In this document: one piece after another, positions 1-64,000 of the stretch
Layout of the letters: each line of letters begins with the position of its first letter
Position numbering within the stretch: the stretch's first letter is position 1
Notes under the pieces: model-generated
What the model saw: the letters and a program-made list of their open reading frames with translations, nothing else
What the model was told of the DNA's origin: nothing
Databases searched by the model: none
Source of the DNA: an uncultured Prevotellaceae bacterium
Lineage (GTDB): Bacteria; Bacteroidota; Bacteroidia; Bacteroidales; Muribaculaceae
Direction of reading: 5' to 3'
Assembly: GCA_900318335.1 (NCBI GenBank)
Contig: ONKF01000006.1
Location: 1-64,000, forward strand
DNA: 64,000 bases
Translations under genes and position numbers: made by a program

Positions 1-1
1 T

Positions 2-343
2 CTGATGTTAATATTAAAAGATTGTTATCTTATAGAGGGTGTTGGTTATGATACTGATGATATACACATAGCTGGTTACCCCTTATTTTATATGGCTTCT
101 GAGCGCTCGAATCCCCCCACATTTTTTTTAAGTCATGTCATTAAGGACGGTAAAATAATCTACAAGGGTTTGCGTTACCGCGAGGGTGCCTATGATGGTA
201 TCAACGAGGTGGTGGCAGACCAGCGTCGTGTGCATGACGGTAACTATTATGACCTGATGGGGCGTGCCGTAGGCAAGGAAGTACCGACTGTGCCCGGCAT
301 CTACATCCACCAGGGCAAGAAGATATGTGTAAAACGGAATTAA
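2..343 (+). CDS. 3' end of exported protein with C-terminal sorting domain (partial)
   Basis: The reading frame is open to the left edge, so this is the tail of a gene that begins outside the window; the ATG at 5 need not be the start. The last ~35 residues read YYDLMGRAV, then PGIYIHQGKK and a basic end (VKRN). This is the usual pattern of Bacteroidetes C-terminal sorting tails (type IX secretion, 'YDLxGR...PGIYIxxGKK'), which target proteins across the outer membrane and are removed there. The preceding 75 residues are a mixed beta-type sequence with no motif I recognise, so the catalytic or binding part of the protein cannot be judged. A hairpin terminator follows at 496-538. Confidence 0.75.
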   Translation: MMLILKDCYLIEGVGYDTDDIHIAGYPLFYMASERSNPPTFFLSHVIKDGKIIYKGLRYREGAYDGINEVVADQRRVHDGNYYDLMGRAVGKEVPTVPGIYIHQGKKICVKRN

Positions 344-495
344 CGGCCATTGGCCGTGGATAATGGAGAATGGTTAATGTTTAATGATGGCATCCGCAAT
401 CATTCGTCTGAACCCCTTTAACCATTAAACGTTATACTTTAATCATCAAGTTTTCCCAAGCTTGATTAGTTGCTTGAAACACACATTTGATCCTG

Positions 496-538
496 AAAAG
501 CCCGCCGGAGGTCCACACATCTGCCTCTGGCGGGTTTT
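496..538 (+). terminator. Rho-independent terminator-like hairpin
   Basis: A GC-rich stem (GCCCGCCGGAGG pairing with CCTCTGGCGGG) has an 11-12 nt loop and is flanked by AAAA on the left and TTTT on the right. It is the only clear terminator downstream of the partial exported gene, although it lies 150 bp beyond its stop codon. Confidence 0.7.
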
Positions 539-638
539 AAACTACGAATTACACGAATTCAACGAATTCTAGCATTTGCGCTTGACTTTTTCAAACAACT
601 GGTACAACGCTGAACAACTGAAACAACTTTTTTATATT

Positions 639-709
639 GAAAACAAGAAATACAAGAAGTACAATAAATTGATTATCAATAAATTGTGTTTCTTGTATTT
701 CTTGTCTTC
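639..709. repeat. Long inverted repeat, minimal relative of the MITE-like family
   Basis: Two arms of about 27 bp face each other around a short AT-rich loop. Each arm begins GAARACAAGAAATACAAGAA. The arm ends resemble the terminal inverted repeats of the 182-bp elements at 12355 and 13332 (GAAGACAATAAGTACAATAA), so this may be a solo-hairpin remnant of the same family. Confidence 0.6.
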
Positions 710-717
710 ATTTTCTA

Positions 718-862
718 ACGGCGAATTACGCGAATGAATCGAATGGCACCCGCATGTATGCTCGCTGCGCTCGCAGTTTAGAGTTTAGTGTTTAAAGTTT
801 AAAGGGGGCGTACCTTCTTTAAAAACGGCGAATTATACGGATTAAACAAATGGCACCTGCAT
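718..862. repeat. Tandem pair of intergenic modules separated by heptad repeats
   Basis: The motif AACGGCGAATTA..CG.AT followed by AATGGCACC.GCAT occurs at 718-756 and again at 824-862. Between the copies lie GCTCGCTGCGCTCGCAG and a run of 7-bp units of the GTTTAGA/GTTTAAA type. Together with the terminator at 496 and the hairpin at 639, this accounts for most of the 580-bp gap between 343 and 925, where I see no gene. Confidence 0.6.
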
Positions 863-924
863 CCCTTTTACACGAATACACCTATCCACAAATACACCTC
901 TAAACGAATACACCCCAAAAAGAA

Positions 925-1266
925 TCACTTCTTAGCGGGGAAGAACAGGTGCAGCATCCAGCTCACCAGCGTCAGCACGATGCTGAAACCCAGGGCCCAC
1001 CAGAAGCTTTCCACCATGAAGTGCGGCCCCACAATCCAGGAGCACAGCATCACCATCAACGCATTGATGACAAAGGTGAACAAGCCCAGGGTAAGCATGT
1101 TGATGGGCAACGCAAACAGCTTGACCAACGGACGAATCCACGCATTGATAAAACCGAGCACGATGGCTATAATCACAGCCCACCACCAGGGTTCAACGGT
1201 CACGCCATCGAGCGTGAAGGCGGTAATGAGCACCGCCAGTGCCGAAATAATCAATCTTGTAATCAT
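925..1266 (-). CDS. YvlD-like / phage holin superfamily IV membrane protein
   Basis: This 113-residue protein is almost entirely hydrophobic, with four predicted membrane segments at roughly residues 2-20, 28-50, 55-80 and 88-110. The signature of the small YvlD/holin-IV family is present: a loop after helix 2 with NAWIRPLVKLFALPIN, followed by LTLGLFTFVINALM. Members are inner-membrane proteins of unclear function, found in many bacteria with no link to phage. It is transcribed away from the YitT gene, and the region between them carries the promoter of the latter. There is no sign of lysis genes nearby, so a holin role is unlikely. Confidence 0.8.
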   Translation of the reverse strand: MITRLIISALAVLITAFTLDGVTVEPWWWAVIIAIVLGFINAWIRPLVKLFALPINMLTLGLFTFVINALMVMLCSWIVGPHFMVESFWWALGFSIVLTLVSWMLHLFFPAKK

Positions 1267-1411
1267 ATCTTTAACAATTTCAGGTTACATTATATATATA
1301 TTATAAGAATTTCCAATCGGTGGTTATCATTTGACACGCTAAAGGTACTATATTTTTTGATGCAAAGAACCATTCATCTCACTTTTTGAGCCGAATACTG
1401 ATTTTTTTCTG

Positions 1412-1419
1412 TAATTTTG
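1412..1419 (+). promoter_or_regulatory. -7 element of the yitT-family gene
   Basis: TAATTTTG matches the Bacteroidetes -7 consensus TAnnTTTG. It overlaps the upstream TTG that would extend the coding frame, which argues that translation starts at the ATG at 1447. The -33 element is poor. Confidence 0.55.
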
Positions 1420-1446
1420 CAGCCTGATAAACAAGCTATTCTTATT

Positions 1447-2382
1447 ATGACCGATTCAACGAGAAAATACTTCAATCTGGCACAGGACTACGTGATGATT
1501 ACAATCGGCCTGTTTCTTTATGCCTTTGGTTTCACCGCGTTTATCCTCCCCGAGAAAATCGTGATTGGCAGCGTGACGGGTCTCTCGTCACTCATCCACT
1601 TCTGGCTCGGCTGGAACGTGGCCATCACCTATTATGCCATCAACATCATTCTGCTGTGCATCGCCTTCCATAGCGTGGGCAAGCAGTTTGTGCTTCGCAC
1701 CGTTATGGGCGCGACAATCGCCACCATCCTGATAGGCATTCTGCAACCCATGTTCCCGACCCCCATCATTGAGCAGCAGACGTTCATGAACGTCATTTTG
1801 GGCGCCGTGCTGTGCGGCTTGGGACTGGGCATCGTGTTCACCCACAACGGCAGCACGGGCGGCACCGACATCATCGCCGCGATGGTTGCCAAGTACAGCA
1901 CCGTGTCGTTTGGACGCACGATGATGTACTGTGACGTGCTCATCATCTGCTCGTCATGGTTGCTGTTCCACTCGATCGACAAGATCGTTTACGGTCTCAT
2001 CTTCATGGTCATCTACTCGGTCGCTGCCGACCGTGTCATCAACAACACACGCCAAAGCGTGCAATTCCAGATCATCAGCAAGAAGTGGCAGGAAATCGCC
2101 GACAACATCATCCAGGAGGCCCACCGCGGCTGCACCGTCCTGGACGGTACCGGCTGGTACACCAAGGCTCCCGTCAAGATCCTGATGGTCATGTGCCGCA
2201 AGCACGAGAGCGTGCACATCTTCCGCATCATCAAGGAGACCGACCGCGAGGCCATCATCACCCAGAGCAACGTCAATGGCGTGTACGGATTTGGCTTTGA
2301 TGAACTCAAGGTGCGCGTCCACAGCAAGAAGGTCGACACTCCTAGCCGGGAGGCTACCAGTGAAGGCATTGATTCAAAATAA
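1447..2382 (+). CDS. YitT family membrane protein (YitT_membrane + DUF2179)
   Basis: This 311-residue protein has an N-terminal half of five hydrophobic segments (about residues 15-200) with the conserved GSTGGTDIIAA motif, and a C-terminal soluble domain of the DUF2179 type (about 215-300: RGCTVLDGTGWYT, then a VFRIIKETD-like stretch ending NVNGVYGFGFDEL). That architecture is typical of the YitT/YpjC group, whose transport substrate is not established. The frame could extend upstream to a TTG at 1417, but that codon lies inside the promoter -7 box, so the ATG at 1447 is chosen. A strong hairpin terminator follows. Confidence 0.85.
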   Translation: MTDSTRKYFNLAQDYVMITIGLFLYAFGFTAFILPEKIVIGSVTGLSSLIHFWLGWNVAITYYAINIILLCIAFHSVGKQFVLRTVMGATIATILIGILQPMFPTPIIEQQTFMNVILGAVLCGLGLGIVFTHNGSTGGTDIIAAMVAKYSTVSFGRTMMYCDVLIICSSWLLFHSIDKIVYGLIFMVIYSVAADRVINNTRQSVQFQIISKKWQEIADNIIQEAHRGCTVLDGTGWYTKAPVKILMVMCRKHESVHIFRIIKETDREAIITQSNVNGVYGFGFDELKVRVHSKKVDTPSREATSEGIDSK

Positions 2383-2426
2383 CAAAAATCAAGTATTAGG
2401 CTCAAAAAGCTATCAAAAGTTTATTT

Positions 2427-2460
2427 TTTTAGGCACGAAGCGAAATTTTCGTGCCTAAAA
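2427..2460. terminator. Hairpin terminator after the yitT-family gene
   Basis: TTTTAGGCACGAA pairs with TTCGTGCCTAAAA around an 8-nt loop. The A/T-flanked stem would work in both directions. Confidence 0.75.
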
Positions 2461-2491
2461 TTGTATATTTTCAAAAAAATTAATATTTTTG
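2461..2491 (+). promoter_or_regulatory. Promoter of the C10 protease gene
   Basis: TTG at 2461-2463, a 20-bp spacer and TATTTTTG at 2484-2491 fit the Bacteroidetes -33/-7 consensus. The start codon lies about 75 bp downstream. Confidence 0.65.
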
Positions 2492-2566
2492 CACGCTTTT
2501 CGTTTTACCGTGGTTATACCTTAAAGCAGCTAAATAATTAATCATCTATACATTAACAACTACAAC

Positions 2567-5500
2567 ATGAGAAAAATCACTATTCTTGCAACCTTGTTGC
2601 TTGCAGCCTTATCGGCTGTGGCAGCGCCCGTGACGCCGAGTCAGGCACAGCAGGCGGCGAGCCAGTTCATGCAGCAACGCCATGCAGGTGTTGCCATCCA
2701 GAGTTCGCCCATCAGCCGTTCACCACGACTGATGGCCAATGGCAAGCAATCTACCACACTTTCTAACTATTATGTTTTTAACGCTATCGGCGAGAAGGGT
2801 TATGTCATTGTGAGCGGCGACGACCGCACCATCCCCATCCTGGGTTACACCGACAGTGGCAGCTATGACCCCAATAATGTGCCCAGCAACATGCAGGCTT
2901 GGCTTGACAGCTATGCCCAGCAGATCAGCGACCTCGACAAGCTGGGCGTCAAGGGCAATGAGTTCACATCTCCCCGCCCCACCCGCAACAGTATTTCCCC
3001 GATGATCACCAGCCACTGGGACCAGGCAGGACCCTACTGGAACCACTGCCCCGAGTTCATGGATGTCACCGAGGAGGGCGATACCGTGGGCGAGTTGGCC
3101 TACACGGGATGTGTGGCTACCTCGATGGCCCAGATCATGAACTACCACAAGCACCCCATGCGTTGCTCCCAGCTCATTCCTTCCTACATCGTCACTTTTT
3201 ACTGGCATGAGGAATACGGTGCATTTGAGACCGATCCGCTGGATCCCATCTTCTTTGACTGGGACAACATGCGCGACAACTACACGGGTGCCGAGACCGA
3301 GGCCGAGAAAGATGCCGTCGCTTGGCTCATGCTCTATGCCGGTTGTGCCGCACAAATGCAGTATGGCGTTAACGCCTCAAGCACCAGCGACCCCTATATC
3401 CCGACGGCACTGAACGAATACTTCAACTACGACGCCAAGCTAGTTTACCGCAGCGACTATAACCAGGCCGACTGGGAAGACATGATTTATAATGAATTGG
3501 TCGAGGGTCGTCCCATGATCTACAACGGCCGTGCCGGTACCGGTGGTGGCCACTCGTTTGTGTGCGACGGCTATGCCTATGGCGACTACTTCCACATCAA
3601 CTGGGGCTGGGGTGGCCTGGGTGACGGCTACTTCGTCCTGTCGGTACTCAATCCCTATGCCGGAGGCATCGGCTCCACAACCAGCCTCGAGGGCTACAAT
3701 ATCGACCAGACCGCAGTCATCGGCATCCAGCCCGGTTACAGCGGCACACCCGTCGAGGTGGATCACCGCCTCACCGTGTTCAATATGTACTACACGGGAA
3801 CAAGCTCGTTTGAGCGCAGCGATGACGGCTACTTCAAGCTCAACAAGCGCCGCTACATCAAGGTGACTGCCGAGGACCATATCGACGACGGCACCAAGTA
3901 CCTGCGCGGTATCGCCCTCTATGACAGCGAGGACAACTTCATCGATATCATCGCACAGACCTATTACGGTGCAAACTATCTGTCCATCACCGACAGCTGG
4001 CCCGACACCCAGAGTTCCATTACCTATCCTTTCGGCAAAGATCTTCCCAACGGTTCCTATAAGATCGTTCCTGTAAGTTCCATCCCCGGCAGCAACGTTT
4101 GGGATCCCATGATCGAGAGCGACCGCTACTACGTCGAGGCCACCATCAATGGCGACTGGGTTACCATGACCAACCATCCCATTTTGGACCTGGAAGCCAT
4201 CAACTTTGAGTTTACTGGTGGCGAGAAGGTGGGTAGCGCTGAGCAGTGCCACGTGACGGTCAAGAACAACAGCCATGACCGCTATAGCGGCCGCCTGTTC
4301 CTCTATGTGGACAATGAGAACATCGACGAGTATGGAGAGTACACCACAGTCGTTGAAGCTGAGATTCCCGCTGGTGGAACCAAGGAGGTGACCTTTAACT
4401 TCACCCCCAAGAACGCCGGTACCAAGAGCGCCCATCTGTCCACCTATGACACCTCATGGAACCCCGCTATCCCCGGCACGGGATCGGTGACTATTGTAGG
4501 CTCCACAACCTATCCCATGAACCTGAGCGTCGATATCAACGCCATCGGCGCCGATGAGGACATGAACATCTATGACAGCTACATCAAGTTCAAGGTCGAT
4601 GTGACCAACCACAATACCGAGGGCGAGTACAACCGCTACATCCTGGCGCCCCTGTTCATCGTCGACGATAACAACCACGGCACCATGGTGACCTACCTGA
4701 GCCGCAACGTGGTTATCCCCGCGGGCGAGACTCAGACGTTCTACTTCGAGTTCGACAACCTGGCCTTCGGCTCGGTATATGCGCTCAACATCTTCGGCCG
4801 TAACGAGAACGAAGTCACCACCAATCTGGTTAATCCCGGCGAGTCCAAGTTCTATACCATCAACCGTGGTATGGTGGTTTGGGATGGCAATGGCAACCGC
4901 ACGGGCTACAAGCCCTATGACGGCATTACCGTTCCCGACAACGCTGCCGCTGTCAGCATCGAGAACCTTGAGTTGACCGCATTGGTTCCCAACGAGAACC
5001 CCAACGCCCTGTACTTCCTCGGCAGCAATGCCAAAGACCTGCCTGCCGGTCTCGAGGGCAAGAACGTCATCATTGACAATGAGGCCCAAAACGACATCGC
5101 GCTCAAGCACGGCTACAACTTCTACACACCCTATCGATTCAGTGCAAGCAACATCAGCTATGAGCGCACCTTTGACTACGGCCGCCACGCCGGCCAGGAG
5201 GGTGGCTGGAGCACAATGGTGCTGCCCTTCGCAGCCACCACTGTGACCGCCGATGGTGCCCCCATCGACTGGATGCACGGCAAGGACGACGCTAAGGGGC
5301 TGTGGATCTGCAACTTCGGCATGGAGGAAGAAGACCAGGACGAGGCCAAGCTGATTGCCAACTATGTCGGCACTGAGCTCGAGGCCAATGTGCCCTACTT
5401 CGTGGCTCCCTACGATGGTGCCAACGGTACCGATATGCGTGACAAGACTTTCGTCTTCAGCGCTACAGACGTGACTGTCAAGCCCAATCCCAGCGCAATC

Positions 5501-5896
5501 ACCAGCGGCACCTATCACATGACCGTCGGCGAGTTTGTACAGAAGAACATTCAGGACGCTTATTTCCTGAATGCGGCTGGCAGCCACTTCGTCAAGGCCG
5601 ATGAAGGCGTGGTGAAGGCGTTTGAGGTCTATGCCGACAACGTTACCGCCAGCAACGCCACCCAGTTCATGATTGTCCTGGACGAGAATGCCGAGGGTGC
5701 TGCAGTCAGCATCCGCGGTGATGTGAACAAGGACGGCAAGGTCGCCATCGATGATGTGACAGAACTCATCGACTTCCTGCTGGACAATGATTCCACCGAG
5801 GTTGACACCGAAGCCGCCGACTGCGACCTCGACAGCCACATCGCCATCAACGATGTGACCCAACTGATCGACTTCCTGCTCACCGGAGCCTGGTAA
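2567..5896 (+). CDS. Secreted C10 (streptopain-type) cysteine protease with dockerin-like tail
   Basis: This is a 1109-residue exported protein. A signal peptide (about residues 1-19, ending AVAAP) is followed by an inhibitory Spi/propeptide-type region (20-125) and the C10 catalytic domain (about 130-390). The nucleophile sits in YTGCVATSMAQIM (Cys182) and the base in GGHSFVCDGY (His329), followed by HINWGWGG, which is typical of the family. Residues 390-1030 are beta-rich and repeat-like, with no recognised catalytic motif. The last ~60 residues are two calcium-binding dockerin-type repeats (GDVNKDGKVAIDDV and a second D-x-D-x-x-x-x-I loop, each followed by LIDFLL). It probably degrades host or dietary protein outside the cell. 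It has its own promoter and terminator, so it is monocistronic. Confidence 0.88.
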   Translation: MRKITILATLLLAALSAVAAPVTPSQAQQAASQFMQQRHAGVAIQSSPISRSPRLMANGKQSTTLSNYYVFNAIGEKGYVIVSGDDRTIPILGYTDSGSYDPNNVPSNMQAWLDSYAQQISDLDKLGVKGNEFTSPRPTRNSISPMITSHWDQAGPYWNHCPEFMDVTEEGDTVGELAYTGCVATSMAQIMNYHKHPMRCSQLIPSYIVTFYWHEEYGAFETDPLDPIFFDWDNMRDNYTGAETEAEKDAVAWLMLYAGCAAQMQYGVNASSTSDPYIPTALNEYFNYDAKLVYRSDYNQADWEDMIYNELVEGRPMIYNGRAGTGGGHSFVCDGYAYGDYFHINWGWGGLGDGYFVLSVLNPYAGGIGSTTSLEGYNIDQTAVIGIQPGYSGTPVEVDHRLTVFNMYYTGTSSFERSDDGYFKLNKRRYIKVTAEDHIDDGTKYLRGIALYDSEDNFIDIIAQTYYGANYLSITDSWPDTQSSITYPFGKDLPNGSYKIVPVSSIPGSNVWDPMIESDRYYVEATINGDWVTMTNHPILDLEAINFEFTGGEKVGSAEQCHVTVKNNSHDRYSGRLFLYVDNENIDEYGEYTTVVEAEIPAGGTKEVTFNFTPKNAGTKSAHLSTYDTSWNPAIPGTGSVTIVGSTTYPMNLSVDINAIGADEDMNIYDSYIKFKVDVTNHNTEGEYNRYILAPLFIVDDNNHGTMVTYLSRNVVIPAGETQTFYFEFDNLAFGSVYALNIFGRNENEVTTNLVNPGESKFYTINRGMVVWDGNGNRTGYKPYDGITVPDNAAAVSIENLELTALVPNENPNALYFLGSNAKDLPAGLEGKNVIIDNEAQNDIALKHGYNFYTPYRFSASNISYERTFDYGRHAGQEGGWSTMVLPFAATTVTADGAPIDWMHGKDDAKGLWICNFGMEEEDQDEAKLIANYVGTELEANVPYFVAPYDGANGTDMRDKTFVFSATDVTVKPNPSAITSGTYHMTVGEFVQKNIQDAYFLNAAGSHFVKADEGVVKAFEVYADNVTASNATQFMIVLDENAEGAAVSIRGDVNKDGKVAIDDVTELIDFLLDNDSTEVDTEAADCDLDSHIAINDVTQLIDFLLTGAW

Positions 5897-5927
5897 TCAT
5901 CCGCTAGAGTAACAATCCCCACAATAA

Positions 5928-5967
5928 CGAGGGCATGGCAACAATGATTGCCATGCCCTCGGTTTTT
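5928..5967 (+). terminator. Terminator of the C10 protease gene
   Basis: CGAGGGCATGGCAA pairs with TTGCCATGCCCTCG around a 6-nt loop and is followed by GTTTTT. Confidence 0.88.
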
Positions 5968-6035
5968 ATCCACCCTAAACCCGACAAGATGCCACCCGAG
6001 CGCTGTCAGGCACGGTTCTTGCCTATTCTAGGGCA

Positions 6036-7175
6036 ATGTTTATCTACACCTATACCGAAGCCGAAGGAACCGAGTCACGACGAGTGGCTGGGGACATCGA
6101 CCATATCATGAAGCCTGCATTTGGAGACAGGCCAGGCGCCAACGGGCACCAGTACACGGGACCGAGGTTGAGCGCCAGGATGCTGCAGGAGTATGAAGCG
6201 GCCCACCGCGAACTCGTCAACGGCATCATCACCGACCAGATGGTTCAACTCGTGGATATGGGCAACTATGGCGTGGGGCTGCAAGTGAAAGCGCCCTGCG
6301 GACTGACATTATGTCATGCTGTGCAGGGATCCAATGTGGGTGCCCGAATCGACATCGACGAATTGCACTACCACCAGCAGTGGAGCGGTGCCCCCATGGA
6401 GGTCATCGACCGCAGCCGGGTGGTCGAGAGCAGCCAGGTGTTCCTGGAGCACGCCGCCGAGTGGAAAGAACAGCTTGCCGCCGCATTCAAGGCCGACAGC
6501 AAGGGCGTGAAAATGCGCAACATGGCAATGAACAACATGGACGCCTACCTGGTGCGCTACTTCGATGGCACCGGCATCACCTATTACTGTGACAAGCGCC
6601 ATGCCGACGGTCACAAGGCCAGGCTGCTCATCCACCTCAACCGCTACAAGACCCTTGACCTTCCCATCCCCCACGACGACTTCATCAATCATCTTGACCT
6701 GGTCAAACCCTATATGGTCGAGTTTGCCTATATGGCTCGCGACGGGCGTTTCACCGTCCGCAGCGAGGTGCGTGACGACTGGCAACGGGCACAGCTTCCC
6801 GAGGACGAAACCGTCCAGGAGGAGCCTAAACCCAAAGGCCTCAAGGGATGGCTGCACCGCGTGCTCGACAGCAGCGACAAGCAGCCCGCCGAACAGCCCA
6901 AGTCCCCCTTGCAACTGCTGGTCGACGAGGTGATGCAGGACAAGACCTGCCAATACCACCTCACCGAGGACGAGGAGGACGGACGCCGCGAGCTGCACAT
7001 CAGACTGAGCCGTGGACGCTCGATGATCATCGACCTCAACCAGGCTGGTGACATCAAGGCACGCATCATCCACGACATGGCCTACATCCCCCGTCTGGTC
7101 GAACTCGCCAAACTCTTTCCCTACCGCCTCACCGGCCCCCGGAAGAAGGCCGAATGGATCACAGCTCCCAAATAG
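6036..7175 (+). CDS. Unrecognised protein upstream of a MoxR/VWA pair
   Basis: This 379-residue soluble protein has no signal peptide or membrane segment. I do not recognise the family. It has two alpha/beta halves (about 40-230 and 285-375) joined by a charged, proline-rich linker near residue 250-285 (EEPKPKGLKGWLHRVLD). Both halves contain a similar 'LL.D..M.....YHL....DGR..L.I.L.R...' arrangement, hinting at an internal duplication. The gene ends 52 bp before the AAA ATPase, in the same direction, with no terminator between, so it is probably the first gene of that operon. A role as substrate adaptor or target of the ATPase is inference from position only. Confidence 0.7.
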   Translation: MFIYTYTEAEGTESRRVAGDIDHIMKPAFGDRPGANGHQYTGPRLSARMLQEYEAAHRELVNGIITDQMVQLVDMGNYGVGLQVKAPCGLTLCHAVQGSNVGARIDIDELHYHQQWSGAPMEVIDRSRVVESSQVFLEHAAEWKEQLAAAFKADSKGVKMRNMAMNNMDAYLVRYFDGTGITYYCDKRHADGHKARLLIHLNRYKTLDLPIPHDDFINHLDLVKPYMVEFAYMARDGRFTVRSEVRDDWQRAQLPEDETVQEEPKPKGLKGWLHRVLDSSDKQPAEQPKSPLQLLVDEVMQDKTCQYHLTEDEEDGRRELHIRLSRGRSMIIDLNQAGDIKARIIHDMAYIPRLVELAKLFPYRLTGPRKKAEWITAPK

Positions 7176-7227
7176 GCTATAGGTGCCCCAACTAAAAACT
7201 AAGGACTAAAAACTAAAAACTACAATA

Positions 7228-8298
7228 ATGGCCATAACAATCAACACCGGCGACCTCAAGACGATTCTCGAGACCACGCCATCGACACAGAACATCCTGC
7301 TCGTGGGTAAGCACGGCATCGGCAAGAGCGAAATCATCACCCGACACTTCGAGGAAAAGGGCATTCCCGTAATCGCCCTGTTCCTGGGACAAATGAGTGA
7401 TCCGGGCGACCTCATCGGCCTGCCCAACAAGGACGAGACGACTGGCAAGACCGAATTCATGCCGCCCTACTGGTTCCCCATGGATGACAAGCCCGTGGTG
7501 CTCTTCCTCGACGAGATGAACCGCGCACGCCCCGAAATCCTGCAATCGGTCATGGACCTGTCGCTCAACCGCAAGCTGGCGGGTCGTTCGTTACCCCCCG
7601 GCAGCCGTGTCATCGCTGCCGTCAACGACGGCGAGGAGTACCAGCTCACTGACCTCGATCCCGCACTGGTGTCGCGCTTCAATGTCTATTTCTTCTCGCC
7701 CACGGTGGGTGAATGGCTCTTCTGGGCCAAGCAGAACGGCATCGACCAGCGCGTCATCACCTTTATCGAGGAACACCCCGATGAGCTCGAGAAGAACGTG
7801 GACATCAACAAGGGCACCTTTGACAAGACGCCCGACCGCCGCGCCTGGGTCCGCGTGTCAGGACTGCTGCAGGCCAGCAACAATATCACCGATATGAATC
7901 GACTGGCCAAGATGATTACCGGCGTCATCGGCGCCCGCTCGGCCTCGATGTTTATCCAGTCGCTCAACCAGTCACGCATGCTCACCGCCCGCGAGGTGCT
8001 CAACGACTTCGTGGCCTGCCAGCAGACCCTTTCGACCTATACCATGCCCCAGATCGCCATTATCAACGAGGGCATCTACCAGACGCTCGAGCTGGGTGTG
8101 AGCAAGGGCGATAGCGAGGCCGTGGGACGCAACCTTGTGCGTTATATCAAGTGGATGCTGGGTAACGGACGTCAGGAGGCGATTGCCCACTTCGCATCGT
8201 TCTTCGAGAAGGCGACCTACCCCAACGCCAATGCCTATATCATGATGGACTGCCGCGAGGCGCTGCAGCTCATCAACCAGATGATTGCTAACTTATGA
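7228..8298 (+). CDS. MoxR-type AAA+ ATPase (AAA_5)
   Basis: This 356-residue protein has a Walker A motif GKHGIGKS (about residues 27-34), Walker B VVLFLDEMNRA (about 89-99) and an arginine-finger region after DPALVSRFNVY. This fits the MoxR branch of AAA+ ATPases, which act as chaperone-like remodelling machines paired with von Willebrand A proteins. The stop codon overlaps the start of the VWA gene by 4 nt (ATGA), the usual sign of translational coupling. It is presumably cytosolic. The family assignment is firm; the client is unknown. Confidence 0.88.
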   Translation: MAITINTGDLKTILETTPSTQNILLVGKHGIGKSEIITRHFEEKGIPVIALFLGQMSDPGDLIGLPNKDETTGKTEFMPPYWFPMDDKPVVLFLDEMNRARPEILQSVMDLSLNRKLAGRSLPPGSRVIAAVNDGEEYQLTDLDPALVSRFNVYFFSPTVGEWLFWAKQNGIDQRVITFIEEHPDELEKNVDINKGTFDKTPDRRAWVRVSGLLQASNNITDMNRLAKMITGVIGARSASMFIQSLNQSRMLTAREVLNDFVACQQTLSTYTMPQIAIINEGIYQTLELGVSKGDSEAVGRNLVRYIKWMLGNGRQEAIAHFASFFEKATYPNANAYIMMDCREALQLINQMIANL

Positions 8299-9497
8299 CC
8301 GTCGGCGAACGCATAAAGGCCCTCTCACAGGACTGGTTCCTCACCGAGCCGCTCCTGTTTGCTGTGCTCTGCACCCACGCCCTTAAGCGCAACGACAACA
8401 TGGGGTGCGACATGCGTTGCGGCAAGGGACTCATCGAGTACAACCCCGAGAGGTTGGAGCACTTTGACGACAACCAGCTGGCGCTCAGGCTCAAGGCCGA
8501 GGTCGTGCGCATCATCCTCAAGCACCCCTACCAGCGCCAGCCCTACAACCCGCGGCGCGACGTGATGCGCCTGTCGAGCGACCTCACGCTGTGTGACAAC
8601 CTCGACGGCATGGACACCATCGGACTGGAGCCGCCCCACGTGTTCGACATTCCCCGCGACCAGGCCTTCGAGCAGTATTATTCGCTCATGGCGGGCCAGG
8701 TCATGCAGATGGAGCAGGATGCCGACGGTGACGGTATCCCCATCGGCACGAATATGCCTGGCAGCGGCCAGGGAGACGGCGATAGTGACGGCAACAGCCT
8801 GACCGACGCCATGCTCGATGCCGACGCGGGCGCCTCGCTATGGGAGGAGGACGAACTCATGAGCGAGAAGGTCAACCACGAGATCGAGACGGCTCAACGC
8901 TGCAACCAGTGGGGCTCACTGGGTGGCGACCTCAAGGCCCTGATCGAGAGCACACTCATCAGCAAGCAGAACTTCCGCGCCATCCTCAGTCAGTTCCGTG
9001 CCAGCATCCTGAGCACCAAGCGTCACCTGACGCGCATGCGCCCCAACCGCCGCTACGGTTTTGACGCCATGGGCAGCCAGTATACCTACAGCACCTGCCT
9101 GCTCGTCGCCGTTGACGTCAGCGGCAGCGTCCCCGACGAGGACATCCGCAAGTTCCTCGCCGTCATCAACCGCTTCTTCAAGCAGGGCATCGAGCGCATC
9201 GATGTCATCGAGTTTGACAGCAAGATCACGACCGACAAGCCCATCGCCCTCAAGCAGGCCACCGGCAGCATCCGTGTCACCGGCCGCGGCGGCACCAACT
9301 TCCAGCCAGCCATCGACTTCTACTACGACCACGAGGAGTATGACGGACTCGTCTTCCTGACCGACGGCTACGCGCCCATCCCCAAGCTCCCCGACAACAA
9401 GCGCCACAAACCTCTCGCCTGGATCCTGACCACAGCCGGAGGCAACGAGGAGAACCTCAAGCCCCTGGGCCCCGTTGTCCGCATCACCGGCCTCTAA
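8295..9497 (+). CDS. VWA-like protein with degenerate DUF2201 peptidase-like domain
   Basis: This 400-residue protein has an N-terminal domain (about 1-140) resembling the zincin-like part of DUF2201 proteins and a C-terminal VWA-like domain (about 265-400). The latter has the MIDAS motif DVSGSV and, later, GRGGTNFQPA and FLTDGYA, the expected metal-coordinating loops. An acidic low-complexity linker (about 145-185) joins them. Where the family normally has HExxHxxxxxH, this protein reads AEVVRIILKHP, so two of the zinc-binding histidines appear to be lost and peptidase activity is unlikely. It overlaps the MoxR gene by 4 nt and is expected to be that ATPase's partner. Confidence 0.82.
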   Translation: MTVGERIKALSQDWFLTEPLLFAVLCTHALKRNDNMGCDMRCGKGLIEYNPERLEHFDDNQLALRLKAEVVRIILKHPYQRQPYNPRRDVMRLSSDLTLCDNLDGMDTIGLEPPHVFDIPRDQAFEQYYSLMAGQVMQMEQDADGDGIPIGTNMPGSGQGDGDSDGNSLTDAMLDADAGASLWEEDELMSEKVNHEIETAQRCNQWGSLGGDLKALIESTLISKQNFRAILSQFRASILSTKRHLTRMRPNRRYGFDAMGSQYTYSTCLLVAVDVSGSVPDEDIRKFLAVINRFFKQGIERIDVIEFDSKITTDKPIALKQATGSIRVTGRGGTNFQPAIDFYYDHEEYDGLVFLTDGYAPIPKLPDNKRHKPLAWILTTAGGNEENLKPLGPVVRITGL

Positions 9498-9554
9498 AAA
9501 CCAGCTGACAACTAAAAACTAAGGACTAAGGGCCAAGGACTCAAAACTTTTTCG

Positions 9555-9562
9555 TATCTTTG
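9555..9562 (+). promoter_or_regulatory. -7 element of the topoisomerase gene
   Basis: TATCTTTG matches TAnnTTTG and contains the TTG that could otherwise extend the frame upstream, which favours the ATG at 9587. It is preceded by 7-bp intergenic repeats of the ACTAAGG/ACTAAAA type. Confidence 0.6.
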
Positions 9563-9586
9563 CAGGTTAAATCACCTGTTTTAGAT

Positions 9587-12337
9587 ATGAAGAAAGACGA
9601 CGACGAACTGGAAGGTATGGACCAGCAGCCCGCCGAGGGCGATGCCAGCAACGACATCAACCCCAACGAGGACAGCGCCAACAACCCCGCCGAAGGCGGC
9701 GACGGCGCTGAGCCCCAGGCCCATTCCACCTACCAGGTACCCAAAGATAAAAAACTGCAGCTGAGCGGCATGTACGAGAACTGGTTCCTCGACTATGCCT
9801 CCTACGTTATACTCGAGCGTGCCGTGCCTCACATCGAGGATGGCTTCAAGCCCGTGCAGCGCCGCATCATGCACGCCATGAAGGAGGCCGACGACGGCCA
9901 CTTCAACAAGGTGGCCAACATCGTGGGCCTCACCATGCAGTATCACCCCCACGGTGACGCATCCATCTACAGCGCCCTTGTCCAGCTGGGACAGAAGGAG
10001 CTGCTTATCGATACCCAGGGTAACTGGGGTAACATCCTCACTGGCGACGGTGCGGCTGCCGGACGTTACATCGAGGCCCGCCTGAGCGAATTTGCCCTCG
10101 ATGCGGTCTATAACGCCAAGGTCACCGATTGGGGTCTGTCTTATGACGGCCGCAAGCGTGAACCCCTCACCCTGCCCGCCAAGTTCCCCCTGCTGCTCAC
10201 CCAGGGCGCCGAGGGCATCGCCGTAGGCCTGTCCTGCAAGATCCTGCCCCACAACTTCAACGAGGTCTGTGATGCGGCAATCAGCTACCTGCGTGGCGAG
10301 GAGTTCCACCTCTACCCCGACTTCCAGACGGGCGGCTACATCGACGTGGGCCATTACAATGATGGCGAGCGCGGCGGCAGCGTCCGCGTCAGGGCCAAAA
10401 TCGAGAAACTCGACAACAAGACCCTTCTTGTCAAGGATGTACCCTACGGCAAGACCACCGGCACCGTCATCGAGTCCATCCTCAAGGCGGGCGAACGCGG
10501 CAAGATCAAGATACGCAAGGTCGAGGACAACACCAGCGCCACGGCCGAGATCATTGTCTCGCTACAGGCCGGCACCAGCAGCGACATCGCCATCGATGCC
10601 CTGTATGCCTTCACCGACTGCGAAATTTCCATCTGGCCCAACTGCTGCGTCATCATGGACGAGAAACCGCAGTTCCTCACCATCAGCGACGTGCTGCGCT
10701 ACAGCGTGGACCGCACCCGCGACATCCTGCGCCAGGAGCTCGAGATTCAGCGCGGCGAGACCATGGAAACCCTGCACAACGTATCGCTCGAGAAGATCTT
10801 CATCGAGGAGCGCATCTACAAGGACAAGGAGTTTGAGAACGCCCGCGACCAGGAACGCGCCCTCAAGCACATCGACAAGCGCTTGACGCCCTTCAAGCCC
10901 CAGTTCTACCGCGAGGTGACCCAGGACGACCTGCTGCGCCTGCTCGAGATCCCGATGAAGCGCATCATCAAGTACAACAGCGACAAGGCCGACGAGAACA
11001 TCGCGCGCCTCAAGGAGCGCGTCGAGGACATCGACAACAAGCTGGCCCACTTGACCGACTACACCATCGAGTGGTTCCAGGGACTCAAGACCAAGTATGG
11101 CGCCAAGTACCCCAGACGCACCGTCATCCGCGAGTTTGACACCATCGTCGCCAGCAAGGTCGCCGAGGCCAACCAGAAGCTCTACATCAACCGCGCCGAC
11201 GGCTTCATCGGCACCAGCCTCAAGAAGGACGAGTTTGTCTGCAACTGCTCCGACATCGACGACATCATCATCTTCTACAAGGACGGCAAGTTCAAGGTCA
11301 TCAAGGTCGCCGAGAAAATCTATGTGGGCAAGAACATCCTCTACCTCAACGTCTTCAAGAAGGGCGATGACCGCACTATATATAATGTGCTCTATCAGGA
11401 TGGTCGCGGCGGCACCACCTATATGAAACGATTTGCCGTCACGGGCATCACCCGCGACCGCGAGTACGACATCACCCAGGGCAAGCCCGGCAGCAAGATC
11501 ACCTGGTTCACCGCCAACCCCAATGGCGAGGCCGAGGTGCTGCGCATCACGCTCAAACCCAAGTTCAGGCTCAAGATCCTGCAATTTGACGTCGATCTGG
11601 CCGAACTCGCCATCAAGGGCAAGCAGGCGCGTGGCAACATCGTCACCAAGAACGAGGTGCACCGCATCTCGCTCAAGGAGGCGGGACAATCCACGCTGGG
11701 CGACCGCGAGGTGTGGTTCGATCCCGACATCCTGCGCATCAACTACGAGAACCACGGCCGCTCGTTGGGCCTGTTTGGCGGCGAGGACCGCATCCTGGTC
11801 ATCATGCAGGGCGGCGAGTTCTACACCACCAGCACCGAGGCCAGCAACCACTACGACGAGGGCATCATGCGCATCGAGAAGTATGTGCCCGGCAAGGTCT
11901 GGACCGCCGTACTCGACGATGCCGACCAGGGACACCCCTACGTCAAGCGATTCACCCTCGAGGACAACAACAAGAAGCAGAGCTTCATCGGTTCCAACCC
12001 CGATTCGCGCCTGTTGCTGTTGAGCGACGAGCCTTGTCCGCGCTTCGAGGTCAAGATGGGCGGCGACGACGCCCACCGCGAGCCGTTCATCATCGATGCC
12101 GAGGAATTTATCGGCGTCAAGACCTTCAAGGCCAAGGGACGTCGCGTCACCAACTGGCAGGTAGATTCCATCACCGAGATCGAACCGCGTGAGCCCGCTC
12201 CCGTCGAGGAACAGACGCCCACCGTGGCCGAGACCGACGAGGCGAACGATGACACCCCGCCCACCGACGGCATCAGCCAGGACGAGGTCCTCGACAGCTT
12301 CACCGGCCAACAGCGCATCCCCTTCGACGAGGAATAA
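9587..12337 (+). CDS. parC: DNA topoisomerase IV subunit A (ParC/GyrA family)
   Basis: This 916-residue type IIA topoisomerase breakage-reunion subunit cuts and rejoins DNA together with the ATPase subunit (ParE, not in this window). The catalytic tyrosine is Tyr161 in AAAGRYIEARL, and the winged-helix motifs ERAVPHIEDGFKPVQRRI and YHPHGDASIY are intact. A coiled tower follows (about 440-530), and then a C-terminal region with weak beta-pinwheel character. Two low-complexity acidic stretches stand out: residues 1-50 (Asp/Glu/Ala/Asn-rich) and about 860-905 (Glu/Pro/Thr-rich). The start was set at the ATG after the promoter. ParC is preferred over GyrA because the GyrA-box pattern is not evident, but this should be treated as likely rather than certain. 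Confidence 0.88.
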   Translation: MKKDDDELEGMDQQPAEGDASNDINPNEDSANNPAEGGDGAEPQAHSTYQVPKDKKLQLSGMYENWFLDYASYVILERAVPHIEDGFKPVQRRIMHAMKEADDGHFNKVANIVGLTMQYHPHGDASIYSALVQLGQKELLIDTQGNWGNILTGDGAAAGRYIEARLSEFALDAVYNAKVTDWGLSYDGRKREPLTLPAKFPLLLTQGAEGIAVGLSCKILPHNFNEVCDAAISYLRGEEFHLYPDFQTGGYIDVGHYNDGERGGSVRVRAKIEKLDNKTLLVKDVPYGKTTGTVIESILKAGERGKIKIRKVEDNTSATAEIIVSLQAGTSSDIAIDALYAFTDCEISIWPNCCVIMDEKPQFLTISDVLRYSVDRTRDILRQELEIQRGETMETLHNVSLEKIFIEERIYKDKEFENARDQERALKHIDKRLTPFKPQFYREVTQDDLLRLLEIPMKRIIKYNSDKADENIARLKERVEDIDNKLAHLTDYTIEWFQGLKTKYGAKYPRRTVIREFDTIVASKVAEANQKLYINRADGFIGTSLKKDEFVCNCSDIDDIIIFYKDGKFKVIKVAEKIYVGKNILYLNVFKKGDDRTIYNVLYQDGRGGTTYMKRFAVTGITRDREYDITQGKPGSKITWFTANPNGEAEVLRITLKPKFRLKILQFDVDLAELAIKGKQARGNIVTKNEVHRISLKEAGQSTLGDREVWFDPDILRINYENHGRSLGLFGGEDRILVIMQGGEFYTTSTEASNHYDEGIMRIEKYVPGKVWTAVLDDADQGHPYVKRFTLEDNNKKQSFIGSNPDSRLLLLSDEPCPRFEVKMGGDDAHREPFIIDAEEFIGVKTFKAKGRRVTNWQVDSITEIEPREPAPVEEQTPTVAETDEANDDTPPTDGISQDEVLDSFTGQQRIPFDEE

Positions 12338-12352
12338 ACAACGGCTGATAAA

Positions 12353-13282
12353 ATGAAGACAACAAATACAATAATGACAATGCTATCCAGACACCATCAA
12401 ACAACAGTAACAACAAGAAACAACCTGAACAACAGTTCATTAATCAACAGTTGCTTAAAAACAGTTGTCTCTGTTGTTCATCGTTGTTTGAAAAATGAGC
12501 GCGGATGCCATAGTATTTATTGTACTTATTGTCTTCCTTTACTGTGTTGTCTTCTGTTTAGCGGTTTTGGCGCTGCGGGGCAGGAACGGGGATCGGTGTT
12601 GATGGTCGAGGGCGGTTATGCCTCGGTTCATGACAGCTATCTCACCCCGATCACCTATGACGGCTTCGACCTGGGCCTCGGCCTGGAGGTCGTGCGCCCG
12701 CTTCGCGAAGGCAAGTGGCTGTGGCAGCTCAACGTGGGCGCCGACTACAACTATGTCGAGAACCCGGCCCAGAACAACGACCTGCACAAACTCATGGGCG
12801 ACATCTCCTTTGACATGCAGCGGTGCTGGAGGGGTGTGTTCCACCCCAAGTTAAATTTTGCGGCCGGCCCGATGGCCCAGGTGCGCGCCGGCATCGTCTA
12901 TGACGAGGTCAACAGCAACAATCCTGTCACCGTGCGTGCCCTTGCGGCCGTGGGTGCAACGGGCATGGCATGGTTCAACACCCGCCTGGGGCGCAAGCCT
13001 CTCACCCTGCGCTATCAGGCACAGTTGCCCGCGCTGGGAACCTTCTTCGCCCCCGAGTATGACGAGAGCTACTACGAGATCTACCTGGGCAACCACCGCA
13101 ACCTCGCCCATCTGGCCTGGTGGGGCAACCGCCTCGACATGACCCATTACCTGGGCGCCGACCTGCAGCTGGGCAAGACCACGCTGCGCGTCGGTTACCG
13201 CACCCGCCTCGAGCACTGGACCGTCAACCACCTTCACGTCCACGACTTCTCCCACGCCCTGGTCCTCGGCATCTCTCTATAG
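12353..13282 (+). CDS. Exported DUF3316-like protein with repeat-derived N-terminus
   Basis: The frame encodes 309 residues. The mature part, from about residue 75 on, is beta-strand-rich and aromatic (EGGYASVHDSYLTPITYDG, later LGADLQLGKTTLRVGYRTRLEHW), resembling DUF3316 and other small outer-membrane beta-barrel proteins. It would sit in the outer membrane or periplasm. The first ~60 codons lie inside a 182-bp MITE-like repeat, and the hydrophobic export segment (LPLLCCLLFSGFGAAG) begins at the repeat's end. The n-region is therefore unusually long if translation really starts at 12353 or 12374, and the true start is uncertain. It starts 15 bp after the topoisomerase gene. Confidence 0.65.
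   Translation: MKTTNTIMTMLSRHHQTTVTTRNNLNNSSLINSCLKTVVSVVHRCLKNERGCHSIYCTYCLPLLCCLLFSGFGAAGQERGSVLMVEGGYASVHDSYLTPITYDGFDLGLGLEVVRPLREGKWLWQLNVGADYNYVENPAQNNDLHKLMGDISFDMQRCWRGVFHPKLNFAAGPMAQVRAGIVYDEVNSNNPVTVRALAAVGATGMAWFNTRLGRKPLTLRYQAQLPALGTFFAPEYDESYYEIYLGNHRNLAHLAWWGNRLDMTHYLGADLQLGKTTLRVGYRTRLEHWTVNHLHVHDFSHALVLGISL
12355..12536. repeat. MITE-like element, copy 1 (182 bp)
   Basis: The ends are inverted repeats (GAAGACAACAAATACAATAA on the left; the complement of the right end is GAAGACAATAAGTACAATAA; 18 of 20 match). The interior is nearly identical to copy 2 at 13332. It overlaps the start of the DUF3316-like gene. Confidence 0.75.
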
Positions 13283-13298
13283 GCTCGCTGGCGCTCGC

Positions 13299-13328
13299 AG
13301 TTTAAAGTTTAGAGTTTAGAGTTTAAAG
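13299..13328. repeat. 7-bp tandem repeats next to MITE-like copy 2
   Basis: About four heptads of the form AGTTTAA/AGTTTAG follow the motif GCTCGCTGGCGCTCGC. The same composite occurs near 760 and 62850, and next to copy 3 at 14670 on the other strand. Confidence 0.65.
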
Positions 13329-13331
13329 AAC

Positions 13332-13513
13332 GAAAACAATAAATACAATAATGACAATGCTATCCAGACACCATCAAACAACAATAACAACAAGAAACAA
13401 CCTGAACAACAGTTTATTAATTAACAGTTGCTTAAAAACAGTTGTTTCTATTGTTCATCGTTGTTTGAAAAATGAGCGCGGATGCCATAGTATTTATTGT
13501 ACTTATTGTCTTC
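13332..13513. repeat. MITE-like element, copy 2 (182 bp)
   Basis: It has the same length and nearly the same sequence as copy 1, with matching inverted ends. Identity with copy 3 continues about 25 bp beyond the right end, through the codons for the lipoprotein signal FICLLLCC of the downstream gene. Confidence 0.75.
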
Positions 13514-14496
13514 CTTTTATCTGCTTGCTATTGTGTTGTGGGGGGTGTGCCGAGAGGGATGACTTTGAGCGCGACCAGGTGGGTAACTTCGAGGCCCTGT
13601 GGACCATCATGGACGAGCACTACAGCTTCTTTGACTACAAGCAGGTGGACTGGAACGAGGTGCACCAGCGCTACCGTGCCCGCGTGTCCAACGAGATGAC
13701 CGACCGCGAGCTGTTCGACATCTGCGGCGATATGCTCAAGGAGCTGCGCGACGGCCACACCAACCTCATCGCCAGCCACGACGTGTCACGTTACTGGATA
13801 TGGGAACAATGGCCCGTCAACTACGACGAGCGCCTCATCAACGAGCACTACCTCAACTTCGACTACAAGATGGCCTCGGGCATCAGGTACCAGATCCTGT
13901 CCGACAACTTCGGCTACATGTACTACGGCTCCTTCTCCTCTAACATCGGCGAGGGCAACCTCGACCTCATCCTCAGCTACCTCTCCACGGCCGACGGCCT
14001 CATCATCGACGTGCGCGACAACGGCGGCGGCATGCTGACCAACGTCGAGAAGCTCGTCTCGCGTTTCATCGACCAGAAGACCCTCGCGGGCTACATCTGC
14101 CACAAGACGGGCAAGGGCCACAACGACCTGAGCGAACCCTACCCCTACTACTTCGAGCCTGCCAAGAACCACATCCACTACCTCAAGCCCGTCGTCGTCC
14201 TGGCCAACCGTGGCTCCTTCAGCGCCACCAACAATTTCGTCTCCATCATGAAGTCGCTCGGCAACGTCACCATCGTGGGCGACACCACGGGTGGCGGCTG
14301 CGGCCTGCCCTTCACCAGCGAGCTGCCCAACGGCTGGCGCGTGCGCTTCTCCTCGTGCCCCATCATGGATGCCCAGGGAAGGCTCACCGAATTTGGCGTG
14401 GCGCCTGACGTCCGCATCGACATGGACCCCGACGACCGCACCCACGACGCCATCCTCGACACCGCCATCGCCCTCCTCACCCGCTCCACCCACTAA
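13351..14496 (+). CDS. S41-family serine peptidase, probable lipoprotein
   Basis: The frame encodes 381 residues. The peptidase domain (about 75-375) has the N-terminal helical tail-specific-protease fold (FEALWTIMDEHYSFFDYK), the substrate-pocket motif LIIDVRDNGGG and the nucleophile motif RGSFSATNNF (Ser291), followed by GDTTGGGCGLP. A lipobox-like segment FICLLLCCGGC (about residues 57-67) would anchor it in a membrane facing the periplasm. Everything before it is encoded by MITE-like repeat copy 2, as in the preceding gene, so the N-terminus and start codon are doubtful. S41 members usually also have a PDZ domain; none is evident here. Confidence 0.8.
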   Translation: MTMLSRHHQTTITTRNNLNNSLLINSCLKTVVSIVHRCLKNERGCHSIYCTYCLPFICLLLCCGGCAERDDFERDQVGNFEALWTIMDEHYSFFDYKQVDWNEVHQRYRARVSNEMTDRELFDICGDMLKELRDGHTNLIASHDVSRYWIWEQWPVNYDERLINEHYLNFDYKMASGIRYQILSDNFGYMYYGSFSSNIGEGNLDLILSYLSTADGLIIDVRDNGGGMLTNVEKLVSRFIDQKTLAGYICHKTGKGHNDLSEPYPYYFEPAKNHIHYLKPVVVLANRGSFSATNNFVSIMKSLGNVTIVGDTTGGGCGLPFTSELPNGWRVRFSSCPIMDAQGRLTEFGVAPDVRIDMDPDDRTHDAILDTAIALLTRSTH

Positions 14497-14535
14497 CCCC
14501 CTTCCCCAAACAACACAATAGCAAGCAGATAAAAG

Positions 14536-14665
14536 GAAGACAATAAGTACAATAAATACTAAGGCATCCGCCCTCTGTTTTTAAGCAACTGTTAATTAAT
14601 GAACTGTCGTTATTGTTGTTTGATGGTGTCTGAATAGCATTGTCATTATTGTATTTATTGTTTTC
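14536..14665. repeat. MITE-like element, copy 3, inverted and internally deleted (130 bp)
   Basis: It is the reverse complement of copies 1 and 2, with about 52 bp missing from the middle. It ends next to a GCTCGC module and heptad sequence. On the minus strand it still encodes SIYCTYCLPFICLLLCC, the same peptide that begins the S41 protein. Confidence 0.72.
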
Positions 14666-14818
14666 TTCTCTAAACTGCGAGCAACGCGAGCATACACGCA
14701 TCATTCGCAGTTAAAAATATTTGTTGTTACAGTTGTGAAAGAGTTGTTATGGTTGTTTGAACCTTTAGCTTGAATTAGTTGTTTGAAAAAAATTAAGGAA
14801 CTTTAACTATAAAAATAA

Positions 14819-14849
14819 TTGCACATCGTGATAAATGTCATTAATTTTG
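14819..14849 (+). promoter_or_regulatory. Promoter of the two-gene exported-protein operon
   Basis: TTG at 14819-14821, a 20-bp spacer and TAATTTTG at 14842-14849. It leaves a leader of about 205 nt before the start codon. Apart from the repeats, the 560-bp gap 14497-15059 holds only this promoter and leader. Confidence 0.65.
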
Positions 14850-15059
14850 CCGATTGAATGCAAAGAAACTTTTATCATATTGTGGGATAATGATGCTGTA
14901 AACATTCCGGAAGTTCTGATTTTGAACACTACACTACTCCAGAAGTATTTCTCCATCGCTGGTCATCCAACTCAAAACCTGCCCGATTTCCCTAACCTAT
15001 GGTAAAAGCTCTTCGCAGCCACATGTTACGGACAAAATAAACACTAATTATTAATAATA

Positions 15060-17147
15060 ATGTGGATTATGATGAACAAAAAACTAACAACAATGCTGTT
15101 CAGCCTCCTGCTTGCAGTTGGCTGGACCACTGGTGCATCAGCTCAGAAGTTGGCTAATTCAACTGCAACTGAGAATCTGCGCCATTCCATGCAGATGGAG
15201 TCTGAGACCAATCGCAGTCCTTATGTATTGAAGGCGAATGGTGTTATGAGTACTCCTCAACGTGCCCCTCAACGCACGCCTAACACGATCACGGCCGAAG
15301 AGGTCCGCACTGGAGCTTGGTGGGCCGACAAGACCTACACGTGGTACAACTCCTACCCCGCTTCTGGTTCAGGCCAGACGGCTAATTTCACCACGCCTGC
15401 CACCGATCCTTACCAGATGATGTATATGGTGAAGGAGATCTACACTAATCCCCTGTATCCTGGCATCCAGTATAACGAAGTAGAGCAGTCTGCCACTGAC
15501 TATCCAGTTGTTGATTATGGTTGGGCGCTCACACAAACCGGCTATACTCAATTCCGCATCATTTTTAACAATTCTTATGCCTACTTTTCCGGAATCACAG
15601 TAAGTGACGCCACAACCGATGAAACAATTCAGACTTGGAGCACCAGCACAACAAGTAGTACTCTTGGAACGATACCTGCCTGGATGAATCCGAGCAAAAC
15701 GATTCGGAAAGGACGCATTTCATCTGGCGTCTATGGCTGCTATCTTGATGGTGGCGGCACCATCACCATTGATGGCGCCTACTTACAAGGCCATAGCAGT
15801 ATCAAAATCACTGTGGTTTCACGTACGACAAACAACGGTGGTGGTACAGTTAGCATCAATGGTGCTATGGCCACATTGACAACATCTTGGGGAAACTGGG
15901 CCAACACTACCGGATTTCCTAACGTTGGCACCAGCACTCCCCCTGATTACAACGGCTACACGGTGATGCTTGTCAAGGTGAAAGATGACGCTACTGATTT
16001 CCCTGCTACCACTTCGACTAGCCAAGACCTGATTGATAACTGCTTCTCCAAGTATGAATCCATCGAGTTGCTGACCGACGGTCTGCGCGTGGGTCAAGGC
16101 ACTTCCAATGCCGGTACTGTATTCGCATATACTGGTACATTAAACCGCTTCTTCTTCATTGGCAAGGGTAAGACGGCACAATGGGATGCTCACGCTCCTT
16201 TCTACGAGATGTATGAGGAGTTCAGTCCCACGGCACTGGATCAGGGCGCTGAAATTAAAGACTTCTATGAGAAGATGAAGCAGGGCGCAACCTATGGTAT
16301 CCAACATGACTGTGAAAGTGTATCTTACAGGGAACACTACTTCTCGATGTCTGGTAAGGACGGTACCACTCACAATTTCGTCAACAGTCTTGTACTCTAC
16401 ATCCCCGATGATCGCAGTGAAACTGGATATCGCACCTATGACCATCAGCCCACGGTAGGTATGTACATGATTGACCTGTATGCCAATGTTGAACCCTCAA
16501 CTACTCCCGACTACTACACGGTAACAGTCGACTGGTTTGACAACCTCGGTGCTATCACCCATGACGAGAATATTCCCCAGACCTATACGCTCTATGAAAT
16601 CCGCGATAAGAACGGTGACGGCGTCATGGACACCACGCTGGTTTACACGGGTCCGAACACCACCTGGAACTTAGATTATCCCGTCGGTGACCCCAGCTAC
16701 TATGACATTTCCTACTATGTAGTCGGCACTCCCACAGCGGCTACCAATCAGGACACGTTCTTTGCCAAGAGTAATACTGACGACGTGACCATCCCTGGCA
16801 AGCGTGACTTCTTGGGTCTGCAGTGGCAGCGCTACGAGAGCGACTATGTCATTCAAAGCGATGCAGAACAGGTGAACTACTATCGCAACTGGTTGGCTCC
16901 ACATGCACTCAGCGTGATAGGTGAAGCAGGCATCACCGCCGGCAATGTGGGCACCACGGGCCGCACGTTGACACTGTATCGAAACGACGGTACCAAAGAA
17001 ACGCCAATCATGTATCTTGATTTGATCATGGATAACAACAAGGCCTACTACCGTATCAGGTACATCAATAGAGAGGCAAACCAGCAAGTCGAGCCCGGAT
17101 ATGATCCTGAAACTGGTGAAATGACCACAAACAACAATAACAACTAA
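15060..17147 (+). CDS. Large exported protein, N-terminal half of a shared module (gene A)
   Basis: This 695-residue protein has a signal peptide ending GASAQ; ATGs at 15060, 15069 and 15072 are all possible, and the last gives the most typical signal peptide. From residue ~75 it is homologous along its length to the genes at 21736 and 28018: WADKTYTWYNSYP, NPLYPGIQYNEV, LNRFFFIGKGK, EFSPTALDQGAEIKDFY, REHYFSMSGKDGT, then YESDYVI...YYRNWLAP. Unlike those paralogues it stops at the middle of the module, ending in a run of five Asn with no sorting tail. The missing C-terminal half is found at the end of the next gene, 14 bp downstream. No catalytic motif is recognised; a structural or adhesive surface role is only a guess. 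Confidence 0.8.
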   Translation: MWIMMNKKLTTMLFSLLLAVGWTTGASAQKLANSTATENLRHSMQMESETNRSPYVLKANGVMSTPQRAPQRTPNTITAEEVRTGAWWADKTYTWYNSYPASGSGQTANFTTPATDPYQMMYMVKEIYTNPLYPGIQYNEVEQSATDYPVVDYGWALTQTGYTQFRIIFNNSYAYFSGITVSDATTDETIQTWSTSTTSSTLGTIPAWMNPSKTIRKGRISSGVYGCYLDGGGTITIDGAYLQGHSSIKITVVSRTTNNGGGTVSINGAMATLTTSWGNWANTTGFPNVGTSTPPDYNGYTVMLVKVKDDATDFPATTSTSQDLIDNCFSKYESIELLTDGLRVGQGTSNAGTVFAYTGTLNRFFFIGKGKTAQWDAHAPFYEMYEEFSPTALDQGAEIKDFYEKMKQGATYGIQHDCESVSYREHYFSMSGKDGTTHNFVNSLVLYIPDDRSETGYRTYDHQPTVGMYMIDLYANVEPSTTPDYYTVTVDWFDNLGAITHDENIPQTYTLYEIRDKNGDGVMDTTLVYTGPNTTWNLDYPVGDPSYYDISYYVVGTPTAATNQDTFFAKSNTDDVTIPGKRDFLGLQWQRYESDYVIQSDAEQVNYYRNWLAPHALSVIGEAGITAGNVGTTGRTLTLYRNDGTKETPIMYLDLIMDNNKAYYRIRYINREANQQVEPGYDPETGEMTTNNNNN

Positions 17148-17161
17148 ACACGATATAAGCG

Positions 17162-20100
17162 ATGAAAAAGATATATATGATTTTAGCAGCCATGACGCTG
17201 CTCTCGATGTCGCTTAACGCGCAAATGCTGCCTTACAAAGCTATAGGCAAAGAGTCTGTATACCAAGATAAAGGCAAACCTGCTTCTACTGCGGGGCATT
17301 TTCGCGCTCCCGCCAAAATTAATACGGCAGATGGAGAATTCCTCGTTGGACCATACACAACCGATTATTACAGCACAACTGGTAAAGGATTGTACAGCAC
17401 TACCAGTTCTGGCCGTGTAGAGGTTAGTACTGTCATCCCTAGGTCAGACATCGAACAATACATTGGACAGGAAATCGTTGGCTACCGTTTCGCAACGGTT
17501 GGCGGTACTGTAAGTTGCTATTCCTTCCTTGTAGAAGGTGAAGGTCCAAATTATTATATCGATGACCTCTATAATTGGAACATTCAGAGCAGTGGTAATT
17601 ATGTCGACTTGAGCGGCAACCAGTGGCATGAGTATTATCTTGATGAGCCAGTTGTATTCCAAATTCCAGATACAACACAAGCAATTTGGATTGGATATAA
17701 GTACTACCAAGAGTCCAGCAATTCTTACGGCTATACTATGACGCCGATTGCTGTTAATCCCAATGTTACTAGTTATGATTGCTATGCTTACAGCTATTAT
17801 AACGAAAGTTTTTACGATGTCACTTCTACCCTTGGAGGTGCAGTGGCTGCACAGCTGATTTTCAAGGCCCCGTCAACGGATCCTAAAATCACCGCTTCGC
17901 CCACCAGTGTCAGCATGAGTACTACACCTGGCGGAACAAAGACCGAGACGATAACCGTCACTGGTGCCAACCTGACGACAGGCATTACTGCAACAATTAG
18001 CGGCACTGATGCTACTTTGTTCAGTGTAACCCCCTCCAGTTTAGGCACTTCGGGTGGTGAACTCACTATTACCTATTCGCCCACTGCCGATGGCACCCAT
18101 ACTGCCACTCTTACCCTATCCAGCACAGGTGCTCAGGATGTGGTCATCACTCTCAACGGTACTTGCTCTAGCGACGTGACCATCTGTGACGGAACCAACA
18201 CAAACGGTTATCTGCCCATTTATGGCCTTTATTGTGATGATTACCAGATCAACCAGATGATCTATCCCGAGAGTGAGTTGACTGACCTTGTGGGCAAGAA
18301 TCTCACATCGATGACGTTCTATGCAACAGCACCCCTGGATGCTAATCTTTCTAGTGTCGGCTGGAATGTCAAGTTAGGCACCACCACTCAGGCCTCTTTT
18401 GCTAGTTACCTAAGTTCCATCACCCGCCTTGTGCCTGATGATGTGGCCACAGTAGCTGAAGGATATGTTATCACAAGTGGTATCAACACGATGACCATCA
18501 CGTTCACCACGCCGTTTACTTACAATGGCGGTAACCTGCTTGTTGATTTCCAATCAACAGCCGAAGGTCAATATAAATCAACGGATTTCTATGGTGTTAA
18601 TCAAAGTACCACTACTGGATACAACAGTTATCTCTCGAGTAATGCAACGCCTGATCAAAATGGCCATTATTCTAGTGGTGGTGTCCGTCAGTTCCTGCCG
18701 AAGGTAACCTTCACTTTCGAGAACAACAACAAGACTCCGAAGCCCGAAATCACCTACGTGGTGAATGGTGACAACGTGGTAATCACCGCCACGGGTCAGG
18801 GCGAAGTGACTCTGAACGTCACCGGCCAGGATCCCGTGACCAGCAACGGCAGTGCAAGCGTTACCGTGCCCCGCACCGATACGACCTATAGTGTAACTGC
18901 TACCGCAACGGCTAAAGATGGTGACAAGGATGAGAGTGATCCTGCCACCGAGACCATTACCGTGCCGTTCTTGCAGACCGAAAAGCCCTCGATCACCTAC
19001 ACCACCCAAGGCGAAACTGTGGTTATCACAGCTACTGCCACCGAGCCAGACACTGACGCCGAAGTGACCTTGACGGTGGGCAATGGCGAGCCCGTAACCG
19101 GCATTGGCAGCGTGAGCGTTACCGTGCCTTGTGGAGTGCAAAGCAGCTCCGTGACCGCCACCGCCACCGCTCAGGTGAACGGCAAGGCACAGAGTGAAAC
19201 CGAGACCGCGCAGATTACCATTCCTGCCGGTGATGGTTGGACTCAGATGACGGAAACCTATGACAATCCCAACGACCTGCTCAGCTTCAAAGTCAAAGTC
19301 GGTAATGATACCACCGATATCATGCTGATTGACCAGTTCATGGCTTCCACGGTAAACAACGATCATCCCAGCAGTTATACTTATGTCTTGAAGGAGACAA
19401 TCAATGGCGAGGAGAAATCCAGTAATCCCGCAACCGTTCCCGTCTACAAGACCAACTCGACGATGTACAGTCTCTATACCGAAGAGGAGGTGCTTGCCGA
19501 TAACAAATATGATGGCAACAAGTTGAAGGCCAACGTCCTGAACAGCGAGATAGACTATGACGTCGTGCCTGATAACAATGTTTTGTACTACAGCCTCTAC
19601 CGCGGTGGAAAAGATGAGCCGACTCCCGTGGTTGACGTGGACCACCGCATCTCTCAGCTTCAGAAGTATGAGGAGAAGTATGAGGATAATGAAGGCGAGC
19701 ACGTCCAGTACTACCTAACCGAGAACCATCTCTCGGGTATCACGCCCAGATATGAACACATCGGTAGCCAAACCGTTGAGCGTCTCGACACGAACTATGT
19801 AACAGGCACCGAAACTGACAAGCTGTCCTATGTTCCTGTTATCTGGACATTTGGTCTCTACACTGCCCGTGAAGACGGTAAGAACAACTCCTATGGTTCG
19901 GACATCAAGAACAGCTACCTCGGTAAAGTTGACATCTCGGTAGCTGGATACAAGAACGACGGAGACTCTATCACGGGTCAATGGAAAGATGGTGAAGGCA
20001 CCACTTACTGCGTTTATGCACCCATCATCACCCTCCACGGCCATACGCCTGATGTTGTAAACGAAGATGTTGTAATCGCAAATGATGGTGATACCTATCA

Positions 20101-20650
20101 ATACGTACCCTACATGTATCGCGTGTGGTGCACCTATCCCAATGCCCACAACTTCACGCACCTTGCCAATCCCGACGGTAAAGTGCACCTCGCTGACGCT
20201 GGTCCTATCACAGCACCCTTCCTGATCGGTGAGGCAACAGCCGAAGATTCAGTTTGGCACAATAATGGCGAAGAAGTCATTATCGGCCGCGCACTCGCAA
20301 GTGGAGAGGCACAACAGCCGTGGTCATTTGGTGTGCCCGTAAATGAGTCTTCCAAGAATGTTGAGTTTGTCGCTCGCTTCTACTACAAGAAGATTGTCAC
20401 CCCGGCCGCTCAAGTTAACGGATTGAGGGGCAATCGCGGCGACGCGAGGGCATTTGCCATTGCCGAAAAGGGCGGTGACGGTAAAGACATCACCACCGGC
20501 ATCAGCGAGCTGGGCGATATCACCTATGTGGTATCCAGGACTTATGTCAATGCCCAGGGTATGCAGAGTGACGTTCCCTTCGACGGCTTGAACATCGTCA
20601 TCACCCGCTATAGTGACGGCACGACCAGCACGACCAAGGTCGTACGCTGA
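17162..20650 (+). CDS. Large exported multidomain protein with sorting tail (gene B)
   Basis: This 1162-residue protein has a signal peptide ending SLNAQ. A beta domain (about 30-235) is followed by an Ig-like 'choice-of-anchor' domain (ITASPTSVSMSTTPGGTKTETITVTG), a domain shared with the gene at 28018 (NGYLPIYGLYCDDYQINQMIYP ... FTTPFTYNGGNLLVDF) and two tandem Ig-like repeats (PEITYVVNGDNVVITATG; PSITYTTQGETVVITAT). From about residue 720 comes the C-terminal half of the module begun in gene A (LIDQFMASTVNNDHPSSYTY onward). It ends with the sorting tail YVNAQGMQSDVPFDGLNIVI...TTKVVR. It is co-transcribed with gene A. Confidence 0.82.
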   Translation: MKKIYMILAAMTLLSMSLNAQMLPYKAIGKESVYQDKGKPASTAGHFRAPAKINTADGEFLVGPYTTDYYSTTGKGLYSTTSSGRVEVSTVIPRSDIEQYIGQEIVGYRFATVGGTVSCYSFLVEGEGPNYYIDDLYNWNIQSSGNYVDLSGNQWHEYYLDEPVVFQIPDTTQAIWIGYKYYQESSNSYGYTMTPIAVNPNVTSYDCYAYSYYNESFYDVTSTLGGAVAAQLIFKAPSTDPKITASPTSVSMSTTPGGTKTETITVTGANLTTGITATISGTDATLFSVTPSSLGTSGGELTITYSPTADGTHTATLTLSSTGAQDVVITLNGTCSSDVTICDGTNTNGYLPIYGLYCDDYQINQMIYPESELTDLVGKNLTSMTFYATAPLDANLSSVGWNVKLGTTTQASFASYLSSITRLVPDDVATVAEGYVITSGINTMTITFTTPFTYNGGNLLVDFQSTAEGQYKSTDFYGVNQSTTTGYNSYLSSNATPDQNGHYSSGGVRQFLPKVTFTFENNNKTPKPEITYVVNGDNVVITATGQGEVTLNVTGQDPVTSNGSASVTVPRTDTTYSVTATATAKDGDKDESDPATETITVPFLQTEKPSITYTTQGETVVITATATEPDTDAEVTLTVGNGEPVTGIGSVSVTVPCGVQSSSVTATATAQVNGKAQSETETAQITIPAGDGWTQMTETYDNPNDLLSFKVKVGNDTTDIMLIDQFMASTVNNDHPSSYTYVLKETINGEEKSSNPATVPVYKTNSTMYSLYTEEEVLADNKYDGNKLKANVLNSEIDYDVVPDNNVLYYSLYRGGKDEPTPVVDVDHRISQLQKYEEKYEDNEGEHVQYYLTENHLSGITPRYEHIGSQTVERLDTNYVTGTETDKLSYVPVIWTFGLYTAREDGKNNSYGSDIKNSYLGKVDISVAGYKNDGDSITGQWKDGEGTTYCVYAPIITLHGHTPDVVNEDVVIANDGDTYQYVPYMYRVWCTYPNAHNFTHLANPDGKVHLADAGPITAPFLIGEATAEDSVWHNNGEEVIIGRALASGEAQQPWSFGVPVNESSKNVEFVARFYYKKIVTPAAQVNGLRGNRGDARAFAIAEKGGDGKDITTGISELGDITYVVSRTYVNAQGMQSDVPFDGLNIVITRYSDGTTSTTKVVR

Positions 20651-20730
20651 TCCTGCCACCGTTCCCGACTGGGTTAATATAAAGAGCATTAGAATTCCAT
20701 TATAATAACCACAGTAATATTTTGCATCAT

Positions 20731-20774
20731 GCCGTGGGGTTCGCTGCCGATAGCGAGCCCCATGGCGCTTTTTT
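20731..20774 (+). terminator. Terminator of the A-B operon
   Basis: GCCGTGGGGTTCGCT pairs with AGCGAGCCCCATGGC around a 6-nt loop, followed by GCTTTTTT. Confidence 0.85.
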
Positions 20775-20776
20775 AC

Positions 20777-21452
20777 CCCCTAATCCGTGAAATCCGCACA
20801 ATCAGCCGACCGAAAACTTTTATTGTCCGTGGAAAAAATCACTGATGTTGCTTAAACACCTCGATATCAATGCTGCTATGGGGCTTGCCCTTAAGCCCGT
20901 AGGGCTGCAAGGGTATAGGCAGGGGTGGAGCAAAGCGGAACCCCTGTGAATAGGCATTACGGGTAAAAATAACCCCGTTAGGGGCGACAGGTGGTTGCAA
21001 CTTACTGCCGCCCCGATGGGGCTAAAAATTTCAACGCTCTCTATTGCAGGGGTTTCACTCGGCTTCGCCTCGTTGCACCCCTGCCTATACTGTCGCCGCT
21101 CCTAACGGAGCTTCCCCCGGACACCAATGAATTTATGACATATCCTCATCAAGTTTGTTTTTAAGCCCGTAGGGCTGCAAGGGTATAGGCAGGGGTGGAG
21201 CATAGCGGAACCCCTGTGAATAGGAATTACGGGGAAAAGTAGCCCCATTAGGGGTGACAGCTTGTTGCATCAACTTACTGCCGCCCCGATGGGGCTATGA
21301 TTTCAACGCTCTCTATTGCAGGGGTTTCACTCGGCTTCGCCTCATTGCACCCCTGCCTATGCCGTCGCCGTTCCTAACGGAGCTTTCCCCTAACACTGCC
21401 GACAAGGCACCATGCGCCGTTACCCTAATCCGTGAAATCCGCACTATCAGCC
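20777..21452. repeat. Composite intergenic repeat: two ~230-bp direct copies inside 28-bp direct repeats
   Basis: Copies at about 20891-21118 and 21161-21390 are near identical. Each starts TTAAGCCCGTAGGGCTGCAA and ends TCCTAACGGAGCTT.CCCC. Within each copy, TATAGGCAGGGGTG is inverted as CACCCCTGCCTATA, so each could fold into one long hairpin. The pair is bracketed by direct repeats CTAATCCGTGAAATCCGCAC at 20780 and 21425. No coding frame is supported here, and the element fills most of the 1.1-kb gap. Confidence 0.8.
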
Positions 21453-21522
21453 CCCGTGGCGACAATTTGCACATCCGGCATCGATTTATTACAATTTTTT
21501 AAAAAAATTATTACTATTATAA

Positions 21523-21552
21523 TTGTTATTTCAAAAAAACATTTTACCTTTG
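21523..21552 (+). promoter_or_regulatory. Promoter of gene C
   Basis: TTG at 21523-21525, a 19-bp spacer and TACCTTTG at 21545-21552, in a very AT-rich upstream stretch. The leader is about 180 nt. Confidence 0.68.
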
Positions 21553-21735
21553 CACCTATAGAACAGTGTGCAATTACTTGTCGTTTCATGAACGTTACCT
21601 CATAAGCAATGAATTGACACCTACTCGTCATGAATTTGCATACACGGAAAAGAGACGATTGATGCCAACAAATTACAAACAAGTGACTGAATTACAATTT
21701 ATTAATTTATTATTAACTTTTAAATAATTGATTCT

Positions 21736-24516
21736 ATGCTTACTAAAAACTTCTTTAGGTTTCTTGCAGCATCAGCTTTGCTGCTCGGAACGAGTGCAAT
21801 CGCTCAGGCTCAGATCTCGGAGGAAGGCTATGAGTTCCCTCCCCTGCTGAACGGTACCCGTGCAGCATCTGCTCCTTCGGTTGTCCATGACTATGACTGG
21901 TATGCTGCCAAGACCTACACTTGGACCGATGCCAGTGGTGTTTCCCACACCGCAAGCCTGGTAGACGAGGTGACCAACCCCTATCAGATGTATGACCTGT
22001 TCCGTTGGGTTTACTGCAACCCCGAGATCCCCGGCAACAAGTGGGACGACGTTACCAACAGCCCCACTTACTACGGCGAGGTCTATGACCTTAACTATGG
22101 CAGCCACTTCGATCCAGGATGGAACATCAAGAACAGCGATGTTACCGCCCCCTACGAGGAAGGCCACACCCTGTTCCTGCTCAAGCTGAAAAACTATACC
22201 TCAGCTCCCAGCAGCCAGACCACCAGCAAGACTCAGCTCATCAACATCTTCAGCAACTGCATCCAGTCAGTAAAGCTCATCACCGACGCTATGCGCGTGG
22301 GCGAGGGTGACAACGTCGGCTCGATCGTGAACATCGAGGGTGAGTTCAACCGCTTCTTCATTCTGGGCAAGGGTAAATCCTACTACTGGACTCCCACTAA
22401 CAGCACCAGCAACCCGCCCTATGCTCCCTTCTACAACATGTTTGAGGAGTACAGCCCCACAACCACCGATCAGGGTGCCGAGATCACCGACTTCTATCAG
22501 TCGATGACCGAGGGTGATATCTATCCCGTCATCCACGACTGCTCCACCGTGCTGCGCTTCGAGCACTACTTCTCGATGTCTGGTAAGAACGGCACTCAGG
22601 AGAAGTCACTCACCGGTATGTTCCTGTACATCCCCGACAACCGCAACAGCTATGGCGAGCGCAACTACGACGTGAATCACCAGCCCGAGGTTGGTATCTA
22701 CGTGATCGAGCTCGGTGCCAAGGCTGCCGACAACGGTGACCACACCTACACCGTAACCCTCGACTGGACCAGCAAGCTCGACGAGGCTGTTGGCTCAACG
22801 GTTCCCCAGAACTACACCGTCTATGTGTATGTTACCGACGAGACCGGTACCACCCGCGTAGAGCTCGTTCAGACCACCGAGACCACCTACAGCTATGTCG
22901 TTCCTCAGGACGAGCACAGCTACACCATCACCTACGTGGTACATGGCGAGGCTATCGAGAACAATGCATTCAACACCTGGTCTAACGACGCTACCGTCGT
23001 TATCCCCGGCTGGAACGACTTCATCTCGCTCATCCTCAACCACTACGAGAGCGACTTCGTGAAGAACGAGGGCAAGAACTACTACCGCAACTTCATGGGC
23101 ATCATCAACGACGTGAATGCCATCACTCCCGAGAACATCAACGCCGGTATGGACGAGATCATCGTTAACCGCTTCGACGCCGCTGTTCCTGGTGTGCTCA
23201 TCCCCGTTGCAACCATCAAGTTCACCACCAACAACAATGGCCGTGTTAACTACACTATCACCTATCAGGAGCAGAACATCCTGAGCGGTTACAGCCTGAA
23301 CACCCTGGGCATCCCCGTTAGTGGGAACCTGGGTAACTATGGCGCTGGCGACATCGTTGACCTGAGTCCTATCCAGATCGTTGACCAGTTCGCCGAGAGC
23401 GTTGAGGGCAACCAGCACCCCGACAAGTATGGTTATGTTCTCACCCTGGGCGAGAAGAGCTCTAACGACATCGAAGTTCCCGTGACCAAGGTTGTCGCCG
23501 ACCTCGACGGTTACTACACCAAGGCTGAGGTTGACGCCGACCTCGACCGTGCTCTGCCCGTTAACGTTAAGAGCGGTGACTTCAACGTTTACCTCGAGAA
23601 CAATGCACGCATCTATTACTACACCATCGACCGTGGTAATAACGTACTGCCCAACGAGCAGATCTCTTACCTGCAGCGCCGCACCGACGGTACCTTCATC
23701 GAGATGAACGACGCCTTGGGCAACAAGGACAACGTTTACGGCGAGGGTTACCTCAACTTCTTCGATGATCCCGCATTCTACGGCGTTCCTGGTGACTACA
23801 TGGCTTATCTGCCCATCGCTTGGACCTTCGGTACCACCCGCGTTAAGCAGGATGGCGAGAACAGCTATGGTAGCCCCGTCCACAGGACTGGTGTAGGCCA
23901 GGTTGGTCAGGAATCCAATGTTCACGGTACTGTAGCCGTTAACCCGCGCTTCAACTGGCTCGACGAGAACGATCAGCCCTGTAGCATCTTCAACCCGATG
24001 CTGACCATCTACGGTGAAGTGCCCACCGATGCCAGCATTGAGTACGAGCCCTACATGTACCGCGTTTGGAGGCAGAACAACAGCATCCGCGGTTACAAGA
24101 AGGATTGGAACCTCGAGGATGGTGGTTACTTCTTCTACATCAACGATGAGGAGGCTCCCCGTGATGCTGACCTGCTCATCGCCGAGGTAAGGACCAACGA
24201 AGAGAAGATTGACCTGGGTGACGAGAACGACGCTCTGGCATTCGGTGCTACCGTTAACTCTCATACCAAATTCCTGGTTCGCTTCTACTACAAGACCCTT
24301 GACCGCTCTGGCGAGTTCAAGTACTACGTAGTAGAGAAGAATATGGATTGGAATGACGTTGCAACCAGCGTTGCTGAGATCAACGGCAACAGCATCGTAT
24401 CCAAGACCTATGTTAACGCTCAGGGTATCAAGAGTGACAAGCCCTTCAGCGGCCTGAACATCGTCATCACCCGCTTCGCTGATGGCACCACTCAGACCAC
24501 CAAGGTTGTTCGCTAA
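21736..24516 (+). CDS. Large exported protein, complete shared module with sorting tail (gene C)
   Basis: This 926-residue protein has a signal peptide ending AIAQAQ. The shared module runs from about residue 50 to the end without interruption: YDWYAAKTYTWTDASGV, VDEVTNPYQMYDLFRW, PEIPGNKWDDV, FNRFFILGKGK, YFSMSGKNGTQ, YESDFVKNEG, IVDQFAESVEGNQHP, IAWTFGTTR, YEPYMYRVWR, then the sorting tail YVNAQGIKSDKPFSGLNIVI. Codon choice is strongly biased to C-ending codons, unlike gene A, suggesting high expression. It is monocistronic, with a consensus promoter and a strong terminator. No enzyme motif is visible; secretion by a type IX-like route is inferred from the tail. Confidence 0.82.
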   Translation: MLTKNFFRFLAASALLLGTSAIAQAQISEEGYEFPPLLNGTRAASAPSVVHDYDWYAAKTYTWTDASGVSHTASLVDEVTNPYQMYDLFRWVYCNPEIPGNKWDDVTNSPTYYGEVYDLNYGSHFDPGWNIKNSDVTAPYEEGHTLFLLKLKNYTSAPSSQTTSKTQLINIFSNCIQSVKLITDAMRVGEGDNVGSIVNIEGEFNRFFILGKGKSYYWTPTNSTSNPPYAPFYNMFEEYSPTTTDQGAEITDFYQSMTEGDIYPVIHDCSTVLRFEHYFSMSGKNGTQEKSLTGMFLYIPDNRNSYGERNYDVNHQPEVGIYVIELGAKAADNGDHTYTVTLDWTSKLDEAVGSTVPQNYTVYVYVTDETGTTRVELVQTTETTYSYVVPQDEHSYTITYVVHGEAIENNAFNTWSNDATVVIPGWNDFISLILNHYESDFVKNEGKNYYRNFMGIINDVNAITPENINAGMDEIIVNRFDAAVPGVLIPVATIKFTTNNNGRVNYTITYQEQNILSGYSLNTLGIPVSGNLGNYGAGDIVDLSPIQIVDQFAESVEGNQHPDKYGYVLTLGEKSSNDIEVPVTKVVADLDGYYTKAEVDADLDRALPVNVKSGDFNVYLENNARIYYYTIDRGNNVLPNEQISYLQRRTDGTFIEMNDALGNKDNVYGEGYLNFFDDPAFYGVPGDYMAYLPIAWTFGTTRVKQDGENSYGSPVHRTGVGQVGQESNVHGTVAVNPRFNWLDENDQPCSIFNPMLTIYGEVPTDASIEYEPYMYRVWRQNNSIRGYKKDWNLEDGGYFFYINDEEAPRDADLLIAEVRTNEEKIDLGDENDALAFGATVNSHTKFLVRFYYKTLDRSGEFKYYVVEKNMDWNDVATSVAEINGNSIVSKTYVNAQGIKSDKPFSGLNIVITRFADGTTQTTKVVR

Positions 24517-24542
24517 TCCTTAGCAACCAATCTCTAAAAAAG

Positions 24543-24572
24543 GAGGCACCCCGCCCGGGGCGCCTCTTTTTT
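24543..24572 (+). terminator. Terminator of gene C
   Basis: GAGGCACCCCG pairs with CGGGGCGCCTC with a tight loop, preceded by A-rich sequence and followed by seven T residues. Confidence 0.9.
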
Positions 24573-24694
24573 TCATATCTAACGCGATATCGACGTTGAT
24601 CCCAAGAGTACATCATATAAAAACCATTGGTGTCCCCTGTTTTCCGCATTGGAACACGCCGTGAGGTCATTAATGGCGATTGTTGTGTCTTAGC

Positions 24695-24974
24695 AGGTCG
24701 AAGGCCTGCACAAGGCCAGAGGCCTTGAATTGCTCAAACCCCAGGGTGCACAGGCCAGAGGTCTGTGTAGCCTGGGGACCGTCAGGATAGTAATAACGGG
24801 CCCTGAAAGGGGCCACTATCCGCGACATTTCCTTAGCCTGGAGTGTGTGGCCCCCTTCGGGGCCCTTTCCCTTTGGACGCTCTTTCCCCATGCCGCACAG
24901 ACCTATCGGCCTGTACGCCATGGGGTTACCACTATTCAAGGCCGCTGGCCTTGTCAAGGTCTTCGACCTTTTTT
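24695..24974. repeat. 280-bp palindromic intergenic element (MITE-like)
   Basis: The two ends are inverted over about 38 bp: AGGTCGAAGGCCTGCACAAG on the left corresponds to the complement of CTTGTCAAGGTCTTCGACCT on the right, and both continue into GGCCAG.GGCCTTGAAT. Several smaller hairpins lie inside (GGGCCCTGAAAGGGGCC; GGCCCCCTTCGGGGCC; ACAGACCTATCGGCCTGT). No protein frame is convincing. It fills most of the 0.8-kb gap between genes C and D. Confidence 0.75.
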
Positions 24975-25207
24975 GCCGAATGAAAATAGTACGGGAAACG
25001 CCATTTTGCAAAAATCATGACGTTAAACCGCTGAATATCAAACAAAATGTTTTTTTATATCTCATCTAAAATGTTGTTTAATTTCTCGGCCGTTAGGCCG
25101 ATTAAAAATCCAGAGGCTTGTTATGACGCATCCTTAGAGCTGGTGCGGCAGCATGACTACCCAGAAACAGTTAACTGATACTAAAAATCAAGTTTCCAGC
25201 CAAAATA

Positions 25208-25238
25208 TTGCACATTTCGCCAAAACTCCTTACCTTTG
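25208..25238 (+). promoter_or_regulatory. Promoter of gene D
   Basis: TTG at 25208-25210, a 20-bp spacer and TACCTTTG at 25231-25238. The leader is about 90 nt. Confidence 0.7.
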
Positions 25239-25332
25239 CGCCATGTAACGGACCTCGCTTGCTTAAAGCCCTAAAAATGAACACTTTTGTTTATTAACAT
25301 ATTTCATTAACTCAATTCATTTTAAGTTTTTT

Positions 25333-27423
25333 ATGAAGAAATTATTTTCTCTCCTCACGTTAGCCCTGCTGACCATGTCGGCATGGGGCGCTAACACTTA
25401 TGTAAAGGTGACGAGTACCGATCAGCTCGTAGCTGGTAAGAAGTACATCGTTGTTAACGAGGAAGCTGCCGCTGGTATGGGCGGCATCACCGGAGGCAGC
25501 ACCAAGTATGCTGCAGCCATCAGTGGCCTCACTATCGACAATGGTGTTACCGACATCGAGGACCTCGCTGTTGAAGAGCTCACCCTGGGCGGTGAGACTG
25601 GTGCCTGGACCTTTGAGATGGGCGAGGGTGCTTACCTCTTCTGGGGAAGCGGCAACTCAGTAAACACCACCGACGACGCTACCGCAGCCACCGCTAAGTG
25701 GACTGTTACCGCATCGGCCAACGGCGGTTACATCCTGACCAACGCAGGTGCTACCGAGACCCGCGTTCTGCAATACAACGCCAATTCCGGTCAGGAGCGT
25801 TTCGCTTGCTACAAGGGCACCCAGAAGGATGCTGTCCTCTATGTTCAGGATCCTAACGCTGCTCCCGTAGTGGAAATCGCAGCTCCCACCCTGCCCGCAG
25901 CTCAGACCTTCGTAGAGAGCCTCGAGATCACCATCACCAACAACGAGGCTGGTGCAACCCTGTATTACAGCACCGACGGCCTGGCATGGACAGCCTACAC
26001 TGCTCCCTTCACCCTGACCGAGACCACCACTGTCTATGCTAAGGCTAGCAAGGACGGTCATGACAGCCCCGTTGTAAGCGCCACTTACGTTAAGGTTGAA
26101 CCTGGTGTTATCGTATTCACCAGCGCCACCGATCCCGGTAACGGCACTGCTTCGGCTTCTGCTTGGACCGTAACTAAGGAGGGTGTCACCCTGGATTGCT
26201 CCAATGGTTGGGTTGACGCAAACAGCTACCGCATCTACAAGGACCAGACCCTGACCATCAGCTCGACTGCTGGCACCATCGTTAAGATTGAGATTGTAGG
26301 TAACAGCGGCAGCCACCTCGTCAGCAACCTGGTTCCCGACGCTGGCGAATATACTGTTGAGAACAACTTCGGTACTTGGGAAGGCACTGCCACCAGCGTT
26401 GTGTTCACCGCTTCGGCTCAGGCTCGCGCCTCCGAGATCCGCGTTTATCTCGACGGCGATGCTCCCATCATCACCGTTGCCGCTCCCGTCTTCAACCCCA
26501 GTGGCCGCAAGTTCGCCGGCAGCATCGAGGTTGCTCTGACCTGTGAGACCGAGGGTGCCGACATTTACTACATGCTCAACGATGGCGACGAGATCCTCTA
26601 CACCGCTCCCTTCACCCTGACCGAGACCACCACCGTTAAGGCTTATGCCGAGAAGGACGGCACCGAGAGCACTATGGCTACCGCTACCTATACCCGTCTG
26701 CCCGAGGTTGCTACCCTTGCCGAGGCTAACGCCCTGGCCACCAAGACCGACTTCGTCTTCACTGGCAACGTTGTAGCTGTATACCAGCACAAGTCTAACC
26801 TCTGGGTTAAGGATGCTACTGGTGTAGGCCTCATCTACGGCAACCAGGTTCCCACCATCGCCGAGGGTTCGACCATCAAGAGCGGTTGGGATGCTCAGTT
26901 CTACATCTTCCGTGGTCACATCAACGAGTACCAGTATCCCAACAACGTTGAGGCTACCGATGCTCCCCTGCAGACCATCGAGGCTACCGAGTACACCGAG
27001 GCTCAGGTCGACACCACCACGATCAACCAGCGCATTCTCGTTAAGGACCTGACCCTGACCACTGCCGAGGATTCCTTGTATCTCTACACTGCCGATGGCA
27101 TGGCCATCTACAACATGTTTGAGATCACCTATCCCGAGAGCGTCGAGGGTAAGACCTTTGATGTTGAGGCTATGGTAAGCTATTACAACAATGCCGTACA
27201 GCTGCTGCCCATCGCTATCACCGAGCACAGTGGTGCCCAGGTAATCTTGGGTGACGTTAACGACGACCAGAAGGTAAGCATCGAGGACGTTACCGCTCTC
27301 ATCGACTACCTGCTGGGTGGTGGCACTGCCATCAACGTGGCAAATGCTGACCTCAGTGCTGACGGTAAGGCTGGTATCGAGGATGTTACTCTGGTAATCG
27401 ACATGCTCCTCGGCGGTAACTAA
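25333..27423 (+). CDS. Exported multidomain protein with chitobiase-like domains and dockerin tail (gene D)
   Basis: This 696-residue protein has a signal peptide ending SAWGAN. Domains in order: an N-terminal beta domain (about 20-175), a chitobiase/hexosaminidase C-terminal-like sandwich (180-255, with GATLYYSTDG and APFTLTETTTV), a second beta domain (255-385), another chitobiase-like domain (385-465, with GADIYYML), an OB-like domain (465-635, with FVFTGNVVAVYQHKSNLWVKD) and two dockerin-type repeats (GDVNDDQKVSIEDV, then DLSADGKAGIEDV). No catalytic centre is visible; carbohydrate or surface binding is the usual reading of such modules. Codon bias resembles gene C, suggesting strong expression. 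It lacks the sorting tail of its neighbours. Confidence 0.8.
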   Translation: MKKLFSLLTLALLTMSAWGANTYVKVTSTDQLVAGKKYIVVNEEAAAGMGGITGGSTKYAAAISGLTIDNGVTDIEDLAVEELTLGGETGAWTFEMGEGAYLFWGSGNSVNTTDDATAATAKWTVTASANGGYILTNAGATETRVLQYNANSGQERFACYKGTQKDAVLYVQDPNAAPVVEIAAPTLPAAQTFVESLEITITNNEAGATLYYSTDGLAWTAYTAPFTLTETTTVYAKASKDGHDSPVVSATYVKVEPGVIVFTSATDPGNGTASASAWTVTKEGVTLDCSNGWVDANSYRIYKDQTLTISSTAGTIVKIEIVGNSGSHLVSNLVPDAGEYTVENNFGTWEGTATSVVFTASAQARASEIRVYLDGDAPIITVAAPVFNPSGRKFAGSIEVALTCETEGADIYYMLNDGDEILYTAPFTLTETTTVKAYAEKDGTESTMATATYTRLPEVATLAEANALATKTDFVFTGNVVAVYQHKSNLWVKDATGVGLIYGNQVPTIAEGSTIKSGWDAQFYIFRGHINEYQYPNNVEATDAPLQTIEATEYTEAQVDTTTINQRILVKDLTLTTAEDSLYLYTADGMAIYNMFEITYPESVEGKTFDVEAMVSYYNNAVQLLPIAITEHSGAQVILGDVNDDQKVSIEDVTALIDYLLGGGTAINVANADLSADGKAGIEDVTLVIDMLLGGN

Positions 27424-27463
27424 TCCCGCACCGTAACCAGTTTTTATCAACTGTAAATATCCT

Positions 27464-27504
27464 GGACAGGACCCGCAATGGCTGCGGGCCCTGTCCTCGT
27501 TTTT
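27464..27504 (+). terminator. Terminator of gene D
   Basis: GGACAGGACCCGCA pairs with TGCGGGCCCTGTCC, followed by CGTTTTT. Confidence 0.9.
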
Positions 27505-27662
27505 AACACATCTTCCCGACCACAACAGCACAACGCCACGACCTCGACAATCCTGAGCCCCACAATGGCCGCCATCTCCCAATTTGTTGAAGAAAATTGA
27601 CAGTTCGTTGAAAAGAATTTGCCCCAAGCTTGCATTTTTAATCATTATTCAAAAAACCGACC

Positions 27663-27670
27663 TATATTTG
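27663..27670 (+). promoter_or_regulatory. -7 element, probable promoter of gene E
   Basis: TATATTTG matches TAnnTTTG; the -33 element is not clear. If used, it gives a leader of about 340 nt. That leader contains CATCACCTCGTGATG and other small inverted repeats but no gene. This accounts for the gap 27505-28017. Confidence 0.45.
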
Positions 27671-28017
27671 CCACTGCGATAAAGGTCAAGTAGCACATTG
27701 CCATTCAACGACTTGTAACTGTCAGCATTAACACCAGGCATCAAAGTCCTTACGACAGGGCTAACAAGACCTCTCAACTACCAGCCCCCTATTAAGGGGC
27801 GTATTTCTTGCTTAAACGGAACAAAAATTTAAAATACAAACTGTGGTTATAACCATTTCCAGCAGACATCACCTCGTGATGTCGACACTGGCCCCGGGAC
27901 AACACTCGGAATCGCCAACTGTCGGCAGGCAATACCCTGCCTGCAGTTGACCTGTGTCCGTTACCCGATGGAAACTAATAAAAACCAAAATACTACTAAC
28001 CATTTATTCAGTGCATT

Positions 28018-31000
28018 ATGAAGTACTTCAATTTTAAATTTCTAATCTTTTTCTTAGCCCTCGCCATGGCCATCCCCCCCGCCTGGGCAACGACAACTGA
28101 TGTCATTACGGCAAGTGACCTGGCGGCAACAAGCACCTCGTTAGCTTACTTTACTAATGTGAGTAAACCGAGTGGCGCTGTCTATGCTGGAAGGACAGCC
28201 AAGCACTCCAGTGGTGCGATTATCTTAACCACCCAAAGTGCTAATGCTGGCATCGTATCCACCACATCTGGTGGCAAAATCAAGTCTGTTACTTTCACCT
28301 TTAATCAAAATACAGACAAGTACGGTATTCAGGTGTATGGTAAAAATACTGCTTATAGCAGTTCAAGTGATCTTACTGACGCATCGACTCGAGGCACGCT
28401 CTTGGGCACGACGAATTCTAGCAGCACTGTAATCACAGTGACGGATGATTATGAGTATATTGGTATTATTTCAAATAATACCTCGTCGAGTAGTAAGATT
28501 ATCTTGGATGATATCCAGTTTGAATGGGAGGCTAACGGCCCTAAGTTAGAAGTCGGTGTCGAATCGTTGACCATCAACGACAGCGGCTCCAACAACTCCT
28601 TCTCCGTTACTGGCTCTGGCCTGATTGACAATGTGGGTCTATCACGCTCGAGCTCGTCTATTACGCCTTCTCTTTCTACTACTGTGGGTTCGGCTGTCAA
28701 CAACGACAATGGCAACTGGTATTTCATTCACAATGATGGCTCGTTGACTGGTACTGTTGCCGCAACCTATGAGGGCCGCGAATTGACCGCAACTGATATC
28801 TTTACTCTCGGAACCAATAAAAATAATGATGGCGAAGATATTACTATTCCTGTCGAAGTGACATACCAACCCAACATCTACGTCATTGGCAATTTCGGTA
28901 ATGCTGGTTGGCAATATGGTGATGGCTCACATCCGATGACCTATAGCAAAGATGGGAATACCATTACCTATACGGCCACGTTGGAGAATGTTCCAGCTAA
29001 CAGCTACATCATGTTCACCAGGAATACTGGTGAGACTTACTACTGGGAAGGCGACTACAACCGCCTCTTCTTCGGCGCAGAGACCGATGGTGGAGACTGG
29101 GGCTATGGCACCAACACGAGCGGTAATCTTGATACAGACCCGACAGATGAAAATCCAGTTAAGTATCATCCCATCTATTTCTCGGAAGCTGGCAATTATA
29201 CCATCACTATTAACGCCACAGCCAAGACCTTCTCTATTACAAAGGTATTGCCGCAGGTGGCTACACCAGTGATTTCGCCTGAAAGTGGCAACTTTACCGA
29301 GGCTCAACAGGTGACCATAACCTGTGAGACTTCAGGAGCAACCATCTATTACACCACCGATGGCAGCACGCCCACCACGAGCAGCACTGCTTACAGTGCT
29401 CCTTTCACAGTGAGCGAGACAACAACCGTCAAGGCTATCGCTGTGCTCAACGGTTACACCGACAGTGAAGTCGCTACTGCTACCTATACCATCAACACAA
29501 TTCCTTCGGGACAAGAGCAGACAATTACTATTGGCGATGAAAGCACCTATACAGATTTCCTGCCTGTATATGGCACTTGGTATGACGCAAACCAGCGCAA
29601 TCAGATAATTTACACTGCCAAACAACTGGGCTGGGAACCCGGCACAGTGGTCAAAGCCATTACGTTCTATCCTCGTTCCACTTTGGGTATCTCCGAAGGA
29701 AATATAAAGGTGTCCTTAGGCACGACTACCTCGACTTGGCAGACAAGCGGTTCCTACTATGTTACTGTAGATGGCCCGATTGAGGCAGAAAACCTAGTCG
29801 ATGTAGCCGAATTGGAGCCAGATCCAAACACAACGGGTGCGTGGATCATCAACTTCACCACTCCGTTTACTTACTATGGTGATAACCTTCTTGTTGAAAT
29901 CAACACCACAGCTGGCATTTATAAAGCATGTTCTTTCTATGCTCAGACGCAAGGTGACTATGCAGGCTATTACTCATATAATAGCTCTAAGAATGTTACT
30001 AAGGATCTGCCTATGGCAACCTTCACCTTCATCCCTGGAGATGCACCAGAGCAGGTTGCTACCCCTACGTTTAACCCTGCTGAAGGTACTTATACCAGCG
30101 CTCAGAGTGTGACCATCTCGTGCGCTACCGAAGGCGCCACTATCTATTATACGACCGATGGCACCGCTCCCACTACTGCCAGTACCCAGTACTCTGGTGC
30201 TATTACCGTGAGCGAGACGATGACAATTAATGCCATAGCCGTTAAGGACGAAATGGCTGATAGTGAGATTGCGTCAGCTACCTATACCATCGACATCCCC
30301 ATTGACTATGCTGTTACTGTTTCGCCTAATGGTGGTGATATTGCCTTTGGTACAGTTAATCCAGAAAATAACGAGAGCACAACCCGTACAATTACCGTTA
30401 CTAATACAGGTCTTCAGCCTGTTACTCCGACGTTGACGGCGCTGACCGCTCCGTTCAGTACCGATTATACTCCTGTTCAATTGGCAAGTGGTGAGAGCGT
30501 GACCATTACCGTCACGTTTGCCCCGACCGAGGAGGGTACTTTCTCCAGTGAGGCTACGTTGAGTCTTGGCAACGGTATTGCCGATTGTGTCTTCACTCTT
30601 ACCGGTAAGGGCGGCAAGTATGACGAGAACGACCACTCTGCCCTCTATGACCACGATTACACGTGGGTTGATGACAATGGTAATGAGCATATCAATAACC
30701 TGTTGGATGTGGCTACTGATCCCAACCAGATTATCGCCATGCTGCGCGAAATTTATATCACACCTGAGATTCCTGGTAACAAGTTGCGAGGCTTCACTGA
30801 GGACGGTGCTGATGAAAGTTTGACCATCAATGGCAACAACGCTTATGCCGTGAACTATTCTGCCGTCGGTCAGCTCAACAGCACTCTGCAGTACACCGAC
30901 ACCTATGGTTGGAACATTCCCACCCAGAAATCGGTTCTGTCCGTAACTAAGGGTGGTTACACTTACAATTATATGGATCCTACCGAGTACGAGCCCAACG

Positions 31001-33864
31001 AGGAAGGCCTTACCTTGATTATGGTTGAAATCAAGGACGGAGCCAATTATTCTGGTTCTTCGTACTACTCTTTCACCAACTCGACACTGAAGGAGAAGGT
31101 AGCCAATACTTTCAAGTCGGCACGCATCATTACGACCTACAAGAAATCAGGTAGCGGTGAGGAAGCTGGTACACTCTTCAAAATTGATGCCGATAAGTTG
31201 AACCGCTTTTTCTTCCTGGCCAAAGGCCAGTTGCGACTCATTGACCACTCTCAGGCTAGCGAGAAGCCCTGGACCAGTACAAACGTCGTTCCCTATCCCA
31301 GCTTGAAGGTGAAAGGCAGCAGCTATACATTTACCGACAATACATTTAACAGTTCAGCAAATAGTGCTGTGTTGGCACCATTTGAGCACATGTTCGAGCA
31401 GTTCAGTCCTAACCAGGCCAGCAGTGCAACCAGTGCTATGACCGACGTTTACCAGGAACTGGTGAACATGGAATCCTACGAGGTGGTACACGATTGCGTG
31501 TCAATTCCCTTCGTTGGAGGTAACCATGAGTTCAACATGTATGGCGTGGATTCTGAGAGTGACGACTGCCAGGACGTGCGTGACATGATGTTCTTCGTGC
31601 CCGACTATCGCATGAAGTATTGGGCTGAAAGTCAGTATTCCTTTGGCGATGCCACTCGTGACCCCAGTTCCGACGAGAAGTTCGTGAACTACAATAAGGA
31701 CCACCGTCCCACGCTGGGCCTCTACGTTATCCACCAGAATGAGATTACTGGTGACAAGCAGGACAATGCCAATGTCTATGACCTGAACTTGAGCTGGAAG
31801 AGCAATCTGCTCGACTTCCTGCCCGCCGACGAGGGACAGTACTTCTTGTACCGCGTCATCACCGATGCTAACGGTAACAAGTCCTATGAACCCGTCGTGC
31901 AAGTGACCGAGAGTGGCGAACCCATCCTGGATGCCAACGGCGATCCCATTCCCGTCACCCTCGACCCGAACCAGACTACCTATGTTGACCACATCGCTAT
32001 GCAGGAGACTGGTCAGGAGGTGACCTACGTTGTTCAAGGTCAGGATGCCACCCAGTTCCTCTCGTTGCAGATGTCCAACGAGGAGAGTTTCATCATCCCC
32101 GGTACCGACGAGACCTTGAAACTCACCCTCAAGCTCACCAACGACTATAGCCGCTTTGATCCGAAAACTGAGCGCAACTACTACTCCAACGAGCTTCAGG
32201 TGACCAACAACATGTCGCCCTATGTATCGGCCGACGACTTGGCTGCCAACAATGCCCAGTTCACTATCTACCGCTACTACGGCGAGGGTGAAAACGAGGT
32301 TGAAATCCCCGTTGCCACCTTGACTCCCGTTGCCGGACAGATGAAGCTGAACATCACCTGGGCCAACCAGCGTGGCAACAGCACCGACGCCGAGAACTAC
32401 TACAGCTGGATCAACATGCCCAACGCCGACAACGTTACCTACAGCGTCAACAACAACAACGTGGTGGCATTTGACAACTTCAGGCTGTTTGACAACTTCT
32501 ACGAGTCGGTAGCCGACAACAACCACCCGTCACAGTACCGCTATCAGGTTGAGTTCTCCTATGGAGACCAGACCGCTCACAGTAACAAGGTGAGTGTCTA
32601 TATCCACAAGACCGATATGGACGTTCAGGGTTATACCCAGAGCAATATCGACAATGATGACCTGGATCACTCCCTGGATGCGACAGCGAGGTACATCGAC
32701 GAGCAGGTGAAGTACAGTTCCAAACAGGAAATCCTGCGCTACGACGCCTTCCGCTGGAAAGAAGGCAGCGAGAATGAGCTCAAGATCATGACCAACTCCA
32801 CCATTGACGCCACGACCCTTGAAGTAACCGACACCGAGGTGGCTCCCACTGGCGAAGCCGATAATGGTGGTAACCAGTACACCCTCAAGATGGACGGCAA
32901 TACTCAGGGTGCTGTCGGTATCGACCTGGGCGACACCAAGCCTGTCACCTTCATGGACGCTGCCGTCAACCAGGAGGCCGGCATGTACTATTATGCTCCC
33001 GTAGTCGAGACCTTCACCGGCCGCAGCGACTACAACACCTATGGCGCTCCCGTGCAGCAGACTGGCGTCGCCACCATCCAGGCCAAGGTGGCCCAGGCTG
33101 TAATCAGCGAGGGCTCCTTCAAGGTGGGTAACGAGCCTACCCTCTATGCCCACTACAACGTGACGCTCGACCTGAGCCAACTGTTGATTCCCAGCGAGGA
33201 TGATCCCTTCAAGGATTATGACTTGTACAAGGTGCGCGTTTGGCGCCAGGTGGATGTCAACCTGCTCAACGAGGAAGTCTTCTCTGGCAATAACGTCGGC
33301 CGCAACCGTGCCGAGCGCATCACCGGCGACTTCCTGATGGAAGAGGTGAACAACAACACTTCCTCGGATCCCTGCCTCGGCCGCGAGGGTGTCCACAACG
33401 ATTTGGGCATCAGCGACTACAAGCTGGGCAGCAACGAGAACCTCACCCAGTTCCACAGCAACTGGACTAAGAGCGGCAGCAACGAGATCATGGGTACCTT
33501 CGGTGCCAAGAAGCTGCGCTCAACCGTCCAGGAAGGCGACAGTGTCATCGATGAACTGCCCATGCACTTCATCGTGAGGGCTTATTACACCCGCACTGCC
33601 AACCTTGAACAGGCCAGCAACGGACGTGGCGTGGACGTGACAGCCGACAGCAAGTACTACATTGCCGAGTACCAGTTCGATTACACGCTCACCCGCGACA
33701 ACACGGCCACTGGCTTGAGCAATGTGATTGTTGACCGCAAGGTCACCAGCGTGACCTATTACAACCTGATGGGTCAGCAGTCAAGCAAGCCGTTCGAGGG
33801 CGTGAACATCGTTGTGACACGCTACAGCGACGGCACTACCTCGACCGCCAAGGTCATCCAGTAA
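28018..33864 (+). CDS. Giant exported multidomain protein with sorting tail (gene E)
   Basis: This 1948-residue protein has a signal peptide ending PPAWA. Domains in order: an N-terminal beta domain (30-175), an Ig-like and SusE/F-like segment (180-415, with IYVIGNFGNAGWQYG), a chitobiase-like domain (420-495, GATIYYTTDG), the domain shared with gene B (500-675, FLPVYGTWYDANQRNQIIY ... FTTPFTYYGDNLLVEI), a second chitobiase-like domain (680-760), an Ig-like anchor domain (765-870) and then the complete shared module (875-1900). It ends in the sorting tail YYNLMGQQSSKPFEGVNIVV...TAKVIQ. It is a surface protein by inference; no enzymatic motif is seen. It looks like genes B, D and C shuffled into one chain. 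Confidence 0.82.
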   Translation: MKYFNFKFLIFFLALAMAIPPAWATTTDVITASDLAATSTSLAYFTNVSKPSGAVYAGRTAKHSSGAIILTTQSANAGIVSTTSGGKIKSVTFTFNQNTDKYGIQVYGKNTAYSSSSDLTDASTRGTLLGTTNSSSTVITVTDDYEYIGIISNNTSSSSKIILDDIQFEWEANGPKLEVGVESLTINDSGSNNSFSVTGSGLIDNVGLSRSSSSITPSLSTTVGSAVNNDNGNWYFIHNDGSLTGTVAATYEGRELTATDIFTLGTNKNNDGEDITIPVEVTYQPNIYVIGNFGNAGWQYGDGSHPMTYSKDGNTITYTATLENVPANSYIMFTRNTGETYYWEGDYNRLFFGAETDGGDWGYGTNTSGNLDTDPTDENPVKYHPIYFSEAGNYTITINATAKTFSITKVLPQVATPVISPESGNFTEAQQVTITCETSGATIYYTTDGSTPTTSSTAYSAPFTVSETTTVKAIAVLNGYTDSEVATATYTINTIPSGQEQTITIGDESTYTDFLPVYGTWYDANQRNQIIYTAKQLGWEPGTVVKAITFYPRSTLGISEGNIKVSLGTTTSTWQTSGSYYVTVDGPIEAENLVDVAELEPDPNTTGAWIINFTTPFTYYGDNLLVEINTTAGIYKACSFYAQTQGDYAGYYSYNSSKNVTKDLPMATFTFIPGDAPEQVATPTFNPAEGTYTSAQSVTISCATEGATIYYTTDGTAPTTASTQYSGAITVSETMTINAIAVKDEMADSEIASATYTIDIPIDYAVTVSPNGGDIAFGTVNPENNESTTRTITVTNTGLQPVTPTLTALTAPFSTDYTPVQLASGESVTITVTFAPTEEGTFSSEATLSLGNGIADCVFTLTGKGGKYDENDHSALYDHDYTWVDDNGNEHINNLLDVATDPNQIIAMLREIYITPEIPGNKLRGFTEDGADESLTINGNNAYAVNYSAVGQLNSTLQYTDTYGWNIPTQKSVLSVTKGGYTYNYMDPTEYEPNEEGLTLIMVEIKDGANYSGSSYYSFTNSTLKEKVANTFKSARIITTYKKSGSGEEAGTLFKIDADKLNRFFFLAKGQLRLIDHSQASEKPWTSTNVVPYPSLKVKGSSYTFTDNTFNSSANSAVLAPFEHMFEQFSPNQASSATSAMTDVYQELVNMESYEVVHDCVSIPFVGGNHEFNMYGVDSESDDCQDVRDMMFFVPDYRMKYWAESQYSFGDATRDPSSDEKFVNYNKDHRPTLGLYVIHQNEITGDKQDNANVYDLNLSWKSNLLDFLPADEGQYFLYRVITDANGNKSYEPVVQVTESGEPILDANGDPIPVTLDPNQTTYVDHIAMQETGQEVTYVVQGQDATQFLSLQMSNEESFIIPGTDETLKLTLKLTNDYSRFDPKTERNYYSNELQVTNNMSPYVSADDLAANNAQFTIYRYYGEGENEVEIPVATLTPVAGQMKLNITWANQRGNSTDAENYYSWINMPNADNVTYSVNNNNVVAFDNFRLFDNFYESVADNNHPSQYRYQVEFSYGDQTAHSNKVSVYIHKTDMDVQGYTQSNIDNDDLDHSLDATARYIDEQVKYSSKQEILRYDAFRWKEGSENELKIMTNSTIDATTLEVTDTEVAPTGEADNGGNQYTLKMDGNTQGAVGIDLGDTKPVTFMDAAVNQEAGMYYYAPVVETFTGRSDYNTYGAPVQQTGVATIQAKVAQAVISEGSFKVGNEPTLYAHYNVTLDLSQLLIPSEDDPFKDYDLYKVRVWRQVDVNLLNEEVFSGNNVGRNRAERITGDFLMEEVNNNTSSDPCLGREGVHNDLGISDYKLGSNENLTQFHSNWTKSGSNEIMGTFGAKKLRSTVQEGDSVIDELPMHFIVRAYYTRTANLEQASNGRGVDVTADSKYYIAEYQFDYTLTRDNTATGLSNVIVDRKVTSVTYYNLMGQQSSKPFEGVNIVVTRYSDGTTSTAKVIQ

Positions 33865-33907
33865 AGAGAAAATCATAATTCACTAAATAACTCTTTGCAT
33901 TACAGTA

Positions 33908-33950
33908 GCAGGGGCCCGCCGGTGATGGCGCGCCCCTGTTCGTTTATTTA
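33908..33950 (+). terminator. Terminator of gene E
   Basis: GCAGGGGCCCGCC pairs, with one bulge, with GGCGCGCCCCTG, followed by a T-rich stretch. Confidence 0.7.
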
Positions 33951-33967
33951 TTGACTGGTTTATCTGT

Positions 33968-34579
33968 TTACTCCAACTCCAGGCCGTCAAACAAGGTGGG
34001 TTGTGGCAGCAGCTGGAAACTGTGGCGATGATAAGGTGTCGCTCCATGTTGTGCGATGGCAGCACGATGGTCGGCTGTGGGATAACCCTTGTTGCGGGCC
34101 CAGCCATACTGGGGAAACTCCTCGTCCAGACGGCACATCAGCTCGTCACGGTGGGTCTTGGCCAGAATCGATGCGGCAGCGATGCTGAGCATCTTGCCGT
34201 CACCCTTGATGATTGTGGTGTAAGGAATGTCATGGTAAGGGAAGAAGCGGTTGCCGTCCACCAGGATGCCCTCGGGGCGCACCGTCAGCTGGTCCAGGGC
34301 ACGGTGCATCGCCATAATCGAGGCGCGCAGGATGTTGATGCGGTCAATCTCTTGGGGTGACACCATTGCCACGGCCCAGGCCACAGCCTCACGCTCGATG
34401 ATGGGACGCAGGCGCTCGCGCTGACGTTCGGTCAACTGCTTGCTGTCGTTAATCAAGTCATTATGGAAATCGGGCGGCAATATCACCGCAGCCGCCGTCA
34501 CTGGTCCCGCAAGGCAACCCCGGCCCGCCTCATCACAGCCGGCCTCGACGCGTCCCGCTATCAGATAACTCTCCAGCAA
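33968..34579 (-). CDS. rnhB: Ribonuclease HII
   Basis: This 203-residue enzyme removes RNA from RNA-DNA hybrids, including single misincorporated ribonucleotides. The RNase HII signature is intact: [14 protein letters not shown] near the N-terminus (catalytic Asp-Glu), DSKQLT, then VDGN and KGDGK around the third and fourth acidic positions and SILAKTHRD. The only usable start is a TTG at 34579, since an in-frame TAG lies two codons upstream and no ATG precedes the catalytic motif. It begins 14 bp after the polyprenyl synthase gene and is co-transcribed with it. Confidence 0.93.
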
Positions 34580-34593
34580 AGCCTAAAGTCCAA

Positions 34594-35571
34594 TCACAGC
34601 CTACGTTCAATCACGTAGTCAAAGATTTCACGGAACTGCTCGATGGTGTCATCGGGCGAATAGGGCGACAGGATGTCGTTGGCCTCGTCACGCAGGCTCT
34701 CCATCTTGGCGTAGGCGTAGTCGATACCGCCTGCACGCTTGGCAAACTCTATCAGGCGGTCGATGTCTTCGCCCGTCAGGTTCTCCTTGTTCACCAGGGC
34801 CAGCATCTCGTCACGCTCAGGCAGGTCGGTGCGGTTGAGCGCATAGATAAGCGGCAACGTCACCTTGCCCTCCCTCAGGTCGTTGCCCGTGGGCTTGCCG
34901 ATGATCGGGTCGTTGTAGTAGTCAAACGTGTCGTCCTTGATCTGGAAACAGATGCCCAGCAGACGCGCATAGCGGCGCAACTCGTCAATCGACGTCTGGG
35001 GCGCGTTGTTGGCATATCCACCCACGGCGGCACAGCACTCAAACAGCGATGCAGTCTTAGCCCTGATGATGTCCATATAGGTCGCCTCGTCGATATTGTG
35101 GTTGCGGGCAATATCCACCTGGTCAATCTCGCCGAGTGACAAGTCACGGCCCATGTCGGCCAGAGCGCTCAAGATGCGGCCGTCGCCAGTTGCGACTCCG
35201 CAGCGCAGGGCACCCGTCACAAAGAAGTCACCCACCAGCACCGCCACGTGGTTGCTCCACACATTATTGATTGTGGGCAAGCCGCGGCGCTCGGTGGCCT
35301 CGTCAATCACGTCGTCGTGAATCAACGACGCGTTGTGAAGCATCTCCAGGGCGGCAGCGCCCTGCAGGGCTTTGTCGTTGATGCCGCCAAAGAACTTGGC
35401 GCTCAACAGCGTGACGATGGGGCGCAGCATCTTGCCCTTGCTCTTGAGATAGGAGGTCACGATGCTGTTGGTGAGTTCACTGTTACTTGACAATGTGGTG
35501 GCGATGATTTCGTTCAACGCCTCCAGTTCGGTTCTTAATTGTTCTTGTATATGTGTCAGTGATATTGCCAT
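34594..35571 (-). CDS. Polyprenyl diphosphate synthase
   Basis: This 325-residue trans-prenyltransferase has both aspartate-rich motifs: DDVIDEATERRG (first DDxxD, about residue 87) and KDDTFDY (second). The long form and lack of bulky residues before the first motif suggest a long-chain product for menaquinone or another quinone, but chain length cannot be read securely. The start is placed at the ATG at 35571: a TAACTTTG box lies only 6 nt upstream, so the longer frame beginning at 35589 would start inside the promoter. It is divergent from polA. Confidence 0.88.
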   Translation of the reverse strand: MAISLTHIQEQLRTELEALNEIIATTLSSNSELTNSIVTSYLKSKGKMLRPIVTLLSAKFFGGINDKALQGAAALEMLHNASLIHDDVIDEATERRGLPTINNVWSNHVAVLVGDFFVTGALRCGVATGDGRILSALADMGRDLSLGEIDQVDIARNHNIDEATYMDIIRAKTASLFECCAAVGGYANNAPQTSIDELRRYARLLGICFQIKDDTFDYYNDPIIGKPTGNDLREGKVTLPLIYALNRTDLPERDEMLALVNKENLTGEDIDRLIEFAKRAGGIDYAYAKMESLRDEANDILSPYSPDDTIEQFREIFDYVIERRL

Positions 35572-35577
35572 AGCCTG

Positions 35578-35585
35578 CAAAGTTA
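35578..35585 (-). promoter_or_regulatory. -7 element of the polyprenyl synthase-rnhB operon
   Basis: On the minus strand TAACTTTG ends six nucleotides before the start codon, so the transcript would be leaderless or nearly so. Confidence 0.6.
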
Positions 35586-35699
35586 GCAATAATTCCTGGG
35601 AGAGCCACCTTTTTTGAGAGTAAAATTGTTTTTTGGCCCTTGAAATACCTAAAACGCAAAAAAATGACTATCTTTATCCCCGTAAACCAACCAAAGATT

Positions 35700-38528
35700 A
35701 TGGAAACTAACAAGAAACTGCTGTTACTTGACGCGTATGCGCTCATCTTTAGGGCTTATTATGCCATGGTGCGTAGTCCCCGTGTCACCTCGACCGGGAT
35801 TGACACGTCGGCCGTGTTCGGCTTTGTCAACACCCTGCAGGACCTGCTCAAGCGGGAAAATCCGTCGCACATCGCCGTGTGCTTTGATCCGCCCGGCGGC
35901 AGCACCTTCCGCCACAAGAGCTACGAGCCCTACAAAGCCAACCGCGAGAAGACGCCCGAGGGCATCCTTACCGCCGTCCCCTACATCAAGTGCATCCTCA
36001 AGGCCTATCAGATCCCCATCTACGAGGTCGAGGGCTATGAGGCCGACGACGTCATCGGCACGCTCTCCCATCAGGCCGAGCAGCAGGGTTTCTTCACCTA
36101 TATGGTCACCGGAGACAAAGACTTCGGTCAGCTGGTGACCCCTAACATCAAGATTTTCAACCCCGGCAAAAACATCATCGAGGGCGTCGAGGAGGTCAAT
36201 GCCAAGTATGGCATCCAGTCGCCCAAACAGCTCATCGATATCTTAGGACTCATGGGCGATACCGCCGACAACATCCCCGGTTGCCCCGGCATCGGTCCCA
36301 AGAATGCCGAGAAACTCATCCAGCAATTCGGCTCGATTGAGAACCTGCTGGAGAACACCGACCAGCTCAAGGGAGTCCAGAAACAGCGCGTTGAGGACAA
36401 CGCCGAGCAGATACGCCTGTCGAAGTGGCTTGCCACCATCATCACCGACGTTCCCGTGAGCCTCGACGCCGATGCCCTGAGCCGCAGGCCCGTTGACATG
36501 GATGCCCTGCGCGAGGTGTTCAGTGAACTGGAATTCCGCACCCTCACCCAGCGTCTCATCGATGGCGGTGAGGCCAACGCCGGCCTGGAAAATGCCCCCG
36601 TTGCTGCAAATGAGGCCCCTGCACCTGCACCATCTCCCGCACCAGTGAGTCCAACACCAAAGGCAAATCCCGCACGCCAGCTCTCCCTGTTTGACCTCGA
36701 GGAGCCCGCTCAGGATAATGCGGCCCCCGTCTATACCTCACTCGAACAGGTGGGCTACAACTACCGCCTGATCACCTCGCCCATCGAGGCCGCCTCCCTC
36801 GTCAGCGAGCTCATGGACAAGCCGCGCGTTGCCGTCAGCCTGCTGGGCACGGGCAGCAATGCCATGCAGCTCAAGGTGATTGGCATCGCCCTTTGTGGCA
36901 CGAGGCACGAGGCCGCCTTTGTCAAGTGTGACGGCAAGGCCGACATGCTCAAGACGCTGGCACCGCTTTTCACCAGCCGGGCATGCATCGTGAGCAGCGA
37001 CGTCAAGCGCACCATGGTTGCCCTCGACCAGCACGGCATCAGCTTCACAGCACCCTATTATGACACCGCCGTGGCCCACTACCTGCTGCAGCCCGAGCGC
37101 GGCCACTCCATCGCCGAGATGGCCTACGAACTGCTGCACTACACCGCCATCACCCCCGAGAGCCTGCTGGGACCCAAAGGCCGCAACCAACTCAAGCCCA
37201 GCCAGGTGGCTCCCGAAGCGCTCAGCCGCTGGGCCTGTGAGGCCGCCGACCTCACCCTGCAGTTGCCTGACAAACTTGATAAATCGCTTAAGGAACAAGG
37301 ATTGGAGAAACTCTTTACCGAAATTGAGTTGCCACTGGTCAAGGTGCTCGCGAGCATGGAACTGGCTGGCGCACGCATCGATGTCAAGGCGCTTAACGAG
37401 TATTCGGTTGCCCTGACTGAGCAGATGAACCGCCTGGACGCCGAATGCCATCAGCTGGCAGGCATCCCCTTTAACACGGCAAGCCCGGCCCAAGTGGGCG
37501 AAGTGCTGTTTGACCACCTCAAGATTGACCCCAAGGCCAAGAAGACCAAGACGGGCCAGTACAGCACCACCGAGGACATCCTGCTCAAGTTGCGCGACCG
37601 CCATCCGCTCATCAACAAGATTCTGGAACTCAGGGGCATCCGCAAGCTCTTATCGACCTATGTCAACGCCTTGCCAGCCCTCATTAACCCCCAGACGGGC
37701 CGCATCCACACGACCTATAACCAGACGGTCACCGCCACGGGCCGCCTGTCATCGACCAATCCCAACCTGCAGAACATCCCCGTCAGGAACGACGAGGGCA
37801 AGGAGATACGCCGCGCGTTCATCCCTGCCGATGGCAACGTGTTCTTCAGCGCCGACTATTCCCAGATAGAGTTGCGCCTGGTGGCCGACCTGAGCCATGA
37901 CAAGACGATGCTCGACGCCTTTGCCCACGGCCACGACATCCACGCGATCACCGCCGCCCGCATCTACCATAAACCCCTGGAGCAAGTAACCGGCGACGAG
38001 CGGCGCAAAGCCAAAACAGCCAACTTCGGCATCCTGTACGGCATCAGCGCCTTCGGTCTGGCTCAGCGCCTCAACATCCCGCGTGACGAGGCCAAGATGC
38101 TCATCGACGGCTACTATGCCACCTTCCCGCAGGTGCGCGACTACATCGACCGCTCCATCGCCCAGGCGCGTGAAAAAGGCTACGTGACCACCCTGTACGG
38201 CCGACGCCGCATGCTGCCCGACATCAACTCCCGCAATGCCGTGGTCAGGGGGTTCAGCGAGCGCAATGCCATCAACGCGCCCATCCAGGGTACCGCCGCC
38301 GACGTCATCAAGCTGGCTATGGTGCGCATCTATCAGCGATTTGAGCAGGAGGGCATCAAGTCCAAGATGATTCTTCAGGTTCATGACGAACTCAACTTTG
38401 ACGTCATTCCCAGCGAACTCGACCGCGTGCAGCGCATCGTCATCGAGGAAATGGAAGGCGTCTATAAGGGCAATGTACGCCTCACTGCCAGCCATGGTGC
38501 CGCCAGCAACTGGCTCGATGCCCATTAA
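35700..38528 (+). CDS. polA: DNA polymerase I
   Basis: This 942-residue protein starts at METNKKLLLLDAYALIFRAYY, the usual beginning of the family; the frame could extend to 35640. Domains: 5'-3' flap nuclease (1-290, with VTGDKDFGQLV and GLMGDTADNIPGCPGIG), a Pro/Ala linker (about 305-335), a 3'-5' exonuclease-like domain (345-530) and the polymerase domain (540-942, with FSADYSQIELR, RRKAKTANFGILYG and ILQVHDELNFDV). The polymerase residues are intact. The exonuclease domain seems dead: the DxE of motif I is replaced (VAVSLLGTGS), and motif III reads WACEAADLT instead of YxxxD. It fills gaps and removes RNA primers. Confidence 0.95.
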   Translation: METNKKLLLLDAYALIFRAYYAMVRSPRVTSTGIDTSAVFGFVNTLQDLLKRENPSHIAVCFDPPGGSTFRHKSYEPYKANREKTPEGILTAVPYIKCILKAYQIPIYEVEGYEADDVIGTLSHQAEQQGFFTYMVTGDKDFGQLVTPNIKIFNPGKNIIEGVEEVNAKYGIQSPKQLIDILGLMGDTADNIPGCPGIGPKNAEKLIQQFGSIENLLENTDQLKGVQKQRVEDNAEQIRLSKWLATIITDVPVSLDADALSRRPVDMDALREVFSELEFRTLTQRLIDGGEANAGLENAPVAANEAPAPAPSPAPVSPTPKANPARQLSLFDLEEPAQDNAAPVYTSLEQVGYNYRLITSPIEAASLVSELMDKPRVAVSLLGTGSNAMQLKVIGIALCGTRHEAAFVKCDGKADMLKTLAPLFTSRACIVSSDVKRTMVALDQHGISFTAPYYDTAVAHYLLQPERGHSIAEMAYELLHYTAITPESLLGPKGRNQLKPSQVAPEALSRWACEAADLTLQLPDKLDKSLKEQGLEKLFTEIELPLVKVLASMELAGARIDVKALNEYSVALTEQMNRLDAECHQLAGIPFNTASPAQVGEVLFDHLKIDPKAKKTKTGQYSTTEDILLKLRDRHPLINKILELRGIRKLLSTYVNALPALINPQTGRIHTTYNQTVTATGRLSSTNPNLQNIPVRNDEGKEIRRAFIPADGNVFFSADYSQIELRLVADLSHDKTMLDAFAHGHDIHAITAARIYHKPLEQVTGDERRKAKTANFGILYGISAFGLAQRLNIPRDEAKMLIDGYYATFPQVRDYIDRSIAQAREKGYVTTLYGRRRMLPDINSRNAVVRGFSERNAINAPIQGTAADVIKLAMVRIYQRFEQEGIKSKMILQVHDELNFDVIPSELDRVQRIVIEEMEGVYKGNVRLTASHGAASNWLDAH

Positions 38529-38594
38529 ATTAATTGGAGAAATCTTGCTCAGATTGAAAAAATAGCAGTATCTTTGCACCGCTCAAACGAGATT

Positions 38595-38668
38595 CGGGGT
38601 GTAGCACAGTTGGTTAGCGCGCCACGTTCGGGACGTGGAGGCCGGAAGTTCGAGTCTTCTCACCCCGA
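38595..38668 (+). tRNA. tRNA-Pro (anticodon CGG)
   Basis: The 7-bp acceptor stem is CGGGGTG/CACCCCG. The anticodon stem CCACG/CGTGG encloses the loop TTCGGGA with CGG at 38629-38631. The T arm is GGAAG-TTCGAGT-CTTCT, and the discriminator base is A. CCA is not encoded. The upstream part of the following open frame overlaps this tRNA and is not coding. Confidence 0.93.
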
Positions 38669-38762
38669 CTCGATGTGGTCTAACTTGTTAATTATTATCA
38701 AGTTAGACCACTTTTTCAAAAATAACCGTGACAAAATCGGGACAATTCTAATCATTACAACT

Positions 38763-39656
38763 ATGAAACAGAACAGAATCACACAACTGGACCTGAACGA
38801 CCTGTCTGAAGTCTATCACGACCTCAAGTACAACGATGGAGAAATCATCTTTGCCGACGATATCACCTCTGTTCCTGGACTGATGAAGCGGTTCCAGGTG
38901 AATTTCATAGCCTATGTCATGGTGCTGAACGGAACACTCTCGTTAGAACTCAACACCAACACCTACCACTTGAAGAAGAACTGCTCGCTCATTGTTGACC
39001 GCAAGGCAGTCATCGACAATATCCAGCACAGCGACGACTTCAGCTGCCTGATCTGCGGCATCAGCACCGATGTCGGTTTCTCGTTCATCAACAAGAGCCT
39101 GATGCAGTCGGTCATGCACATCCTCTCCAATCCCGTCATCGAGATGGGACAGGACGATGTGGACCTGATGGTCAAGTATTATGATCTGCTCACCTTCAAG
39201 ATGGGACATCCCGAGATGAACTTCGGCCGTGAGACGATGCGCGACATTATCCGCTGTTTCGCCTATGACCTGCTTTCCAACATCAACAAGCACATCAACC
39301 GGGACGCAGGCGACATGCTACGCCAGGGGGACCGCATCTTCCGTCGTTTCATGCTGCTGCTTGCCGACAACACGAGCGTCAACCGCAGCGTCAAGTCCTA
39401 TGCCGACGAGCTATGCGTGTCACCCAAGTACCTGACCACCATCTGCCGCAAGCACAGTGACTCTACGGCGAGCGAACTCATCGCCACAGCCGTCATCAGC
39501 CGCATCAAGCAACTGCTGCTCTACAGCGACATGAGCATCAAGGAGGTTGCCAACGAGATGGGCTTCGACAACCTCTCGTTCTTCGGTAAATATGTGAAGA
39601 AGCACTTGGGCCTGTCCCCCAACCACTACCGCAAGGCCAACAACTACGGTCGTTGA
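38763..39656 (+). CDS. AraC-family transcriptional regulator
   Basis: This 297-residue protein has an N-terminal cupin-like effector region (about 20-110, MVLNGTLSLELNTNTYHLKK) and a C-terminal pair of helix-turn-helix motifs (about 195-290: YADELCVSPKYLTTICRKHS and VANEMGFDNLSFFGKYVKKH, then GLSPNHYRK). The reading frame is open far upstream, through the tRNA-Pro gene, but the ATG at 38763 gives the normal family length and start. Target genes and ligand cannot be predicted; it stands alone between the tRNA and the LOG-family gene. Confidence 0.87.
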   Translation: MKQNRITQLDLNDLSEVYHDLKYNDGEIIFADDITSVPGLMKRFQVNFIAYVMVLNGTLSLELNTNTYHLKKNCSLIVDRKAVIDNIQHSDDFSCLICGISTDVGFSFINKSLMQSVMHILSNPVIEMGQDDVDLMVKYYDLLTFKMGHPEMNFGRETMRDIIRCFAYDLLSNINKHINRDAGDMLRQGDRIFRRFMLLLADNTSVNRSVKSYADELCVSPKYLTTICRKHSDSTASELIATAVISRIKQLLLYSDMSIKEVANEMGFDNLSFFGKYVKKHLGLSPNHYRKANNYGR

Positions 39657-39721
39657 CCCACGTCCCCCAACGAGGGTCTAAAAAACCCCAAACTCTGAAC
39701 CCTAAACTCTAAACTTTGTAC

Positions 39722-39729
39722 TACCTTTG
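39722..39729 (+). promoter_or_regulatory. -7 element of the LOG-family gene
   Basis: TACCTTTG ends 5 nt before the ATG at 39735, implying a leaderless or nearly leaderless mRNA. Just upstream are 7-bp repeats of the CCCTAAACT/CTCTAAACT type. Confidence 0.6.
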
Positions 39730-39734
39730 CACCC

Positions 39735-40316
39735 ATGGAAAGAGAGACAAGAGGAAACGTTTGTGTATTCTGCGCTTCAAGCGCAGACATCGATCCGCGC
39801 TACATGCAAGCGGCACGCGAGATGGGTGAATTGCTGGCACGTGGCGGCTGGCGCTGTGTGAATGGCGGTGGTGCCGTGGGCTTGATGGGCGCAATAACCG
39901 ACGGCGCTCTCGATGCCGGCGGCCAGGTGACAGGTGTCATCCCCAAATTCATGGTTGATCATGGATGGTGCTACGACCGCCTGGAAGACGTCATCGTCAC
40001 GGCCGACATGCACCAGCGCAAACACATGATGAGCGACATGGCCGACGCCGTGATTGCCATGCCCGGTGGTGTGGGCACACTCGAAGAACTCCTCGAGACC
40101 CTCACCTGGCGACAGCTTGGACTGGTCAAGTATCCCGTTGTCATCCTCAACACACTGGGCTACTACGATGCCCTGCTCGCCATGCTGCAGCATGCCATAG
40201 ACGAGGAATTCATGAAACCCTCCCACAACCGGTTGTGGCAAGTGGCCGCCACGCCCCAGGAGGTCATCACGCTGTTAGAGAACAGCAAACCCATCGAGTT
40301 TGAGTCCAAATATTGA
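39735..40316 (+). CDS. LOG-family / TIGR00730 Rossmann-fold protein
   Basis: This 193-residue protein has the LOG (lysine decarboxylase-like) signature PGGVGTLEELLETLTWRQLG in its centre and an N-terminal VCVFCASSADIDPRY. Characterised members are nucleoside 5'-monophosphate phosphoribohydrolases (cytokinin-activating in plants; purine or pyrimidine nucleotide turnover in bacteria). Cytosolic. The next gene begins 7 bp downstream, or overlaps if a TTG start is used, so the two are likely co-transcribed. Confidence 0.9.
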   Translation: MERETRGNVCVFCASSADIDPRYMQAAREMGELLARGGWRCVNGGGAVGLMGAITDGALDAGGQVTGVIPKFMVDHGWCYDRLEDVIVTADMHQRKHMMSDMADAVIAMPGGVGTLEELLETLTWRQLGLVKYPVVILNTLGYYDALLAMLQHAIDEEFMKPSHNRLWQVAATPQEVITLLENSKPIEFESKY

Positions 40317-40323
40317 GATTCCC

Positions 40324-41178
40324 ATGCCCGTCAACACCCAACCCGCCGACACGACCCTGCATGCCGATACTGTGGAAGCCTATTACGCGCCGCAGTACCT
40401 CGACGGCTTCCCCGACACGGTGGCGGGTGACTCGGCGCTGGGCGACATCAACACCCTGCCAGTCATGGAGCAACCTCCACGTGGACAGGCACAGCCTTTT
40501 ACCCGCTCGCCCCTGCACGACACCCCATCGATGGCCCTGCTGCTCACGGGACTGCTGGCCGTGGCGCTGAGTTACCACACGGGCTACAAGTATATCGAGA
40601 ACTTCTTTCACCACATGTTCTCGACACGCCGCCGCGAGAACCTGTTTGAGGACCACACGGTCAACGAGACCACAATCCTCTTTGCTCTGATTGCCAACAC
40701 CTGCATCACCGAGGGGTTCCTCATCTACTTTGCCATCCAGCAACTGGTACCCGCATTAGCCACCTCGCTGCAGGCCAGCGTGTTCCCCCATGTGGCAACC
40801 TACTGCGGACTCGCTGCCGGTTTTTATATCGCACAGTGGATGGTTTACAAGGTGTTAGGCTACACGTTCAGCGACAAGGTGGGCTCAAAATTGTGGCTTG
40901 ACGGCTTCAAGGCATCACAATCGTTCCTGGGGCTGTTACTACTACCGGTTCTGGTATTGGTCATGCTGTATCCCGCCCATGGCAAATTGCTATTGGGCAT
41001 CGCCGCGACACTATATTTGATAGCCCGATTAATCTTTATTTATAAAGGGTTTAGAATTTTTTATGGCAATTTGTCATCGATTCTCTATTTTATTTTGTAC
41101 CTTTGCGCCGTCGAAATAGTACCCCTTGCCATTTTTTGGGGTGTAACTATTTGGGTTACAGGTTTTTTACAATCATAG
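40324..41178 (+). CDS. DUF4271 membrane protein
   Basis: This 284-residue protein has a Pro/Thr-rich soluble N-terminus (about 1-70) and about six or seven membrane helices. It ends LCAVEIVPLAIFWGVTIW, typical of the Bacteroidetes DUF4271 family. Function is unknown. The family is regularly found directly upstream of uroporphyrinogen-III synthase, as here (9 bp gap), which suggests a link to haem synthesis or simply conserved operon order. The ATG at 40324 is preferred to the TTG at 40300, which overlaps the previous gene. Confidence 0.85.
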   Translation: MPVNTQPADTTLHADTVEAYYAPQYLDGFPDTVAGDSALGDINTLPVMEQPPRGQAQPFTRSPLHDTPSMALLLTGLLAVALSYHTGYKYIENFFHHMFSTRRRENLFEDHTVNETTILFALIANTCITEGFLIYFAIQQLVPALATSLQASVFPHVATYCGLAAGFYIAQWMVYKVLGYTFSDKVGSKLWLDGFKASQSFLGLLLLPVLVLVMLYPAHGKLLLGIAATLYLIARLIFIYKGFRIFYGNLSSILYFILYLCAVEIVPLAIFWGVTIWVTGFLQS

Positions 41179-41187
41179 AAGAACTAC

Positions 41188-41943
41188 ATGAGCATTAAGA
41201 AGATTCTGGTTTCACAACCAAGACCGACGTCTGAGAAATCTCCTTATTTTGACTTGGAGAAAAAATATGGTGTTGAAATAGTATTCCGACCTTTTATCAA
41301 GGTAGAAGGGCTTTCATCCAAAGAATTTAGACAATCCAAGATTAATGTGCCTGACTATACGGCCATTATCTTGACAGCCCGCACCGCAATCGATCATTTC
41401 TTCCGCCTGTGCAAGGAATTGCGTTACAATGTGCCCGACACATTGAAGTACTTCTGCGTGAGCGAGACTATCGCACATTACCTCCAGAAGTATGTCGTCT
41501 ATCGCAAACGCAAGATTTTCTACAGCGAGTCAGGACTCATGGAGGGTCTGATTCCCATCATTGCCAAGCACAACAAGGAGACCTATCTCATGCCCGTGAG
41601 CGACGTGCACAATGACAAGGCTGTCGTGCTCGACAACAACAAGGTGAAATATGTCAAGGCCGTCATGTACCGCACGGTGAGCAACGATTTCACTCCCGAT
41701 GAGCCGTTTGACTACGACATGCTGGTGTTCTTCAGTCCCGCTGGCATCAAGTCCTACACGACCAACTTCCCCGACTACAAGGAGCGCAAGGTGGTCATTG
41801 CCGCAATGGGAAACACGACCCTTGAGGCTGCCGACAAGGCCGGTCTGCATGTCGATATCACCATCTCGCCCGAGACGCCGTCGATGGCCAGCGCCATCGA
41901 GCACTACCTGAAGAAGGTACAGCCCGTCGAGGTCGAGTCTTGA
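41188..41943 (+). CDS. hemD: Uroporphyrinogen-III synthase
   Basis: This 251-residue HemD-fold protein cyclises hydroxymethylbilane to uroporphyrinogen III. The divergent sequence has the typical bilobed pattern: ISQPRPTSEKSPYFDLEKKY at the start, AIILTARTAIDHFF, a linker with YCVSETIAHYL-like sequence, then LVFFSPAGIKSY and AAMGNTTLEAADKAGL near the end. It follows DUF4271 and ends before a strong terminator, so the operon closes here. Confidence 0.87.
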   Translation: MSIKKILVSQPRPTSEKSPYFDLEKKYGVEIVFRPFIKVEGLSSKEFRQSKINVPDYTAIILTARTAIDHFFRLCKELRYNVPDTLKYFCVSETIAHYLQKYVVYRKRKIFYSESGLMEGLIPIIAKHNKETYLMPVSDVHNDKAVVLDNNKVKYVKAVMYRTVSNDFTPDEPFDYDMLVFFSPAGIKSYTTNFPDYKERKVVIAAMGNTTLEAADKAGLHVDITISPETPSMASAIEHYLKKVQPVEVES

Positions 41944-41972
41944 ACCGAAACAGAACCTAAAAAGAGATTTTA

Positions 41973-42006
41973 AGAGGTTATGGTGCTCGCCATACCCTCT
42001 TTTTTT
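41973..42006 (+). terminator. Terminator after hemD
   Basis: AGAGGTTATGG pairs with CCATACCCTCT (one mismatch) and is followed by seven T residues. Confidence 0.85.
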
Positions 42007-42008
42007 AG

Positions 42009-42016
42009 TAATTTCG
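42009..42016 (+). promoter_or_regulatory. -7-like element of rnpA
   Basis: TAATTTCG differs by one base from TAnnTTTG and ends 8 nt before the rnpA start codon, again leaving almost no leader. Confidence 0.45.
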
Positions 42017-42024
42017 CAGCTTGA

Positions 42025-42441
42025 ATGGGCTACAAGTTAAATAAAGACGAGAAATTGTGCAGCCGCACGGCGGTCGATACGCTTTTCCATGAGGGCAAGT
42101 CACTCATGGCGTTTCCGCTGCGCGCCGCCTATCGCCTGCGCCCGCGCGACGAGAGGTATCCCGTGCAGTTCCTCATCTCCATCCCCAAGAAGCGCATCCG
42201 CAAGGCCGTGAACCGCGTCCTGCTGAGGCGACGCACTCGTGAGGCTTATCGTCTGAACCGCGGTGAGCTGCTGCTCAGACCGCTCGAGTCCACGGGTTGG
42301 GGGGTAGATATCGCCTTTGTCTATCTGGACACCACGCCGGCCCCTTATGAGGTAATCAACGAGAAAATGACCCAACTGCTCAACCGCATCGCCACGGCTG
42401 CTGCCGAGCAGCAATTTTCCACCCAGGAAGACGAGAAATGA
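42025..42441 (+). CDS. rnpA: Ribonuclease P protein component
   Basis: This 138-residue basic protein binds the RNase P RNA to mature tRNA 5' ends. It begins [21 protein letters not shown] and contains the family signature [21 protein letters not shown], preceded by [10 protein letters not shown]. It overlaps yidD by 4 nt, the classic rnpA-yidD arrangement. Confidence 0.93.
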
Positions 42442-42701
42442 ACGGTTTCATCGACAAAATCGGCCAATTCTTGAAGCAGGTGCTGCATTTCATCGGCTGG
42501 CTCCTCATTCTGCCCATACGCTTCTACCAGAAGTATATTTCCCCGCTCAAGCCCCCCACGTGCCGTTTCACCCCCACGTGCAGCCAGTATGCCATCGAGG
42601 CGATACGCAAGCACGGGCCCTTCAAGGGGCTGTATCTGGCCGTGTGGCGCATCCTCAGGTGCAATCCCTGGGGCGGCAGCGGCTATGACCCAGTCCCATA
42701 G
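42438..42701 (+). CDS. yidD: Membrane protein insertion efficiency factor YidD
   Basis: This 87-residue protein has a short amphipathic/hydrophobic N-terminus and the hallmark run [18 protein letters not shown], then [11 protein letters not shown] and [13 protein letters not shown]. It assists YidC-dependent insertion of inner-membrane proteins. The ATGA overlap with rnpA fixes the start; the TatD gene begins 8 bp downstream. Confidence 0.93.
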
Positions 42702-42709
42702 AGCCCAGA

Positions 42710-43345
42710 ATGAGCATCATCGATTTCCATACTCACAACCTGAATGCCACCGACGCCATGATATCGGTCAATCCGTCGCAGTTTGACCCGCAACCTGGCC
42801 AGTGGTACTCAGTAGGATTCCATCCCTGGCATGACGTGGATACCCTCACCGATGACGATTTCTCGCGCCTGGAGCGCTGTGCGCATCACGATCAGGTGTT
42901 GGCCATCGGCGAGACGGGAATGGATGCCCTGAGGGGGGCAAGCCTTGAGATTCAGGCACGGGTGTTTGAACGCCACTTGAGCATTGCGGCAGCCGTGAAC
43001 AAGCCCCTTGTGGTACATAGCGTAAGAACGGCCCAAAACATTCTCTCCGTCCGCCATCGATCCGGACAGACGGCTGTACCGCTTGCCATTCACGGCATGA
43101 GGGCCAATGCGAATGTCGCTCGCACGCTGCTCGATGCCGGCTGCTACCTGTCCTTCGGCCCCCGTTTCAATCCAGCAGCCTTACTTATCACCCCACTCGA
43201 CCGACTGCTCATCGAGACCGATGACGGTGACATCACGATTGACGAAGTCGCAGCTGCAGTCGCCGACGCACTTCACCTCACAGCCGCCGAGGTCATGTCA
43301 CTGGCCTCGACCAACGCTGTCACGTTCCTCCATCTTCCCCAGTAA
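42710..43345 (+). CDS. TatD-family metal-dependent hydrolase (short form)
   Basis: This 211-residue TIM-barrel amidohydrolase has the metal ligands expected of TatD: DFHTHN at the start, GFHPWH, AIGETGMDA, then VVHSVR, IHGMR and IETDDG near the end. It is shorter than the usual ~255 residues, as is common for the Bacteroidetes version that follows yidD. DNase or 3'-5' exonuclease activity is known for relatives; whether this one is a nuclease is not certain. Confidence 0.86.
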   Translation: MSIIDFHTHNLNATDAMISVNPSQFDPQPGQWYSVGFHPWHDVDTLTDDDFSRLERCAHHDQVLAIGETGMDALRGASLEIQARVFERHLSIAAAVNKPLVVHSVRTAQNILSVRHRSGQTAVPLAIHGMRANANVARTLLDAGCYLSFGPRFNPAALLITPLDRLLIETDDGDITIDEVAAAVADALHLTAAEVMSLASTNAVTFLHLPQ

Positions 43346-43364
43346 AAACACCTCATAAAACAAA

Positions 43365-43394
43365 TGACCAGGACAATGTTGGTTGCCCTGGTCA
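43365..43394 (+). terminator. Hairpin after the TatD gene
   Basis: TGACCAGGACAA pairs with TTGCCCTGGTCA around a 6-nt loop. There is no T run, so termination may be weak. It separates the converging TatD and lipoprotein genes. Confidence 0.5.
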
Positions 43395-43424
43395 CGTGAT
43401 GATTGACTATCGTCGTTATTGTAG

Positions 43425-43946
43425 TTATTTCTTCTCGACTGCCGTCAATTCTTCCTTGGCCTTGACAGCACGCGAAGCGCTCTTGTTGTCGGTTCCCTTA
43501 TCGAGCTTGCCAGTGGCTTGTACCTTGGTCACATCCTTGGCAGGAGCCCAATAGCCCGCGGGGCGATAAGCGGTGAACTGATAGAAGCGGCTGTCGAGTG
43601 CGAGAAGCAGGTCACCGTTGCGGTCGTAGCCGTAGAAAAGGTAGTCAGAATCTCCGTCATAGTACCTGATCACGAGGCGGTCACCATAGGTGTCCCAGTC
43701 AAAGTCAACGTAGGAGAGTCCATAGTAAATATCATAGTAGGTATAACGTCCAGTGTGGTTTGTGTAAAAATCATAGCGCACTCTGTCAAAACCCATGATA
43801 TCATATTCATAGTTGCCCTGGCATCCGTAGTAGGACTCCCAACTGCCCACGATGTTGTCGACATAATAGGGAGAATCCCAGCCGTCACAGGAAACTACCG
43901 TCATCGAGATCACTGCAAGAAGCAGCATGTAGTATATCTTTTTCAT
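43425..43946 (-). CDS. Tyrosine-rich putative lipoprotein
   Basis: This 173-residue protein has a lipoprotein signal (MLLLAVISMTVVSC, lipid-bearing Cys about residue 20). The mature part is extremely rich in Tyr, Asp and Gly (YYGCQGNYEYDIMGFDRVRY, RYTYYDIYYGLSYVDFDWD, LFYGYDRNGDLLL) and looks like a small lipocalin-like or beta-sandwich domain. The last ~45 residues are Lys/Ala-rich and probably disordered. I do not recognise the family. It would be anchored at the cell envelope. Confidence 0.75.
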   Translation of the reverse strand: MKKIYYMLLLAVISMTVVSCDGWDSPYYVDNIVGSWESYYGCQGNYEYDIMGFDRVRYDFYTNHTGRYTYYDIYYGLSYVDFDWDTYGDRLVIRYYDGDSDYLFYGYDRNGDLLLALDSRFYQFTAYRPAGYWAPAKDVTKVQATGKLDKGTDNKSASRAVKAKEELTAVEKK

Positions 43947-44044
43947 AGCGCAAATGAGTTTAGAATGGTTGATAACTGTTGCAAATTTAATAAGTTTTTG
44001 TCAATCTTGGTTAACTATTGACGATTTATTGATTTCCTCTGCCT

Positions 44045-44084
44045 AAAAAAGCGCATGCCACCGGTGTGATTTAGCGGCATGCGC
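44045..44084 (-). terminator. Terminator of the outer-membrane barrel gene
   Basis: On the minus strand GGCGCATGCC and GGCATGCGC form a 9-bp stem with a loop of about 16 nt, followed by TTTTTT. Confidence 0.75.
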
Positions 44085-44110
44085 CACCCAGAAAAAATCA
44101 CGTTTACTTT

Positions 44111-44788
44111 TTAAAAATTCACACCTACGTTCAATGTAAAGCAACCGTTGTGCGTGTTATCAAAACTGTCCTGGCCGATGTTGGCGAGGCCGATGTCATA
44201 ACTGGCATCCAAGTAGAGCATATTGAAGCCCACTCCACAACCTATCTTGAGTCCGCCATCAAAGCGCTTGAAGTATCCGTCCTCAAACGAGCTGAACGCC
44301 GTTCGTGAGCCATAGTTCTTGATGCTGCCGTCGGTTCCCACCGCCAAGTAACCGCCCGCATAGGGCTGGATGCTCGTCTGGTTGCCGACGAAGTGCTTGT
44401 ACTTGATCAGGAGCGGCACCTCCAGGTAGTTGAGGTCATAGGTGAACTTGTCGGGCCCTGAACCGCTCTTGCCGCCCTTCTGGCTATAGTACAGACCGGT
44501 TTCAAAGAACAATGGAGCTCTGTAAGTCAACTGGGTGCCGGCTGCCACCCCGATGTTCAAGCCACTCTTCACACTGCTGCCATCGAGCAGGGGGCTGTCA
44601 CTGCCCACGTGGGAAGCATTCAATCCCACCCTGAGTCCCACGTAATAGCGGTGCCAAGCGACATACTCGTTGCCGTGACGTCCCACCGTCTGGACGCGGG
44701 GATTGTAACCGTATCGGTAACCGGGCTGTGCCATCGCAGGGATAGCGAGTATCATGCACAGCAGGCTGAGAAGTAAAGTCTTTTTCAT
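44111..44788 (-). CDS. Outer-membrane beta-barrel protein (PorT/OmpA-like barrel)
   Basis: This 225-residue protein starts at MKKTLLLSLLCMILAIPAMAQ, a clean signal peptide; the frame could begin three codons earlier. The mature part has alternating aromatic strands, including YYVGLRVGLNASHVG, LFFETGLYYSQKGGKSG, LNYLEVPLLIKYKHF and QPYAGGYLAVG, and ends NVGVNF with a terminal Phe as in outer-membrane barrels. This is the common small Bacteroidetes 'porin family/outer membrane beta-barrel' type. Its specific role is unknown. Confidence 0.82.
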   Translation of the reverse strand: MKKTLLLSLLCMILAIPAMAQPGYRYGYNPRVQTVGRHGNEYVAWHRYYVGLRVGLNASHVGSDSPLLDGSSVKSGLNIGVAAGTQLTYRAPLFFETGLYYSQKGGKSGSGPDKFTYDLNYLEVPLLIKYKHFVGNQTSIQPYAGGYLAVGTDGSIKNYGSRTAFSSFEDGYFKRFDGGLKIGCGVGFNMLYLDASYDIGLANIGQDSFDNTHNGCFTLNVGVNF

Positions 44789-44939
44789 TGTCGTCAAGTT
44801 TTTAAGTCGTTATTTCTTGACTCTTAGACCCAGTGCCCCATAGCAAGGTTTAACCCTTCCCCCTCCCAAAAACGATGAGTGCCCCCAGTCAACCGACCAA
44901 GGGCTAAAATTAACCGACAAACGCACTAAATTGAAATCG

Positions 44940-46424
44940 TCAGTGGAGCAGTCCCTTGACATACTCCACGAGCGGTGGCATGTGTAAAGCCTTGGAAATC
45001 GCCTGTTCCTGCAGTTCAAGACACGACAAGAGCACGGCAGAAACCAGTATCACAAACACGACCATCCACCATGTAAAGGCTTTGCGGAAACGGCCTTCAA
45101 ACAGGCGGCACAGCACAAACATGACCACAGGGATGAATAGCGGCTGTACAGGCAAGACATAGCGTGCGACCGAACCGGCCATGACATAGGCCAACATTAT
45201 ATAGGAAATCGCAGGCCACCATGCCCAGATGCCCATATTCTCGCCCCGACGCCAGGAGATTACGAAGTAGTAGAACAATCCCACTCCGCCAAACAGGTAC
45301 CACGGATAAGATAACCGGCACAGCCATTCAAACAGGGTCACATCACCTCCCGTAGCCCATGGGAAAGGATTAAAGAACTGAATGGACAACGTCAGCGGCA
45401 GCATGACTGCACGGTGCAACGGGGAGTAAAGGAAATAGTAGCCTATCACATCGCGATAAAAGCCCTGGGTCCCCCTGATGACATAAAACCGCTGCATGTT
45501 CCATCCGCCATCCACAATCTTGGCATGACGGTCAAATGAATAGGCGGCAAAATGAGTTCCCACCAACAGAGCCACAGCAACCATCGCCAGCATGGCCAGT
45601 GCCATGCCCCAATCACGCCTCAAGTGGGGCAACACCATCACCACAATGCCCACCAGGACAAGATAAAGATAGGTGGTGCGCACGGCACCCATAATCACAC
45701 AAGCAAGCGCCATCAGGGCGATATCACGCCATAGCCTGAAGCGCTCATCGTCGTGAGCCGCCATCGAGGACAATGCGAATCCCGCCAAGGTAATAGCCAG
45801 ATAGATGGATGCTTCCTTCAATAGGCTGATGCCCATCATCAAGTTATAGGCCAGCGCGAGGTAGAGCAGCATACCGCCAAACAACAAGGTCTCAGGGCTT
45901 GCTTTGACCCGATGGTACAGCAACCGGCGGGTCGTCATTCCCGTCAAGACCACCGAGGTCAACGTGAACATCAGGTTCAGCGCCTGGGGCCAGACCACAC
46001 TCACGCCAAACACCTTAAACAAGCAATAAATCATGCCTGGGAAGCCTGGGAAAATCACTTTCTCCCATGGCACACTGCCGTCATAATGGAAAAGAGCCCA
46101 TTTATAGTACTTGCGGGGATCACTTTCCAGATTTGGCAATCGCAATGAATAGCCGTCCACGCTGGTCCACTCCACCAGTCGGAGATAATCGACAGCCATC
46201 AGCGATGCCGCCAGCACCAGCAGTACCACACATGCCGGTAGCGACACGCCACGCGCATGATGGAGCACCGTTCGCGGCACCAGATAGGCGACCAGATAAG
46301 CAAGGGTTATCTTGAGACCATCTGCCATGCCAAAATGACTCGAGGCGATGACTGCACACACGGCAAACACCAGCACCTCGGCAAGCAATAACGGCAAATT
46401 GGGAGTTGTCAAGCCCTTTTTCAT
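44940..46424 (-). CDS. Polytopic membrane protein, possibly GT-C-type glycosyltransferase
   Basis: This 494-residue protein has roughly eleven hydrophobic segments and a loop near residues 95-125 (VEWTSVDGYSLRLPNLESDP...YYKWALFHYDGSVPWEKV) after the second or third helix. A conserved acidic loop at that place, multiple helices and a short C-terminal tail fit the GT-C fold of lipid-linked sugar transferases. No decisive motif is seen, so the assignment is tentative. It stands alone on the minus strand and diverges from the acyltransferase gene. Confidence 0.7.
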   Translation of the reverse strand: MKKGLTTPNLPLLLAEVLVFAVCAVIASSHFGMADGLKITLAYLVAYLVPRTVLHHARGVSLPACVVLLVLAASLMAVDYLRLVEWTSVDGYSLRLPNLESDPRKYYKWALFHYDGSVPWEKVIFPGFPGMIYCLFKVFGVSVVWPQALNLMFTLTSVVLTGMTTRRLLYHRVKASPETLLFGGMLLYLALAYNLMMGISLLKEASIYLAITLAGFALSSMAAHDDERFRLWRDIALMALACVIMGAVRTTYLYLVLVGIVVMVLPHLRRDWGMALAMLAMVAVALLVGTHFAAYSFDRHAKIVDGGWNMQRFYVIRGTQGFYRDVIGYYFLYSPLHRAVMLPLTLSIQFFNPFPWATGGDVTLFEWLCRLSYPWYLFGGVGLFYYFVISWRRGENMGIWAWWPAISYIMLAYVMAGSVARYVLPVQPLFIPVVMFVLCRLFEGRFRKAFTWWMVVFVILVSAVLLSCLELQEQAISKALHMPPLVEYVKGLLH

Positions 46425-46535
46425 TCAGTAGTCAAAATGGTTTGTGAACCTGTTTTTTTGCCTCGCAAAAGTAGAACATTTCAGCATTATGAACAAATTT
46501 TTCGCCTGATGCTTTCCATTTTCGGTCAAAATATA

Positions 46536-46543
46536 TAACTTTG
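46536..46543 (+). promoter_or_regulatory. -7 element of the acyltransferase operon
   Basis: TAACTTTG lies 23 nt before the ATG at 46567 and just before a TTG at 46549 that would give a slightly longer frame. Confidence 0.55.
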
Positions 46544-46566
46544 TATGTTTGAACCAAAACCTAAAA

Positions 46567-47406
46567 ATGAAAATGAGCGGCCAACCGATAAAAATAGATG
46601 TCGACAAAGTGCTCCGTGATAGGCTTCCGAAGCACTACAAGTACATCCCGCGCTTTGTCGTGCGGTGGTTGGAGCGCACAATATGCCAGGATAAGCTCAA
46701 TGCAATCCTCACCAAGATGGCGGGAAAGAACAGTGTCGACGCAGCCACAGCCGCGCTCGACGAGATGGACATCACTGTCAAAGCCACAGGTCTGGAGCAC
46801 CTGCCCGAGGGGCGCTTCATGTTTGTGTCCAACCATCCCCTGGGCGGACTTGACGGTCTGGCGCTCATCTCGTTGTTGGGTAACCGCTACGATAAGAAAA
46901 TCAAGTTCTTGGTCAACGACCTGCTCATGGCAGTCGAACCCCTGCGCGGTGTGTTCCTGCCCGTGAACAAGTACGGCAACCAGGCACGCGCTGCCGCCGT
47001 GCAGATCGAGGAGGCTCTCCAGAGCGACAACCAGTTCATCACCTTCCCCGCAGGCCTGTGCTCACGCATGCAGCCCGATGGCTCCATTGCCGACCTGCCG
47101 TGGCAGAAGGCCGCTGTGGCTCATGCCATTAACCACCAGCGCGACATCGTGCCCATCTTTTTTGACGCCCACAATTCACGGTTTTTCTACCGCTTTGCCA
47201 AGTGGCGCAAAAAACTGGGCATCAAGTTCAATATCGAACTCATCTTCTTGCCCAAGGAGATGATCAAGAAGAGCGGCAGCACGCTGCGGGTGATGATCGG
47301 CGAGCCCATCCCCTGGAACACCCTAGATGCTACTCACCCCAAGCAGGAGGCAGCGCGCCTGCGCGAAATAGTAATCAATATGGCCCCAACGCCAGCAAAC
47401 CGATAA
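46567..47406 (+). CDS. Acyltransferase, GlsA-like (glycine lipid O-acyltransferase)
   Basis: This 279-residue PlsC/LPLAT-fold acyltransferase has the catalytic motif in SNHPLGGLDGLAL (HPLGGLD, the variant seen in the ornithine/glycine-lipid group), then FLPVNKYGN and FPAGLCSRMQPDG as acyl-acceptor motifs. It is followed 8 bp later by a GNAT-type N-acyltransferase. That pair is the arrangement known in Bacteroides for glycine lipids (GlsB makes N-acyl glycine, GlsA adds the second acyl chain). The start is set at MKMSGQ rather than the upstream TTG. The pathway is inferred from family and neighbour; the acceptor amino acid cannot be read from the sequence. Confidence 0.8.
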   Translation: MKMSGQPIKIDVDKVLRDRLPKHYKYIPRFVVRWLERTICQDKLNAILTKMAGKNSVDAATAALDEMDITVKATGLEHLPEGRFMFVSNHPLGGLDGLALISLLGNRYDKKIKFLVNDLLMAVEPLRGVFLPVNKYGNQARAAAVQIEEALQSDNQFITFPAGLCSRMQPDGSIADLPWQKAAVAHAINHQRDIVPIFFDAHNSRFFYRFAKWRKKLGIKFNIELIFLPKEMIKKSGSTLRVMIGEPIPWNTLDATHPKQEAARLREIVINMAPTPANR

Positions 47407-47414
47407 ATTGCCCT

Positions 47415-48353
47415 ATGGAACCCATTATTGAACCTATCCCCGTCCAACTCATCGAGCAGGAACTCACGCCCGAGCGCCTGCTGCGCCACACCAACAAGGC
47501 CGACAACGACATCTACGTCGTCACGGCCCACAACGCCCCCAACACGATGCGCGAGATCGGTCGCCTGCGTGAGATCACTTTCCGTGCTGCGGGAGGCGGT
47601 ACTGGCAAGGCGTGTGACATCGACGAGTTTGATACTATGGAGACGCCATGCCAACAACTGCTGGTGTGGAACCCCGACAAAAAGGAAATCATCGGAGCCT
47701 ACCGTTTCATCGGTGGCTGGGATGTGAAGGTGGAAAACGGCGTGCCACACATTGCCACGGGACACCTGTTCCGCTTCAGCGACAGGTTCCTGAACGAGAT
47801 TCTGCCTGTTACCATCGAACTGGGCCGCTCGTTTGTCCGCCCCGAATATCAGTCCACCCGCGAGGGCGTGCGGGCGCTGTTTGCACTCGACAACCTGTGG
47901 GACGGTTTGGGCGCACTGACCATCATCTACCCGAAGGTCAAATACATGTTCGGCAAGATGACGATGTACCCGAGCTACGTGCGCGACTGCCGCGACATGC
48001 TGCTGTGCTTCCTCAACCTCTACTTTGAGGACAAGGAGGGGCTAGTGGTGCCCATCGACCCGCTTCCCGACACCCGCAACGACGATCCCGCTCTGAGGTC
48101 TCAATTTGTGGGCAACGACTTCCGTGAGGACTACAAGCGGCTGAACGCCTTCATCCGCCAGCACGGTATCAACATCCCACCGCTGGTCAACGCCTATATG
48201 GGTCTATCGCCCAAGATGCTGCTGCTGGGCACCGCCATCAACCGTGAGTTCGGCAATGTGGAGGAAACGGGCATTCTTATCAACCTCGACGAGATAGCCG
48301 ACGAGAAGAAGCGCCGCCACATCGACACCTATCTGGCAAACATTGAACGATAA
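47415..48353 (+). CDS. GNAT-fold N-acyltransferase, GlsB-like
   Basis: This 312-residue protein is of the hemolysin/OlsB-like acetyltransferase type (Acetyltransf_5). Recognisable stretches are EIGRLREITFRAAGGGTG, LLVWNPDKKEIIGAYRFI, ELGRSFVRPEYQ and ALDNLWDGLGALTIIYP. In Bacteroides the homologue GlsB transfers a 3-hydroxy fatty acid to glycine, giving commendamide, the precursor of glycine lipids. The frame is open upstream into the previous gene, but the ATG at 47415 fits the family and the 8-bp spacing. Likely a peripheral inner-membrane enzyme. Confidence 0.82.
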   Translation: MEPIIEPIPVQLIEQELTPERLLRHTNKADNDIYVVTAHNAPNTMREIGRLREITFRAAGGGTGKACDIDEFDTMETPCQQLLVWNPDKKEIIGAYRFIGGWDVKVENGVPHIATGHLFRFSDRFLNEILPVTIELGRSFVRPEYQSTREGVRALFALDNLWDGLGALTIIYPKVKYMFGKMTMYPSYVRDCRDMLLCFLNLYFEDKEGLVVPIDPLPDTRNDDPALRSQFVGNDFREDYKRLNAFIRQHGINIPPLVNAYMGLSPKMLLLGTAINREFGNVEETGILINLDEIADEKKRRHIDTYLANIER

Positions 48354-48371
48354 CCGGAACATAATCATAAT

Positions 48372-50000
48372 ATGATAAAAAACACCATAGCATCACTCCT
48401 ACTCGCATTATGCTGCGCCACGACCGCGATGGCACAGGCACCGACAGACACCAAACTGGCCAACCTTGACCTCTCGACCGACACGTTGGAAATGCGCGAG
48501 CGCTTCAGCCCTGTTCTCTATGAGAATGAATACAGCTTTGGCTTCATGGCCAATGCGGGCAACAGCGAGTTGGCACCCTACTACATCAGTTCCAATTGCG
48601 GAGGTGTCATTACCCAGCAGTACTCTGCCCTGGTCAACGCATCGCTGTACCACAACATGAATATGGATCAGCGCTTCTCATGGGGCGCCGGACTTGAAGT
48701 CTGGGGCGGTTATGCGTCGAGTGCGGGCTACGAGCGCTACAAGGGCAACGATGAGTTTGAGATACTGAAGCAACACCCCGCACGGGTATGGATACAACAG
48801 GCTTATGTCGAGGCCAAGTACCGCAGCATCTTTGCCGAGGCAGGTCAAGCCTACAAGACCTCACCCATCGTCGATGCCTCGCTGAGCAGCGGTGACCTGG
48901 TGTGGAGCAACAATTCACGGCCTCCCGTGGGTCTGCGTGCCGGTTTCATCGACTTCCAGAATATCCCGTTCACTAAGGGCTGGGTACAGATCAAGGGCGA
49001 ATTCGGCTACTTCCGCGAGTTGGATGACAAGTGGCTCGAGAATCATTACAACTACTATAACCACTTCATTACTACGGGCTCGTGGCTGCACTACAAGAGC
49101 CTGCACTTCCGCACCAACCCTGAAAAACCCGTGGTGTTCACCATCGGTGCCCAGTCGGCATGTCAGTTCGGCGGCACGGCCAAGTACTACGAGGACGGCC
49201 AGGTGACGCGGACGGTGAAGATGGATGCCAACGCAAAGGCCTGGTGGCGCACATTTATTGCGGGCAGTGGCGGCAACAGCGCGGGCGACTCGTTTGTCGA
49301 GGGCAACCACCTGGGCACGTGGGACATCGCACTAGAGTATAACTCCAAGAATCTCTATCACTTGCGCGCCTACACCCAGTGGCTGTGGGAAGACGGCTCA
49401 GGCATCGGCAAGATGAACGGCTTTGACGGCCTGTGGGGACTGGAATACCATCGCAATGGATTTTTCCTCGTCTCGGGCGCTGTCATCGAGTATATCGACT
49501 TCACCAACCAGAGCGGCCCCATCCACTGGACGCCCAACGACCACGAGGGTACGGCAATCACCAGCCACTCGTCGGGAGCCGACGATTACTACAACAACTA
49601 CATCTACAATGGTTACCAGAGCCGCGGCATGTCCATCGGCTCGCCCTTCGTCAAGTCGCCGCTCTATAACCAGGACGGTTACATGCGCTACCGCGACAAC
49701 GTGCTGCGCGGTTTCCACGCCGCTGTCGAGGGTTGGCTCAGCAGCGACTGCCACTACACTCTGCAGGGCTCTTACCGCAAGGTGTGGGGCACGCCCATCA
49801 TCCCCCGCGCGGGCAGCATCGATGACTTCTCGATGGCATTATCGGTCTATTATTACCCCTATTGGCTCAAGGGCGTGAAGGTTGAAGGCCTATCTCTTGG
49901 CGCCACCGTGGCCATGGACCGCGGTAAGCTCTACGGCAACAACTGGGGCGCCCAATTGGGTATATCCTATAGCGGAAACTTTAATTTCAAGAAACGATGA
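48372..50000 (+). CDS. Outer-membrane protein, capsule assembly Wzi-like
   Basis: This 542-residue protein has a signal peptide ending TTAMAQA. The mature protein is a long array of amphipathic strands with aromatic girdles (EYSFGFMANAGNSELAPYYI, WIQQAYVEAKYRSIFAEAGQ, LSLGATVAMDRGKLYGNNWG) and ends with strand NFNFKKR. Size and pattern match the Wzi-type barrels of Bacteroidetes that attach capsule or other surface polysaccharide, but the assignment is by overall look. It begins 18 bp after the GlsB-like gene and overlaps the next gene by 4 nt, so the four genes form one envelope operon. Confidence 0.65.
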   Translation: MIKNTIASLLLALCCATTAMAQAPTDTKLANLDLSTDTLEMRERFSPVLYENEYSFGFMANAGNSELAPYYISSNCGGVITQQYSALVNASLYHNMNMDQRFSWGAGLEVWGGYASSAGYERYKGNDEFEILKQHPARVWIQQAYVEAKYRSIFAEAGQAYKTSPIVDASLSSGDLVWSNNSRPPVGLRAGFIDFQNIPFTKGWVQIKGEFGYFRELDDKWLENHYNYYNHFITTGSWLHYKSLHFRTNPEKPVVFTIGAQSACQFGGTAKYYEDGQVTRTVKMDANAKAWWRTFIAGSGGNSAGDSFVEGNHLGTWDIALEYNSKNLYHLRAYTQWLWEDGSGIGKMNGFDGLWGLEYHRNGFFLVSGAVIEYIDFTNQSGPIHWTPNDHEGTAITSHSSGADDYYNNYIYNGYQSRGMSIGSPFVKSPLYNQDGYMRYRDNVLRGFHAAVEGWLSSDCHYTLQGSYRKVWGTPIIPRAGSIDDFSMALSVYYYPYWLKGVKVEGLSLGATVAMDRGKLYGNNWGAQLGISYSGNFNFKKR

Positions 50001-50434
50001 AAAAGACAACATCATATTACCTGCTTATCGCATCATTTGTCATGGCGATGCTCGTCTTTGCCTCCTGCAACCGCAACCATGGCGACATCGGCATCTGGTT
50101 CGGCACCTGGCACGTCGATCAGATCACTGCCGGCGGCACGCCCGTCAACGTCGATGGCGACTACTTCTTCCAGTTCCAGAACAAGGTCTTCAGGGTATCT
50201 AATGTCGGTGCCCACGAGCAAGTGGAGGAGAGTTACGGCACGTGGGATGAGAGCGAGGACGGCCTCAAGATGACCGTTTCATTCCCCGACCCCACCGTAT
50301 ATTATATATATATGCCCGGGCTGGAAACCGAGAATCACTTCACCATCACACGGACTTCGTCACGCGACCTCACCTTCACCAAAACCGACACCACCGGCGC
50401 CACCTACTCCTACCACCTCAAAAAACAACCCTAA
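49997..50434 (+). CDS. Small lipocalin-like lipoprotein
   Basis: This 145-residue protein has a lipoprotein signal with lipobox VFASC (Cys about residue 24). The mature part resembles the lipocalin-like fold common in Bacteroidetes: GTWHVDQITAGGTPV, YFFQFQNKVFRVS, YGTWDESEDGLKMTVSF, LTFTKTD. It overlaps the Wzi-like gene by 4 nt (ATGA), implying translational coupling and perhaps a role as its periplasmic or outer-leaflet partner. The end of the gene marks a sharp drop in GC content. Confidence 0.78.
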   Translation: MKKTTSYYLLIASFVMAMLVFASCNRNHGDIGIWFGTWHVDQITAGGTPVNVDGDYFFQFQNKVFRVSNVGAHEQVEESYGTWDESEDGLKMTVSFPDPTVYYIYMPGLETENHFTITRTSSRDLTFTKTDTTGATYSYHLKKQP

Positions 50435-50446
50435 CCCCCCACGTTA

Positions 50447-50513
50447 TTCAAGTGTTTAAAGTTGACATGCCACTTTAAACACTTGCGGATATTGGATAAA
50501 GTCGAATCATTAA
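50447..50513. repeat. Left copy of the repeat bordering the AT-rich island
   Basis: It is a hairpin (AAGTGTTTAAAGT inverted as ACTTTAAACACTT) followed by GGATATTGGATAAAG. A similar unit lies at 57706-57787. The hairpin may also end the envelope operon. Confidence 0.6.
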
Positions 50514-50781
50514 CTCCGCCAATCAAGTTAACACCATCATTATTTCCGTTGACAACTGAGGAATCTTGCTACATCGTAGAAAAACCATGCTCATACACGA
50601 GAATTTTTGAAAAACTCTTGCATATTCCAAGAATTCTTACAAAAGTATGAATACAAGTTGTGCATACGGTGATTCGAATTAAATTTTTTCGTCACCACTA
50701 AATTGCTAAGAATCAACGATATATGCATTCTTCGATCATCTTTTTATTAACTTTTTAATCCCGACAACGGGTACTAATTAT

Positions 50782-50835
50782 ATAGAATTGCATCATGACA
50801 GAAAAATAATCTTCCATGATGCCGTGAAATTCTAT
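50782..50835. promoter_or_regulatory. Palindrome upstream of the island promoter
   Basis: GCATCATG (50790) pairs with CATGATGC (50815), and the outer ATAGAATT (50782) pairs with AATTCTAT (50828), leaving a 5-nt bulge. It ends 10 bp before a -7 element and covers the -33 position. This and the promoter are the only signals I see in the gap 50514-50979. Confidence 0.5.
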
Positions 50836-50845
50836 GATTTAATAG

Positions 50846-50853
50846 TATCTTTG
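50846..50853 (+). promoter_or_regulatory. -7 element, probable promoter of the peptide cluster
   Basis: TATCTTTG matches TAnnTTTG. There is no good -33 element; the adjacent palindrome occupies that position, so an activator or repressor may act here. Confidence 0.5.
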
Positions 50854-50979
50854 CCATGTCGTGACTGATTATTACTTATTTAATAAATAATAAGATATGA
50901 TGTTTTTTGCCACATGTTTTTGCCCAGGGAGTTAGTGGTAATTTAGAATTATGTGCTCTGAACTTTGGGTTAATAGCAC

Positions 50980-52167
50980 ATGAGTCAATCAATCTTCTAC
51001 TTAAAGAATTGTATGGACAAATATATTGTTTTAAATAATGGAATAAAAGTCGCAATTAATAATCATTATGACATTGTGTCTAGGATTATTATTGCCATTA
51101 TGGCTGGAAGCCGTGATTGTGGTAATGAATTGTGTGGTTTGGCGCATTTTTCTGAGCATATCCTATTGACTGATATGCATGATAAAAAAGATGCTATTAT
51201 AAACTGCGATGGTAAAACAACTAATGAAGAGACAGTAATATCATTAACATGTTTGAATGATGATTTTAATAGAGCTCTATTATTGATAAGAAACTGTCTT
51301 TCACTTGAGGAGATACCATATTCGTCTTATGAGAAAGAAAAAGAAATCATTAAGTCTGAGATTAAACGAAGAAGTGTGTTCTCCAATGATTTTTCAAACT
51401 CCATTAATTTGCAACTTTTTGAAGGTGGCTTAGAATATGATACTTTGGGCAGCGATGTATTATTAGATAATATTACATTAGAAGAAATATTGAACTTTAG
51501 AAATAAATACTATATCTCAAATAATATATCTATATCAATATCTACAAGTTTAAATGTTGAATACGTAACCGATATGGTTTCTACTTCTTTGGGTCGAATA
51601 AAATCAGGTCAAGAAATCAACAGAAAACCATGTCAACAAAAATCCCAATATTATATAACTCAACGTCATAAACAGGATTACGTTTGCAATTTGTATTGTT
51701 ATCCTATAAAAATACCATTTTCGCTTTATTCGCCATTGGATTTATTGTTGTTTTTTATCGGTGGAAAGACGTCTAATAATAGATTAATGGAAGGTCTTCT
51801 TATGAAAGGATTAAAAGTATATAATGCAGCAATGAGAATTGTGAAATACTCTGACTTTAGTGTAGTATTTCTAGAATATGATTGTCCAGCAGGAAGTGTT
51901 AGGGCTTATGAAAAGGCCATCAAAAGCATAATAGAAAGTACTATATTGCCTTATAATGAAGATCAAATGGATAAACTAGTCAAAAATTATATAATTAGTT
52001 ATATATCCTACATGAATTTAGACGAAAGATTATATATGGTATGTAGAGATATGCTTTATAATAATAGTTTCTTTTGTCAGGAACGAGACACTTTGAACTA
52101 TGCGAAGATAGTAACAGCTGATTGTTTAAAAAAAGCTTTTATCAAATATATTAAAACATTTTCTTAA
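50980..52167 (+). CDS. M16-family metallopeptidase (PqqF/insulinase-like, single half)
   Basis: This 395-residue protein (a second ATG at 51013 gives 384) contains the inverted zinc motif HFSEH (His56, Glu59, His60) in the context GLAHFSEHILL. The downstream glutamate of the M16 family is in KSEIKRR. One N-terminal active domain (about 10-205) and one inactive partner domain (210-395) are present, as in the short bacterial form. There is no signal peptide, so it is cytosolic. It is AT-rich, unlike the genes to its left. M16 enzymes cut leader peptides in several peptide-derived pathways; that role here is inferred from the neighbours. Confidence 0.83.
   Translation: MSQSIFYLKNCMDKYIVLNNGIKVAINNHYDIVSRIIIAIMAGSRDCGNELCGLAHFSEHILLTDMHDKKDAIINCDGKTTNEETVISLTCLNDDFNRALLLIRNCLSLEEIPYSSYEKEKEIIKSEIKRRSVFSNDFSNSINLQLFEGGLEYDTLGSDVLLDNITLEEILNFRNKYYISNNISISISTSLNVEYVTDMVSTSLGRIKSGQEINRKPCQQKSQYYITQRHKQDYVCNLYCYPIKIPFSLYSPLDLLLFFIGGKTSNNRLMEGLLMKGLKVYNAAMRIVKYSDFSVVFLEYDCPAGSVRAYEKAIKSIIESTILPYNEDQMDKLVKNYIISYISYMNLDERLYMVCRDMLYNNSFFCQERDTLNYAKIVTADCLKKAFIKYIKTFS
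52157..52167. repeat. Left 11-bp target duplication of the IS4-family element
   Basis: CATTTTCTTAA here is repeated at 53357-53367. It includes the stop codon of the M16 gene. Confidence 0.65.
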
Positions 52168-53185
52168 GTTCATGACAACAAAATAAAGATTTCAGATTAA
52201 TTCTTGTATCGGGGCTTTTGGTGCAAACTCTCAATCTCGATGAGGCCATACATGACCACCACATGGCCCTACGGACGTTGTTTAGAATGCGTATTGGGAC
52301 GCATTGATTCCAGTGGTCGCACACAAAGTCGGCCCAGACGCCAATGATGCACATCACTGCCAGCCGCCGCTCGAACCATTCCATGTGAGTGAGATGCGTG
52401 TCCTCGAGATGGAACCCTGCCGCCTTCAGACAACGGTTCAGCGTTTCAATCTGCTAGCGCAACTTGTAGATGTCCACGGCTTCCTAGGTGGCTGTTGTAG
52501 CTGGTCAGTATCTGCAGAACTGGGACACCGTCCGAGTTCAAGAGCCTGGCCCCCCGCCAAATAGACATATTCGCCTTTTAGCAGATAGAGTTGGTGCCGA
52601 GCTTCGGTTCACCCAACTTCAAGTCGTTGAAGAGCCAGAAAGCCTTGATAAACTTGCCGCTGCCAGACTTCTGTATCCAGCAGTTCTGTCGGATGTGTAG
52701 GTAGTAGCGGATGCCCCTGCTGTTGAGGATGCCCATCCAATTCTCGCCGACGAACTCACGATCAGCCACCAGACAATTGATCCAGTCCTTGCCAAAGAGC
52801 CTGATGAACCGCTCGATAATCTCAATGCATTCTGCTGTTCACGCGTATGAGTTGGAGTTTGAACAGGAGAGGGACGGCTACGTTCTCATAGGTCACGTCA
52901 AGCAGCAGAACGTTGATGTCATTCTGACCGTACTTCCAATTGGTGCGTTTCATTGTCAATACCAGCACGCTATTGACAGGACGCAGCGAGAAAACCAAGA
53001 GCGCTATCAGGTCCATCATGTAACCCACAAAAATCCTTTGCAACCGACGTATGTTGGACTCCTTCTCGGCAGCGTTGGCCAGCCTGACCAGTTTCACGAT
53101 CTGAGCCTTGGCCAGTGCCTCCAACAGCAGGGCCATCAATTTGATGCGCCAAGTTTATCGATTTTCCCAAATTTTCTTGCATGAT
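52168..53185 (-). pseudogene. IS4-family transposase, frameshifted remnant
   Basis: Fragments of one transposase are spread over several frames. An N-terminal piece (QENLGKSINLAHQI, about 53182-53141) continues after a frameshift as LLLEALAKAQIVKLVRLANA ... MKRTNWKYGQNDINVLLLDV (53139-52822). Then comes the catalytic-core signature ADREFVGENWMGIL with HIRQN (about 52769-52690), then a C-terminal piece RRLAVMCIIGVWADFV (about 52370). The DREFxGxxW and RTNWKFG-like motifs identify the IS4 type common in Bacteroidetes. At least three frameshifts make it inactive. Confidence 0.8.
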
Positions 53186-53207
53186 CGAAAAAAATTAACT
53201 AATTTTG
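53177..53207 (+). promoter_or_regulatory. Outward-facing promoter in the IS end
   Basis: TTG at 53177-53179, a 20-bp spacer and TAATTTTG at 53200-53207 read out of the IS towards the M42 gene, about 160 bp away. The spacing equals that of the other strong promoters in the window. Confidence 0.55.
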
Positions 53208-53356
53208 TCTTTATTCTTGGAATTAGTAGCTCTCTTCATCTGAATAATCGGAAGTTTTTAAAAAAGTTACTAAATTCCAAGGACTCATGTAATGCTCAAC
53301 CACCTGATGGCTAGTTAATAAGAGTTAAGTTTTTAACTTTTTGTCATGTACTAAAT

Positions 53357-53367
53357 CATTTTCTTAA
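53357..53367. repeat. Right 11-bp target duplication of the IS4-family element
   Basis: CATTTTCTTAA ends one base before the ATG of the M42 gene and matches 52157-52167 exactly. Confidence 0.65.
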
Positions 53368-53368
53368 A

Positions 53369-54442
53369 ATGAATAATTCAAGTCTAATTTCTGAACTTAA
53401 GCTTCTTGCATCACATTTATCACCATCATCTTTTGAGGATGATGTACAAGAATATTTCTTGTCAACATGCAACAAACATTGCGATGCAAAATGGAAAGAT
53501 GTGCTTGGAAATGCGTATATAAGATTAAAAGGAAAATCAAATTTTAAAATTATGATAGCTGCCCACGCAGATGAAATAGGTTTTATCATTACAAATGTAT
53601 TGGAGCAGGGCTACTTATCATTTGCTCGTATCGGCGGTGTGAATGCAAGTTTTCTGCAAGGACGAGAAGTCGTTATTCATCACGAAAACAGTTTCGTTTC
53701 AGGAGTCATTGGAAAACGTAGAGATATTAACAATGAAGACAGTAATGTATCATTTGAAAATTTGTGGATTGACATCGGTTGTTTTTCCAAAAGAGAAGCA
53801 CTTAAAAAAGTATCAATAGGCGATGTTGTGACTTTCAAACCAAATTTTACAAAAATATCTAATGGTATTATATGTAGTAAATCAATGGACAACAGATCCG
53901 GCTTGCTGATAATGGAGGATTTGGGTAATTTTTTTTATAATAAAGATATTATTCCAGAGATCTATCTAGTGGCAACTGTACAAGAAGAAATCGGTTGTCG
54001 AGGTATCATGACTGCAGTCTATAATGTTAATCCTGATGTTTGTATCATTTTGGATGTTACTCATGCAACGGACTACCCTGGAAATAATAGTAATATTTCA
54101 GGTGATATACATCTTTCTCAGGGGGCAGTGATTTCTTTTGGTGCTGATGTAAATATGCAACTTCAAAATGTTTTCAAAAAAATCTGCATTGAAAGAAAAA
54201 TAAAGTTTCAAATTGAGGTGAATGGCAAATCAAGTTATACTGATGCTGGTAATGCTCAACTGTCTAGACAAGGCATTGTCTGTGGATTGTTAAGCATACC
54301 ATGCAGGTATATGCACACTCCTGTAGAAATGATTTCACTTTCTGACATTAATTCTTGTAGCAATATTCTTAAAGAGTTTATAACAAACTTCCAAAAGTGG
54401 GAAAATGCTCTTCCACTTAAAAAAGGTGAGCAAATTTGTTAA
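53369..54442 (+). CDS. M42-family metallo-aminopeptidase
   Basis: This 357-residue protein has the five metal ligands of the M42 (glutamyl/deblocking aminopeptidase, TET) family in order: His in MIAAHADEIGF, Asp in KSMDNRSG, catalytic Glu pair in TVQEEIGCRG, Asp in ILDVTHATD, and His in RYMHTPVEM. There is no signal peptide. Such enzymes trim residues from the N-termini of short peptides in the cytosol, often as large tetrahedral assemblies. The gene is AT-rich, like its M16 and radical SAM neighbours. Before the IS insertion its ATG stood one nucleotide after the M16 stop codon, so the two peptidases were co-transcribed. Trimming of a modified peptide is inferred from context. Confidence 0.88.
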   Translation: MNNSSLISELKLLASHLSPSSFEDDVQEYFLSTCNKHCDAKWKDVLGNAYIRLKGKSNFKIMIAAHADEIGFIITNVLEQGYLSFARIGGVNASFLQGREVVIHHENSFVSGVIGKRRDINNEDSNVSFENLWIDIGCFSKREALKKVSIGDVVTFKPNFTKISNGIICSKSMDNRSGLLIMEDLGNFFYNKDIIPEIYLVATVQEEIGCRGIMTAVYNVNPDVCIILDVTHATDYPGNNSNISGDIHLSQGAVISFGADVNMQLQNVFKKICIERKIKFQIEVNGKSSYTDAGNAQLSRQGIVCGLLSIPCRYMHTPVEMISLSDINSCSNILKEFITNFQKWENALPLKKGEQIC

Positions 54443-54458
54443 ACTTAATTGTTTTATT

Positions 54459-54593
54459 ATGAACAGTAATATTCAAGTTTTTGATGTCGGTTTTGCTTCC
54501 AAGGAACAAATCTTGAGTTATTATTTCTTTGAAAGCAAATCTATGTTACAGCGCTCCTGCTGTGGTGACGGGTGTCACAGATGGATGGATTAA
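54459..54593 (+). CDS. Candidate RiPP precursor peptide (44 residues)
   Basis: This small frame begins at an ATG 17 nt after the M42 stop codon. The N-terminal ~28 residues are leader-like (hydrophobic and acidic, with VFDVGFASKEQILSYYF). The C-terminal part is short and rich in unusual residues: SCCGDGCHRWMD, with three Cys, one His and one Trp. There is no GG cleavage motif. It lies between peptidase genes and a radical SAM/SPASM maturase, the usual place for a precursor. I do not recognise the peptide from any described family. A perfect 12-bp hairpin follows it. The coding status is inferred from position and composition. Confidence 0.72.
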   Translation: MNSNIQVFDVGFASKEQILSYYFFESKSMLQRSCCGDGCHRWMD

Positions 54594-54613
54594 TTCGTTT
54601 GTGTTTTTTCACT

Positions 54614-54647
54614 TTGGCTGCATGCCTGATATCTAGCATGCAGCCAA
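54614..54647 (+). promoter_or_regulatory. Stem-loop between precursor and maturase genes
   Basis: TTGGCTGCATGC pairs perfectly with GCATGCAGCCAA (12 bp) around a 10-nt loop. There is no T run, so it may be an attenuator or an mRNA-stabilising element that raises the precursor:enzyme ratio, as in many peptide operons. Confidence 0.6.
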
Positions 54648-54665
54648 TTGTTAAAAAGAAAGATT

Positions 54666-55976
54666 ATGGAAATTTCTAAATATATTATATCCACAGAAGT
54701 TGATGAGAGTATTATTCTATATAGTACATTAACAACAGCATTGATTTCAATCGACAAGAACTCATATAACTCAATTTTTATTAAGAAAGATTTCTCTAAT
54801 GAAGGATTATGTTCTTCATTATTAAAAATGGGATTTATCGAAAATTCTGAAGGAGAACAGCTTAAATTAATTGAAGAACTACGTGAAAAAGATATATTAA
54901 GCCCTGTTCAGACTATTGTAGTGTATACGACAAATAGGTGCAACGCTCGTTGTTATTATTGTTTTGAAAGAGGAATTAAGCAGGTGGATATGACTAGGGC
55001 AACAGCGGACAAACTCTTGGATTTTATATCGTTGAGATTTCCTCAAAAGGACCTATCAATTTCATGGTTTGGAGGTGAGCCACTCTACAATTTTGATATA
55101 ATAGTATATATAACTCAGAAATTAATAGAACTGGGCTACAATCTTTATGCACACATAACTACTAACGGTTCGCTGATAGATGAAGACAAAATATCTTTTT
55201 TTAAAAAATATTATAGAGAGTTGTCTATACAAGTGACAATTGATGATGTTGGCGAGAAATATAATAAAATAAAAAGCTACATTGACATTAAAGATAGAAG
55301 CCCTTTTGATATGGTTATATCTAATTGTAAATTAATTTTGCAGAATGATATTAAATTATCAATTCGTATAAACTACAATACTTATGAGATTGATAGAACT
55401 ATTAACATTTACAAACAATTAAAGAGCTATTTTGAGAATGATAATAAAAATAATCTTCGTCTTTATTTGGCTGCTATAACCATGACTGAAGATTACATTA
55501 ATTTACATACGGAATCTAAGGAGGAACATGCTGATAATCTTTTTAAGGCTTTAGCTTTTGCAAGCGAACAGGGCTTATATAATCCTAGGGCAACAGATGA
55601 AAGACAAAGGCTTTTATCTGCATATTGTCTGCTTCCTAAGCCAAGCAGTTGTGCGGCTTGCAGAAAAAATTACCTAACGGTTGATGCTGAAGGATACATA
55701 TATAAATGTCATAGGCTACAGAAATATGAGAGATATAGGATTGGAAGTGTATATAATGGGCTTAAAAAAACAAATTATGTTGATAAATTTGAGGACTATC
55801 ATGTTTATCAAGAGAAATGCAAAGAATGTAACATATTACCAATTTGTCAGCAGGGTTGTTTCGCTGTAAAAGAATTGTATGATCAGGATTTAGATTGTGA
55901 GACAAAGGAAGTACAAGAAGAACTCCTATTGAAATATTTTAAAGATTTGAAAAGGTTGTCTAAATGTGACTTGTGA
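54666..55976 (+). CDS. Radical SAM/SPASM peptide maturase
   Basis: This 436-residue protein has three parts. The N-terminal domain (about 1-85) follows the pattern of precursor-recognition regions in peptide maturases (SKYIISTEVDESIILYSTLT ... SLLKMGFIE). The radical SAM core (about 85-300) has the [4Fe-4S] motif CNARCYYC (Cys92, Cys96, Cys99) and the SWFGGEPL motif. The C-terminal SPASM domain (about 325-420) has CAAC, YKCHRL, KCKECNILPICQQGC and a final Cys before KEVQEE, enough for auxiliary clusters. The ATG at 54666 is preferred over the TTG at 54648. It should install a C-C, C-S or related crosslink on the adjacent peptide; the exact reaction cannot be told. Confidence 0.9.
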   Translation: MEISKYIISTEVDESIILYSTLTTALISIDKNSYNSIFIKKDFSNEGLCSSLLKMGFIENSEGEQLKLIEELREKDILSPVQTIVVYTTNRCNARCYYCFERGIKQVDMTRATADKLLDFISLRFPQKDLSISWFGGEPLYNFDIIVYITQKLIELGYNLYAHITTNGSLIDEDKISFFKKYYRELSIQVTIDDVGEKYNKIKSYIDIKDRSPFDMVISNCKLILQNDIKLSIRINYNTYEIDRTINIYKQLKSYFENDNKNNLRLYLAAITMTEDYINLHTESKEEHADNLFKALAFASEQGLYNPRATDERQRLLSAYCLLPKPSSCAACRKNYLTVDAEGYIYKCHRLQKYERYRIGSVYNGLKKTNYVDKFEDYHVYQEKCKECNILPICQQGCFAVKELYDQDLDCETKEVQEELLLKYFKDLKRLSKCDL

Positions 55977-55994
55977 AATTCTAGTGTTTTTTAA

Positions 55995-57020
55995 ATGACT
56001 TTAATAGATATGGCGGATGAAACCGCTAAAATCCAAATTCTAGATATTCCCAATCTGGTTCAATCCTTTATTGAAAACCATTTTAGTAAAGTGAAAGATA
56101 TGGGTTATAATACATCAGATCCGTATTACCAGAATCTTCTTAAAGATCCAATAAGGAATTATTTTAAGATATCCAACAATACGTCTTTCTTTGTTGGAGC
56201 AGGAGTAACAGAATTGTTCAGAACATTATTATACATTTTCAACACAGGGAGAGTTATTGGTGTCGCTCATCAGTTTACCCCTTTTATCGATTATCTTAAA
56301 ATCGTAGGAAATGATTATACTGCTGTGCAGAATTCAGATTTTTCTTTTCCTTTAGAAGAACTCCTCAATAAAATAGATAATACTCCTAATTGTTCCTTTG
56401 TCATATTGGAACGTCCTATGAAATTTTCTGGTGATTGTTGCAGTTTATTAGATTTGAGTAGAATTCTATCTGGAGCGTTACATCATGGGTTGTATGTATT
56501 GGTTGATGAATCATATGCTAATTATATACCTTTAGAAGAATCTTCTATAAAGTTGCTAGATTTTTTCCATAATTTAATAGTATTAAGGTCGAATGCCAAG
56601 GCGTTTAATTTAGGTGGTATAAGGACAGGTATTCTATTTACTTCATCATTGGATATGACTCAGAAGTTGAGATACTATTGTCGCCCATACTCACCAGATA
56701 TATTTTCTGTAAATTTCTTTGCATATCATTTAAAAATGGGAAGAGATTTAATTAATAAGCTTATCATTTTCACGGATGAGCTGAAAAGAAAAGTAATGTT
56801 TGGATTGTCAAGTAGAGGCTATCAGTATTTACCAACACACAGAAGTGTTCCTATAATTTGTATATATAATAAAAGTTTTGATGTTAACCAGTATTTTGAA
56901 GATGCTTTTGTGAAGACATCAAATTATAATTATAATGTTAGTATTAATGGTCATTCTCTTTGTAGAATTCGTATACCCTATAATGTGGATGTATTGAATC
57001 AGTTTGTTCGTATTTTGTAA
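55995..57020 (+). CDS. HisC-like PLP-dependent aminotransferase (class I/II)
   Basis: This 341-residue fold-type I PLP enzyme is close in look to histidinol-phosphate aminotransferase and threonine-phosphate decarboxylase. It has FFVGAGVTELFRTLL (cofactor phosphate loop), VLVDESYANYI (the Asp and Tyr contacting the pyridine ring), SNAKAFNLGGIRTG with the Schiff-base Lys202, and a terminal CRIRIPYN with the substrate-carboxylate Arg. It lies 18 bp after the maturase gene. With no histidine-synthesis genes nearby and the same AT-rich composition, it probably acts on the peptide product or an amino acid released from it. This is an inference; methanobactin operons offer a precedent for an aminotransferase acting on a RiPP. 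Confidence 0.85.
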   Translation: MTLIDMADETAKIQILDIPNLVQSFIENHFSKVKDMGYNTSDPYYQNLLKDPIRNYFKISNNTSFFVGAGVTELFRTLLYIFNTGRVIGVAHQFTPFIDYLKIVGNDYTAVQNSDFSFPLEELLNKIDNTPNCSFVILERPMKFSGDCCSLLDLSRILSGALHHGLYVLVDESYANYIPLEESSIKLLDFFHNLIVLRSNAKAFNLGGIRTGILFTSSLDMTQKLRYYCRPYSPDIFSVNFFAYHLKMGRDLINKLIIFTDELKRKVMFGLSSRGYQYLPTHRSVPIICIYNKSFDVNQYFEDAFVKTSNYNYNVSINGHSLCRIRIPYNVDVLNQFVRIL

Positions 57021-57470
57021 GGTGTATTGGTATGATTTGTTGATGGTATTACTCTTGACTATCAAAATATATCATTGTTGTCAAGCGGATTACAAGAAAA
57101 AGTGACAGTTTTTTGATGTGATTTTTGATGTGAAAGGCGAGGTTGATGCATATTGACGGTTCTTGTTGATAGCATCGCAAGGCTTTGCATTAAAAGAACG
57201 CGTCCAACCTGATAGCCCGTAAGCCATCAGTGAACCCCGTATTGTGAGATTCTTTGAAAGTCTCCGAAAAAATTGGAGAGAGTCTCAAAGATGTTGGATG
57301 ATTCTCTGAGATTTTGAAAATAAGTCTGAGAGTGATGGAGGATTTTCAGAGTATGTCAGAGAACTGCGTATGCGTATTCCGGCGATATCCATTCACTCAG
57401 TTTAGGTGAAAAACGCCTCAAGTTTTTAAGAAGGCATCAACGACTGAAGCCCAAATGTTGTTCGTAAACA

Positions 57471-57504
57471 AGCCAAATGTTGTTTTTTTTAGATAGATTT
57501 GGCT
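57471..57504. other. Hairpin in the gap after the peptide cluster
   Basis: AGCCAAAT is inverted as ATTTGGCT, preceded by a direct repeat of CCAAATGTTGTT. The remaining sequence of the 57021-57705 gap contains short scattered repeats of TCTGAGA-like words and no coding frame that I can support. Confidence 0.4.
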
Positions 57505-57705
57505 GATTTACACATATTCTTGCCAATTTCAGTGGTGCCTGTTCATCTCTTGAAGATACATTCTCTCATCTTATTCTAAAAAAATCCTCCGCCTCAAATC
57601 CCCCAGCTGCCTTATAAATAACTAAAGAGAATTACGCTCCATTTTTGACAGCTGTCTATAATTGAAGAGACATGCCAACGGATATGTAAGGGACGACAAC
57701 AATTT

Positions 57706-57787
57706 TTCAAGTATCTAAAGCAGCATGTCCACTTTAAATACTTACTTTAAATACTTAAGGATAATGGATAAAGATGAATGGTTAAAG
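57706..57787. repeat. Right copy of the repeat bordering the AT-rich island
   Basis: AAGTATCTAAAG is inverted as CTTTAAATACTT, followed by an extra ACTTTAAATACTT unit and GGATAATGGATAAAG. It corresponds to 50447-50513 on the same strand. It ends next to the stop codon of the GH89 gene. Confidence 0.6.
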
Positions 57788-57788
57788 T

Positions 57789-59972
57789 TTATTGTTCTAG
57801 GAGGTCGTTGTATTTCTGGCGGAGGTTGCGGCAATGGGTCAGCAGGTCCTCGTCAGCAGAACCCTGAACGACTTCCTCGGTCGAAGTGACCCATTTTTCC
57901 TGAAACTTGTCGGTGGCCGTGCGATAAGCGTCCTCAAGAAATTCGTTGCCTGACAGCATCGCCACAGTCATTTCTCGGAAGTAGATTTCCCACCGTTTGG
58001 CATAGTAATCCCACATAAGCCCGTTCCAGTTGCGGCAGGCGTAATCGTTCAAACTGCCGCCCCAAGTCGTGATCAGGCGACGGGCATTCATCTCGTAATA
58101 GTCCTTGACCTTTGGGGTGGAGCCCAAGTCGCGTGCCTGTTGCAGCCATTGGGCCAGGGTCGCATGGGGATGATGGCTGTTGAGGTTATCCAAGTCGGAC
58201 AAGATTTCATAAAGCAGATCGCTGTGAGCGAAAAAGGCCGTGCGGTCGCCCTGCTGGTAGGCCTGGTCCAACGCCTGCTTCTCGGTCAGGAACAGGTCGC
58301 CCAGCAGCTGCCGCCCCACCCAGATGAGGTCGATGGTCATGGCATCGGTCTTCACCTCGTCCTGCATGAGCAGGTAGTCCCACACGGCAAGCAACTGGCG
58401 CTTGTCGTACTTCACAGTGCGGCTTTCCTTATTCATCTGGGGATAGGAGCACGGCAGCGGGGCCGCAAAGTTGCCGGGCGTGATGTCGAGCACGCTGTCA
58501 TAGAGCAACTTCCATGCCTGGCGGACAGGCTCGCTCTCGCGGCCAGCATGGCGGTCGGCCAGTTCGTTGATGACCTGCTCGTCGGTCTTGCCGAAGTTCC
58601 ACGCCTTCTCAAGAATGTATTCATAGGGGAACTGCTGCACGTCCAGGCCCTCGAGCGTGGAGCCGATGCCCACGAGATTATCGCCACACTCGGCCAGCGC
58701 CCGCTCGATGCGCTTGCCCGCCTCGCGGACACGTCCCTGCACATTGGTATTGCCACCGAAGTTGCCCAGGTAGCACCAGATGAACGGCTGTCCGTAGAAA
58801 CCCTCGTGCTCACGCCACATCTCCTTGTACTCGCAGTAGTAGTCGAGCATGGTCATCTTGCCCTGGGGGACACCCGTGAGCATGGCACGGGTGCGCTCGG
58901 CCGTGTAATCCTCGCGCTGGTAATACAGAAACCACGCCATCTGCAGCCACTCGGCATCGGGGTCTACGGCGGTGAGGCTCTCATAGATGTGGCGCGACAC
59001 CTTGTTGAGGTAATCGGGTGAGAAACTGGGCGGATCCACCTCGTTGAACGGGTCGATGCCGTAGATATGGTCGGTGCCGAACAGGCGCGTCTGCTCCTCG
59101 AGGAACAGGCGCTGGATGCGGGCATACAGCGGATCCTCGCTGTTGAGGAAATAGGTACGGTAGGCCTTGTCAAACCCAGCCCAGCCACCCAAGGCCTGGA
59201 TATCGGCATCGGGGAAAAGGTCACGCAGCGCCCCAGGCACATGGCCCGCGAAGGCGGGCAGCACGGGACGCATGTTGAGCGCCCGCTCGCGCTCCACAAT
59301 GCGCTGCTGCAGGGCGGTCTGCTGGGTGAGCCATTCCTTGGGCAAGGGTCCGCACCAGCCGTCGATGTTGGCCATGCGGTGCCAGGGCAGATAGGCTGGC
59401 CCAGTGAAGTAAGACCTCACCTGCTGGTCGCTCATGCCCAATCGGGTCCACACATTATACCACACCGCCTCCTGGCCAGTGATGGCGAGCGGCAGATTCA
59501 CTCCGTTGAGCGCCATCCAGTCGATGAGACGCTCCCAGTCCCGCCATTGCCAGAAAGGCATCGTGTAACCCCAAGTGCAGTAATTGAGGAAGAAACGCTG
59601 CGGCACACGGGCGGTCACCCGCTCGCGGTCGGGTACATCGGGCAAGACTGCAGGCAACTTGACTGGCACCGTGGCATACCACGACACCGTCACGCGGCAA
59701 TAGCGGTTCAGGTAACGGTTCAGCCCCACGGCCATCGACCCGGCATTATTGCCACCGATGACAATCTTGCCGCCACGGCTCTCGAGCGTGAACACATCCC
59801 TGCCCTGGTCGGCATCAATCGGCAGGAACTCGACCTTGCTGGCCAATCGGGACGACAACCGCCCCGCCAGAGCCATCGCCTGCTCCACGTCACCATTTAC
59901 CGCACCGCTGGCAGCCACCGCCACCAGCATCACCATGATACAAATCACAAATCGCCTGGCCATATCCTTCAA
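57789..59972 (-). CDS. Alpha-N-acetylglucosaminidase (GH89, NAGLU-like)
   Basis: This 727-residue enzyme has a signal peptide (MVAVAASGAV region). The N-terminal alpha/beta domain (about 25-115, with VIGGNNAGSMAVGLNRYL) is followed by the catalytic barrel (115-500) with NYCTWGYTMPFWQWRDWERL, LPAFAGHVP, YGIDPFNEVDPP and GSTLEGLDVQ. The two predicted catalytic glutamates, Glu311 and Glu441, are 130 residues apart, as in human NAGLU. A helical C-terminal domain ends the protein. It releases terminal alpha-linked GlcNAc, for example from gastric-type mucin glycans or heparan-type chains. It is probably periplasmic. A second ATG at 59963 is possible. Confidence 0.93.
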   Translation of the reverse strand: MKDMARRFVICIMVMLVAVAASGAVNGDVEQAMALAGRLSSRLASKVEFLPIDADQGRDVFTLESRGGKIVIGGNNAGSMAVGLNRYLNRYCRVTVSWYATVPVKLPAVLPDVPDRERVTARVPQRFFLNYCTWGYTMPFWQWRDWERLIDWMALNGVNLPLAITGQEAVWYNVWTRLGMSDQQVRSYFTGPAYLPWHRMANIDGWCGPLPKEWLTQQTALQQRIVERERALNMRPVLPAFAGHVPGALRDLFPDADIQALGGWAGFDKAYRTYFLNSEDPLYARIQRLFLEEQTRLFGTDHIYGIDPFNEVDPPSFSPDYLNKVSRHIYESLTAVDPDAEWLQMAWFLYYQREDYTAERTRAMLTGVPQGKMTMLDYYCEYKEMWREHEGFYGQPFIWCYLGNFGGNTNVQGRVREAGKRIERALAECGDNLVGIGSTLEGLDVQQFPYEYILEKAWNFGKTDEQVINELADRHAGRESEPVRQAWKLLYDSVLDITPGNFAAPLPCSYPQMNKESRTVKYDKRQLLAVWDYLLMQDEVKTDAMTIDLIWVGRQLLGDLFLTEKQALDQAYQQGDRTAFFAHSDLLYEILSDLDNLNSHHPHATLAQWLQQARDLGSTPKVKDYYEMNARRLITTWGGSLNDYACRNWNGLMWDYYAKRWEIYFREMTVAMLSGNEFLEDAYRTATDKFQEKWVTSTEEVVQGSADEDLLTHCRNLRQKYNDLLEQ

Positions 59973-60094
59973 TTGTTTAACTGTGGTTGAAAACGCAAAT
60001 GTAGCGATAATTCTCTATAAAACATGTGGCTAAAACGCTTTTTTAACCCTATCCGCATCGCCCCAAGAATCCCAAATCCACCCCAAAACGGCCA

Positions 60095-60151
60095 TTTTGC
60101 ACAAAAAATTGTGCAAAAATCCTCAAAAATTGCACGAAAATTTGTGCAATT
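60095..60151. promoter_or_regulatory. Two tandem operator-like palindromes
   Basis: TTTTGCAC-N8-GTGCAAAA at 60095-60118 and AATTGCAC-N8-GTGCAATT at 60128-60151 share the core TTGCAC-N8-GTGCAA with identical spacing. Their centres are 33 bp apart, about three helical turns. The second ends 6 bp before the -7 box of the DUF554 gene. Confidence 0.65.
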
Positions 60152-60157
60152 GTGCTG

Positions 60158-60165
60158 TAACTTTG
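60158..60165 (+). promoter_or_regulatory. -7 element of the DUF554 gene
   Basis: TAACTTTG lies 20 nt before the ATG at 60186, directly after the palindromes. Confidence 0.6.
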
Positions 60166-60185
60166 CGGACTCAAACTCAATTATT

Positions 60186-60890
60186 ATGATTGGAACGATA
60201 GTCAATACCTGCACGATAGTGGCGGGCACCCTCATTGGGGTGGCGCTGCACAAGGGCATCAAGGAGAAATACAAGAATGTGCTTTATGACGCGCTGGGAC
60301 TGGCGTGCTTTGCCATCGGCCTGAATGCCGTGGTGACCAACCTGCCCAAGAGCCAGTATCCCGTCCTGTTTATCGCCGCTATGGCCATCGGCAGCGTCGT
60401 TGGCGTCGCGCTGGACATCGACGGGCGCTTCCACCGCCTGGTGGACCGCAAGAGCAAGCATCCTGACGGGGACAAGTCATCCAACCGACTGGCAGACGGT
60501 CTGGCGACCGCCACGCTGGTCTATTGCATCGGCCCGCTGTCGATGCTGGGACCCGTCATCAGTGCCCTGGAGGGCGACAACACCTTCCTGTTCACCAATG
60601 CCACGCTCGACCTGGTCACAGCGACCATATTCGGCTCGACTTACGGTATCGGCATGCTGCTGGCGGCGCCCGCGCTGTTCCTGTGGCAGGGCATGTTCTA
60701 TTGCATCGCCATGATCTCGAGCACGGCGGTGAGCGAGGCACTGATGGCCGAGTTGCTCATCGTGGGCGGCCTGCTCATCACGGGTTCGGGGCTGTCGCTG
60801 CTGCGCATCAAGGACTGCCACGTGCTCAACATGCTTCCCGCGTTGCTCGTCCCGCCCCTGTGGTACCTGCTTATGGCAATAATCGGTTAA
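60186..60890 (+). CDS. DUF554 membrane protein
   Basis: This 234-residue protein has about seven membrane helices and the family start MIGTIVNTCTIVAGTLIGVA. Other family marks are GLNAVVTNLP, an acidic loop DIDGRFHRLVDRKSK, then YCIGPLSMLGPVISAL. The family (YdfK/YqgA type) is of unknown function. The ATG at 60186, after the promoter, is chosen over the longer frame from 60024, which would run through the palindromes and the -7 box. Confidence 0.88.
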   Translation: MIGTIVNTCTIVAGTLIGVALHKGIKEKYKNVLYDALGLACFAIGLNAVVTNLPKSQYPVLFIAAMAIGSVVGVALDIDGRFHRLVDRKSKHPDGDKSSNRLADGLATATLVYCIGPLSMLGPVISALEGDNTFLFTNATLDLVTATIFGSTYGIGMLLAAPALFLWQGMFYCIAMISSTAVSEALMAELLIVGGLLITGSGLSLLRIKDCHVLNMLPALLVPPLWYLLMAIIG

Positions 60891-60929
60891 TAATGGGAGA
60901 AACATTGTGAGCAATCATCTTTTTTTCAC

Positions 60930-60937
60930 TATCTTTG
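60930..60937 (+). promoter_or_regulatory. -7 element of the phospholipase gene
   Basis: TATCTTTG matches TAnnTTTG, 31 nt before the start codon. Confidence 0.55.
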
Positions 60938-60968
60938 TCGCTTAAATCATAAAGAAACTCATAAAGTA

Positions 60969-61820
60969 ATGAACGCCTTACGCTACTTATACATTATCGC
61001 CATTATCGTTGCTGCTGGAATGAGCATCCCCGCAACGGGACAGATTGTCACCAGAGACCGGTCCAGCAGCGAAATTGCCGACAGTATCCGCGCCGAGCTT
61101 GACAGCAGGCCCTACTTCGGCCTCTACAAGGACACTTACTTCGTGGGCGGCACCGTGCTGGGCAGCAAGCCGACCAGCCATAACAGCGATGTCAAGTTCC
61201 AGATCAGTTTCCAGCAGCGCCTGACCAAGAGTGTGCTCCCGTGGAACACTTATCTGTACCTTTTCTATTCCCAAAAGGCCTTGTGGAACGTCTTTGAGCG
61301 TTCCCTGCCCTTCCACGACCTGAACTTCAACCCCGGTCTCGGTATCTCGCGATACGTCATCTTGAAAAACCGCCTCGTGGGCAAGGTCACCTTGATGATA
61401 GAGCACGAGTCCAACGGACGCGACGGTACGGCATCACGCAGCTGGAACAAGATTTCATGGGCGGGCGAAGCCTATATCTCACCCAACCTGATGGCGCATG
61501 CCAAGTTCTGGATTCCCATCGTTGACGGCAAATACAACAAGGACATCCTCAAGTACAGCGGCATCTCCCAGGCCGGCTTCCAGGCCATCAGCAACGATGA
61601 CAAGTGGGTGCTGGACATGACACTGGTCAAGCGCAAGGGATGGAACTTCAACTTCAACACCATCGTGCAGCTGGGCTATCGACTCAACCACAATTCCAAC
61701 CAGTTCCTCATGCTGCAGTACTATAACGGCTACGGTGAGACCCTGCTCGACTACAACCAGTACCACTCCCGCATCCGCATCGGCCTGCTCATCAGACCCA
61801 AGTTCTTCAGCGACTTCTAA
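60969..61820 (+). CDS. pldA: Outer-membrane phospholipase A (PldA/OMPLA)
   Basis: This 283-residue protein has a signal peptide ending IPATGQ. The 12-stranded barrel has the OMPLA catalytic residues: IEHESNGRDG (His146, Ser148) and the Asn of YYNGYGETLLDYN. The calcium-binding neighbourhood SRSWNKI is also present. It cleaves acyl chains from phospholipids in the outer leaflet of the outer membrane, restoring lipid asymmetry. It is monocistronic, with its own -7 element. Confidence 0.92.
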   Translation: MNALRYLYIIAIIVAAGMSIPATGQIVTRDRSSSEIADSIRAELDSRPYFGLYKDTYFVGGTVLGSKPTSHNSDVKFQISFQQRLTKSVLPWNTYLYLFYSQKALWNVFERSLPFHDLNFNPGLGISRYVILKNRLVGKVTLMIEHESNGRDGTASRSWNKISWAGEAYISPNLMAHAKFWIPIVDGKYNKDILKYSGISQAGFQAISNDDKWVLDMTLVKRKGWNFNFNTIVQLGYRLNHNSNQFLMLQYYNGYGETLLDYNQYHSRIRIGLLIRPKFFSDF

Positions 61821-61866
61821 AACGCATTATTCACGACTGATTCATTGGTTTTTCCGATTTTATTAC

Positions 61867-61874
61867 TAACTTTG
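61867..61874 (+). promoter_or_regulatory. -7 element of the GYF/CD225 gene
   Basis: TAACTTTG matches TAnnTTTG, 29 nt before the start codon. Confidence 0.55.
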
Positions 61875-61903
61875 TGGCAATAGTATAAACAAAGACGTCG
61901 ATT

Positions 61904-62449
61904 ATGCAGTACTGGATCAATCACAATGGAGTGCAGTCAGGCCCTGTTGACCTGGATGCCATGAAGGAGATGAACCTCACTTCACGTGCCTACGTGTGGC
62001 GTGAGGGCCTTGGCGACTGGGTAAAAATCACCCAGATGCCCGAGTTGCAGGGTTATTACGAGATGATCTCCGACCCCGCTGCGCCGCAGCAACAGCCCGC
62101 TGCCGAGCAACAACCCGCCAACAGCCAGGCCACCATGGGTCAGCCCTATCAGCCCCAACCGGCACAGCCTCAATATGCACAGCCGCAGCCGGCTAGCACC
62201 GAGCCCTGTCCGCCCACCAACCTGGTCTGGGCCATCATCTCGACAGTATTGTGCTGCATCCCCACCGGCATCGTCGCCATCATCTATGCGCTCAAGGTGA
62301 GCAACAAGTACCGCGAGGGCGATATCGAGGGCGCCAAGCGTGCCAGTGAAGTTGGCGCCTGGTGGTGCATTGCCACGATTATCCTGGGCATCATCGTGCA
62401 GCCCTTCATGTCCATGTTACCCGCGATGATGGCTTCGATGGGCAACTGA
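61904..62449 (+). CDS. GYF_2 (DUF4339) and CD225/dispanin domain protein
   Basis: This 181-residue protein has three parts. The N-terminal GYF_2 domain (about 1-52) shows the pattern WINHNGVQSGPVDLDAM ... AYVWREGLGDWVKI. A disordered Gln/Pro/Ala-rich linker follows (about 58-105). The C-terminal CD225-like pair of membrane helices (about 108-178) has TNLVWAIISTVLCCIPTGIV and VSNKYREGDIEGAKRASEVG. This is a common Bacteroidetes architecture of unknown function. The DUF2752 gene follows 14 bp later, and the two are frequently neighbours. Confidence 0.88.
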   Translation: MQYWINHNGVQSGPVDLDAMKEMNLTSRAYVWREGLGDWVKITQMPELQGYYEMISDPAAPQQQPAAEQQPANSQATMGQPYQPQPAQPQYAQPQPASTEPCPPTNLVWAIISTVLCCIPTGIVAIIYALKVSNKYREGDIEGAKRASEVGAWWCIATIILGIIVQPFMSMLPAMMASMGN

Positions 62450-62463
62450 CACGTTAAGGCGAC

Positions 62464-62838
62464 ATGCGCCGTTCCCTTATCATCATTCTTGCCGTTGCCG
62501 CACTGCTCGTGTTCGGCTTCATCTATTATGCGCTTGACCCGTCACAGTCAGGCGTATTTCCTCGTTGCACATTCTTGACGCTCACGGGCTACAAGTGTCC
62601 TGGCTGCGGCAGCCAGCGCGCCATCCATGCCCTGATGCACGGCGACATTGCCGGGGCATTCCGGTTCAACGCCCTGCTGCTTATTTCCATACCTTGGATT
62701 ACACTATGCCTGTATGCCGAGGCCCAACGCACGCGCAACCCCCGCCTGTATGCCCGTCTCAACTCCCCACTACTCATCTGGCTCTTCCTGGTCATGGTAC
62801 TGCTGTGGTGGCTCCTGCGCAACATCTTCAACTGGTAA
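62464..62838 (+). CDS. DUF2752 membrane protein
   Basis: This 124-residue protein has three membrane helices (about 4-22, 58-80, 98-120) and the defining motif CPGCGSQRAIHALMHGDI, followed by AFRFNALL. The family's function is unknown; it is regularly found next to CD225-domain genes, as here. The start at 62464 gives the usual length. Confidence 0.9.
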   Translation: MRRSLIIILAVAALLVFGFIYYALDPSQSGVFPRCTFLTLTGYKCPGCGSQRAIHALMHGDIAGAFRFNALLLISIPWITLCLYAEAQRTRNPRLYARLNSPLLIWLFLVMVLLWWLLRNIFNW

Positions 62839-62849
62839 CAACCATTGCT

Positions 62850-62916
62850 CGCAAGAGCTCGCAGTTTATAGTTTAATGTTTAAAGTTTAATGTTTAAAGT
62901 TTAAAGGGGCGGATGC
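62850..62916. repeat. GCTCGC module and 7-bp tandem repeats
   Basis: GCTCGCAAGAGCTCGCAG is followed by about six heptads (AGTTTAA/TGTTTAA type) and then GGGGCGGATGCCA. The last motif resembles GCGCGGATGCCA inside the MITE-like copies 1 and 2. Confidence 0.65.
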
Positions 62917-63025
62917 CATTTGATGAATTCGATAAATTCGTGGACCCAAAACTCGTGGACTCAAAAGTTTTCGCCGATTAACAAAAAAGGAGCCGAACTC
63001 TGTTGTTCAGCTCCTCTTCTTGTGG

Positions 63026-63096
63026 TTGCCTTGCCCGGACTCGAACCAGGAAATGCGGCACCAAAAACCGTTGTGTTACCATTACACTACAAGGCA
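63026..63096 (-). tRNA. tRNA-Gln (anticodon TTG)
   Basis: Read on the minus strand, the acceptor stem is TGCCTTG/CAAGGCA with discriminator A. The D arm is GTGTAATGGTAACAC, the anticodon region GGTTTTTGGTGCC holds TTG (63064-63062), and the T loop is TTCGAGT. This matches the Bacteroidetes tRNA-Gln pattern. CCA is not encoded. Confidence 0.9.
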
Positions 63097-63203
63097 ATCC
63101 TATGTCAACTGGACAGCATGCCGTCCAAATTGCGGTGCAAAATTACTGCTTTTTTTTGAATTGCAACCTTTTTATCGCAATTTTTTGCGATACTGGGCGC
63201 AAA

Positions 63204-64000
63204 TCACTTGACAATGAGCAGATAATAGTTCTTCTTACCCTTCTGGGCCAGGATGTACTTGTCGTTGAGCAGCATGTCGATGCTGGCGGGCATGTTGGGG
63301 TCAGCAAGTTTCTCCTTGTTGATGCTCACACCACCGCCTTGGGTCAACTTGCGCATCTCGCCCTTGCTGGGGAAGACGGGGGCAGCCTCGGTCAACAGCG
63401 AGATGAGCGGCATGCCTTCCTCGACGGCGCTGCGGGGCACCTCAAACTGGGGAACGCCCTCAAACACGTTGAGCAGCGTGTTCTCGTCAATCTTGTGCAG
63501 GATGTCCTTGGCCTTATTGGAGAACAGGATCTGGGAAGCCTCGACGGCCATCTCATAATCCTCGGCACTGTGCACCATGGTGGTAATCTCCTTGGCCAGA
63601 CGCTTCTGCAACGGACGCAGACCGGGATCCTTCTCCTGTTCGGCGATGAGTTCGGCAATCTCGTCCTGAGGCAGCGCGGTGAAGATCTTAATGTATTTCT
63701 TGGCGTCCTCGTCGCTCACATTGATCCAGAACTGGTAGAACTTGTAGGGCGAGGTGCGATTGGGATCGAGCCACACGTTGCCACCCTCGGTCTTTCCGAA
63801 CTTGGTGCCGTCACTCTTGGTAATGAGCGGGCAGGTGATGGCGTAGGCTTCACCGCCGTTGATGCGGCGAATGAGCTCGGTGCCCGTGGTGATGTTGCCC
63901 CACTGGTCACTACCGCCCATCTGCAGCTTGCAACCCTCGTGCTCATAGAGGTACAGGAAGTCGTAGCCCTGCAGCAACTGATAGGAGAACTCGGTGAACG
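63204..64000 (-). CDS. tyrS: Tyrosine-tRNA ligase, 3' part (partial)
   Basis: The frame is open to the right edge of the window (upstream codons read FTEFSYQL), so the N-terminal part with the HIGH motif lies outside. About 265 residues are present: the end of the Rossmann catalytic domain with [20 protein letters not shown] (tyrosine-binding) and the [13 protein letters not shown] loop (KMSKS equivalent), the helical anticodon-binding domain, and the C-terminal S4-like RNA-binding domain (about the last 60 residues, [19 protein letters not shown]). It charges tRNA-Tyr. Confidence 0.95.

Follow-up and report, generated by a model that had tools for sequence, protein, structure and literature searches.

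The HisC-like aminotransferase of methanobactin formation, MbnN, is thought in some methanobactins to transaminate, or to carry out a related PLP reaction, at an exposed terminus; the Chr cluster product is chryseobasin. The M42 peptidase ChrP is described as part of the DUF692 Chr clusters (PMC10214503), and in paenithopeptin formation the M16 pair PttP1/PttP2 is reported to cut the leader and afterwards to serve as aminopeptidase itself (PMC10885120). The maturase PapB accepts Cys-Xn-Asp with n = 0–6, as reported in PMC9413430. Two Bacteroidales radical SAM clusters, BGC7 and BGC8, are described as carrying a gene with an aminotransferase domain, and their radical SAM enzyme was placed near ranthipeptide maturases (PMC10352776).

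The window analysed here, a stretch of 64,000 nucleotides, contains an AT-rich island of ~7 kb with genes for an M16 peptidase, an M42 peptidase, a Cys peptide, a radical SAM/SPASM maturase and a PLP enzyme (Table 1). In the open reading frames of 50980–57020 all five run on the + strand without internal stops. Frames, Pfam matches, GC profile and alignments bear out the original prediction of five same-strand AT-rich genes with intact motifs and a 44-codon frame among them, and its statement that no described system has this gene set agrees with our searches of the open-access literature. It is very probable that the transferred five-gene group produces a small peptide bearing chemical modifications, since the motif at the end of its Cys-peptide gene reappears next to the maturase's closest relative.

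Table 1. Features of the island and its edges
Feature	Position	Strand	Evidence or remark
Left imperfect direct repeat, island edge	50444..50513	+	57/69 aligned positions identical to 57703–57785
M16-family metallopeptidase half, 395 aa	50980..52167	+	PF00675, PF05193; alignment to MPP-beta chains
Left IS-flanking repeat (target duplication)	52146..52167	+	19/22 identical to 53346–53367; ends with the M16 stop codon
Decayed IS4-family insertion sequence, broken transposase	about 52168..53345	-	Between M16 and M42; outer ends inverted-repeat-like
Right IS-flanking repeat	53346..53367	+	One base before the M42 ATG
M42 aminopeptidase, 357 aa	53369..54442	+	PF05343, E 2.9e-75
Gene of the precursor peptide (44 codons; core at the C-terminus ...RSCCGDGCHRWMD)	54459..54593	+	CGxxxHRW common to two L006 frames; between M42 and maturase
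Hairpin, 12-bp stem, between peptide and maturase genes	54614..54647	+	z -3.83 and -4.5; 0/200 shuffles fold as well
Radical SAM/SPASM peptide maturase, N-terminal RRE-like domain, 436 aa	54666..55976	+	PF04055, TIGR04085
Fold-type I PLP enzyme, HisC/CobD-like, divergent, 341 aa	55995..57020	+	PF00155, E 2.5e-13
Right direct repeat copy, island edge	57703..57785	+	Pairs with 50444..50513

Composition and edges of the island

GC content is 28–42% per 500 bases across 50500–57499, the exception being a 51% segment over the insertion sequence (IS) remnant; the surroundings are richer, at 50–63% (46000–50499 and 58000–61999). The M16, M42, maturase and PLP genes have low and similar GC3 values (0.23–0.26). 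In a congener the genes that border the island adjoin each other, with no island between them. The island is bounded by an imperfect direct repeat, whose score was reached by none of 1886 control pairs from within the island. The left copy contains a perfect 14-bp stem hairpin (50449–50485) that perhaps doubles as the terminator of the upstream gene. A search of the window's own genome with the left copy returned only the copy itself and its own palindrome; that it missed the right copy indicates that the latter is too diverged for such a search. The island holds no exporter gene, as the original prediction had noted, and a C39-peptidase exporter domain was not found in its own assembly, the one genome searched (92.9% complete).

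The remnant between the M16 and M42 genes is a single copy in its genome. Its transposase piece at 52825–53139 is similar (51% and 46%) to transposases annotated as IS4-family on two Bacteroides plasmids, and this plasmid search gave the element its name; three pieces tried before it scored above the cut-off of no Pfam family. The terminal inverted repeat matches at 22 of 29 positions, a score equalled in 2 of 485 controls. Since repeats flank the insertion, the M16 and M42 genes once abutted and therefore probably formed one transcription unit. The original prediction had mentioned neither the remnant nor the island-bounding repeats, nor the 12-bp hairpin and the loss of the NPTG asparagine described below.

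Peptidases, maturase and PLP enzyme

The M16 protein exceeds the cut-offs of both Pfam domains (PF00675, 31.9 bits vs 22.3; PF05193, 45 vs 23) and retains the HxxEH motif as HFSEH (51145–51159); its start may alternatively be the ATG at 51013. The island encodes a single M16 half, and further M16 genes lie elsewhere in the genome. At E 1e-15, two of the 395 genomes searched in the phylum encode the protein: its own and one in which it sits amid unrelated genes. The M42 protein scores 253.5 bits against a PF05343 cut-off of 23.2, and the residues that we take to be its metal ligands align with those of the solved M42 structure 9qr6. It occurs at E 1e-60 in 14 of 344 genomes of the order, counting its own and that of locus L006 (below). 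In the two best newly matched genomes it lies amid unrelated genes, with no radical SAM enzyme seen in the frame list; thus M42 alone is no marker of the system.

The maturase matches PF04055 with 53.3 bits (cut-off 29.5). Its SPASM region is above the cut-off of TIGR04085 (49.2 vs 27) and below that of Pfam PF13186 (14.3 vs 21.5). The CNARCYYC motif is intact (54939–54962), and CNARCxYC together with C329, C348, C385, C388, C394 and C398 is invariant across 23 sequences. Predicted models show an RRE-SAM-SPASM architecture. The whole-chain model matches CteB and TigE; ChlB and anSMEcpe reach the same Z as CteB without covering the N-terminal domain, which was therefore folded alone and also gave an RRE fold. 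Among NCBIfam profiles the closest is that of the PapB ranthipeptide maturase (E 7.5e-39), whose cut-off the protein does not reach (NF047865, 133.9 bits vs 340). The SCIFF maturase profile is likewise not reached (TIGR03974, 90.9 vs 425), and the peptide has three Cys rather than six in forty-five residues. A search of 297 genomes of the family at E 1e-30 finds the maturase in three, its own counted. It has three plasmid matches, of Clo7bot type or unnamed, and 35 loci of relatives on viral contigs contain no M16, M42 or PLP-enzyme match (E 1e-5).

The PLP gene begins 18 nt past the maturase stop codon. Its product scores 50.4 bits with PF00155 (cut-off 19.7), and alignment to HisC places Lys202 (codon 56598–56600) on the Schiff-base lysine and recovers the PLP-site Asp and Tyr of the HisC/CobD family. 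The Asn of NPTG, which contacts a PLP oxygen, is missing: HisC has PNNPTGD where this enzyme has PMKFSGD, which makes ordinary transamination uncertain. Of 393 genomes of the order, two give a match to the protein at E 1e-15: its own, and one whose match is partial (30%) and of a different kind. The closest relative detected that spans the full length lies on a Pantoea plasmid (28% identity over 94% of the length); it has PALLAG at the KFSG position, and none of the 19 annotated features of its cluster is a radical SAM gene.

The precursor peptide and its recurrence

The peptide gene starts at an internal ATG of an open frame running from 54405, and its product contains three Cys in the core CCGDGCHRWMD. 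In the six-frame translations of the other loci examined, 2.92 million residues, the C-terminal pattern CGxxxHRW has only two occurrences, and both lie in the peptide array beside L006, the closest relative of the maturase. Aligned over its full length, the peptide scores against one of these two L006 frames as none of 3000 shuffles does; for the other frame 1.3% of shuffles reach the score. Fractions for the remaining L006 pieces against the whole peptide range from 5% to 96%, and shuffle-scored alignment detects no similarity between its leader and the L006 leaders. A precursor motif is thus conserved beside the maturase in both loci.

An ATG frame of 44 codons arises in 4.3% of 20,000 composition shuffles of the 223-nt gap and so is not rare alone, and its GC3 of 0.43 departs from that of its neighbours; both observations speak for a chance frame with the true precursor elsewhere. 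This explanation is extremely improbable and is largely refuted by the CGxxxHRW search; the position of the frame and the adjoining hairpin also speak against it. We take the peptide to be genuine, and the case for it is conservation, not frame length. The hairpin itself is likely an attenuator or 3' stabiliser; of four other loci folded, three also have one between peptide and maturase, and L014 lacks it.

We tabulated the best 80 of 219 confirmed maturase relatives. M42, Cys peptide(s) and maturase occur together in three other Bacteroidales loci, L006, L012 and L014, whose maturases are 29–42% and M42 proteins 39–40% identical to those of the window; in L014, as in the window, the Cys peptide sits between the other two. 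No M16 gene was found in these best 80 loci, and PLP-enzyme matches were confined to weak ones in L055, L066 and L077 (E 5e-5 to 5e-3). L006, L012 and L014 show neither. Many contigs are short, so that the missing M16 and PLP genes are partly an effect of contig ends; the L006 contig, for example, stops 0.7 kb past its last listed frame. L084 has two tandem M42 genes (29%) ~2.3 kb after the maturase match. A filter for short Cys frames (at most 110 residues, at least three Cys, within 1.8 kb), run without a chance control, found at least one in 22 of 40 loci examined and none in 18. All 11 best loci (L006–L016) pass this filter and nine were judged plausible; L010 and L013 pass and were not counted as plausible.

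The RiPP-type locus of the original prediction is therefore upheld by CGxxxHRW in L006, the predicted RRE fold and the recurrence of M42. The repeated co-occurrence that it anticipated holds for M42, Cys peptide and maturase and fails for M16 and the PLP enzyme, so that a conserved five-gene system is not supported: a second genome carrying all five genes was found neither among the best 80 of 219 relatives nor in the family, order and phylum searches.

Proposed maturation, alternatives and known systems

We propose that the 44-residue peptide is the precursor and that the RRE-like domain of the maturase would bind its N-terminal part. The maturase would then modify the C-terminal segment RSCCGDGCHRWMD, most probably through a thioether of the CteB/PapB type that links the sulfur of a Cys to a carbon in the side chain of a residue close by, for example Asp37 or Asp44. 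The PapB range of n = 0–6 covers C34/C35..D37 and C39..D44 of the peptide, and such thioether chemistry has about an even chance of being correct. The M16 enzyme would next cut inside the leader and the M42 aminopeptidase would trim the new N-terminus until blocked by the modified or cyclised segment; this order of peptidases may equally well hold or fail. Last, the PLP enzyme would perform transamination or a related PLP reaction on the exposed terminus, and whether it acts on this peptide at all is similarly balanced. Taken whole, a horizontally acquired RiPP operon with thioether maturation, M16/M42 leader removal and PLP finishing is our best explanation, held tentatively and at somewhat less than even chances. 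Counted against it are the non-recurrence of M16 and the PLP enzyme, the presence of three Cys only, the 18 loci without a Cys frame, the undetectable leader similarity, the NPTG Asn loss, a Pantoea cluster without radical SAM, L014 without a hairpin, and close M42 proteins amid unrelated genes.

That only M42, peptide and maturase recur, and that the nearest full-length relative found for the PLP enzyme belongs to a plasmid cluster of another kind, would also fit a core pathway of these three genes, with M16 and the PLP enzyme as passengers or serving another function. The tight spacing of the PLP and maturase genes, the former abutment of M16 and M42 and the common low GC3 of all four genes argue against this, and we consider it rather unlikely. 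It is highly unlikely that the cluster is decaying, with the IS4 insertion having split M16 off and the locus being lost: the element does lie between M16 and M42 and is already broken, but its position is intergenic and the five genes are intact although it had time to decay.

The original prediction had suggested PQQ or mycofactocin logic. In this reading the peptidases would free a small molecule built from one or two linked core residues (e.g. Cys- or His-Arg-Trp-derived), and the PLP enzyme would convert it into an intracellular product. Two peptidases, a PLP enzyme, an island without exporter, a genome in which no C39 domain was found and the very short conserved block are consistent with it. 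We nevertheless regard it as unlikely, because conservation with the maturase does not extend to M16 and the PLP enzyme, the M16 protein scores far under the PqqF cut-off (TIGR02110, 12.7 bits vs 320) and is not of the PqqF type, and the several different Cys-rich peptides of the L006 array better fit variable peptide products; the PQQ and mycofactocin comparison thus found no positive evidence. Taken together, the data support a RiPP pathway, and neither five-gene conservation nor PQQ logic.

A bolder and quite unlikely version of the preferred RiPP reading is a new class whose thioether-modified Cys-Gly...His-Arg-Trp peptide would pass through a wholly intracellular M16/M42 relay and finishing by an atypical, NPTG-less PLP enzyme; the outcome would be a metal-binding peptide altered at its N-terminus, or a cofactor derived from the peptide, and not a secreted bacteriocin. 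The locus offers a precursor-maturase pair with which a little-studied part of Bacteroidales radical SAM peptide chemistry can be tested, a conserved core, CGxxxHRW, to seek in mass spectra, and a tie between M42 aminopeptidases and radical SAM peptides. Action of the PLP enzyme on the peptide would, if true, add a type of tailoring new to RiPPs.

Among described systems, methanobactin formation is likewise a Cys-peptide pathway with a HisC-like PLP enzyme (PMC10352776), whereas none of the five proteins of the island matches DUF692 in Pfam and the NPTG Asn is absent. Daptides also involve a PLP enzyme within a RiPP pathway, but their aminotransferases are described as PF00202 (PMC10036551), a class III family that is unmatched here, where Pfam finds PF00155 only. 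The aminotransferase domain of BGC7 and BGC8 differs in being fused to a DNA-binding homeodomain and is read there as a regulator, and neither M16 nor M42 is mentioned in the passages on these clusters (PMC10352776). Chr clusters resemble the locus in pairing an M42 peptidase with a neighbouring precursor whose C-terminus carries a Cys motif, CPACGMG there as against the core CCGDGCHRWMD here, and differ in their modifying enzyme, DUF692 and not radical SAM (PMC10214503). Paenithopeptin formation shares an M16 peptidase for leader removal, but its PttP1/PttP2 is heteromeric and serves class III lanthipeptides (PMC10885120), unlike the one M16 half here. L006, L012 and L014, on which we found no publication in the open-access literature, share M42 in an operon with Cys peptides and maturase; unlike the window they have extra radical SAM enzymes and, in L006 and L014, an invertible segment. 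CteB (SCIFF) and PapB (freyrasin) share the RRE-like N-terminus, radical SAM core, SPASM Cys and short Cys precursor nearby, CteB being the best solved-sequence and whole-chain fold match and PapB the best profile match. From both, the window maturase is set apart by scores under the curated cut-offs, by a peptide with three Cys instead of six and by its M16, M42 and PLP companions.

Precursor peptide and conserved core

The island, an AT-rich group of plus-strand genes in the window, is very likely a RiPP-type locus. The RiPP reading put forward in the original prediction is well supported, as the CGxxxHRW motif of the precursor recurs beside the closest relative of the maturase, the radical SAM/SPASM enzyme of the window. 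Five frames run in the same direction, encoding an M16 peptidase, an M42 peptidase, a 44-codon Cys peptide, the maturase and a HisC/CobD-like PLP enzyme; the motifs predicted in them were all found in their places. A species-genome collection was scanned with an alignment of three maturases, and among the best 80 of 219 relatives, which were retained, the closest (42% identity) lies in locus L006 of an uncultured Bacteroidales. There, the M42 gene comes first, followed by that of a second radical SAM enzyme, then by an array of short Cys peptides, and last by the maturase gene. Two array frames terminate in CGxxxHRWG and the window peptide in CGxxxHRWMD. In a six-frame translation of the other loci (2,918,070 residues, with three copies of the window locus, one of L014 and two of L006 removed and two peptide-free window stretches kept), CGxxxHRW occurs twice, both times in L006; it arose in 5 of 500,000 shuffles of the window peptide. 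The full score of the window peptide was reached by 0 of 3000 shuffles against one of these HRW frames and by 1.3% against the other, fractions that stand per piece, uncorrected, for the seven pieces compared. No leader similarity to the L006 frames was detectable by alignment score against shuffles. Judged by these comparisons, the 44-codon peptide is a real precursor. One L006 HRW frame has an in-frame TAG before its Cys-rich tail, and the other lies in a different reading frame from its neighbour. A frameshift at a G run interrupts the M42 gene on this contig. These lesions reflect either decay or assembly error.

M42, Cys peptides and the maturase share one operon in L006, L012 and L014 (L002 and L014 are one locus), all from Bacteroidales. 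The peptide lies between M42 and the maturase in L014, as in the window, while in L012 the maturase directly follows M42 and precedes the peptide. No M42 match was present in the remaining six of the nine best loci (L007–L011 and L013), which come from Clostridia-type bacteria, an archaeon (Candidatus Methanoplasma) and Enorma. Repeated co-occurrence holds for M42, Cys peptide and maturase, whereas the five-gene set was found in this one genome. A joint role of the five genes in a single pathway is probable, as judged from this genome.

Short Cys frames (≤110 residues, ≥3 Cys, at most 1.8 kb from the maturase) accompany 22 of the 40 loci examined, including all 11 best, as raw counts. Frames in 9 of these 11, among which L015 and L016 are near copies, were judged plausible. 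Three of the plausible peptides, of 37–38 aa and next to maturase relatives in L008, L009 and L011 (an Oscillospiraceae, a Eubacterium and an Enorma genome), constitute a separate small family that carries C[DE]PHxMCPKCL plus four residues at its end. An L013 peptide adjoining another radical SAM enzyme has a core like CCGDGC of the window. Folding placed a strong hairpin between the peptide and maturase genes of the window (z = -4.5), L006 (-3.4), L015 (-3.6) and L025 (-5.0); none was found there in L014, folded likewise. We infer from the hairpin that the peptide gene is probably transcribed at a higher level than the enzyme gene that follows.

Positions of features in the window and in loci around maturase relatives
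Locus	Position	Feature
Window	between 50.4 and 57.8 kb	island, ~7 kb
Window	53108-53314	frame with terminal NFVFILGISSSLHLNNRKFLKKLLNSKDSCNAQPPDG
L006	1203-1508	~266 bp segment, inverted repeats of at least 20 nt (TAGTTCCACAAAAGAACTAT) at both ends
L014	555-877	~266 bp segment, same repeats
L006	4326-4475	HRW frame
L006	3992-4155	HRW frame
L008	3135	37–38 aa peptide, directly after maturase match
L009	11343	37–38 aa peptide, directly after maturase match
L011	10947	37–38 aa peptide, directly after maturase match
L012	11269-19691	region downstream of M42 and maturase genes
L013	7343-7477	peptide ending QCSASCCWGEGCWWA
L014	894-1475	presumed NusG/UpxY-like antiterminator gene

Insertion site and internal remnant

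The island has a GC content of 28–42% (IS remnant, 51%) between flanks of 50–63%. We take the flanking genes to encode a small lipoprotein-like protein and an alpha-N-acetylglucosaminidase-like protein. In the congener G1087 (L107) they lie ~270 bp apart with nothing in between; relative to this genome, the island is an insertion. Both flanks are present in this one of eight congener stretches fetched; no second flank was found in the other seven, two of which are <2.3 kb. An imperfect direct repeat marks the island borders (57/69 positions, a score equalled by none of 1886 control pairs); the right copy was not recovered when the left one was used to search the window's own genome.

M16 and M42 are separated by a decayed insertion sequence, in which a piece of the transposase matches Bacteroides transposases annotated as IS4-family. 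The two ends of the IS are imperfect inverted repeats of each other (22/29; equal score in 2 of 485 controls), and a 22-nt repeat lies on both sides (19/22 identical). The M16 stop codon closes the left copy of the 22-nt repeat, and a single base separates the right copy from the M42 start. Removed in silico, the IS leaves one base between stop and start; M16 thus adjoined M42 before the insertion. The maturase stop lies 18 nt from the PLP gene start. GC3 is 0.23–0.26 in the four large island genes, 0.43 in the peptide and 0.75 in an upstream neighbour. The short frame near the right IS end could be chance or the remnant of another peptide.

Probable inversion in related loci

The ~266 bp segment of L006 and L014 is placed between the M42/radical SAM operon and a recombinase-like gene, presumably for a tyrosine recombinase, whose products are 96% identical in the two loci across 181 aa. 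Because the segment faces opposite ways in the two loci, DNA inversion probably switches these RiPP operons on and off. No comparable inverted-repeat pair was found upstream of M16 in the window. The presumed antiterminator gene of L014 stands upstream of M42, an arrangement like that in Bacteroides capsule loci. The downstream region of L012 holds what look like more radical SAM enzymes, GNAT acetyltransferases and a glycosyltransferase-like gene, and a second Cys peptide.

Comparison with known RiPP systems

The PLP enzyme retains the Schiff-base Lys and the Asp/Tyr pair. The NPTG Asn is lost in the alignment (HisC PNNPTGD vs PMKFSGD) and also in the sole plasmid relative found (Pantoea, 28%), so that 'aminotransferase' is here a family name rather than a statement of the reaction. 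The Pantoea cluster has no radical SAM gene among 19 annotated features of a possibly incomplete gene table.

Because a defining feature of each was looked for and not found, the island was not placed in the PapB/SCIFF, PQQ, methanobactin, Chr or daptide families. No paper matching the M16/M42/Cys peptide/maturase/PLP set was found in the open-access literature, in agreement with the original prediction that no such system has been described. Each part is already known singly in RiPPs: M16 peptidases in leader removal (PMC10885120), M42 beside DUF692 enzymes (PMC10214503), and PLP enzymes in the methanobactin (PMC10352776) and daptide (PMC10036551) pathways. We file the island locus as a new variant form of radical SAM/SPASM RiPP loci.
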